From contig MEKT01000218.1 in assembly GCA_001767435.1 (NCBI GenBank), forward strand, positions 1-33,355: a DNA stretch of 33,355 bases, read 5' to 3'. The translations under genes were made by a program, and so were the position numbers. The DNA is from Acidobacteria bacterium RIFCSPLOWO2_02_FULL_65_29 (lineage in GTDB: Bacteria > Acidobacteriota > Vicinamibacteria > Vicinamibacterales > CAVVIG01). This document shows, in pieces, positions 1 to 33,355 of the stretch. How positions within the stretch are numbered: position 1 is the stretch's first letter; each line of letters starts with the position of its first letter. The notes under the pieces are model-generated. The model was not told where the DNA came from, did not search any database, and worked only from the letters and a program-made list of their open reading frames with translations.

Positions 1-2
1 GG

Positions 3-827
3 AGTCATTTTCTGAGCACGCCGGTCGACGTCGTGGCCGCACGCTTCGGTCTGGAAGGCGCGCGCTCGTGTGTCCTGGCCGCCTGCTCATCGAGCACGAT
101 TGCGATCGGGCAGGGTGCCGCCGCGATTCGCGCGGGGCGAGCGGACGCCGTCCTGGCCGGCGGGACCGATGCGCTGGCGAGGCTCACGTTCAGCGGCTTC
201 AATGCGCTGAAGTTGATGGACGCCGCGCCTTGCAGGCCATTCGATCGCAGCCGCGCCGGTATGAATATCGGGGAAGGCGCCGCCGTCCTGGTGCTCGAAG
301 AGCTCGATCGAGCGCGACGTCGTGGCGCGACGATCTATGGCGAGGTCGCCGGGTACGCATTTGGATGCGAAGCCTTTCACCCGACGGCGCCGGAACCAGA
401 GGGTCGGCCGCTGGCCGCTGTGATCGGCGCGGCACTGCGGGACGCGCGCCTCGACGCCTCGGCGGTCGATCACATCAGCGCTCACGGCACGGCCACGCCA
501 CAAAATGACTCGGCCGAGATGCGGGGATTCCGCCGAGTCTTCGGCGAGCGCACGCACGCCATTCCCGTGACGTCGATCAAGTCGATGATCGGCCACTGCC
601 TCGGCGCCGCGGGAGGCATCGAGGCGGCGATCCTGGCGCTGACGATTCACCGCGGCTCGATCCCGCCGACGATTCATCATCACCAGACCGATGAGGAGTG
701 TCGTGGGGACATCGTGGCGAATGAGGCCCGGGACTGCCGGGTCCGGTGCGGTCTCTCGACATCGCTCGCCTTCGGCGGCATCGATTCCGCTATCGTGATC
801 AGCGCGGTAGATCACCCGCCGACGTAA
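3..827 (+). CDS. Beta-ketoacyl-ACP synthase, KAS I/II (FabF-like) family, 3' part
   Basis: The frame is open to the window edge, so the N-terminus lies outside. The visible 274 residues carry the Cys-His-His triad of condensing enzymes: Cys28 in LAACSSS, His161 in HGTATPQND and His198 in IGHCLGAAGG (numbered from base 3). The C-terminal GLSTSLAFGG matches the usual glycine-rich KAS ending. Enzymes of this family extend an acyl chain on acyl carrier protein by decarboxylative condensation with malonyl-ACP in the cytoplasm. The TACSSS-like nucleophile motif and the divergent sequence fit a pathway-specific KAS (for example of an aryl-polyene or specialised lipid cluster) as well as housekeeping FabF; the upstream genes that would decide this are not in the window. 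It converges on the HEAT-protein gene. The family call is firm, the pathway is not. Confidence 0.9.
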   Translation, partial: SHFLSTPVDVVAARFGLEGARSCVLAACSSSTIAIGQGAAAIRAGRADAVLAGGTDALARLTFSGFNALKLMDAAPCRPFDRSRAGMNIGEGAAVLVLEELDRARRRGATIYGEVAGYAFGCEAFHPTAPEPEGRPLAAVIGAALRDARLDASAVDHISAHGTATPQNDSAEMRGFRRVFGERTHAIPVTSIKSMIGHCLGAAGGIEAAILALTIHRGSIPPTIHHHQTDEECRGDIVANEARDCRVRCGLSTSLAFGGIDSAIVISAVDHPPT

Positions 828-910
828 CCCGGACGGCAACCGCTTGGCGGTGCCGCCGATGCCGCAGACCGAAGGGTGCGACGCGGCGCTCAACTCGCGT
901 CCGCCAGGCT

Positions 911-934
911 TTTTCGTGCTTTCGTGTTTTCGTG
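911..934. repeat. Period-8 tandem repeat (TTTTCGTG type)
   Basis: Three octamers in a row: ttttcgtg at 911-918, ctttcgtg at 919-926, ttttcgtg at 927-934. It sits in the 136-base space between two convergent genes (stops at 827 and 964). The same space holds a small hairpin-like accgc/gcggt pair near 838-850; no T-run terminator is evident. It belongs to the set of intergenic short-period arrays in this window. Confidence 0.6.
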
Positions 935-963
935 GCCAACGAGGTCCGAGCGGAAGCTTCGGT

Positions 964-1896
964 CTACTTCGCTCTCAGGATATCCTCAAAAAAACTGACC
1001 GCGCGCGGGTCACGCGATTGTCCCAGCCAGAACATCGCCTGTTTCCGAACCTCGACGTTGCGGTGAGTGCGTGCCAGATGAATCAGCAGCGGAATGCCCT
1101 CGTCTTTCGGCAGCTGACTGAGCGCGAACACCGCGCGCTTCTTGACCTCGATTTCAGGGTCGTTGTCGACGGCGCCGCGAATGGCGGCCGCCGCCTCGTC
1201 GCCGGCGCGCTGCGACAGCCAGAACAGCGCCTGGTTCCTGACACCCGTTCGTGGGTCGTCGCGCGCCAAGGCAATGAGGGTTCGGAGCGCAGGTCGACCG
1301 GGAATGAGCGCGAGCGCGCCCAGCGCCGGTCGCACGACGCGGTTCTCGCGTTCCCGGTCCCCCGAGCCTCCGGATCCGGCCAGCGCCGTGAGCCACGCCA
1401 CGCTGTCGGCGGCCGGCACGTTCTCCAACCAGACGAGGGGCATGCCGCCGCCATCGAGGTCGCAGTCGGGCGTGAAGGTGCGGACTCTGGTGACGCCACC
1501 ATTCTCCACGCGCGCCAGGATCACGAGATCGCTCGGCGGCTCGATGACGACCCGCGAGGCACGTGGGTCGAATGTGTCGCCTGCCGTCATCGTCACGCCG
1601 CCGCCGCTCTCGAGGCGGCACATGCCGCAGCACACGTCGGCCGCGGCATTTCCGATCCCCGCAGGGCTCGAGGCGCTGCAGCAGATGTGCCGCGTGCCGG
1701 GAATCATCGGCGTTCGGTACCCGATCCAGGCCGCGTCGCCCCGAGCGGCCACCGCCTGCACCTCGCGCTCGAGCGTCCCCGTGAAGGCTCTGGCCTCGAT
1801 CGGCGCGTTGGCAATCCGTCCCTGCGCGGCCATCAGCGTCGAGGCCGCCGCCGCGTATCCGAGGAAAAGCGCCAGCAATCCTTCCTTACTCAGCAC
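964..1896 (-). CDS. Secreted HEAT-repeat protein
   Basis: A 310-residue protein. I chose the GTG at 1896 because the frame further upstream only translates a simple octamer repeat; the GTG has an AAAGG 7 bases upstream and opens a signal peptide (KEG, then a hydrophobic stretch ending near MAAQG, residues 1-26). The C-terminal half has three or more HEAT/PBS-type helical repeats with the recurrent pattern VRNQALFWLSQ, VKKRAVFALSQ and VRKQAMFWLGQ. The middle has a cysteine cluster (Cys72, 73, 89, 90, 93) that could form disulfides after export. HEAT repeats are protein-binding scaffolds and no enzyme motif is visible. It is the last gene of an operon with another HEAT protein, an anti-sigma factor and an ECF sigma factor. 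The function is not known. Confidence 0.8.
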   Translation of the reverse strand: MLSKEGLLALFLGYAAAASTLMAAQGRIANAPIEARAFTGTLEREVQAVAARGDAAWIGYRTPMIPGTRHICCSASSPAGIGNAAADVCCGMCRLESGGGVTMTAGDTFDPRASRVVIEPPSDLVILARVENGGVTRVRTFTPDCDLDGGGMPLVWLENVPAADSVAWLTALAGSGGSGDRERENRVVRPALGALALIPGRPALRTLIALARDDPRTGVRNQALFWLSQRAGDEAAAAIRGAVDNDPEIEVKKRAVFALSQLPKDEGIPLLIHLARTHRNVEVRKQAMFWLGQSRDPRAVSFFEDILRAK

Positions 1897-1902
1897 TCTT
1901 AG

Positions 1903-1970
1903 ACCTTTGCACCTCTGCACCTCTGCACCCCTGCACCTTTGCACCCTTGCACCCTTGCACCCTTGCACCC
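1903..1970. repeat. Period-8 tandem repeat, unit ACCYYTGC
   Basis: Eight consecutive octamers plus a half unit (acctttgc, acctctgc twice, acccctgc, acctttgc, acccttgc three times). It lies between the two HEAT genes and would be transcribed as the 5' leader of the downstream one. Read in frame it gives a false N-terminal extension of that protein. Confidence 0.9.
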
Positions 1971-1975
1971 AGTTC

Positions 1976-3388
1976 TCACTTGAGCAACTCGAGCAGGTAA
2001 TCGGTCGCCACCTTGTCGCGCATGTTCGACAGTTTCGAGACAATCTCGCGCTTCATACCTGGATCTTTCTCGGCCTTCGCGAGCTCGACGAGCGCCACGG
2101 CATTCCGCTGAACGAACAGCGCAGTGACGATCTCCTTCTTCACCTCGGCATTGGCTTCCGATCCGTAGAGCATTTTCAGGACGTCGCCGGTCCGGCGCGC
2201 GTTCATCACGCCGAGGTTTCTGATCGCCGATCGACGGAGCGAATCGTCCTTCTCGGTTCGGGCCAGCTCCGCCAGCTTGTCCGAGGCGCCGCCGACCATC
2301 AGCGACTGAATGATGCTCTTCTTGATGTCCACGGAACTTTCAGTACCGTACAGTTCCGAGAGCTCGGAGACGGCGCGCATCGCGCCAAGCTGCCGCACGG
2401 CCTCGCTGCGGAGCTCGGGCGAGCTCTCGCTCTTGACGATGGCCAGCAGCCGCGCCCGGTCGCCGGAGGGCACGAAGCTCTTGATCACCGCCCGCTTGAT
2501 GCTGATGTCGGTGGTCGAGCGGTAGACCTCTTCGAGAATCTGGCGGTTTTCAGGCCCACCCATCGCCCCGAGGTAGCGCACGGCCCGCAGCTGCAGGTCG
2601 GGGTTGCCGCCGCCCTTGGCCACGCCGGTGATGATTTCGCGCGCCCGCGCCGTGCGGCTCTGGCTGAGCACGAACAGCGCGTTCTCCTTGACCTTCACCG
2701 AGCTGCTGCCGGCGAGCAATTGCTCGATCATCGGCACGCCGCGCTCCGGATCGCTCTGCATGATGCCGCGCAGCGCCAGCAGCTTGAGCTCCTCGTCGGC
2801 CTGGGCCTCGGGCGACACGGCCTGGCCGGAGGTCTGACGCGCCTCCATCTCGAGCGCTTTCGCGTCCTTCAGCCAGCGGCTGTCCCCGAACTTTTTCTGC
2901 ATGACGTCGAGCGTCGACAGCGCGTCGGCAATCTGCTTTTGTTTCACTTGCGAGTACGCCTTCCAGTAGAACGCCCCGTCGACCTTTCTGGCCGCAGCTA
3001 GGGCGCTGTCACCGTCGAACTGATCGATGAAGCGGCTGAGCTGCTCGATGGCGCGCTCGAGCTGGCCGCGATCGATCGAGTTGAGCGCCTGCTCGTACAG
3101 CTCTTCGAGACGTCCCTCCACCCGCACGAAGGGTGCAGGAGGCACGGGAGGCGCCGGAGGAATCGGGGGCGCCGGTCGCGCGGGCCGCTGGCCGAGATCC
3201 ACCAGCGAGTCGAGGTCGAACCTCAGCTCCGGAAAAGGCCCCGGAAACGGCGTTTGGCCGCCGAGGTCGAACCGCAAATCCACTTCAGGCAGTGGGAACG
3301 GTGTCTGTGCGGCGGCAGCCGCGGCGATGCCGAACCCCATGGTCCCGGCCATCATTCCGAGAATCAGCTGTTTCATATTCGTGTTCAT
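1976..3388 (-). CDS. Secreted HEAT-repeat protein with proline-rich segment and TPR-like helices
   Basis: 470 residues from the ATG at 3388, which overlaps the anti-sigma stop as ATGA, so the two genes are probably translationally coupled; a GGA lies 7 bases upstream. The order is: signal peptide (residues 1-26, ending AAAAAAQ), a proline-rich segment with an internal duplication of QTPFP...LRFDL, a proline run, a TPR/YbgF-like helical pair (roughly residues 100-170), then HEAT-like repeats to the C-terminus with recurring RxxAIRNLG and LRAVRYLG patterns. No catalytic motif is seen. HEAT and TPR repeats usually bind proteins, so a periplasmic scaffold or sensor controlled by the adjacent ECF pair is the likely role. 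A longer frame reading back into the anti-sigma gene exists but has no signal peptide and is judged spurious. Confidence 0.85.
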   Translation of the reverse strand: MNTNMKQLILGMMAGTMGFGIAAAAAAQTPFPLPEVDLRFDLGGQTPFPGPFPELRFDLDSLVDLGQRPARPAPPIPPAPPVPPAPFVRVEGRLEELYEQALNSIDRGQLERAIEQLSRFIDQFDGDSALAAARKVDGAFYWKAYSQVKQKQIADALSTLDVMQKKFGDSRWLKDAKALEMEARQTSGQAVSPEAQADEELKLLALRGIMQSDPERGVPMIEQLLAGSSSVKVKENALFVLSQSRTARAREIITGVAKGGGNPDLQLRAVRYLGAMGGPENRQILEEVYRSTTDISIKRAVIKSFVPSGDRARLLAIVKSESSPELRSEAVRQLGAMRAVSELSELYGTESSVDIKKSIIQSLMVGGASDKLAELARTEKDDSLRRSAIRNLGVMNARRTGDVLKMLYGSEANAEVKKEIVTALFVQRNAVALVELAKAEKDPGMKREIVSKLSNMRDKVATDYLLELLK

Positions 3389-4131
3389 GTCGTTTTCCGT
3401 GGTTCGGTGGGCGCGAGGTCGCGCTCGCGCAGTTCGCCTGAAAGGACGCGAACCTTGAAGAGCAGCGCCGCCGCGTCCAGGCGCGCGCGCACGGTCTCGA
3501 ACTCCGCCGGGGTCATCGTGGAGGGTCCGTGGACGATCTCGAGCAGGTTGCGCTCGAGCTCGTCGAGGACGCCGGCGATCGTGTCGTCGCCGGCCCGCTC
3601 GGCGGCATCGCGATACAGCCGGTTGGCATCGACGAGATCGGCCGCCCAGGCCTGTTGCCCGCTCACATCCACCCGATCGCCGCTCGCGTTGACGAAATCC
3701 AGCAGGACCCGCTCGGATTCGTCGAGGTGATCGCCGATCGCGAGCGAGAGTACGCGTGCGCCTGCATCCGGCGACGTGGTGTCCGACTGGGTGACCGGAG
3801 CGGCCGGCGCCCCATCGGGCCAGTACCGCCCGGCGACGAACGCCGCCGTGATGAAGAGGGCCAACCCACTCGCGAGCGTCGGGCGATACCACGCCATCCA
3901 CCAGGGCGGCTCCTGGACTGGCAGGTCGTGCCTGATGCGCTGCCAGACTTCGAGGCCGTACCGATCGTCTCGCTCGGGGACGTCCACATCGGCGACGAGC
4001 GCCAGCGTGCCGGCAATCTCGCGATAGGCCGCCGCACACGCGTCGCACGTGTTCAGGTGCTCGTCGATGCGCTCGCGCCGACGTGCCTCGCCGTAGTGAT
4101 ACAGAATGAGCTCGTCTTCGCTGTAATGCAT
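3385..4131 (-). CDS. Zinc-binding anti-sigma factor, single-pass membrane protein
   Basis: 248 residues. The N-terminus has the zinc anti-sigma (ZAS) signature HxxxCxxC (His25, Cys29, Cys32). A single membrane helix follows at about residues 88-106 (LASGLALFITAAFVAG), then a periplasmic helical region of about 140 residues. Members of this family bind and silence their partner ECF sigma factor at the inner membrane until a signal releases it. It lies 11 bases downstream of the sigma gene and overlaps the next HEAT gene by 4 bases (ATGA), so the unit is sigma, anti-sigma, HEAT, HEAT. The signal sensed by the periplasmic part cannot be read from sequence. Confidence 0.9.
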   Translation of the reverse strand: MHYSEDELILYHYGEARRRERIDEHLNTCDACAAAYREIAGTLALVADVDVPERDDRYGLEVWQRIRHDLPVQEPPWWMAWYRPTLASGLALFITAAFVAGRYWPDGAPAAPVTQSDTTSPDAGARVLSLAIGDHLDESERVLLDFVNASGDRVDVSGQQAWAADLVDANRLYRDAAERAGDDTIAGVLDELERNLLEIVHGPSTMTPAEFETVRARLDAAALLFKVRVLSGELRERDLAPTEPRKTT

Positions 4132-4133
4132 TT

Positions 4134-4164
4134 CCCCAGCCCCTAGTCCCCAGCCTCCAGCCCC
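4134..4164. repeat. Period-7 tandem repeat (CCCCAGC type)
   Basis: Heptamers ccccagc, ccctagt, ccccagc, ctccagc at 4134-4161, with part of a fifth. The array fills the 11-base gap between the sigma and anti-sigma genes and runs into the last codons of the sigma gene, encoding its C-terminal LEAGD and stop. Confidence 0.65.
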
Positions 4165-4709
4165 TTCAGTTCCGCTCGGAGTTTCTTGACCGCGCGGAAC
4201 ACGGCGTGCTTGGCGGCGCTCGTCCCCAACCGGAGCGTCCGGGCGATCTCGTCCGTCGTCCGGCCCTCGTAGTGGCGCAGCGTGAACGCCGCGCGCTCGA
4301 GCGGGCTCAGACTGTCGAGCGCAGCGGCGACGCGGCGGCCGATGTCGCGGCTTTCCGCCAGTCGGTGTGGTCCCGGCGACTCCGACACTGGCATCGTGAA
4401 TTCGTCGATCGGTTCCATGCGTGCGCGCTTCTTGCGCGACTCACGCGTTCGAACGTGCTCGACGGCGCAGTTGACCACGATGCGGTACAACCAGGTGCCA
4501 AAATTGGCCCGCGCCTCGAATTGCCCGAGGTGCCGATACGCCCGGAGCAAGCTCTCCTGCACGATGTCCTCGGCGTCCGGCTCGTTGCCGGCCATCCGGT
4601 AGGCCAGGCGGAAGGCGCTCCGGCTGTGCTGCTCGACGAGCGCCCGGAACGCCTCGTCGTCGCCCCGACGGGCCCGGGCGAGGACGGCCGGTATGTCGGT
4701 CACGGTCAT
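4143..4709 (-). CDS. ECF-type RNA polymerase sigma factor (sigma-70 family, RpoE-like)
   Basis: 188 residues with both ECF domains. Region 2 is seen in FRLAYRMAGNEPDAEDIVQE and ANFGTWLYRIVVN (about residues 33-80). Region 4 is the C-terminal helix-turn-helix SPLERAAFTLRHYEG, then TTDEIARTLRLGTSAAKHAV (about residues 130-175). The two are joined by a short variable linker. It would direct RNA polymerase to its own promoter set when released by the anti-sigma factor encoded next door. The operon with two secreted HEAT proteins suggests an envelope-related signal. The ATG at 4709 has no clear ribosome-binding site; a weak -10-like TAACCT lies 7 bases before it, so leaderless initiation is possible. 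The family call is firm; the regulon is unknown. Confidence 0.93.
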   Translation of the reverse strand: MTVTDIPAVLARARRGDDEAFRALVEQHSRSAFRLAYRMAGNEPDAEDIVQESLLRAYRHLGQFEARANFGTWLYRIVVNCAVEHVRTRESRKKRARMEPIDEFTMPVSESPGPHRLAESRDIGRRVAAALDSLSPLERAAFTLRHYEGRTTDEIARTLRLGTSAAKHAVFRAVKKLRAELKGLEAGD

Positions 4710-4746
4710 TCGTGACAGGTTAGACGGGGGGGAAGGGGAACTGGTT

Positions 4747-4781
4747 AGGGCAGAGGGCAGAGGGCAGAGGGCGGAGGGCCC
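4747..4781. repeat. Period-7 tandem repeat (AGGGCAG type)
   Basis: Five heptamers: agggcag three times, agggcgg, agggccc. It lies in the roughly 100-base gap between the M28 peptidase stop and the sigma factor start, upstream of the sigma gene. No other signal is seen in the gap. Confidence 0.85.
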
Positions 4782-4810
4782 TGCGGCGAATCAGTCTCTG
4801 GCTTGGCGCA

Positions 4811-5674
4811 TCACTCGAGCCGTGCTTCTATTTGGGGCAGCGCGGCGAGCACAACGTCACCGACCACCTGCAGGCTCCGGGCGCTGACCGCGTCCAGCGT
4901 ATCTCCCGCGGTGTGCCAGGGGCCAAACTCGAGGTCGATGAGATCGACGGCGGGGACGCCTGCCTGGACAAAGGGGAGGTGGTCGTCCTCGATCGCGGTG
5001 GCGTCGTTGGTGAAGTAGGCTGTCAGCTTCTGGCTTCGCGCCGCCTCCCAGATGATGTCGGTGAGCCAGGGCGTGGAATTCAGATCGCGCTTGATGCGCA
5101 GATCGCGGTCGCCAATCATGTCGACGAGCACCAGCGCCTTGAGCGTGGCCAGCGACCTGTCTCGTCTGGCCGCGTCCACGTAGTGGCGGCTCCCGTAGGT
5201 TTGGTCGTTGCCCCGCCATTCGACGACCGCTTCTTCCCCGTCGAGGAATAGGATCTCGATGGTGACGGCGTTCTTCCGCGTTTTCAGAACCCGCGCGATC
5301 TCGATGAGAAACGCCGCGCTGGATCCGCCGTCGTTGGCGCCGACAAAGGGAAATTCGCGAAATCGCTTCGTGTCGTAATGGCCCGCGATGACGAGGCGGT
5401 TTCTGCTCGCCCCGGGAATGGTCGCGATGAGATTCACCATGTGAACGGGCCCGAGCGGCGTCTGGTCGTCCCACCCCTGGTCGATGGCCGTGAGGCCGGC
5501 GGCGGCCAGCTGGTCCTTGATGTATTTCCGCGAGCGCTCGATGGCCGCAGACCCCGCCGGACGGGGACCGATCGCCACCAGCCGCCGGAGGTGCTCCCAC
5601 GCGCGGTTGGAGTCGAAGCGAGGGGAGGCGGGTGCCTGCGCCAGGAGCGCCAAGGCGATCAGAAATCTCAGCAT
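4811..5674 (-). CDS. M28-family zinc metallopeptidase or glutaminyl-peptide cyclotransferase-like, secreted
   Basis: 287 residues with a short signal peptide (MLRFLIALALLAQAPA). The M28 metal-site motifs occur in order: AGHYDTK (His99, Asp101), ANDGGSS (Asp115), LFLDGEEA (Glu147, Glu148), VDMIGD (Asp185), EDDHLPF (His232) and WHTAGDTLD (His254). M28 enzymes are aminopeptidases, but the DGEEA, DDHxPF and WHT combination and the short length are typical of bacterial and animal-type glutaminyl cyclases, which form N-terminal pyroglutamate. Either way it would act in the periplasm or outside the cell. It is a single gene on the minus strand, followed upstream by a long inverted repeat. The fold is certain; the choice between aminopeptidase and cyclase is open. 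Confidence 0.88.
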   Translation of the reverse strand: MLRFLIALALLAQAPASPRFDSNRAWEHLRRLVAIGPRPAGSAAIERSRKYIKDQLAAAGLTAIDQGWDDQTPLGPVHMVNLIATIPGASRNRLVIAGHYDTKRFREFPFVGANDGGSSAAFLIEIARVLKTRKNAVTIEILFLDGEEAVVEWRGNDQTYGSRHYVDAARRDRSLATLKALVLVDMIGDRDLRIKRDLNSTPWLTDIIWEAARSQKLTAYFTNDATAIEDDHLPFVQAGVPAVDLIDLEFGPWHTAGDTLDAVSARSLQVVGDVVLAALPQIEARLE

Positions 5675-5681
5675 TGTAGTC

Positions 5682-5790
5682 GGGTAATTGGATAATCGAG
5701 TAATCGGGTAATTGATTGATTCATGGATTGAATCGTCGGTTGCTCAATCAGGCCGTCCAATTACCAGATTACCCGATTATCCAATTACCC
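5682..5790. repeat. Long inverted repeat built from period-8 units (GGGTAATT / GGATAATC)
   Basis: Arms at 5682-5714 and 5758-5790 are reverse complements over 33 bases with two mismatches; the first 17 bases match perfectly. Each arm is itself a run of octamers (gggtaatt, ggataatc, gagtaatc, gggtaatt). The loop is about 43 bases and AT-rich compared with its surroundings. It lies just upstream of the M28 gene and next to a second inverted element at 5801-5958. A transcript could fold into a strong hairpin; there is no T-run. Confidence 0.85.
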
Positions 5791-5800
5791 AATCCCGTTA

Positions 5801-5958
5801 GGGCCCGTCAAGGAATAAAGGTGCCAATTCTGGGCGTCGAGGCGCCCGGCTGGCAAGGCGCGAGGAGCGAGCATACTCAGCGTATGTAAGCGAGGAGCAA
5901 CGCAGCCAGCCGGGATGCATCGGCGGCCAGAATGGCACCTTTATTCCTTGACGGGCCC
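5801..5958. repeat. Inverted-repeat element, about 158 bp, touching the citrate synthase stop codon
   Basis: Terminal arms at 5801-5833 and 5927-5958 are reverse complements over 32 bases apart from one extra A in the left arm. They start and end with gggcccgtcaaggaataaag and its complement. An inner pair (gcccggctgg / ccagccggga) and a near-palindromic core around gcatactcagcgtatg add to the fold. The right arm ends one base before the citrate synthase stop triplet (5959-5961). The core resembles a palindromic sequence I recall seeing repeatedly at gene ends in other high-GC bacteria, which would make this a MITE- or REP-like element; that is memory, not a search. It encodes nothing and may act as the gene's terminator. 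Confidence 0.8.
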
Positions 5959-7251
<1,293 letters not shown>

Positions 7252-7270
7252 ACGACAGGAACCCAGTAGG

Positions 7271-7305
7271 AAGTTAGAAGTTAGAAGTGAGAAGTTAGAA
7301 GTTTA
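7271..7305. repeat. Period-7 tandem repeat, unit AAGTTAG
   Basis: Five consecutive heptamers (aagttag twice, aagtgag, aagttag, aagttta). The last contains the TAA stop codon of the yacG-like gene. It lies in the 51-base space between that gene and citrate synthase. Confidence 0.9.
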
Positions 7306-7500
7306 TTCTGCGTCCTCGCTGGCGTCGGCCTCTGAGGGGTCGGGCTCGTCGACGGCTTCTCCAGCCACCCGATAGGCGCCGTCCACCCAGCGCGCCAAGT
7401 CCTGTAGCCGGCAACGCTCGCTGCAGAACGGCTGCCACGGGTCTTCTGCGAGCCTCCGCCGGCAGAGCACGCACACCGGAGCGCTGTCCTGGCCGGGCAT
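7303..7500 (-). CDS. yacG: YacG-like zinc protein (DNA gyrase inhibitor family)
   Basis: 65 residues from the ATG at 7500. The four zinc cysteines are in CVLC and FCSERC (Cys10, 13, 26, 30), followed by the family's RLQDLARWVDGAYRVAG. YacG in E. coli binds GyrB and inhibits gyrase. Here the spacing between the Cys pairs and the FCSERC block fit well; the acidic tail (PDPSEADASEDAE) is normal for the family. A GTG at 7527 would add nine residues, but the ATG places the first cysteine at the usual distance from the N-terminus. Neither start has a strong ribosome-binding site. It stands alone between citrate synthase and the phoU region. Confidence 0.82.
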   Translation of the reverse strand: MPGQDSAPVCVLCRRRLAEDPWQPFCSERCRLQDLARWVDGAYRVAGEAVDEPDPSEADASEDAE

Positions 7501-7543
7501 GGATTCTATTCTAATCCAGGGGATCACGTGAACCGGTCGCTGT

Positions 7544-7571
7544 CAGCTATCGGCTATCAGCCGTCAGCTGG
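7544..7571. repeat. Period-7 tandem repeat (CAGCTAT type)
   Basis: Four heptamers: cagctat, cggctat, cagccgt, cagctgg. It lies upstream of the yacG-like gene, at the edge of the 230-base space before phoU. Confidence 0.6.
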
Positions 7572-7593
7572 AGCCCCACGAAATCGACGTCGT

Positions 7594-7686
7594 GTCCGGC
7601 TTCAGCCGGACTTCATGGTCCGCCTAACCGCCTCCGCCAAGGCTACGGCGGTCCGCCGAAGCTTCACGCGAAGGCGGAAGGCGGAC
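7594..7686. repeat. Palindromic intergenic element with CTTCAG-centred hairpin
   Basis: The first part is a perfect 18-base hairpin at 7594-7611, gtccggcttcagccggac, with arms GTCCGG/CCGGAC around CTTCAG. A larger inverted structure follows, closed by gtccgcct (7618-7625) and aggcggac (7679-7686), with further complementary ccgcc/ggcgg segments inside. It fills most of the gene-free stretch 7528-7757 downstream of phoU. It resembles REP-type elements and could stop transcription or protect the 3' end of the pstB-phoU mRNA; no T-run is present. No coding potential is seen. Confidence 0.7.
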
Positions 7687-7757
7687 ACTGCGTACCCAAC
7701 GGTTACGGGCCGCGATTTCTTCACAGTCGCTGAGAACTGACAGCCGAGAGCGACCTC

Positions 7758-8444
7758 TCAGGCACCCTCCCCGGCGTGGTGGCGGACGTCCCTGGCCGAA
7801 ACAATGAAGATGACGTCTTCGGCGATGTTGGTGGCGTGGTCGCCGATACGCTCGAGGTGGCGGGAGACGAGAATCAGATCCAGCGCCGGCTCGATCGTCG
7901 AGGGATCCTGCAGCATGAAGGTGAGGAGCTCGCGAAAAATCTGCGTCTTGAGCGCGTCGAGCCGGTCGTCTTCGATGATCACGTTCTGCGCGAGCGCGAG
8001 ATCGCGCCGGACGAACGCGTCGAGCGCGTCGCGGAGCATGGTCTGCGCGATCGACGCCATGCGTGGAATGTCGATCAGCTTCTTGATCGGCGCGTGGGAG
8101 GCGTAGCGGCGCGCCGCCTCGGCGATGTTCACGGCCAGGTCGCCGACCCGCTCGAGGTCCGTGTTGATCTTCACGACAGCGACAATCGTGCGGAGGTCGG
8201 CCGCCATCGGCTGGTAGAGCGCCAGCAGCGTGAAACAACGGCTGTCGAGCTCGATGTGCAGGCTGTTCACGGGCTCGTCGCCGACGAGCACGCGGTCGAT
8301 GAGATCGTGGTCGCGGTCGACCAGGCCTTTCACCGCCAGGCGGACGTTCTCCTCGGCCAGGCCGCCCATTTCGAGCAGGCGGGTTTTGAGCTGCTCGAGC
8401 TCCTCTTGGAAATGACGGACAACGCGCTCGACCGGTTCTGACAT
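7758..8444 (-). CDS. phoU: Phosphate signalling protein PhoU
   Basis: 228 residues, the normal PhoU length, all helical. The two metal-binding repeats of the family are present: DLERVGD (Glu98, Asp102) and HLERIGD (Glu198, Asp202). PhoU links the Pst transporter to the PhoR/PhoB two-component system and represses the Pho response when phosphate is plentiful; it also affects polyphosphate levels. It lies 87 bases downstream of pstB on the same strand, the conserved pstB-phoU order. The matching pstSCA genes are not next to it but 11 kb away on the other strand. Identification is secure. Confidence 0.97.
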   Translation of the reverse strand: MSEPVERVVRHFQEELEQLKTRLLEMGGLAEENVRLAVKGLVDRDHDLIDRVLVGDEPVNSLHIELDSRCFTLLALYQPMAADLRTIVAVVKINTDLERVGDLAVNIAEAARRYASHAPIKKLIDIPRMASIAQTMLRDALDAFVRRDLALAQNVIIEDDRLDALKTQIFRELLTFMLQDPSTIEPALDLILVSRHLERIGDHATNIAEDVIFIVSARDVRHHAGEGA

Positions 8445-8531
8445 TGTTGTTGTGTTCTCGCGGTGACAACCCTGCTATTTCTTCTTCGTGACGTCGAGCG
8501 TTGTCGCGCGACGGCGTTCATGAGGTCGCTT

Positions 8532-9392
8532 CTAGCCGAATCGCCCTGTGACGTAGTCCTCTGTCAGTTTCTCGGACGGAGCGGTGAAGATCTTTTCGGT
8601 ACGCCCGCATTCGACGAGTTTGCCCAGCCAGAAGAAGGCCGTGATGTCCGACACGCGGGCGGCTTGTTGCATGTTGTGTGTCACGATCACGATCGTATAT
8701 CGGGCTTTCAGCTGGTAGATCAGTTCCTCGATTCGCTGCGTGGCGAGCGGATCGAGCGCCGACGCGGGCTCGTCCATCAGCAGGATCTCCGGCTCGACGG
8801 CCAGCGCGCGCGCGATGCAGAGTCGTTGCTGCTGGCCCCCCGACAGCGCCAGCGCCGAGGTACTCAAGCGATCGCGCACCTCGTCCCAGAGCGCGGCCGC
8901 TTTCAGGCTCGCCTCGACCCGCGCCGACAGATCCTCGCGCGACGAGGACATGTGGTTGATGCGCAGGCCGTAGGCCACGTTCTCGAAAATCGTCTTCGGG
9001 AACGGATTCGACTTCTGGAACACCATCCCGACACGCCGGCGCAGACCGGCCACGTCCACCGAGGGCGCGTAGATATCGCTGCCATCGATGTGGATCGACC
9101 CCTCGACCCGCGTGCCGGGGATGATGTCGTTCATCCGATTCAGCGAGCGGATGAACGTCGACTTGCCGCACCCAGACGGCCCTATCAATGCGGTCACCTG
9201 GTTGGGCGGCACCTTCACGAAGATCTGGTCCAGTACACGGTTCGTGCCGTAATAGAAATTCATTCCCGAGACGTCGATCTTGGGGGGCACCGGGGGCGCT
9301 GGAGCAGACGAGGTCGGCTGCTCGGCGGACGGAACGGCTCGCAGGTTGGCCAGCACCGATCCACAGACTACCCTAGGCGCGCGCGCGGGCAT
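8532..9392 (-). CDS. pstB: Phosphate ABC transporter ATPase PstB
   Basis: 286 residues with every ABC ATPase motif: Walker [10 protein letters not shown] (71-79), Q-loop Gln126 in GMVFQ, signature LSGGQQQR (183-190), Walker B LLMDEP (204-209), D-loop SALD and H-loop His239 in VTHNMQQ. It would power phosphate import with PstC and PstA at the inner membrane. It is followed by phoU. The first 38 residues are a proline/alanine-rich extension not needed for the fold. The ATG at 9392 has no ribosome-binding site and overlaps a possible Pho half-site (GAAACA, 9397-9392), so the true start may be a later GTG such as 9356. No pstSCA genes adjoin it; it most likely serves PstC1/PstA1 at 20987-22776. 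Confidence 0.96.
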
Positions 9393-9408
9393 GTTTCGCA
9401 GGTGTAAA
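9392..9408 (-). promoter_or_regulatory. Possible partial Pho box before pstB
   Basis: On the minus strand TTTACA (9408-9403) and GAAACA (9397-9392) are 11 bases apart, like the first and third repeats at the pstS1 promoter. Only two repeats are seen and no -10 sits at the spacing found at the other sites (a weak TAGGGT is at 9375-9370). It overlaps the annotated ATG. Confidence 0.35.
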
Positions 9409-9439
9409 TTCCCGCCTTCGCGCCCGCTGGCGCAAACCG

Positions 9440-9556
9440 TGAACGGGCGCTTCGGCGGGGCAAGCCCACCGTCGCGGGCCTGACTGCGCGCGCCAGCTTC
9501 GAGGGGCGGGCCGCATCGCCCGCGTGAGGCACCACGATGAACGGGCGTTTCGGCGG
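9440..9556. repeat. Pair of 19-base direct repeats
   Basis: tgaacgggcgcttcggcgg at 9440-9458 recurs at 9538-9556 with one change. The two copies are 98 bases apart in the roughly 276-base space between divergent pstB and the DinB-family gene. The rest of that space is GC-rich with many small inverted repeats. I see no gene in it. Confidence 0.5.
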
Positions 9557-9668
9557 ACGAACCCGCTGCGTTTCAGACACCCGGCACAGGCCGCTTCGGC
9601 GGCGTACGGCCGCCTTGGCGGGATGGCGGTCGCTCGTGATAGCGTGGATGGTGAATCGAGGAGTGGCC

Positions 9669-10166
9669 GTGAGCCCTGTGGCACGTCCGAGCGCGATCGA
9701 GCCGATTGCGCTCATCTTCAAACTGAACAACGACATGGTCGCGCGCAGCCTGGCCGGCCTCAACGACGAGGAGTGCTGGCGGCAGCCCGAGGGCGGCGGC
9801 AATCCTCTGCTGTGGCTCGTCGGGCACGCGACGATCTCACGCGCCCACCTGTTGGCGAGGCTGGGCCACACGTACGACCACGGGCTCGGCGCGCTGTTCG
9901 ATCGCGGCGCGCGCCGTTCCGCGCCGTCGGCCTACCCGTCTCGAGCCGCGATCGAAGCGGCCTGGCAGGACACGCGTGGGCGTATGCGCGACGCCTTCGC
10001 CACATTGACCGACGAGCGTCTGTTAGCGGCGCCGTCCGGGCGCCCGCTGCCCGGCGCGACCAACATCGCCGGCACGATCGCGTTTCTGGCGTTTCACGAG
10101 AGCTACCACGTCGGCCAGATGGGTTACCTGCGGCGGATGCTCGGGCACCCCGGCGTCGCGGACTGA
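9669..10166 (+). CDS. DinB-family (DinB/YfiT-like) putative metal-dependent protein
   Basis: 165 residues. I chose the GTG at 9669 because GAGGAG (9658-9663) sits 5 bases upstream and the usual DinB N-terminus (IALIFKLNNDMVARSLAGL) follows; an ATG further upstream only adds low-complexity sequence. The protein is a four-helix bundle with histidines at the family's metal positions: GHATISRAH in the middle and FHESYHVGQMGYL near the end. Many DinB-family members are thiol transferases or hydrolases; others have no known role. It stands alone between pstB and the kinase genes and is followed by a GTGGGGC/GCCCCAC hairpin. The specific function is unknown. Confidence 0.87.
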   Translation: MSPVARPSAIEPIALIFKLNNDMVARSLAGLNDEECWRQPEGGGNPLLWLVGHATISRAHLLARLGHTYDHGLGALFDRGARRSAPSAYPSRAAIEAAWQDTRGRMRDAFATLTDERLLAAPSGRPLPGATNIAGTIAFLAFHESYHVGQMGYLRRMLGHPGVAD

Positions 10167-10171
10167 CTCAC

Positions 10172-10188
10172 GTGGGGCTCCGCCCCAC
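10172..10188 (+). terminator. GC-rich hairpin after the DinB-family gene
   Basis: GTGGGGC (10172-10178) and GCCCCAC (10182-10188) form a 7-pair stem with a 3-base loop, starting 5 bases after the stop codon. No T-run follows, so this is a possible terminator or 3' end stabiliser rather than a classical intrinsic terminator. Confidence 0.4.
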
Positions 10189-10259
10189 ACCCCGGCTCGG
10201 TCGCTTGCGGGGACCCCTACGCCCCGCGCCGCTCCCTCGCAGGCGCGCCGTGCGCGCCT

Positions 10260-10312
10260 AGCCGTTATGCGGAACGAGTACAACATTCTCGTTTCGCCCA
10301 GCATAACGGGCT
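10260..10312. repeat. Long interrupted palindrome
   Basis: Outer arms ccgttatgc (10262-10270) and gcataacgg (10301-10309) match perfectly. Inner arms ggaacgag (10271-10278) and ctcgtttc (10288-10295) match at 7 of 8. The loop is AT-rich. It lies between the convergent DinB-family and thymidylate-kinase-like genes, in a space that otherwise holds only the hairpin at 10172-10188. Confidence 0.65.
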
Positions 10313-10359
10313 GAGAGAGAGAGCGTTGCGAAACTTGGAATGGGGAATTGACGACCCAT

Positions 10360-11133
10360 TCAGCGGGTGAGCGCCGCTTCGGCGGGCTTCTCCGCGGGCT
10401 CGAGGAACGCCGCCACCTGGCGCCGCAGCTCGTCCTGAATGTGATCGACCGGCCGCCGGGCGTCAAGCACCCGGAAGTGGAATTCATCCGCCATCGACGT
10501 GTACTCGCGGAGTAGCTTGCTCTGGTAGGCCCGGAAGCTGTCGTAGATTTCGTCGCTCTGCTTGAGGTCCATCCCGGATTCCCAGAAATCCATGCCGCGC
10601 GCGGCAAGGACGCGGCGGATGAGCGTCGAGACGTCCACCTTGAGATAGAAGACCATGTGCGGGGCGATGGCAAAACCGTAGAGCGTGCGGAGCCACTGGC
10701 GATCCACGCCCCTCACGCCCGCGCGGGCAAGGGCCGTGAAGATATACCGATCCGACAGCACGACGAAGCCGGCCTTGAGCGCCGGGATGACCTCTTTTTC
10801 CAGCCGATCGGCGAAGTCGGTGGCGTAGAGGAGCACAAACGTGAGCTTGTTGAGCGTGTTGCTCGACTTGGCGAGCTCGATCGTCGGCTGCATGAGCTCG
10901 GACCGCGTCCATCCGGTCTCGACAACCCCGTAGCCCTTGACCTCGAGCCATTCGCGCAGCAGCTGAATCTGCGTGCTGCGGCCCACACCGTCGGTGCCCT
11001 CGATGGCGATCAACTTCCCGGGATAGTTGCCGATCGGCAGATACGGAATACCGCGGCCGTAGTACCTGCCGGGCTGCATGCCGCCGTTCGCGCCCTCGGC
11101 GTTCTCCACAGGGTCTTCAGACGGGCTGCTCAT
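10360..11133 (-). CDS. Thymidylate-kinase-like P-loop protein with altered Walker A lysine
   Basis: 257 residues. The P-loop reads IEGTDGVGRST (residues 44-54): the Walker A lysine that contacts ATP phosphates is arginine (Arg52). The rest fits the TMK superfamily: ATDFADRL, VVLSDRYIFTALAR (Asp128, Arg129) and GVDRQWLRTLYGFA, then a C-terminal helical part. Classical TMK phosphorylates dTMP to dTDP; the usual SSLAYQ substrate motif after DRY is not present here. The start at 11133 has GGAGA about 8 bases upstream and overlaps the end of the neighbouring paralogue by 17 bases. It is the third gene of a unit with Ppx/GppA and that paralogue. It may be a non-catalytic partner or bind a different nucleotide. 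Confidence 0.82.
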   Translation of the reverse strand: MSSPSEDPVENAEGANGGMQPGRYYGRGIPYLPIGNYPGKLIAIEGTDGVGRSTQIQLLREWLEVKGYGVVETGWTRSELMQPTIELAKSSNTLNKLTFVLLYATDFADRLEKEVIPALKAGFVVLSDRYIFTALARAGVRGVDRQWLRTLYGFAIAPHMVFYLKVDVSTLIRRVLAARGMDFWESGMDLKQSDEIYDSFRAYQSKLLREYTSMADEFHFRVLDARRPVDHIQDELRRQVAAFLEPAEKPAEAALTR

Positions 11134-11818
11134 CGGTCGTCTCCAATTGCTCGCCGAGCTCGAGGTGGGGCGCGATCAGGTGCCGCACGAATCGCTGCTG
11201 CTCCATGATGCTGCCCCGGGCGTCGATGACCTCGAGCCCGAATTCCTCGACCAGCCGATCATACTCGTCGAGCACTTTACCTTGGAAGAGCCGGAAGCTG
11301 TCGGCCGGATTGCTGCTCCAACCCAGATCCATGCCGGCTTCGTAGAACTTCAGCTTGACGCGCCTGGCCATGAGCCGGTCGAGCGAGACGTCGATCGGCA
11401 CGCGGAAGTACAACGCCATGTCGGGTCTGACCCCGAAGCTGTACAGCTCGCGGACCCACTGGCGATCGACGCCGCGCGTGGCGTCCCGCGCAAAGGCGGT
11501 GTACGCGTAGCGGTCGGCCAGCACGATCATGCCGGCCTTGAGCGGCGGGATGATCTTGTAGAGGAGCCGATCAGCGAAGTCGGTGGCGTGCAGCAGGCTG
11601 AAGGTCATCGGCGTCAGGGCGTTCTTCTTCTTGCCCGTCTTGGTCGCCGCCTTGACCAGCGCTGACGAGTTCCATTCGGTGACGAACACGCGGTGGCCTT
11701 CCGCGATCAGCCATTTCGCCAGCAGGCCGAGCTGTGTCGTCTTCCCCGAGCCGTCGATGCCCTCGACCACGAACAGTTTGCCCGGATACTCGTGCGGTTT
11801 CGTGAGGTTGTTCAACAT
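11117..11818 (-). CDS. Thymidylate-kinase-like protein (canonical P-loop)
   Basis: 233 residues. The Walker A motif is intact, VEGIDGSGKTT (residues 18-28, Lys26), with ATDFADRL, VLADRYAYTAFARD (Asp102, Arg103) and GVDRQWVRELYSFG following in the same order as in the downstream paralogue. The middle and C-terminal parts (FYEAGMDLGWS, then SFRLFQGKVLDEY) differ from textbook Tmk and lack its SSLAYQ motif, so dTMP as substrate is not assured. Its ATG lies inside the 3' end of the ppx reading frame. The tandem kinases next to a Ppx/GppA phosphatase, a CHAD protein and SixA suggest a link to polyphosphate or nucleotide-phosphate balance; that link is inference. Confidence 0.88.
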   Translation of the reverse strand: MLNNLTKPHEYPGKLFVVEGIDGSGKTTQLGLLAKWLIAEGHRVFVTEWNSSALVKAATKTGKKKNALTPMTFSLLHATDFADRLLYKIIPPLKAGMIVLADRYAYTAFARDATRGVDRQWVRELYSFGVRPDMALYFRVPIDVSLDRLMARRVKLKFYEAGMDLGWSSNPADSFRLFQGKVLDEYDRLVEEFGLEVIDARGSIMEQQRFVRHLIAPHLELGEQLETTDEQPV

Positions 11819-13358
11819 GGGTCTGTCTGCTGACTTCGATGCGCAGCCGCTTGCCGAGCACTCGCTCGAACGGCATCACGTGCCGGTTGGCGGCCCAGAG
11901 CTCGAGCTCGGCGTCCCCCGACGTGCGGAGTTGCAGGAGCGTGTCGTCGCCGCGGTCGTGCAGCTCGATGCCCGCGACGGGCTGCGAGTGGCTGCGATCG
12001 AGGTTCTCGGCCAGGCGCAACATGGCGGCGAGCGTGCGGACGATCTTCCTGCGCTTGCGCTTGAGATCGCCGAAGCCCTCGTGCTGCCGGCTTGGGGGCG
12101 CACGGCGATGATAGCGCGCGATGAGCGCGATGGTCTCGATTTCGTCGGGCTCGAATCCGCGCAGGTCGCCGTTGCGGATCAGGTAATAGGAATGCTTGTG
12201 GTGCCGCTCGTAGCTGATGTGCACGCCGACGTCGTGCAGCATGGCCGCGTACTGCAGCCACTCGCGCTCGTGATCGGTCAGCCCGTGCGTGCCGCGCGTG
12301 TGGTCGAAGAGCGCCGTCGCGAGGCGCGCAACCTGCAGCGCGTGCTCCGGCCAGTAGTTGCACCGCTCGCCCAGCTCGACCACGCTTCGGTGCCGGATGT
12401 CGGGATATCGGTCGGCCTGGGCGATTTCCTTGCGGTGCCGGGCGATGTAGTCGAGGACGAGCCCCTCGCGCAGCGACAGGTCGCACAGCGAGATCTCCGA
12501 GGCGCCGAGCCGGCGCATGATCGTGTCGAGCAGAATGGCGCCGGCCACCGCGAGATCGCCGCGGCGGGGATCGAGGCCGGGCACCTTCAACCGCTTTTCG
12601 AGGGTGAGCCGCGTGAGCGTCTTGCGGAGGCGGTGGAGCTGCTTCGCCGAAACGCGCCAGTTCCGGAGCGCGGCAGCGCCTCGCCCCGATTCGGCGGCGG
12701 CGATCGCGCCGAGGCTGAGGATCGTGCCCGACGTGCCAATCACGCGGTCGAAGCCGGCGCGCGCCAGCTCGTCGAGATACTCGCCGATCTCCGACTCGAC
12801 GTGCCGCGCCAGCTTGCGCTCGTCGCGCGCGGAAATCGGATCGCTCTTGACGAACCGCTCGGTGAGCCGGATGACGCCCAGCTTGAAACTGCGCCCGAGG
12901 TCGACGTTCGAGCCGAGACCTCGCGTCACCTCGACGCTGCCGCCGCCGATGTCGACGGCGACCGCGATCTCGCCGGGCGCGCCGGTGCCGTAATTGGCCG
13001 CGAGATGAATCAGCCGTGCTTCCTCCGTGCCGGAAATCACCCGTGCGCGGATGCCGGTCTGCTGCATGATGGCCTGCAGGAATTCGCCGCCGTTCTCCGC
13101 TTCGCGCACCGCGCTCGTGGCGACCGCGACGGTGTGGTCCACGCTGTGCGATTCGGCCAGGCGGCGGAACTTCGACAGCACCTGCAGGGCGGCGTGCGTG
13201 GCCTCGGTCGTCAGCTTCCGGCCGTCGAGGCCGCCGGCGCCCAGCCGCACCATTTCCTTCTCGCGGTCGATCACCTCGAAGGACAGATCGGTCCTGACCT
13301 GCACGACGATCATGTGCACGGAATTGGTGCCGATGTCGATGGCGGCCAGGCGAATCAT
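11571..13358 (-). CDS. ppx: Ppx/GppA-family exopolyphosphatase with C-terminal HD domain
   Basis: 595 residues as read. The N-terminal two thirds are an ASKHA fold: DIGTNSVHMIVVQ (from Asp8), VATSAVREA, SGTEEARL with the likely catalytic glutamates 112/113, VDIGGGSVEV (from 135) and GTSGTILSLGA. An HD-type domain follows, with His339 and the LHDVGVH motif (His375, Asp376). Such enzymes hydrolyse polyphosphate or convert pppGpp to ppGpp. A normal protein of this type would end near residue 514; here the frame has no stop there and runs 248 bases into the kinase gene in another frame, so the last 80 or so residues are probably not native. A TGA in the third frame overlaps the kinase ATG, so one indel upstream would restore an ordinary end. 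It is divergent from the CHAD gene. Confidence 0.9.
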   Translation of the reverse strand: MIRLAAIDIGTNSVHMIVVQVRTDLSFEVIDREKEMVRLGAGGLDGRKLTTEATHAALQVLSKFRRLAESHSVDHTVAVATSAVREAENGGEFLQAIMQQTGIRARVISGTEEARLIHLAANYGTGAPGEIAVAVDIGGGSVEVTRGLGSNVDLGRSFKLGVIRLTERFVKSDPISARDERKLARHVESEIGEYLDELARAGFDRVIGTSGTILSLGAIAAAESGRGAAALRNWRVSAKQLHRLRKTLTRLTLEKRLKVPGLDPRRGDLAVAGAILLDTIMRRLGASEISLCDLSLREGLVLDYIARHRKEIAQADRYPDIRHRSVVELGERCNYWPEHALQVARLATALFDHTRGTHGLTDHEREWLQYAAMLHDVGVHISYERHHKHSYYLIRNGDLRGFEPDEIETIALIARYHRRAPPSRQHEGFGDLKRKRRKIVRTLAAMLRLAENLDRSHSQPVAGIELHDRGDDTLLQLRTSGDAELELWAANRHVMPFERVLGKRLRIEVSRQTHVEQPHETARVSGQTVRGRGHRRLGEDDTARPAGEMADRGRPPRVRHRMELVSAGQGGDQDGQEEERPDADDLQPAARHRLR

Positions 13359-13390
13359 CGTTGAGGGCGCTTAGCGAGACATCTTCTAAA

Positions 13391-13463
13391 GTCGCGAAGA
13401 TTCGCACCGACCCCGTTACTCGGCGGTTTGAGGCGAAGCTTCGCGACCGTCTACCACTATAAT
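13391..13463 (+). promoter_or_regulatory. Divergent ppx / CHAD regulatory region with consensus -10
   Basis: A perfect TATAAT is at 13458-13463, 20 bases before the CHAD ATG; no good -35 lies at 16-18 bases (TTGAGG at 13428-13433 is too far). An inverted repeat GTCGCGAA (13391-13398) / TTCGCGAC (13440-13447) lies between the divergent ppx and CHAD starts and could bind a dimeric regulator. Confidence 0.4.
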
Positions 13464-13483
13464 CAAGGTTTCGACCTCTTACC

Positions 13484-14377
13484 ATGTCGACAATACGGCG
13501 CTACGACTTGCTGCGGTCACGTCTGGACAGGTTTACACGGACGTTACCGGGTGTGGAATCCGGGGACACGGGCGCCGTGCACCGCGCCCGTGTCGCCTCG
13601 CGACGGCTCCGCGAGCTCCTGCCGGTCCTGCAGATCGAGCCCGCCGCCGCCCACAAACTCGGCCGGCGGCTGAGGAAGCTGGCCGGGCGGCTCGGGGGCG
13701 TGCGCGAAGTCGACGTCCTGACCGAGCTCGTCGGCGAGCTTCGCCAATCGAGCCGAGTGCCGGCGCGGGCCTTGAAACGCTTGACCGACGAGCTGGGGGC
13801 GGCCCGCGAACACGAGAAACGCGGCCGGTCTCGCAAAGGCCTGTCCGCCGACCTTCGGCGCGTCCTCCGAAGGCTCGAAGCGGTCGCCTCGGAGCTCGAA
13901 GGGGCCGATCGCGGCCGCGCGCGCGGGCGTGGCTGGCGATGGGCCATCGAGGCCCGCGTTGCGCATCGCGCCTCGGCGCTCAAGAGCGCGGCCAGAGACG
14001 CGGGCGCCATGTTCGTGCCCGAGCGGCTGCATCAGGTGCGCCTGGCGATCAAGAAGCTGCGGTACGGTGTCGAGCTGTCGGCCGAGTCGATAGGCCTCAA
14101 GAACACGGCCGACCTGCGGCTGCTGCGGCGCGAGCAGGAACTGCTGGGACGCCTGCGCGACCTGCAGGTGCTCGTCGAGCGCGTACGTCGCGTGCAGGTG
14201 GGGCTGACGCCGCCCGATCTGGCGGCGTGGCGCGAGCTCGACGCCGTGGTGATCGCGCTCGACGGCCAGTGCCGGCGCCTGCACGCGCGCTACGTGAAAG
14301 ATCGCGTCGCCTTGAACAGCCTGTGCGACCGACTCGGCGTTCGCGCGTCGTCGGCGGCCGCACGGCGCGCGGGATAA
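13484..14377 (+). CDS. CHAD-domain protein
   Basis: 297 residues, rich in Arg/Lys and helical throughout. Both halves carry the family's conserved histidine motif: VHRARVASRRLREL (His33) and LHQVRLAIKKLRYGVEL (His183). CHAD domains bind polyphosphate through their basic face and often lie beside polyphosphate-metabolising genes, CYTH domains or SixA. Here the neighbours are a divergent Ppx/GppA gene and SixA 5 bases downstream, which fits that role. There is no signal peptide, so it acts in the cytoplasm, possibly on polyphosphate granules. The start is the ATG at 13484 with a consensus -10 upstream. Domain assignment is firm. Confidence 0.92.
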   Translation: MSTIRRYDLLRSRLDRFTRTLPGVESGDTGAVHRARVASRRLRELLPVLQIEPAAAHKLGRRLRKLAGRLGGVREVDVLTELVGELRQSSRVPARALKRLTDELGAAREHEKRGRSRKGLSADLRRVLRRLEAVASELEGADRGRARGRGWRWAIEARVAHRASALKSAARDAGAMFVPERLHQVRLAIKKLRYGVELSAESIGLKNTADLRLLRREQELLGRLRDLQVLVERVRRVQVGLTPPDLAAWRELDAVVIALDGQCRRLHARYVKDRVALNSLCDRLGVRASSAAARRAG

Positions 14378-14382
14378 ACGAT

Positions 14383-14886
14383 TTGGCCGCTCACAAGCTC
14401 TATCTCATCCGCCATGGCGTCGCCGAAGAACGCGGGGATGGCTGGCCCGACGACACCCGTCGCCCGCTCACCGAAGGCGGTATGGCCGGTCTTCGAAAGG
14501 AGGCGCGTGGTCTCGTCCGCCTCGGTGTCACATTCGATGCCGTCTTGACGAGCCCCCTCGTCCGCGCCCGCCAGACCGCCGATATCGTCGCGGCCGCGTT
14601 CGACACGCGCCCGCCGATTGTGACGATCGATTCGCTGTCGCCGGGCGGCAGCACCCAGTCCGTGCTGAATGACCTCGAAGCCCACGCCCGCCGCGCCAAT
14701 ATCGCCATCGTCGGCCACGAGCCCGGAATGGGCGAGCTGGCGGCGCGCCTGGCCGGACTCAAGCGAGCGATGGAGTTCAAGAAGGGCGCGGTCTGCCGGA
14801 TCGACATCGCCTCGCTCCCGCCCGCCGGCCCTGGCGCCCTTCGGTGGTTTCTGACGCCGAAGATTCTCAGGGAGCTTCGCAAGTAG
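14383..14886 (+). CDS. sixA: Phosphohistidine phosphatase SixA (histidine phosphatase family)
   Basis: 167 residues from a TTG at 14383, 5 bases after the CHAD stop. The frame is open further upstream, but there it runs out of frame through the CHAD gene, and no ATG precedes the core. The catalytic RHG motif is at residues 8-10 in LYLIRHGVAEE, and the second histidine is in IVGHEPGMGELAARL. TSPLVRARQTADI is the family's middle signature. SixA removes phosphate from phosphohistidine proteins. The CHAD-SixA pair is a recurrent neighbourhood in bacteria with polyphosphate genes. A weak GGGA precedes the TTG, so translation is probably coupled to CHAD. The stop codon lies in the first unit of a heptamer array. 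Confidence 0.9.
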   Translation: MAAHKLYLIRHGVAEERGDGWPDDTRRPLTEGGMAGLRKEARGLVRLGVTFDAVLTSPLVRARQTADIVAAAFDTRPPIVTIDSLSPGGSTQSVLNDLEAHARRANIAIVGHEPGMGELAARLAGLKRAMEFKKGAVCRIDIASLPPAGPGALRWFLTPKILRELRK

Positions 14887-14976
14887 CCCTATGCCCTGTG
14901 CCCTGAGCCCTATGCCCTGTGCCCTATGCCCCTGAGCCCTATGCCCTGAGCCCTATGCCCTATGCCTATGCCCTGA
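14886..14976. repeat. Period-7 tandem repeat, unit GCCCTRW, about 13 copies
   Basis: The longest array in the window: heptamers gccctat, gccctgt and gccctga in mixed order, with one 8-base and one 6-base unit. It bridges two convergent genes and contains part of both stop codons: the last base of the sixA TAG (14884-14886), and the stop and last codons of the DUF6526 gene (stop at 14966-14968). Confidence 0.92.
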
Positions 14977-15400
14977 GATAGTCTCCCTGCCAGTTCTTGA
15001 TCTTCATCTTGATCTCTTTCCCGCTGGCGAGCTTTCCTCCCAGGACTTCGCGGACCAGGTCGGCCATCTCGGCGTCGCTGGCGAAGCGAAGCGCGATGAG
15101 CTGTCTGACAGTCAGTTCCTTGACGCGCGGCTGCAGGTCAGCCGGCAGGATCTTCTGCAACCTGAGCTGCATCTCCAGGCGGATGAGTCGATCCTGCACC
15201 CTGAGGATCATCGGCCGGACGGCAAAGAAGAGAAGCAGCAGGCCGATCGCGAGCAGCAGGCCCATCACGTTCTCTCCCGTGATCCCGTTTCTCATCTGCC
15301 AAGCCGACCAGAGGAAGTTGAGGATGAACAGCCCGAACACGCCGATGTGGTACACGGGCTCGACGCGACCGTGATTCTGAAAGGTTTGGCCCTGGTCCAT
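14966..15400 (-). CDS. DUF6526 membrane protein
   Basis: 144 residues from the ATG at 15400, which has a consensus AGGAGG 8 bases upstream; an upstream frame extension lacks such a site. The protein starts with QNHGRVEPVYHI, has two membrane helices (about residues 18-36 and 48-68), then a cytoplasmic amphipathic part: VQDRLIRLEMQLRL, LTVRQLIALRFASDAE and EIKMKIKNWQGDYLRA. These blocks match the DUF6526 family, for which no function is known. It is a single gene convergent with sixA. The last residues (YLRA) and the stop are encoded within the heptamer array, so repeat changes could alter the C-terminus. Confidence 0.85.
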   Translation of the reverse strand: MDQGQTFQNHGRVEPVYHIGVFGLFILNFLWSAWQMRNGITGENVMGLLLAIGLLLLFFAVRPMILRVQDRLIRLEMQLRLQKILPADLQPRVKELTVRQLIALRFASDAEMADLVREVLGGKLASGKEIKMKIKNWQGDYLRA

Positions 15401-15530
15401 GTGAACGCCTCCTGAGAGAAAGGGGACGGGAGTCCTCGTTACAGAGAATTTACCGCCAATCGGGTCCGAAGCGATCAAAGATCGGGGCCCTTGTCGACCC
15501 GCGCGTCGACGTCGCCAGAGCAGGGGCGCC

Positions 15531-15746
15531 ATGTTCGATCGAAGACTGTGCCACCGAGACCACGTTCGTCAGTATTCCATTTGTTCAACCGGGGTGGAAG
15601 GGTGGGAAGTCCGCCTCGAGGAGGACCGGACGCTCAGGCGTCTCGACCACTACCGCGACTGGCACCGCGTCGAGCGCGCGCTGGCGGCATTCGAGCGGGA
15701 AGTCGAGGAATTGACCGCACGGGGATGGCAGGTCACGAATCGATGA
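15531..15746 (+). CDS. Small hypothetical protein
   Basis: 71 residues. The N-terminal third is basic and unremarkable. The rest (WEVRLEEDRTLRRLDHY, then HRVERALAAFEREVEELTARGWQV) looks like a short beta strand followed by a long amphipathic helix, as in small conserved proteins of unknown role. AGGGG precedes the ATG by 4 bases. It is convergent with the response regulator gene and overlaps its last 14 bases. I do not recognise a named family. The charged, helix-forming composition favours a real gene over chance. Confidence 0.5.
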   Translation: MFDRRLCHRDHVRQYSICSTGVEGWEVRLEEDRTLRRLDHYRDWHRVERALAAFEREVEELTARGWQVTNR

Positions 15747-16425
15747 ACCGATAGCCGAGTCCGACGACGGTCTCGATTTGACGGCCAGCCCCTCCGAGCT
15801 TGCCCCGCAGCCGCCCCACGTGCACGTCCACGGACCGCGTCTCGACCAGCCGGTCGTAGCCCCACACGCGTTCGAGCAGCCGGTCGCGCGACACCACGCG
15901 GTTCTTGTTCTGCACGAGATAACGGAGCAGCTCGAATTCCCGGCGTGTGAGCCGCACCGATTCGCCGTCGACCGCGACGGCGACAGCGTCGAAGTCGGCC
16001 GAGAGGTGCGTCCCTTGGTAAGCGGCGGCGGGACGCTCCTCAGTCTTCGCGCTGCGCCGCAGCACAGCCCGGACGCGGGCCGTCAGCTCGCGCAGGCTGA
16101 ACGGCTTGGTCACATAATCGTCGGCGCCGAGATCCAGACCCGTGACCCGATCCTGTTCGGTGGTCCGCGCCGTGAGCATGATGATCGGCACGTGGCGGGC
16201 GTCGGCCCTGGACCGCAGAATCCGACACACTTCGACGCCGCTCAGCATCGGCAGATTGAGGTCGAGGATGATCAAATCGGGCGGCCCAGCCGCCACGGCC
16301 TTGAGCGCCGCGTCGCCGCTCCCGACGACCTCCGCATCCGCGTCCCCGCTTCGCTCGAGGGTGTGCTTGATCAGACGGGCGATGTCCTGCTCGTCTTCGA
16401 CGATGAGTACTTTGTGTTTGGGCAT
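15733..16425 (-). CDS. phoB: PhoB-like response regulator (OmpR/PhoB family)
   Basis: 230 residues from the ATG at 16425. The receiver domain (1-120) has the acidic pair Glu10/Asp11, the phospho-acceptor Asp55 in LIILDLNLPM, the switch threonine in IIMLTARTTEQD and the lysine in DDYVTKPF. The C-terminal winged helix (about 135-228) has RLTRREFELLRYLV, the recognition region ETRSVDVHVGRLRGKL, and VVGLGYRF. Its own promoter region has four 11-base-spaced Pho-box repeats on the coding strand, and it sits among pst genes, so PhoB is the best call. No histidine kinase gene follows in the window; a PhoR partner must lie elsewhere. A related OmpR-family regulator remains possible. Confidence 0.85.
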   Translation of the reverse strand: MPKHKVLIVEDEQDIARLIKHTLERSGDADAEVVGSGDAALKAVAAGPPDLIILDLNLPMLSGVEVCRILRSRADARHVPIIMLTARTTEQDRVTGLDLGADDYVTKPFSLRELTARVRAVLRRSAKTEERPAAAYQGTHLSADFDAVAVAVDGESVRLTRREFELLRYLVQNKNRVVSRDRLLERVWGYDRLVETRSVDVHVGRLRGKLGGAGRQIETVVGLGYRFIDS

Positions 16426-16490
16426 CGAATGCGCCGGGGGCGCGACCGCATGCGCCCGCGGGCCTCTCGCCGCTGGGCCGCCGTGCAAGT

Positions 16491-16544
16491 ACGTTACTGA
16501 TGCGACGTTTCGACGTCGTATCGAGGCTGTTAAATGTGGGTTAC
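16491..16544 (-). promoter_or_regulatory. Pho box and -10 upstream of the phoB-like gene
   Basis: On the minus strand four hexamers are spaced exactly 11 bases apart: GTAACC (16544), TTAACA (16533), GATACG (16522), GAAACG (16511). Nine bases after the last is a -10-like TAACGT (16496-16491). The same layout occurs before the porin, pstS1 and TonB receptor genes. It predicts that the response regulator controls its own gene. Confidence 0.7.
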
Positions 16545-16595
16545 TTCGCCGCGGATTTGATGTTATCCTGCCGTTGAGGTCCCGAAAGGAGCCCC

Positions 16596-17057
16596 GTGCG
16601 TCTGTTGTTTGCCCGCGCGTCCTGGCTCGTGAGCGGAACATTCGCGGTGGCCGTGCTGCTGGCGGCGCGCCCGGCTGCCCCGCAGTTCGTGTCGCTCTCC
16701 GGCAACCCGCACAACATCCTCGAGGGCAACTGGCAGTCGTGCCAGGAGAAGAACGGACGCTACGCCGAGCGCGTCTACGACCACCTCGTCAACGGCGTCG
16801 GGCAGTTCGAGGTGCACCTGGGGCCGCGACGCGAGTTCGCGATCTTCAAGGGGGTCCAGGACGAGCACCGCGACCACGAGTCCTCCGATAACCTGCTGCA
16901 ACCGTTTCGTGTCGCGATGGAAGGCACCCGGGCGAAACAGCGCTGGGAGATCAAGGCGCTCAACCTGGCGTTCAGGGTGACGCTCGGTGGCGGGTCCCGC
17001 ACCGATTGCGAGAGCTGGTTCATCGTCCTCGAGCCGCTCGAGAAGACGTCGCATTAG
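16596..17057 (+). CDS. Secreted hypothetical protein
   Basis: 153 residues from a GTG at 16596 with AAAGGAG 4 bases upstream. The N-terminal signal peptide (basic MRLLFARASW, then a hydrophobic core ending at about residue 29, AAPQ) directs export. The mature part of about 120 residues contains NWQSCQEKNGRYAERVYDH and two cysteines, and is polar with no membrane helix. I do not recognise a family or catalytic motif. It is divergent from the phoB-like gene; the shared 170-base region holds that gene's Pho box, so co-regulation by phosphate is possible but not shown. It is followed by an intergenic repeat region. Confidence 0.75.
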   Translation: MRLLFARASWLVSGTFAVAVLLAARPAAPQFVSLSGNPHNILEGNWQSCQEKNGRYAERVYDHLVNGVGQFEVHLGPRREFAIFKGVQDEHRDHESSDNLLQPFRVAMEGTRAKQRWEIKALNLAFRVTLGGGSRTDCESWFIVLEPLEKTSH

Positions 17058-17072
17058 ATCAGCTCTCAGCTA

Positions 17073-17198
17073 TTGACTAGCGCCTCTCTGGCTACGGCCG
17101 TTTTCAAAACGGTGTAGCGCAGGTCTTCAGACCTGCACGCGCGCCGCCGTCGGCAGGACTGAAGTCCTGCGCGACATGCCGGCGCGAAGCCTAGTCAA
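17073..17198. repeat. MITE-like region with three hairpins between TTGACTAG inverted ends
   Basis: TTGACTAG (17073-17080) and CTAGTCAA (17191-17198) bracket 126 bases. Inside are three perfect hairpins: ccgtttt-c-aaaacgg (17098-17112, with outer gctac/gtagc), gcaggtcttcagacctgc (17119-17136) and gcaggactgaagtcctgc (17153-17170). It lies in the 247-base gene-free space between the secreted protein and the RMD1 gene. The remainder of that space (17199-17267) shows nothing else I can name. Confidence 0.65.
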
Positions 17199-17267
17199 CA
17201 GCCCGCAGTTCAAAGTCACAGATTCGACTGTCAACTGCAGACGGTCAATTGCGCTAGGCTTGCAGCC

Positions 17268-17309
17268 GATAGCTGAAAGCTGATAGCTGAGAGCTGATAG
17301 CTGAATGAA
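17268..17309. repeat. Period-7 tandem repeat, unit GATAGCT
   Basis: Heptamers gatagct, gaaagct, gatagct, gagagct, gatagct and gaatgaa run up to and through the ATG of the RMD1 gene at 17305. The array therefore occupies the ribosome-binding region of that gene. A short related run (cagctct, cagctat) is at 17060-17073. Confidence 0.9.
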
Positions 17310-18399
17310 CGAGATTCGCGCCGCCCAGATCTCGGCGTTCTATCTGTTCGACGTTGCCGAGACCGTCGATCTCGCGGCCATCCCCGCGCTCATCGGCGGG
17401 CCGACGGTGGCGGCCCGCCTTGCTCCCAAGCCCGCGACGCCCGCCTACGTGCAGTACGACAAGCCGCCCGTGTCATTTGACGGCGAGGCCGTGGGCATCG
17501 GCGAGATCGACGGCTTTCGAGCACGCTTCCGCCTGTACGACTACGGCGTGATCTCGATCGCGCTCACGCGGCCGTTCAGCGGCGACTGGCCGGAGCTGGT
17601 CACGCTCGGCCAATCCCTCATCGAAAACGACGAGCTCGAGGCGCGCGCCGCCGGATTGTGCCGCTCGACGGCCGATCGCCTGCGGCCGGCGCTCAAGGGG
17701 TTTCGGACCACCGACCTCAGCGAGGATTATCTCGTGTATGCGATCACGGAGCTCGATCGGCCGCAGACGGCCGACGAGCTGCTGGCCGCGCGAGGCGGCG
17801 ACATCGCCGCGATGCTGCGCGGGGAACGCCAGCGGCTGAGCGACCAGGAAAGAGAAACGATTCTCGGGCGTCGGATTTCATATCTTGCCGACGACCTGGT
17901 CGTTCCCACCTGGAACGCGGCCTTCGTGTACGACACGCCGGCCGGCGCGCAGGCCGCCCTCGAAATCCTGGAGTTCGCCAACTCTCAGCTGCTCGAGTTT
18001 CGCTATTATGACGAGCGTCTCGACAACGAGCTGGCCGCGATCTACGCGGGGCTGCAGCGGCCGGGCTGGTACGATCAGTGGGTGGGCTCGCGCTATGCCA
18101 GGGCCGCGCGGGGCGTGCACGCGCTCATCATCGAGGTCCAGGAGCTTACCGATCGTACGGAAAACGCCCTCAAATTCACGGGCGACATCTACGCCGCGCG
18201 GCTGTTCCGGTTGGTCGGCGAGCGGCTGGGATTGAGCAGCTGGAAGGCCGACGTCGAGGCGAAGCTCAAGACGCTTGGCGACATCTACCACTTCACCGTC
18301 GAGCAGTCGTCAATGGCGCGCGGCCAGTTTCTCGAGCTCACCATCGTACTGATTCTCGTGCTCGAGCTCGTGCTGATCTTTCTCGGCGTCATGCAGTGA
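17305..18399 (+). CDS. RMD1/YagE (DUF155) family protein with C-terminal membrane anchor
   Basis: 364 residues. The C-terminal half shows the RMD1/DUF155 pattern: ALEILEFANSQLLEFRYYD, then a long helical stretch (LIIEVQELTDRTENALKF and LGDIYHFTVEQSSMARG) and a single hydrophobic helix at the extreme C-terminus (about residues 343-362). The N-terminal half is a soluble mixed alpha/beta region. Yeast Rmd1 relatives are organelle-membrane proteins of poorly known function; the bacterial ones have none assigned. The chosen ATG lies within a heptamer repeat and has no clear ribosome-binding site; no better start is visible. It stands alone upstream of the porin gene. Confidence 0.8.
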   Translation: MNEIRAAQISAFYLFDVAETVDLAAIPALIGGPTVAARLAPKPATPAYVQYDKPPVSFDGEAVGIGEIDGFRARFRLYDYGVISIALTRPFSGDWPELVTLGQSLIENDELEARAAGLCRSTADRLRPALKGFRTTDLSEDYLVYAITELDRPQTADELLAARGGDIAAMLRGERQRLSDQERETILGRRISYLADDLVVPTWNAAFVYDTPAGAQAALEILEFANSQLLEFRYYDERLDNELAAIYAGLQRPGWYDQWVGSRYARAARGVHALIIEVQELTDRTENALKFTGDIYAARLFRLVGERLGLSSWKADVEAKLKTLGDIYHFTVEQSSMARGQFLELTIVLILVLELVLIFLGVMQ

Positions 18400-18461
18400 C
18401 CAGGCGAATCTACCTTGATGCAAGTGCCGCTGTGGCAGCTACCACACGAACGAACGCTGCT

Positions 18462-18515
18462 GTTACACAGATTTAACGTGGCCGTAACAGATGTAAAACC
18501 TGGCGTTGGTACGCT
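18462..18515 (+). promoter_or_regulatory. Pho box and -10 upstream of the porin gene
   Basis: Hexamers at 11-base spacing: GTTACA (18462), TTAACG (18473), GTAACA (18484) and a weaker AAAACC (18495). A -10-like TACGCT (18510-18515) follows after 9 bases, and the porin ATG (18522) comes 6 bases after that. The first three repeats closely resemble those at pstS1. Confidence 0.7.
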
Positions 18516-18521
18516 TGACAC

Positions 18522-19787
18522 ATGAGTTCTTTGCGACCGGAACAAGGGCGCAACACACCACCCTTCTTGGTGCGTGGTTGCACGCTTGGGCTTCTCGTTT
18601 GGTGCGCTCCCTTCGCCTATGCTCAAGGCCGCCAGACGGCGGTGGCCACCGCCGCGAACGTGGCAGCCCCCCGGGGATCTCCGGACGGCAGCACGACGCC
18701 TGCCGCTGCGCAAACCGCGCAAGTGTCGAGCGACGATGAGAAGAGGGAATCGACGTACGACAAGATATGGAAGTTCGCCAAGTGGTACGAGAACGATTCG
18801 AATCCGGTGGTCCAGAGAGTGCTGTTCAGCGGACGATACCAGCACGAGTTCGCAGCGATCGACGCGGACGAAGGCGATCTCGACGACTGGAATGTCCGGC
18901 GTATGCGGCTGGGCCCGAGAGTGACGCTTTTCCACACGTTCACCCTTCACGGCGAGATTGAACTCAACCCGCAGGAACGCGACCCACTATACGTGCGGTT
19001 GACGGACCTGTACTTGCAGTGGAGCAGAAGCGGCCGGCTCGCGCTGACGTTCGGCAAACACGGCGTGCCCTTCACGATGGACGGGGCAACATCGTCCAAG
19101 GAACTCCTCGCGATCGATCGAAGCAACTTGAGCAACAACATGTGGTTTCCGCAGGAATACATTCCTGGCGTAAGCGTGTCGGGCAGGGTCGCCCCCTGGG
19201 TCTATCGTGCTGGCGTGTACTCGGCGGGCGAAGCGAACCGCGAATTCGGCGAGTTCAACGGAAGCGTCTTTGTTCTTGCCGTCCTTGGCTACGACTTTGC
19301 GAAGCCGCTCGGAGTGAAGGAGGCGCTGCTGGCCGGCAACTACGTGCATCAGGATCCGGATTCGGCTAACTCCTTTACTCGACAGCTCGAGCGCATTGTG
19401 TCTGTCAACTTCAAGTTGGATGCGGGCACGTGGGGCGCGCGCGCAGATGTGTCGGCCGCGTCCGGGTACCTGGGCCAGAGCAATCTGTGGGGCGTGATGG
19501 CCATGCCGCACGTCAACCTCACCCGCAAGCTCCAGCTCGTCGGTCGCTACACGCGCCTCGAGAGCGATGACCCCAACGGAGTCCGGTTCGGGACGTATGA
19601 AAACCGCGTAGTCCCAGGCCGGGGTGACCGGTACGACGAGCTGTATCTGGGCGCCAACTACTTCTTCTACGATCACAAGCTCAAGCTGCAGAGCGGCATT
19701 CAATTTGCGGACATGAACGATCGCGCCAACGACGGCGGGGAGTATTCGGGTGTGTCGTGGACAACGGGCATTCGCGTTGGTTGGTGA
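18522..19787 (+). CDS. Phosphate-selective porin, OprO/OprP family
   Basis: 421 residues with a signal peptide (cleavage near AYAQG, about residue 35). The mature protein has the alternating aromatic/polar strands of an outer-membrane barrel and ends in an aromatic residue (RVGW). RMRLGPRVTLFHTFTLHGEIEL, TDLYLQWSRSGRLALTFGKH and the SSKELLAIDRS loop region match the Porin_O_P family of anion- and phosphate-selective porins. It would admit phosphate across the outer membrane. It stands directly upstream of pstSCA and has its own Pho-type promoter whose -10 lies only 6 bases from the ATG, which suggests a leaderless transcript. Substrate selectivity for phosphate or pyrophosphate is inferred from family and context. 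Confidence 0.87.
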   Translation: MSSLRPEQGRNTPPFLVRGCTLGLLVWCAPFAYAQGRQTAVATAANVAAPRGSPDGSTTPAAAQTAQVSSDDEKRESTYDKIWKFAKWYENDSNPVVQRVLFSGRYQHEFAAIDADEGDLDDWNVRRMRLGPRVTLFHTFTLHGEIELNPQERDPLYVRLTDLYLQWSRSGRLALTFGKHGVPFTMDGATSSKELLAIDRSNLSNNMWFPQEYIPGVSVSGRVAPWVYRAGVYSAGEANREFGEFNGSVFVLAVLGYDFAKPLGVKEALLAGNYVHQDPDSANSFTRQLERIVSVNFKLDAGTWGARADVSAASGYLGQSNLWGVMAMPHVNLTRKLQLVGRYTRLESDDPNGVRFGTYENRVVPGRGDRYDELYLGANYFFYDHKLKLQSGIQFADMNDRANDGGEYSGVSWTTGIRVGW

Positions 19788-19828
19788 ACTTCCAACAGGC
19801 TGAAAGACGCCGCCTGAAGCGAAAGCTC

Positions 19829-19856
19829 AGAAGCGAGAAGTGAGGAAGGCAGAAGG
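19829..19856. repeat. Weak period-7 repeat (AGAAGTG type)
   Basis: Heptamers agaagcg, agaagtg, aggaagg, cagaagg. It is more degenerate than the other arrays and lies just upstream of the pstS1 Pho box, in the 133-base space after the porin gene. Confidence 0.4.
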
Positions 19857-19858
19857 CA

Positions 19859-19913
19859 TTTACACGGATTTAACAGACCCGAAACCGCGGCGTAATGGCT
19901 GCAACGGTAGGCT
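19859..19913 (+). promoter_or_regulatory. Pho box and -10 upstream of pstS1
   Basis: Four hexamers at exact 11-base spacing: TTTACA (19859), TTAACA (19870), GAAACC (19881), GTAATG (19892). Ten bases later is TAGGCT (19908-19913), and the pstS ATG (19921) follows after 7 bases. No ribosome-binding site lies between them, so initiation may be leaderless. Confidence 0.75.
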
Positions 19914-19920
19914 GTAGCCC

Positions 19921-20973
19921 ATGAAGCTTCTATCTCGATACATCTCCGTCGGTTCGACGGTGCTCGCCTCAGCCCTTGTATGCGCCGCGTGCGGAGGCGG
20001 CGGATCGCAGGAGGCGTCGCCGTCTGGATCCTCAGCGTCCCCGGTGCGCGCGGACATCATCAAGGTCGACGGGTCGAGCACGGTGTTTCCGATCACCGAG
20101 GCCGTCGCCGAAGAATTTCAGCGCGCCAACGCCGGCATGCGCGTCACGGTCGGCATTTCGGGAACCGGCGGGGGGTTCCAGAAGTTCTGCCGCGACGAGA
20201 CCGACGTCTCGGACGCGTCGCGGCCCATCAGGCCGACGGAAGTCGAGGCGTGCGCCACGGCCGGCGTGCAGTACATCGAGCTGCCCGTGGCGTACGACGG
20301 GCTGGCCATTGTCGTCAACCCGAAGAACACGTGGGCAACGTCGATGACCGTCGCCGAGCTCAAGAAGATGTGGGAGCCCGAGGCGCAGGGGAAGGTGATG
20401 CGCTGGAGCCAGGTGCGGGCGGGATGGCCCGACCGGGAGCTGCACCTGTTTGGCGCGGGCGTCGACTCGGGCACCTTCGACTACTTCACCGAAGCGATCA
20501 ACGGCAAGGAAGATGCGAGCCGCGGCGACTACACCTCGAGCGAAGACGACAATGTCATCGTGCAGGGCGTGAGCGGCGACGAGGGCGCGCTCGGGTTCTT
20601 CGGCTATGCGTACTACGCCGAGAACAAGGACAAGCTCAAGCTGGTGCCGGTCGACGACGGCGACGATGCCAATGGCAAGGGCCCCATCCTGGCCTCGCTC
20701 GAAACCGTCAAGGACGGTACGTATCGGCCCCTCTCGCGGCCGATCTTCATCTATCCGAAACTGAAGGCGCTCGAACGGCCCGAGGTGAGGCAGTTCGTCG
20801 AGTTCTACCTGGGCAAGGGCGTCCCGCTGGTGACCGAGGTTGGTTACATTCCCCTGAGCGATCGCGAGTACGAGATGGTGCGCGGGCGGCTGAGCAGTCG
20901 GAAGAGCGGGTCGATGTACGAAGGCACCGACAGCCACAGTCAGGTCACACTCGAGCAGCGTCTGTCGAGATAG
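19921..20973 (+). CDS. pstS: Phosphate ABC transporter substrate-binding lipoprotein PstS (copy 1)
   Basis: 350 residues. The N-terminus is a lipoprotein-type signal ending in CAAC (Cys24), then a Gly/Ser-rich spacer. Phosphate-site loops of the PstS family are visible: [11 protein letters not shown] (49-59), [11 protein letters not shown] (80-90), DVSDASRPI, and VDSGTFDYF further on. It captures phosphate in the periplasm and hands it to PstC/PstA. It is the first gene of pstS-pstC-pstA, with 13 bases before pstC, and is controlled by a four-repeat Pho box. A charged tail (from about residue 325) follows the binding fold. No pstB lies downstream; the canonical pstB at 8532-9392 is the likely ATPase. 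Confidence 0.95.
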
Positions 20974-20986
20974 CGACCACCCACCT

Positions 20987-21877
20987 ATGCGGCTTCGCTC
21001 GCGCGTCGTCGTCGAGTTCGTCATCGAGCGCGCGCTCTTCGTCTGCGCCGCCGCATCCGTGCTCATCACGCTCGGGATTATTCTGGTCCTGTTGTTCGAG
21101 ACGCTCGCCTTTTTGCGGGAAGTGCCGATCCTCGAGTTCGTCTCCGGCACGGTGTGGACGCCGCTTTTTTCAGACAAGCATTTCGGGGTGCTGCCGCTCG
21201 TGACCGGGACGCTCCTGGCCTCGATGGTCGCGATGGTCGTGGCCCTGCCTGCCGGGCTGTTGACCGCGATCTACCTGAGCGAGTACGCGACCGCCGGCGT
21301 CCGGCGCGTGGTCCGGCCGGTACTCGAGGTGCTCGCCGGCGTGCCGACGGTGGTGTACGGATACTTCGCGCTCCTGTTCGTCACTCCGCTCCTGCAGCGG
21401 TTCGTGCCGGGCCTGTCGGGTTTCAACGCGCTCAGCCCGGGCATCGTGATGGGCATCATGATTCTGCCGCTCGTGTCGTCGCTGTCGGAGGACGCGCTGC
21501 ACAGCGTGCCGAACGGCCTGCGCGAAGGCGCCTATGCGCTCGGCGCGACGCGGATGCAGACATCGCTCCGGGTGGTGGTGCCGGCGGCGTTCTCGGGGAT
21601 CTCAGCGGCGGCGATTCTGGCGGCGTCGCGCGCGATCGGCGAAACCATGATCGTGGCCATCGCGGCGGGGCAGCAGCCCCGGCTGACGCTCGACCCGCGC
21701 GTGCCGGTCGAAACGATGACCGCCTACATCGTGCAGGTCAGCCTCGGCGACACACCGGCGGGCACGCTCGAATACCGGACGATTTTCGCGGTCGGCATGC
21801 TGCTGTTCCTCGGTACGTTCGTCCTCAACCTCGTCTCGAACTGGCTGCGGAACCGCTTTCGCGAGGAGTATGCATGA
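20987..21877 (+). CDS. pstC: Phosphate ABC transporter permease PstC (copy 1)
   Basis: 296 residues with six membrane helices in the binding-protein-dependent permease pattern. The ATPase-coupling EAA loop is seen in [20 protein letters not shown], and [15 protein letters not shown] is typical of PstC. It forms the inner-membrane channel with PstA. It starts 13 bases after pstS1 and its stop overlaps the pstA start (ATGA). It is shorter and differs in sequence from the second pstC at 30166-31074. Confidence 0.95.
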
Positions 21878-22776
21878 GCGGCGCCGGGAGCCAGGGCGCG
21901 AAGGCGGCGGCTCCGCTGGCCGCCGGTCGGCGCTGGTCGCGGTACGCCGGCGATCGGCTGCTGGCGTCGTTCGGCCTGCTCGTGATGCTGCTCGCGCTGG
22001 CGTCGCTCGGCGCGCTGCTGTACGACGTGCTCGGCGACGGGCTGGGCCGTCTCTCGTGGCAGTTCCTCACGAGCCTCCCTTCGCGGCGCGCCGAGCAGGC
22101 GGGCATCCTGACGGCGCTCGTCGGCAGCGTGTACGTGATCGCCATCACGGCGATCATCGCCGTGCCGTTCGGCGTCGCCGCGGCGGTGCACCTCGAGGAG
22201 TACGGGGGGCGCGGCTGGCTGTCGGGGCTGATCGAGATCAACATCGCGAATCTTGCCGGCGTGCCGTCCATCATCTACGGATTGCTTGGGCTCGGGCTCT
22301 TCGTGCGAGCCATGGGGATGGGCCAGAGCGTGCTGGCGGGCGGCTCCACGCTCGCGCTGCTCGCGCTGCCCGTGATCATCATCTCGACGCGCGAAGCGCT
22401 GCGCGCCGTGCCCAAGTCGCTGCGCGAGGGCTCCTACGCGCTGGGCGCCACCAGGTGGCAAACCATCTGGCACCAGGTGCTGCCGGCCGCCGTGCCGGGG
22501 ATTCTCACGGGACTCATCCTCGCCCTGTCGCGCGCCATCGGTGAAACCGCGCCGCTCATCACCATCGGCGCGCTCACCTACGTGCCGTTCCTGCCGACCG
22601 ACGTCTGGTCGCCCTTCACCGTCCTGCCGATTCAGATCTTCAACTGGGTGTCGCGTCCGCAGGCGGCCTTCGCCGAGAACGCCGCGGCCGGCATCATCGT
22701 GCTGCTCGGTCTGCTGCTCGTGATGAACGCCGTCGCGATCGTCCTGCGCGACCGGTTCCAGAGGCGCGCGGCCTGA
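21874..22776 (+). CDS. pstA: Phosphate ABC transporter permease PstA (copy 1)
   Basis: 300 residues from the ATG at 21874, which overlaps the pstC stop by 4 bases and has GAGGAG upstream within pstC. It has six membrane helices, the PstA signature [16 protein letters not shown], the coupling loop [20 protein letters not shown] and [16 protein letters not shown]. The N-terminus before the first helix is about 30 residues, the normal length, in contrast to the second PstA. A longer upstream open frame overlaps pstC and is not used. It ends the pstSCA operon; a strong hairpin follows at 22798-22873. Confidence 0.95.
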
Positions 22777-22797
22777 GCGGCGCACCACGACGACATT

Positions 22798-23021
22798 AAC
22801 GCAGAGACCGCAGAGATCGCAGAGTTTCTGAGTCGTGAAAAAGGTTCTCTGCGCGCTCTGCGAGCTCTGCGTTGATCGTCGTAACCAGCGGCTACTGCCG
22901 GCACAGCCGGCCGGCGTGCGATACGCCGCCAGCCGAGCCGTGACCCTCCATGCGTGACTATCCGTGCCCTCTGTGGTGAGGTCTTTCTCTGCGATCTCTG
23001 CGGTCCCTGCGTTGATCGTCG
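22798..23021. repeat. Three copies of a CGCAGAG-based 27-base repeat, one inverted
   Basis: The copy at 22798-22824 pairs with the reverse complement of 22987-23013 at 26 of 27 bases, and less perfectly with 22847-22873. The latter two copies are direct repeats and share the extension gatcgtcg (to 22881 and 23021). Within a copy the unit gcagag recurs every 9 bases. The region fills the 248-base space between convergent pstA and the phosphodiesterase gene. The 22798/22873 pair can form a long hairpin just after pstA and could terminate the operon; no gene is seen. Confidence 0.8.
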
Positions 23022-23024
23022 CGG

Positions 23025-23993
23025 CTATGGCTGTTGCCGACGCGGGAACAGGTCCGGATTGTTCGTGAACAGCGCGTCGATGCCGAGGTCGTTCAGGAAG
23101 TGCGCCATCTCGGCTCGTGCGGCGGCCTGATTGGTCTTCTCGTCGGTCGTGAACGTCCACGAGGTCACGGTGAGCTTCAGCGCGTGCGCGCGCGCGACCA
23201 TCTCTGGTTGCGAAGTGATCACGCGCTTCTCGGGCGCGACGCCCGTCGCAAACGTCGCAACCTCCTTCAAGCGCGCCTCGGTGACATCGGCCGCCTCCGA
23301 CGTGAGGAACACGCGTGGAACCGTCGGCAGCTCGGTGGCCATGCGCCGGATCGTGGCTTCATCGAACGACTGGATGATGAGGGGCGTGGTCTTCAGCGAC
23401 TCGGGCCGCTCCAACCCGTGCTTCTTCACCGAGTCGACGAAGATCTTCGCCATGTCGACGCCGCGCGCAGCGTAGAACGGGGGAGATTTCAGCTCGGGAT
23501 ACATCCCTGTCCCGGGGCGGCCTCGAACCAGCGCAATCGCTTCGTCCCATGTGACGATGCGCTCGCCCATGAACTTGCCGCTGAACCAGCGGCCCATATC
23601 GAGCTTGCGAATCTCGTCCAGCGTGAAGTCGTTTGCGACGTAGCGCCTGGCGGGGCCCCTGCCGGCGCCCGTTCCGGCCAGCTGCTTCGAAAACCGATCG
23701 GGGAAAACCGTCGCGACGTCACTCGTGCGCTCGAGCGTGTCGTCGTGCAGGCAGATGAGCACGCCGTCCTTGGTCACGGCCAGATCCTGCTCGACGTAAT
23801 CCGCGCCCTGCACCATCGCCAGCCGGTACGCCGTCAGCGTGTGCTCGGGCGCGTACGCCGACGCGCCGCGATGCGCGATGTTCTCTTTCGCGCCTGCGCC
23901 TCGCCCCTGGGCCACGGCCATCATTTGAGCGCCAGCCAGAATTGAGCAGGCGATGACGGTTCGCAGCACAGCATGGGCATGCATGGGCGTCAT
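23025..23993 (-). CDS. Glycerophosphodiester phosphodiesterase, secreted
   Basis: 322 residues from the ATG at 23993, with a signal peptide ending near MMAVAQG. The GDPD catalytic site is clear: IAHRGASAYAPEHT (His and Arg of the HRG motif, metal Glu in PEHT), VEQDLAVTKDG with the second metal Glu/Asp pair, and LHDDTLERTS with the second catalytic histidine. It hydrolyses glycerophosphodiesters from lipid turnover to glycerol-3-phosphate and an alcohol, a phosphate-scavenging step found in Pho regulons. A perfect -10, TATAAT, is at 23997-23992. It overlaps this ATG, but lies 7 bases before a second in-frame ATG at 23984, which may be the real, leaderless start. Only one Pho-like half-site (TGTAAA, 24041-24036) is nearby. 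Confidence 0.93.
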   Translation of the reverse strand: MTPMHAHAVLRTVIACSILAGAQMMAVAQGRGAGAKENIAHRGASAYAPEHTLTAYRLAMVQGADYVEQDLAVTKDGVLICLHDDTLERTSDVATVFPDRFSKQLAGTGAGRGPARRYVANDFTLDEIRKLDMGRWFSGKFMGERIVTWDEAIALVRGRPGTGMYPELKSPPFYAARGVDMAKIFVDSVKKHGLERPESLKTTPLIIQSFDEATIRRMATELPTVPRVFLTSEAADVTEARLKEVATFATGVAPEKRVITSQPEMVARAHALKLTVTSWTFTTDEKTNQAAARAEMAHFLNDLGIDALFTNNPDLFPRRQQP

Positions 23994-23997
23994 TATA
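23992..23997 (-). promoter_or_regulatory. Consensus -10 box before the phosphodiesterase gene
   Basis: TATAAT on the minus strand, 7 bases before the in-frame ATG at 23984. A transcript starting at the usual distance would begin at or next to that ATG. No -35 hexamer of quality is seen. The rest of the divergent 24000-24268 space holds the TonB receptor promoter and nothing else I can support. Confidence 0.55.
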
Positions 23998-24170
23998 CGA
24001 GGCCGCCTCGGCGCCGGCGGCCGCTTCGAAGAGAGTTTACACCTGTGCCGCTCGTCCGACATGCCACGGTGACGCGCCGCTGGCACCATGGACGCATCGC
24101 GGTATCGCGACTGAGGGCGCCCATGAATCTCCAGCAGGTCGAACAATTGATCGCGCTCATCCGGATGGAG

Positions 24171-24224
24171 TTAACACACCTTTAACACATCCGTCACGGT
24201 CGGTTGACCCCATGCCCATACAGT
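24171..24224 (+). promoter_or_regulatory. Pho box and -10 upstream of the TonB receptor gene
   Basis: Four hexamers at exact 11-base spacing: TTAACA (24171), TTAACA (24182), GTCACG (24193), TTGACC (24204). A -10-like TACAGT (24219-24224) follows after 9 bases. This is the cleanest site of the set and places the receptor and its partner in the predicted Pho regulon. Confidence 0.75.
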
Positions 24225-24268
24225 CGATGGAGCTTTGACCGCCAGAACGCTCGACTTCCGAGGACTCT

Positions 24269-27043
24269 ATGAAACTGCGCAACGTCGCCCAAATCCTGCT
24301 TCTTGGCACGGCCATGCTCGCGGTGCTCGCGACACTGGACGCCTCCGCCCAGGTCCGGAGCACCAACATCGTCGGGGTGGTCCGCGACGAAATCAACCAG
24401 ATCCCGCTGCCAGGCGTCCCCGTGGAGGTGACCGGGACCAGCCAGGTCGTCTACACCGATGTCGACGGCCGCTATGTTCTCAGCCTTCCGACGGGTTCTT
24501 ACGAAGTCAAGTTCTCCATGGAGGGCTATCAGGCGAGAACCCTCAAAGTCGATGTCGCCGGCGAGCGCACCGTGACGGCCGACGTCGGTCTGACGATGGC
24601 CCGGTTTGCCGAGACCGTCAACGTGACCGCCAGCTTGCTGACGGTCGAGACCTCGTCCGCGGAAGCCCAGCTCACGGAGCGCAAGAACGCCCAGGTGATC
24701 ACCGACAACATCGGATCCCAGGAAATGAAGGCGAACGGCGATTCAGACGCCGCGTCGGCGATGTCGCGAGTGACCGGCCTCTCGATTGTGGACAGCCAGT
24801 ACGTATTCGTTCGGGGGCTGGGCGAGCGGTACAGCAACACGACGCTCGCTGGGTCGGTGCTGCCGACGACCGAGCCCGACAAGAAAGTCGTGCCGCTGGA
24901 TCTGTTCCCGGCGGGCCTTATCGACAGCGTCCAGGTCGCCAAGTCGTACACGCCGGAGAAGTCGGCCGAGTTCGCGGGCGGCCTCGTGCAGATCGTTCCC
25001 CTCAAGCTGCCGACGCGGCCGATGGTCGATCTCTCATACGGTCTGAACTTCTACTCGACGGCGACCGGCAAGAACATTCTGTTGAGTCCGTCAGGTGCGC
25101 GCGACTGGATGGGGTACGACGATGGCGCGCGGGCGCTACCCGGCGGCATTCCGGACGGCAAGATCGTCCGGCAAGGGATCTACACGCCGAGCGTGGGCTA
25201 TACGGCCGACCAGGTCGCGCAGTTCGGCAAGCTGTTCGAGAACGTGTGGCAGCCGCGGGCGGCCGAAGGCGCGCCGGGCCAGAACTGGGGCATCGCGCTC
25301 GGCAATCGGTTCGACAAGCTGGGCGTCGTCGCGAGCGTCTCGCAGTCGTACAAGGAACAGTACACCGAGGAGGAGCGGCGGTTCTTCCGCGTGGGGTCCG
25401 GGGCCGCGCTCGACACGGTGAGCGACTACACGATGCAGTACGGAACCGAGAAGGCGCAGCTCGGCATCGTCGGGAATGTCGCGTATCAATTCACCTCGAA
25501 CCACCGCCTGTCACTGGAGAACTTCTATTCCCACAGCGGGCGCGACGAGGGGAGGTTCTTTCAGGGCAACAACTTCGAGAACGCGCGCGTCTGGCGGAAT
25601 TACCGCCTCCAGTTCATCGAGGAAGGGCTCCTCTCCAACGCGGTGACCGGCGAGCACTTCTTTCAGAGCCTCTCCCATAGCCGGGTCGACTGGCGCGTGA
25701 ACGTCGCGCGCGCGAAGCGCGACGAACCGGACCTTCGCGAAGTGCTGTACGAGTCGCCGCTCCCGCCCGCGACGCAAGCCTTCACGCTGGCCGACGAGTC
25801 GCAGAGCGGCTTCCGCATGTTCAACGAGCTCGACGACGAGACGCTCGACGTGGCGGCCAACTGGAGCCTGTTCCGCGCGGCCGCCGGCCGTGCCACGCAA
25901 GTCAAGTTCGGCGCCAGCTTCGTGGATCGGACGCGCGACTTCCGGTCGAGGCGGTTCCACTACATCCCGATCACCGCGACCAAGGACGGCGCCGTCGCGA
26001 CCGATCTGAGGCTCGAGCCGGAGCTGCAGTTCACGCAGGAGAAGATCGGCGTGGCGTTCCGCCTGAACGAGGAGACGCGCCCCGTGGACGCCTACGACGG
26101 CGAATACACGACGGCGGCGGGATACGGCATGGTGGACGTGGCGTTCAGCGCGCGGTCGCGGCTCGTCGCAGGGGGACGGCTCGAGCGCTTCGATCAGCAG
26201 GTCAACACGTTCGACCCGTTCGGGTTGTTCGTGCGGACCGTCACGGCGTCCAACAAGAACACCGATTTTTTCCCAGGCGTCAACTTCGTGCAGTCGCTCA
26301 CCCAGACGTCGAACCTGCGCGTGAGCTACAGCACGACCGTGAACCGGCCTGAGTTCCGCGAGCTGGCCGAGTTCGAGTTCACCGACGTCGTGGGCAATCG
26401 CGCCGTGAGGGGCAACCCGGATCTCAAGCGCGCGCTGATTCAGAACGTGGACGGCCGGTTCGAGTCGTTCCTGGGCGCCCGCGGGATCGTCGCCGCCAGC
26501 GTGTTCTACAAGTACTTCGACCAGCCGATCGAGCGCATCGTCATCGGCGGCGCCCAGCCGCTGGTCACATTCCAGAACTCCGAGCACGCGCGTAATTTCG
26601 GCATCGAGCTCGAAACGGGCCATCCGGTCGGCGAGCATTTGTTCTTCAACGCCAACTACACGTACGTCGCCTCGCAGATTTCCCTCCTTCCCGAACAGCA
26701 GACGGTTCAGACGTCGCTCGAGCGCCCGCTGGCGGGCCAGTCGAAGAACCTGCTGAACTTGATGGGAGAATTCGTGATGCGCGGGTTCTCGACGCGTCTC
26801 CTGTTCAACTACTTCGACGACCGCATCTCGGACGTCGGCTCGAACGAAGCGCCCGACATCGTCGAGCAGGGCCGCGGCGCTCTCGACCTGGTGATCTCTC
26901 AGCGGATGGGCCGCTTCGGCGTGAAGCTGAACCTCGAGAACCTCACCGATTCGGAATACCTGTTTACGCAGGGCGACGACGAGCAGCGCGTCTTCAAGCT
27001 GGGCCGGACGATCGGTCTCTCCGTCAGCCTCAACGTGTTCTGA
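24269..27043 (+). CDS. TonB-dependent outer-membrane receptor with carboxypeptidase-regulatory-like N-terminal domain
   Basis: 924 residues with GAGGA 4 bases before the ATG. The order is: signal peptide (to about residue 27, DASAQ), a CarboxypepD_reg-like beta sandwich (about 30-115: IVGVVRDEINQIPLPGVPVEV, then YTDVDGRYVLSLPTGSY), a plug domain with VFVRGLGERYSNTTLAGS and FPAGLIDSVQVAKSYTPEKSAEFAGG, and a 22-strand-type barrel ending in an aromatic residue (SLNVF). It would import a bound substrate using TonB energy. The Pho-type promoter suggests a phosphorus-containing substrate or a protein-bound phosphate source. The beta-helix gene begins 37 bases downstream and is probably co-transcribed. 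The substrate is not evident from sequence. Confidence 0.92.
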   Translation: MKLRNVAQILLLGTAMLAVLATLDASAQVRSTNIVGVVRDEINQIPLPGVPVEVTGTSQVVYTDVDGRYVLSLPTGSYEVKFSMEGYQARTLKVDVAGERTVTADVGLTMARFAETVNVTASLLTVETSSAEAQLTERKNAQVITDNIGSQEMKANGDSDAASAMSRVTGLSIVDSQYVFVRGLGERYSNTTLAGSVLPTTEPDKKVVPLDLFPAGLIDSVQVAKSYTPEKSAEFAGGLVQIVPLKLPTRPMVDLSYGLNFYSTATGKNILLSPSGARDWMGYDDGARALPGGIPDGKIVRQGIYTPSVGYTADQVAQFGKLFENVWQPRAAEGAPGQNWGIALGNRFDKLGVVASVSQSYKEQYTEEERRFFRVGSGAALDTVSDYTMQYGTEKAQLGIVGNVAYQFTSNHRLSLENFYSHSGRDEGRFFQGNNFENARVWRNYRLQFIEEGLLSNAVTGEHFFQSLSHSRVDWRVNVARAKRDEPDLREVLYESPLPPATQAFTLADESQSGFRMFNELDDETLDVAANWSLFRAAAGRATQVKFGASFVDRTRDFRSRRFHYIPITATKDGAVATDLRLEPELQFTQEKIGVAFRLNEETRPVDAYDGEYTTAAGYGMVDVAFSARSRLVAGGRLERFDQQVNTFDPFGLFVRTVTASNKNTDFFPGVNFVQSLTQTSNLRVSYSTTVNRPEFRELAEFEFTDVVGNRAVRGNPDLKRALIQNVDGRFESFLGARGIVAASVFYKYFDQPIERIVIGGAQPLVTFQNSEHARNFGIELETGHPVGEHLFFNANYTYVASQISLLPEQQTVQTSLERPLAGQSKNLLNLMGEFVMRGFSTRLLFNYFDDRISDVGSNEAPDIVEQGRGALDLVISQRMGRFGVKLNLENLTDSEYLFTQGDDEQRVFKLGRTIGLSVSLNVF

Positions 27044-27080
27044 CACGACACGGCACAAGGACCAGAGGACAAAACGCACC

Positions 27081-28406
27081 ATGACCCCACTGACACGCAT
27101 TGGCTGCGGGCTCGCCATCGGCGCGGGCCTGCTTGTTGCGCAGGTCGCCACGGTATGGACCGACCAGGCGCCCCCCGTCAACGTGCCCGGCATCGACAAG
27201 CCCGTCATCGTCGTGACGAATGAGATTACGGGAACCGAAAACTGGACCAGCAGCAACTACTACGTGCTCCGCGGCGCGGTGTTCGTCCGTGACGGGGCGA
27301 CCCTCAACATCCAGGCGGGCACGCGGATTATCGGCGAGGCGGGCAGCGTCGGCACACTGATCGTCCTGCGCGGCGGCCGTCTGAACGCCATCGGCACCCG
27401 GACGCAGCCGATCGTCTTCACGAGCGATCAGCCCATCGGCTCCCGCTCGCGAGGCGACTGGGGCGGGCTCATCATCAACGGCCGCGCGCCGATCAACGTG
27501 CCGGGCGGCGAGGCCGCAGGCGAAGGCGACACCGGCACCTATGGGGGCAACCAGCCCGACGACAACAGCGGCTCGCTGGTCTACGTACGCGTCGAGTTTT
27601 CGGGCGTCGAGTTCAGCCCCGACAACGAGCTGAACGGTATCGCTTTTCAGGCGGTCGGCCGGGGTGGCAGGTACGACTACCTTCAGGCCCACGGGAGCCG
27701 GGATGACGCCATCGAATTCTTCGGCGGTACGGTCGACGCCAGGCACCTGGTCATGAGCAACGCCGCCGACGACAGCCTCGACTGGACGTTCGGCTGGACC
27801 GGCCGAGTGCAGTTTGCCGCCGTCACCCAGCGCGGCGACGATGCCGACAACGGGATCGAGGCCGACAACAACGAGTTCGGCAACAACCTGCTGCCCCGGT
27901 CCAATCCTCAGATCTACAACCTGACGATGTGCGGCGATTCCGATAGAAACGAAGGCGGCGAGAGCGTGCGGGCCGCGAATCTTCGCCGCGGAACGGCGCT
28001 CACCCTGCGAAACTTCCTGATCACCGGCTTCAAGACGACCGGCCTCCAGATGGAGACCACCAACACGGACACGACCGGTCAGGTCGCCAACGGCACGACG
28101 CAGATCGGCGCCGGCGTCATTTGGGGCATTCCGACGCCCGCCCACTCGAGCGTGACGCCCTATATCACCAGCGCGCGCTTCCCCGACGTGCGGCTGAACG
28201 TGGACGGCGGGTTGTCGCCCGATTGCTTCCGCCACGAGAGCCCGAACTTCCAGCCGACGTCGATTGCGACGCTGGCCGGTGGGCAGCTGGCGCCGATCGT
28301 GCCACCCAACGACGGGTTCTTCGAGGTCACCACGTACATCGGCGCCGTCCCGCCGGCGCCGGCCGACGACTGGACGACCGGCTGGACGTCGTACCCGCAG
28401 CGGTAA
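27081..28406 (+). CDS. Secreted parallel beta-helix protein, partner of the TonB receptor
   Basis: 441 residues with a signal peptide (residues 1-29). The mature part has regular short strands and turns typical of a right-handed parallel beta helix: YYVLRGAVFVRDGATLNIQAG, GTLIVLRGGRLNAIGT, RGDWGGLIINGRAPIN, and later DDAIEFFGGTVDARHLVMSN. Acidic, asparagine-rich turns (DADNGIEADNNEFGNN) could bind calcium. Similar proteins are encoded beside TonB receptors in several phyla without a proven role; a surface-exposed substrate-binding or processing partner is likely. A GAGGAC precedes the ATG. It ends the unit controlled by the Pho box at 24171 and is followed by an intrinsic terminator. No catalytic residues can be named. 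Confidence 0.82.
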   Translation: MTPLTRIGCGLAIGAGLLVAQVATVWTDQAPPVNVPGIDKPVIVVTNEITGTENWTSSNYYVLRGAVFVRDGATLNIQAGTRIIGEAGSVGTLIVLRGGRLNAIGTRTQPIVFTSDQPIGSRSRGDWGGLIINGRAPINVPGGEAAGEGDTGTYGGNQPDDNSGSLVYVRVEFSGVEFSPDNELNGIAFQAVGRGGRYDYLQAHGSRDDAIEFFGGTVDARHLVMSNAADDSLDWTFGWTGRVQFAAVTQRGDDADNGIEADNNEFGNNLLPRSNPQIYNLTMCGDSDRNEGGESVRAANLRRGTALTLRNFLITGFKTTGLQMETTNTDTTGQVANGTTQIGAGVIWGIPTPAHSSVTPYITSARFPDVRLNVDGGLSPDCFRHESPNFQPTSIATLAGGQLAPIVPPNDGFFEVTTYIGAVPPAPADDWTTGWTSYPQR

Positions 28407-28410
28407 AGGC

Positions 28411-28460
28411 CGTTCGGCGTTCTGCGTTCTCACGTTCGAGGTTCAAGCATTCGACGTTCG
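28411..28460. repeat. Period-7 repeat, unit CGTTCNN
   Basis: Units cgttcgg, cgttctg, cgttctc, acgttcg, aggttca, agcattcg and acgttcg, degenerate and with one 8-base unit. It begins 4 bases after the beta-helix gene stop and ends just before the terminator hairpin. Confidence 0.7.
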
Positions 28461-28472
28461 ACTACCTTCGTG

Positions 28473-28516
28473 GAGCCGGGCCGGATCGAGGGGATCCGCG
28501 CCCGGCTCGTGTTTTT
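28473..28516 (+). terminator. Intrinsic terminator after the TonB receptor / beta-helix operon
   Basis: The stem GAGCCGGGC (28473-28481) pairs with GCCCGGCTC (28500-28508), extended inside by CGGATC (28482-28487) and GATCCG (28493-28498) around a 5-base loop. GTGTTTTT follows directly. This is the clearest rho-independent terminator in the window. It ends 16 bases before the next ATG. Confidence 0.88.
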
Positions 28517-28531
28517 CTACGATGGCCTGAC

Positions 28532-29026
28532 ATGTTCCAGTGGTGGCAAGGAGTGCTCGTCGCGTGCGTCCTCGGTTTGGCCGGGTGCTCCGGAGCGCCT
28601 TTGAAGAACGGGCGCGAGTCGCCGGACGCGCTGGCGCGCGCCGTGCTCGATGCCGTCGCCAGGCGGGACGGTGATGCGCTCCGCGCGCTGACCTTCGATG
28701 AGGAGGAGTTCCGTGAGCTGGTGTGGCCCGACCTGCCGGCCAGCCGCCCCGAGCGCAATCTTCCGTTCGGGTACGTGTGGACCGACCTGCGCCGGAAAAG
28801 CGATGCCGGCCTCGCGAGTGTCCTCGAGGCTCACGGCGGGCGTGTTCTCGATCTCGTCGGCGTATCGTTCCGAGCGGAAACGACGCAGTACCGGACGTTC
28901 CTCGTCCATCGGGACAGCCAGGTCACGGTCCGTGACGCCACCCGCCGCCAGCAGGTCGTTCAGCTCTTCGGATCGGTGATCGAGAAAGACGGCCGTTTCA
29001 AGGTGTTCAGTTACGTGGTCGACTGA
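28532..29026 (+). CDS. Putative lipoprotein of unknown function
   Basis: 164 residues from the ATG at 28532. The N-terminus is a lipoprotein signal: a hydrophobic core (WWQGVLVACVLG) then the lipobox LAGC with Cys19. The mature part is about 145 residues: a helical start (ALARAVLDAVARRDGDALRAL, resembling the small domain of NTF2-like or DUF4878-type lipoproteins), then a region with PFGYVWTDLRRKSDAGL, and strands near the C-terminus (FGSVIEKDGRFKVFSYVV). I cannot assign a named family with confidence. It lies 16 bases after a terminator and before the second pst operon, so it needs its own promoter or read-through. Confidence 0.75.
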   Translation: MFQWWQGVLVACVLGLAGCSGAPLKNGRESPDALARAVLDAVARRDGDALRALTFDEEEFRELVWPDLPASRPERNLPFGYVWTDLRRKSDAGLASVLEAHGGRVLDLVGVSFRAETTQYRTFLVHRDSQVTVRDATRRQQVVQLFGSVIEKDGRFKVFSYVVD

Positions 29027-29040
29027 CGCCGCGAACTTGC

Positions 29041-29096
29041 GAGCCCCGAGCCCCGAGCCACGGTCCCAGCCCTGAAGCCCCCAGTCCCGCGCCTCG
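29041..29096. repeat. Period-7 tandem repeat, unit GAGCCCC, decaying
   Basis: gagcccc, gagcccc and gagccac, then more divergent heptamers (ggtccca, gccctga, agccccc, agtcccg, cgcctcg). It lies 14 bases after the lipoprotein gene, upstream of the pstS2 promoter. Confidence 0.8.
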
Positions 29097-29143
29097 AGTT
29101 CAGCATATTCGTTGCCGGTCCGATATCTCAGCGCCGAGGATGA

Positions 29144-29185
29144 ATCACAACAATGTAACGTCCGTGTAAACGAATCTGGTAGAAT
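29144..29185 (+). promoter_or_regulatory. Pho box and -10 upstream of pstS2
   Basis: Hexamers at 11-base spacing: ATCACA (29144), GTAACG (29155), GTAAAC (29166). TAGAAT (29180-29185) follows after 8 bases as a good -10. Unlike the pstS1 and porin promoters, a leader of about 40 bases with a ribosome-binding site follows. Confidence 0.7.
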
Positions 29186-29234
29186 TCCCCGGCTTTCGCT
29201 CGCCAGTGCGATCCGCCCCCACAAGGAGATTCGA

Positions 29235-30143
29235 GTGGCCTTTCGTCTGATTCCTGTAGGCATCCTGGCCAGCGTGCTGTTCGGCGCCACGAGCTGTTCG
29301 GGCGCCGGCCCGAACGAGTCGGCCTCGACCGGCGGATCCGGAGCTCTGATTCGCATCACAGGTTCGGACACCATGGTCAACCTGGTTCAGGCGTGGGCCG
29401 AAAACTACAAACGAGTACGGCCCGAGTTGTCGGTGCAGGTCGCGGGCGGCGGCTCGGGTGTTGGCATCGCCAGCCTGATCGATGGAATCCTGGATATTGC
29501 CGCATCGAGTCGTGAGATGGCACCCGACGAGATCGAGCGGGTCAAGCAACGAAGCGGAGCGGAGCCGAACGGCTTCACGGTCGGGCTGGACGCGTTGGCC
29601 GTTTACGTCCACCAAGACAACCCTCTCGACGGGACGTCCATCGAGGAGCTGGCAGAGATCTATGGCGACGGCGGTCAGATCGTCCGGTGGTCGCAGTCAG
29701 GCGTCAAGAACGCGGCTTGCGCGAGCGACGAGATCATCCGGGTGAGTCGGCAGAACAACTCTGGCACGTACGTCTACTTTCGCGAAGCGGTTCTGGGCCA
29801 GACGAGGGAGTTCAAGCTGGGCTCCATCGATCAAAGTGGATCCAAGGACGTCGTGGCGCTCGTGTCCCGGACGCCATGCGCCATCGGATACAGTGGAATG
29901 GCTTACGCAGTTCCGGGTGTGAGGACCCTGCGGATTTCGACGAAGAAGGGCGAGCTCGGCGTTGCGCCCACGGTCGAGAGCGCCGTCAACGGCTCCTACC
30001 CTATCTCGCGGCCCCTCTACCTCTACACGCGCGGGGACCCTACGGGTCCGGTGAAAGAGTTCATCGACTGGGTTCTCGGTGAAGACGGGCAACGCATCGT
30101 TCGGGACATCGGGTATGTCCCAGTCGTCAAGAAGGCCGAGTAG
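29235..30143 (+). CDS. pstS: PstS-like phosphate-binding lipoprotein (copy 2)
   Basis: 302 residues from the GTG at 29235, with AAGGAG 6 bases upstream. A signal peptide leads to a likely lipid-attached Cys21 (GATSC, a weak lipobox). The ligand loops are of the PstS type: RITGSDTMVNL (from 40), AGGGSGVGIASL (70-81), AASSREM (89-95) and NNSGTYVYF. The GSDT in place of GSST and the shorter length separate it from PstS1, so it belongs to another PstS subfamily and may differ in affinity or ligand. It heads the operon pstS2-pstC2-pstA2-ATPase-pstB2 under a Pho-type promoter. Binding of phosphate is inferred from family and context. Confidence 0.92.
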   Translation: MAFRLIPVGILASVLFGATSCSGAGPNESASTGGSGALIRITGSDTMVNLVQAWAENYKRVRPELSVQVAGGGSGVGIASLIDGILDIAASSREMAPDEIERVKQRSGAEPNGFTVGLDALAVYVHQDNPLDGTSIEELAEIYGDGGQIVRWSQSGVKNAACASDEIIRVSRQNNSGTYVYFREAVLGQTREFKLGSIDQSGSKDVVALVSRTPCAIGYSGMAYAVPGVRTLRISTKKGELGVAPTVESAVNGSYPISRPLYLYTRGDPTGPVKEFIDWVLGEDGQRIVRDIGYVPVVKKAE

Positions 30144-30165
30144 CCAGGGACCCGCGGCCAGCCGC

Positions 30166-31074
30166 ATGCGCCACCCGATCACGCACCGGCTCGTGCAGCT
30201 CTCCGAACCGCTGGTGGAGTGGACGATCCGCCTCTGCGGATGGAGCGCCATCTTCTTCGTCTTTGCCATCTTCTTCTTTGTCTTTCGAGAAGGCGCGCCT
30301 ATCCTCTTTCGCGGTCTCGACCTGACAGAATTTTTTACTGGCGTCAACTGGCGTCCGGATTCGCGGATCCAGGCGCAGTACGGCATTCTCGCTCTGCTCG
30401 TGGGCACCGCCTCAGTGACCGCCCTTGCCATGGCTCTCTCGGTTCCCGCGGGACTGGGGGCGGCGATCTTCGTCTCGGAGTTCTGCGGCCAAAGGGCACG
30501 GGAAACGCTGAAGATCGTGATCGAGTTGCTGGCGGCCATCCCGTCCGTGGTGTGGGGCTTCGTGGGCTACATGGTCTTGAACCCCGTCCTCATCTGGGCC
30601 ACCGGGGCTCCCATCGGCATCAACATCCTCAATGGGGGGATTATCCTCGCCTTGATGAGCGTGCCGATCATCATGTCGGTCGGCGAGGACGCCCTCAAGG
30701 CCGTGCCAGACACCTATCGGGAAGCCGCGGTCGCGCTGGGCGCCAACCGCTGGCAGGTGGTCTATAAGGTGCTCTTGCCGGCGGCGAAAAACGGGCTGCT
30801 GGCGGCGGTGTTGCTCGGCATCGGCCGCGCGGTCGGCGAGACGATGGCGGTGCTGATGGCCACCGGGCACTCGGTACGGATTCCTCATAGTCTGTTCGAT
30901 CCGGTGCGCACGCTCACGGCCACGATCGCCGCAGAACTGGGCGAATCCGTCGAAGGGGGCGACCACTACCGGGTGCTGTTCGTCATCGGCAGCCTGCTCA
31001 TGCTGATTGCGTTTGCCGTCAATCTGACAGCGGATTTGATTGTGAAGGGCATTCGGGGGAAGCAGGATGCCTGA
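30166..31074 (+). CDS. pstC: Phosphate ABC transporter permease PstC (copy 2)
   Basis: 302 residues from the ATG at 30166, which gives a normal short N-terminus before the first helix; an in-frame ATG at 30115 would overlap pstS2. Six membrane helices, the coupling loop YREAAVALGANRWQVVYKV and GRAVGETMAVLMATGHSVRIP mark it as PstC. It pairs with the unusual PstA2, whose gene it overlaps by 8 bases. It is clearly different in sequence from PstC1, so the two operons are not a recent duplication. Confidence 0.93.
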   Translation: MRHPITHRLVQLSEPLVEWTIRLCGWSAIFFVFAIFFFVFREGAPILFRGLDLTEFFTGVNWRPDSRIQAQYGILALLVGTASVTALAMALSVPAGLGAAIFVSEFCGQRARETLKIVIELLAAIPSVVWGFVGYMVLNPVLIWATGAPIGINILNGGIILALMSVPIIMSVGEDALKAVPDTYREAAVALGANRWQVVYKVLLPAAKNGLLAAVLLGIGRAVGETMAVLMATGHSVRIPHSLFDPVRTLTATIAAELGESVEGGDHYRVLFVIGSLLMLIAFAVNLTADLIVKGIRGKQDA

Positions 31075-32368
31075 AGAATCCGGGCGCACGCTCCGCTACG
31101 TCGCCTCGGCGACCGGCAGCGACGAACGAGGGGATGGTACCGCGGAGCGTCCGTTCCGAAGCCTCGAGAGGGCCACCTCCGCCGTCCTCGCCTCCTATCG
31201 CGACGAGGAGACGGGCCGGCTCAGAACGCTCACGGGCACCCATGCGGTGGAGCTGGTGTGCGCCGCAGATCCGGCCGAGCGTCGCGGGATCTTCAAGAGA
31301 CGATGCGTCAACTATCACGTCGATCCCGAAGTGATCGGCGCCGATGGAAACGGGAGCGAGATGGCCCCGTGGTCGGATCTGGAGACGGCCCTGGCCGGGA
31401 TCGTCCGTGCGCACGGTGACCACGGATCGTCCAGGTTGACGCCAGGCACATCGATCCACCTCCGCGTGCACGGGCTCTTCGCGGCCGGCGCCATCGAGCG
31501 CCGGAAGCAACTGATCGAGCGGGTGGTCTTCGGAGTGTTGGCGCTGATCACGACCTTGCTCGTCCTGCCTCTGGCCGCCATTCTCGGCTACCTCCTGGTG
31601 AAGGCGTGGCCGGTCCTTTCCTCGGATTTCATCCTCCAGAACCCATCGGCCTACATGACGGCCGGCGGCATCTGGGCGCCGCTCGTCGGGACGTTCTACC
31701 TGGTGTTCATTTCGCTTGTCATCGCCGCTCCCATCGGCGTGCTGGCGGGCGTGTATCTCAACGAGTACGCGGGTGAGAACTGGCTGACGCGCATCGTCAA
31801 CCTGGCCGTCGTCAATCTGGCAGGTGTGCCCAGCATTGTCCACGCGCTGTTCGGCGTCGGCGCGTTCGTGCTGTTTGCCGGTCTCGGCCGATCGGTTCTC
31901 GCGGCGTCGTGCACGCTGGCGATCATGACGTTGCCTGTGATTGTCACGAGCACGAAAGAGGCGCTGGCTGCCGTGCCGTACTCGTTTCGCGAGGCGTGCT
32001 GGAACATGGGCGCCAGTCGCTGGCAAACGATTCGCACGATCGTGCTGCCGAACGCGATCAGCGGGATCCTGACCGGCGTGATCCTCCAGGTTTCGCGGGC
32101 GGCAGGCGAGACCGCCCCGATTCTCTTCACGGGGGCCGTCTTTTATGTGGCCGTTCCGGATGAGGGGTTGGCTGCCTTCTTTCCCTACGGGTTGCGCGAT
32201 TCCTTCATGGCGCTGTCCTACCACCTGTTCACGATTTCCACTCAGGTCACGGGAGTGTCCGAAGGCCTCCAATACGGCACGGCGGTGGTGCTCATCGGGC
32301 TGGTCATGACCGTGAACCTGATCTCGATTGCGTTCCGCGTGTACCTGCGTTCGCACAAGAAGTGGTAG
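31067..32368 (+). CDS. pstA: Phosphate ABC transporter permease PstA (copy 2) with extra N-terminal domain
   Basis: 433 residues, against about 300 for PstA1. Residues 1-145 form a soluble domain absent from ordinary PstA. It begins TLRYVASATGSDERGDGT, then ERPFRSLERA, a pattern like the opening of parallel beta-helix (DUF1565-type) proteins, and contains Cys65 and Cys80. With a cytoplasmic N-terminus, as usual for this permease fold, it would lie near the ATPases. From about residue 152 the protein is a standard six-helix Pst[19 protein letters not shown], the coupling loop FREACWNMGASRWQTIRTI and SRAAGETAPILFTGAVF. The ATG overlaps pstC2 by 8 bases. The role of the extra domain is unknown. 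Confidence 0.9.
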   Translation: MPEESGRTLRYVASATGSDERGDGTAERPFRSLERATSAVLASYRDEETGRLRTLTGTHAVELVCAADPAERRGIFKRRCVNYHVDPEVIGADGNGSEMAPWSDLETALAGIVRAHGDHGSSRLTPGTSIHLRVHGLFAAGAIERRKQLIERVVFGVLALITTLLVLPLAAILGYLLVKAWPVLSSDFILQNPSAYMTAGGIWAPLVGTFYLVFISLVIAAPIGVLAGVYLNEYAGENWLTRIVNLAVVNLAGVPSIVHALFGVGAFVLFAGLGRSVLAASCTLAIMTLPVIVTSTKEALAAVPYSFREACWNMGASRWQTIRTIVLPNAISGILTGVILQVSRAAGETAPILFTGAVFYVAVPDEGLAAFFPYGLRDSFMALSYHLFTISTQVTGVSEGLQYGTAVVLIGLVMTVNLISIAFRVYLRSHKKW

Positions 32369-32376
32369 TCCCAACG

Positions 32377-33132
32377 ATGGAACCGCACATCGTGTTCCGG
32401 GACGTGACGGTGACGTATGGAACGAAGATGGCGCTCCAGAACGTCACGCTGGAGATTCCGCGCAATCGAATCTTCGGGATCATCGGTCCCTCGAACTCTG
32501 GGAAGACCACCCTTCTCAAGTGCATCAACCGCATGATCGACTTCGTGCCCGGGGTCAGGGTTCAGGGCCAGGTGCGCATCGAGAACGAGGATGTCTTTCG
32601 CACGAGGAATGTCTTCGCGCTGCGACGCCGGATCGGCATGGTGTTCCCCCTGCCGGTCGGTCTGCCGCTGTCGGTCTACGACAATGTCGCCTATGCGCCC
32701 CGGATGGCCGGCCTCACCGACCCTGGCGAACTGGACGGCCTGGTCGAAACGTGCCTTCGGCACGCCGCGCTCTGGGACGAGGTGAAAGATCGATTGCGCC
32801 AGTTGGGAACCAAGCTCTCCGGCGGCCAGCAGCAGCGTCTCACCATCGCTCGAGCGCTTTCTCACCGACCGGAGATCTTGTGCCTGGACGAGTTCTCCAT
32901 CGCCGTTGACCCGGTCACGACGATGAAGATCGAGGACGTGCTGCTCGATCTCAAGCAGAAGATGACCATCGTGGTGGTCACCAATCTGGTCCAGCAGGCG
33001 CGCAGACTGGCGGATCAGATTGCGTTTCTCAACAGCTCGCGGCTCGTCGAGGTCGGGCCGAGCGACGTCATCTTCTCCGAACATCCAGCCAGCCAGGTGA
33101 CGTTCGATTACGTGAGGGGACATTTCGGATGA
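32377..33132 (+). CDS. PstB-like ATPase with degenerate Q-loop and H-loop
   Basis: 251 residues from the ATG at 32377 (a GTG at 32362 overlapping the pstA2 stop is an alternative). Walker [10 protein letters not shown] (37-45), signature LSGGQQQR (147-154) and the Walker B Asp171-Glu172 are kept. The Q-loop glutamine is proline (GMVFP, Pro91) and the switch histidine is asparagine (VVVTN, Asn203). The D-loop reads IAVD in place of SALD and the helical-domain entry PLPVGLP replaces KxNPFP. ATP binding should persist, but hydrolysis at sites using its own Q- and H-loops should be impaired. A canonical pstB overlaps its stop (ATGA at 33129). I infer a heterodimeric ATPase with one weak site. Confidence 0.9.
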
Positions 33133-33355
33133 CCCAGGCGCTGCCCGCTGGGGCGTTGAGCATCCAGGCCCGCGCGCTGAGCCTGTGGTACGGAGACTTC
33201 CAGGCTCTGAAGAACGTGACGGTCGATATCCCCCGAGGGTTGATTACCGGGCTCATCGGCCCCTCGGGCTGCGGGAAAACTACGTTCTTGAGGTGTTTCA
33301 ACCGGCTCAACGAACGGTACGGCAACGTCACCACCACTGGCGAGATCCAGGTCCT
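33129..33355 (+). CDS. pstB: Phosphate ABC transporter ATPase PstB (copy 2), 5' part
   Basis: 75 residues before the window ends. After a short N-terminus ([19 protein letters not shown]) come the aromatic A-loop tyrosine and Walker [10 protein letters not shown], then [17 protein letters not shown], typical of PstB. The Q-loop, signature, Walker B and H-loop lie beyond the window, so its catalytic competence cannot be checked here. The ATG overlaps the stop of the degenerate paralogue, so the two subunits are probably made together. Confidence 0.93.

Follow-up and report, generated by a model that had tools for sequence, protein, structure and literature searches.

The window, that is, the whole 33,355-nucleotide stretch of DNA analysed here (GC 65 percent), comes from a soil bacterium of the Acidobacteriota with a 5.5-Mb genome, and its relatives carry the names Vicinamibacteria or Vicinamibacterales, Acidobacteriota. 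It holds many phosphate genes, among which sit a gene for a TonB-dependent receptor and one for a beta-helix protein. On the minus strand lie PhoU (7758-8444) and PstB of a first Pst set (pstB1, 8532-9392), both assigned by sequence and gene order, together with Ppx (11571-13358), an OmpR/PhoB-type regulator (15733-16641) and a secreted GDPD (23025-24146). A Porin_O_P gene (18522-19787) and PstS1 (from 19921) are also present, and a second PstS-C-A-B set ends at 33132, with the two Pst systems lying one on each side of the receptor cassette. Elsewhere in the window, PstA of the second set (31067-32368) has an N-terminal extension of ~150 residues ahead of the PstA domain, a 364-aa protein encoded directly ahead of the Porin_O_P gene (17305-18399) matched nothing in Pfam or NCBIfam, and two adjoining minus-strand genes that by eye resemble thymidylate kinases (10360-11818; P-loop GTDG/GIDGSGKTT) lie next to Ppx and a CHAD-domain gene.

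The receptor gene (24269-27043, plus strand) is an ORF of 924 aa with an N-terminal carboxypeptidase-regulatory-like domain, a plug and a barrel (Pfam scores: CarboxypepD_reg 1.6e-14, Plug 2.5e-6, TonB beta-barrel 7.2e-23; families PF13620, PF07715, PF00593 and PF14905). It is followed by an ORF of 441 aa (27081-28406, plus strand), which we assign, by an AlphaFold model and a family alignment, to a secreted right-handed beta-helix protein, apparently ElpS/FII-like. This protein had no match in Pfam, NCBIfam or PDB sequences, and on its own Foldseek matched it to beta-helix proteins only weakly (E 0.008 or more). Its model is a right-handed beta-helix (mean pLDDT 74, loops poor), and the best PDB structural alignments were to beta-helix enzymes (Z about 22). 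No lipobox was seen on inspection, so that a surface location for the protein rests on its lipoprotein relatives.

Eight acids of the beta-helix protein, E183, D208, D209, E212, D230, D231, D234 and E260, were invariant where counted in 94 of 94 beta-helix domains from several phyla, and N185, N280 and N311 were likewise invariant. The 22-residue spacing of D208/D230 and of E212/D234/D256 suggests that these residues stack on successive turns of the predicted helix. Some relatives (L101 7447-11547, L102 8776-12846, L104 7276-10146) contain more than one such domain: three per protein, with a lipoprotein-like start, in Alteromonas and Pseudoalteromonas, and two in one protein in Indioceanicola.

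Beyond the beta-helix gene, a hairpin with a U tract (28473-28514, plus strand), possibly a partial terminator, precedes a third gene. The segment 28468-28522 folds at -33.6 kcal/mol (z -4.1); a bulge breaks the stem of the hairpin, which a consensus terminator scan left out of its list. The third gene (28532-29026, plus strand) encodes a predicted lipoprotein of 164 aa with the lipobox LAGC, and a lipobox is also found in most of its relatives. No Pfam family matched this protein, and a plasmid search for its relatives gave none at E 0.1. Its model (pLDDT 94) aligned to cystatin-like/NTF2-like chains with Z up to 9.1, most others being about 5-6.6, which makes the predicted NTF2-like/cystatin-like fold probable, not certain. 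An earlier note on this DNA had described a TonB receptor with a peptidase-regulatory N-terminal domain, then a secreted beta-helix protein, then a terminator. The Pfam matches and the AlphaFold model agree with the first two. The hairpin and its U tract are real, but they lie inside a conserved unit, and the conserved gene that follows rules them out as its end; the limits 24171-28516 given for the unit were accordingly too short and missed the third gene.

A tandem Pho-box promoter ahead of the receptor gene

Upstream of the receptor gene we found a Pho box of three 11-bp direct repeats (TTAACACACCT/TTAACACATCC/GTCACG; 24171..24198, plus strand), a fourth, weaker repeat (about 24204-24208, plus strand) and a -10-like element, TACAGT (24219..24224, plus strand), 20 bases past the 28-base array. 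The pattern TTWACA-N5-TTWACA is matched perfectly at 24171; with up to 3 mismatches allowed, the window contains 16 matches vs 4.3 expected, and none of 100 shuffles reached 16. A 28-base motif was learned by expectation maximisation from the sequences ahead of the receptor gene in 23 Vicinamibacteria loci, the window being excluded; these loci had been chosen for look-alike promoters in a first pass, a choice that favours the motif. The motif recovered, TTAACnCnGnnGTAACAnnCCCGTCAC, has three repeats spaced 11 bases and a log-likelihood of 312 vs 71-89 in five shuffled sets, although the exact gap is not calibrated because the shuffled sets were searched with fewer seeds. By this held-out matrix the receptor site scored 31.9 bits, the best in 33 kb, whereas 200 dinucleotide-shuffled versions of the window peaked at 18.9 bits. 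The next sites belong to the regulator (16517, minus strand), pstS1 (19859), the Porin_O_P gene (18462), a position near pstS2 (29143, opposite strand) and, with a lower score of 10.9 bits, pstB1 (9381, minus strand); four of these five next-ranked separate sites lie at phosphate-gene starts. For the genome-wide matches to the pattern outside the window (C2, C4, C25 and C72) no phosphate gene was identified, and the wider stretch around C25, the one such stretch viewed, showed no convincing gene.

The layout recurs in relatives. Leave-one-out matrices ranked the receptor site first or second in 24/24 loci, and TAnnnT stands exactly 20 bases downstream of the array in 23/24 promoters (background 0.005 per position), with a fourth repeat, often TTCAC or ATCAC, between array and -10. 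A consensus sigma-70 scan found nothing. The tandem boxes are placed to replace a -35 element, and the array with its fixed -10 has the layout of PhoB-activated promoters. In related loci the motif is also found ahead of PhoB-like regulators, Porin_O_P genes and one PhoU-like gene. The best Pho box of the window thus does lie ahead of the receptor, as had been claimed, and its counterparts in relatives, together with Pst, PhoB and PhoX neighbours, point to the phosphate control that was proposed with it.

Such control may not be universal for the cassette. Some relatives, e.g. L048-L051, have weak or no Pho-like sites, and most Poribacteria cassettes have an AT-rich upstream motif that lacks a clear 11-bp spacing and are thus possibly under another regulator. 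This motif (TTTTTAACAAAAAAATAACACATTTTTGTTGCA, then a TTATAAT-like element) was seen upstream of the receptor in L064, L067, L074, L076, L082, L092 and other Poribacteria loci. Separately, Pho-box matches near the cassette precede genes for small secreted-looking proteins of 211-230 aa with no Pfam match in four loci (L032 4240-4884; L034 266-901; L033 3641-4333, minus strand; L023 636-1289).

One candidate for import by the receptor is inorganic phosphate, which the beta-helix protein would bind and which would be taken in this way whenever porins let it diffuse too slowly. This would fit the two flanking Pst systems and the Porin_O_P-like genes that adjoin two related cassettes. However, the window's Porin_O_P gene is already under its own Pho box and the acidic invariant site does not favour direct capture of an anion, and we regard import of this kind as distinctly improbable.

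Conservation of the three-gene unit and its relation to known systems

The order receptor, beta-helix gene, lipoprotein gene was kept in the first relatives wherever the contig was long enough. Repeatedly found in relatives, the receptor/beta-helix order is near-universal among 80 loci from named genomes in several phyla, and the conserved pairing foreseen for the two genes therefore holds. The lipoprotein gene comes next in almost every locus from Vicinamibacteria, Poribacteria and Latescibacterota, and also in a single locus from Thermodesulfobacteriota. Of 193 genomes of the class, 56 carry the beta-helix gene, 54 the lipoprotein gene and 53 both; 52 of these 53 pairs are adjacent on one strand with a gap of 62-266 bases, the sole exception being split between contigs. 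The Fisher P for this co-occurrence, 1e-42, overstates the evidence because related genomes are not independent, but the pattern is nonetheless clear. A TonB gene just downstream of the cassette in 25 loci, usual in Poribacteria, supports active transport.

Phosphate genes (pstS/pstC, phoU, phoX, ppk, ppx or GDPD) lie within 8 kb of the cassette in only 14 of the 54 loci that span at least 12 kb, a raw count at the cut-offs used, uncorrected for chance. A glycerophosphodiester substrate was considered in view of the neighbouring GDPD gene; against it, a GDPD gene is near only 1/80 loci at the cut-off used. Pfam confirmed PhoX near the cassette in three loci (L024, L061 and L087). PhoX is a Ca/Fe enzyme, and the receptor might accordingly import no phosphorus and instead a metal complex (Fe, Ca or lanthanide) for PhoX-type phosphatases, with the beta-helix protein as a metal-capturing partner. 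The invariant acids suit cations better than they suit direct phosphate binding. Even so, we judge this unlikely, as the phosphate genes near the cassette are more often Pst genes than phoX (3 loci) and a non-systematic look noted no metal-uptake genes beside the cassette.

The earlier note suggested that the pair may be undescribed, which comparison with the literature did not support. In Caulobacter crescentus the lipoprotein ElpS (CC_0170), encoded beside the TonB-dependent receptor CC_0171, is made on phosphate starvation, is associated with extracellular phosphatase activity, and is released with the aid of the type II secretion system (PMC2996285). CC_0171 was reported there not to be phosphate-regulated (data not shown in PMC2996285). 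In Flavobacterium johnsoniae, Fjoh_0545 (TBDT) and Fjoh_0546 (FII) form PUSIV in the phoBR cluster, with log2 inductions of 8.0 and 9.9, respectively, under low phosphate; FI, FII and FIII are reported to be related to the Caulobacter lipoprotein, FI being the most abundant low-phosphate exoprotein of that species (PMC8115612). ElpS, a surface protein induced by phosphate starvation, is apparently of one family with the window beta-helix protein and likewise adjoins a receptor (PMC2996285). Fjoh_0545 resembles the window receptor in its Plug, CarbopepD_reg_2 and OMP_b-brl_3 domains, has a partner of pectin-lyase fold and is clustered with phoBR and OprP (PMC8115612).

There are also differences. 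ElpS and FII are lipoproteins, whereas the window beta-helix protein shows no lipobox on inspection; a TonB-dependent receptor gene adjoins its gene, as in ElpS/FII-type pairs. No adjoining NTF2-like lipoprotein is described for Caulobacter (PMC2996285); in Flavobacterium, the nearby lipoprotein Fjoh_0549 carries pf07705, unlike the window lipoprotein, and those bacteria are reported to lack a Pst transporter (PMC8115612). SusCD/PusCD systems likewise combine a TonB-dependent barrel with a partner encoded alongside; the partner in the window is instead a beta-helix protein, which gave no Pfam match to a SusD family at E 0.001.

Judging by plasmid relatives and gene order, the window protein may belong to the ElpS/FII family. 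Cultured Alteromonas, Pseudoalteromonas, Indioceanicola, Hymenobacter, Parabacteroides and Aureibacter carry the pair on plasmids, with identities to the window of 26-30 percent for receptors and 33-44 percent for beta-helix proteins. The Alteromonas pair adjoins phoB, phoR and a PstS-like gene and is followed by DUF3450/ExbB/ExbD/TonB genes, and the Indioceanicola order of beta-helix, receptor and gsp genes is that of Caulobacter.

We found no assigned function for the ElpS/FII family in the literature searched. One possibility is an enzyme whose substrates are polysaccharides or cell-wall polymers that carry phosphate, with the receptor importing the released fragments as in a polysaccharide utilisation locus. 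The closest folds are indeed those of alginate epimerases/lyases, polygalacturonases and tailspikes, and models of the homologues from Flavobacterium looked polygalacturonase-like (PMC8115612). However, identity to those folds is about 10 percent, a common fold shows no function, and no carbohydrate-active or SusD-type neighbour was found among the genes examined by Pfam, which makes a glycan-processing role quite unlikely in our view.

Proposed role in phosphorus acquisition

With moderate confidence, we favour a reading in which the receptor imports a ligand that carries phosphorus and that the beta-helix protein has first captured or processed. The three genes would constitute a PhoB-activated outer-membrane acquisition cassette. 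On phosphate starvation, PhoB-type activators would bind the tandem Pho-box array upstream of the -10 and turn the genes on. The beta-helix protein would be secreted and act at the cell surface, where its invariant acidic site, probably with metal ions such as Ca2+, may bind or process the ligand. The receptor, TonB-energised as expected from its family, would deliver to the periplasm either the ligand itself or what is made from it; judging by the neighbouring genes, periplasmic phosphatases and the flanking Pst transporters could then finish uptake. Judging by its strict co-occurrence, the NTF2-like lipoprotein would be an indispensable accessory, which may act as a chaperone or docking factor in the periplasm or at the outer membrane. 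The active outer-membrane import suggested in the earlier note is thus a likely role on sequence grounds, and none of the ligand candidates listed there is singled out. Against the phosphorus-ligand reading we count the CC_0171 report, the Poribacteria motif, the weak L048-L051 sites, the 14/54 loci and the missing lipobox.

A bolder proposal, which we offer tentatively and consider unlikely, is that the beta-helix protein represents a new metal-dependent class of proteins that either act on phosphorus compounds as enzymes or capture them, by means of the acids D208/D209, D230/D231, D234, E212 and E260 about one turn apart, and that with the receptor and the NTF2-like lipoprotein it makes up a phosphorus-uptake machine of several phyla. 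Four points are new here: the third gene, a promoter of fixed layout, the spread of the unit across phyla and the acids that are invariant in all 94 domains; the third gene appears undescribed, as no description of the NTF2-like lipoprotein was found in the literature searched.

Most of the phosphorus in soil is in organic or mineral-bound form and, to our knowledge, its acquisition across the outer membrane by Acidobacteriota is poorly known. Taken together, a phosphate-switched cassette of several phyla, whose promoter is precise and whose candidate active-site residues are invariant, offers a concrete target for finding the ligand of the ElpS/FII family.
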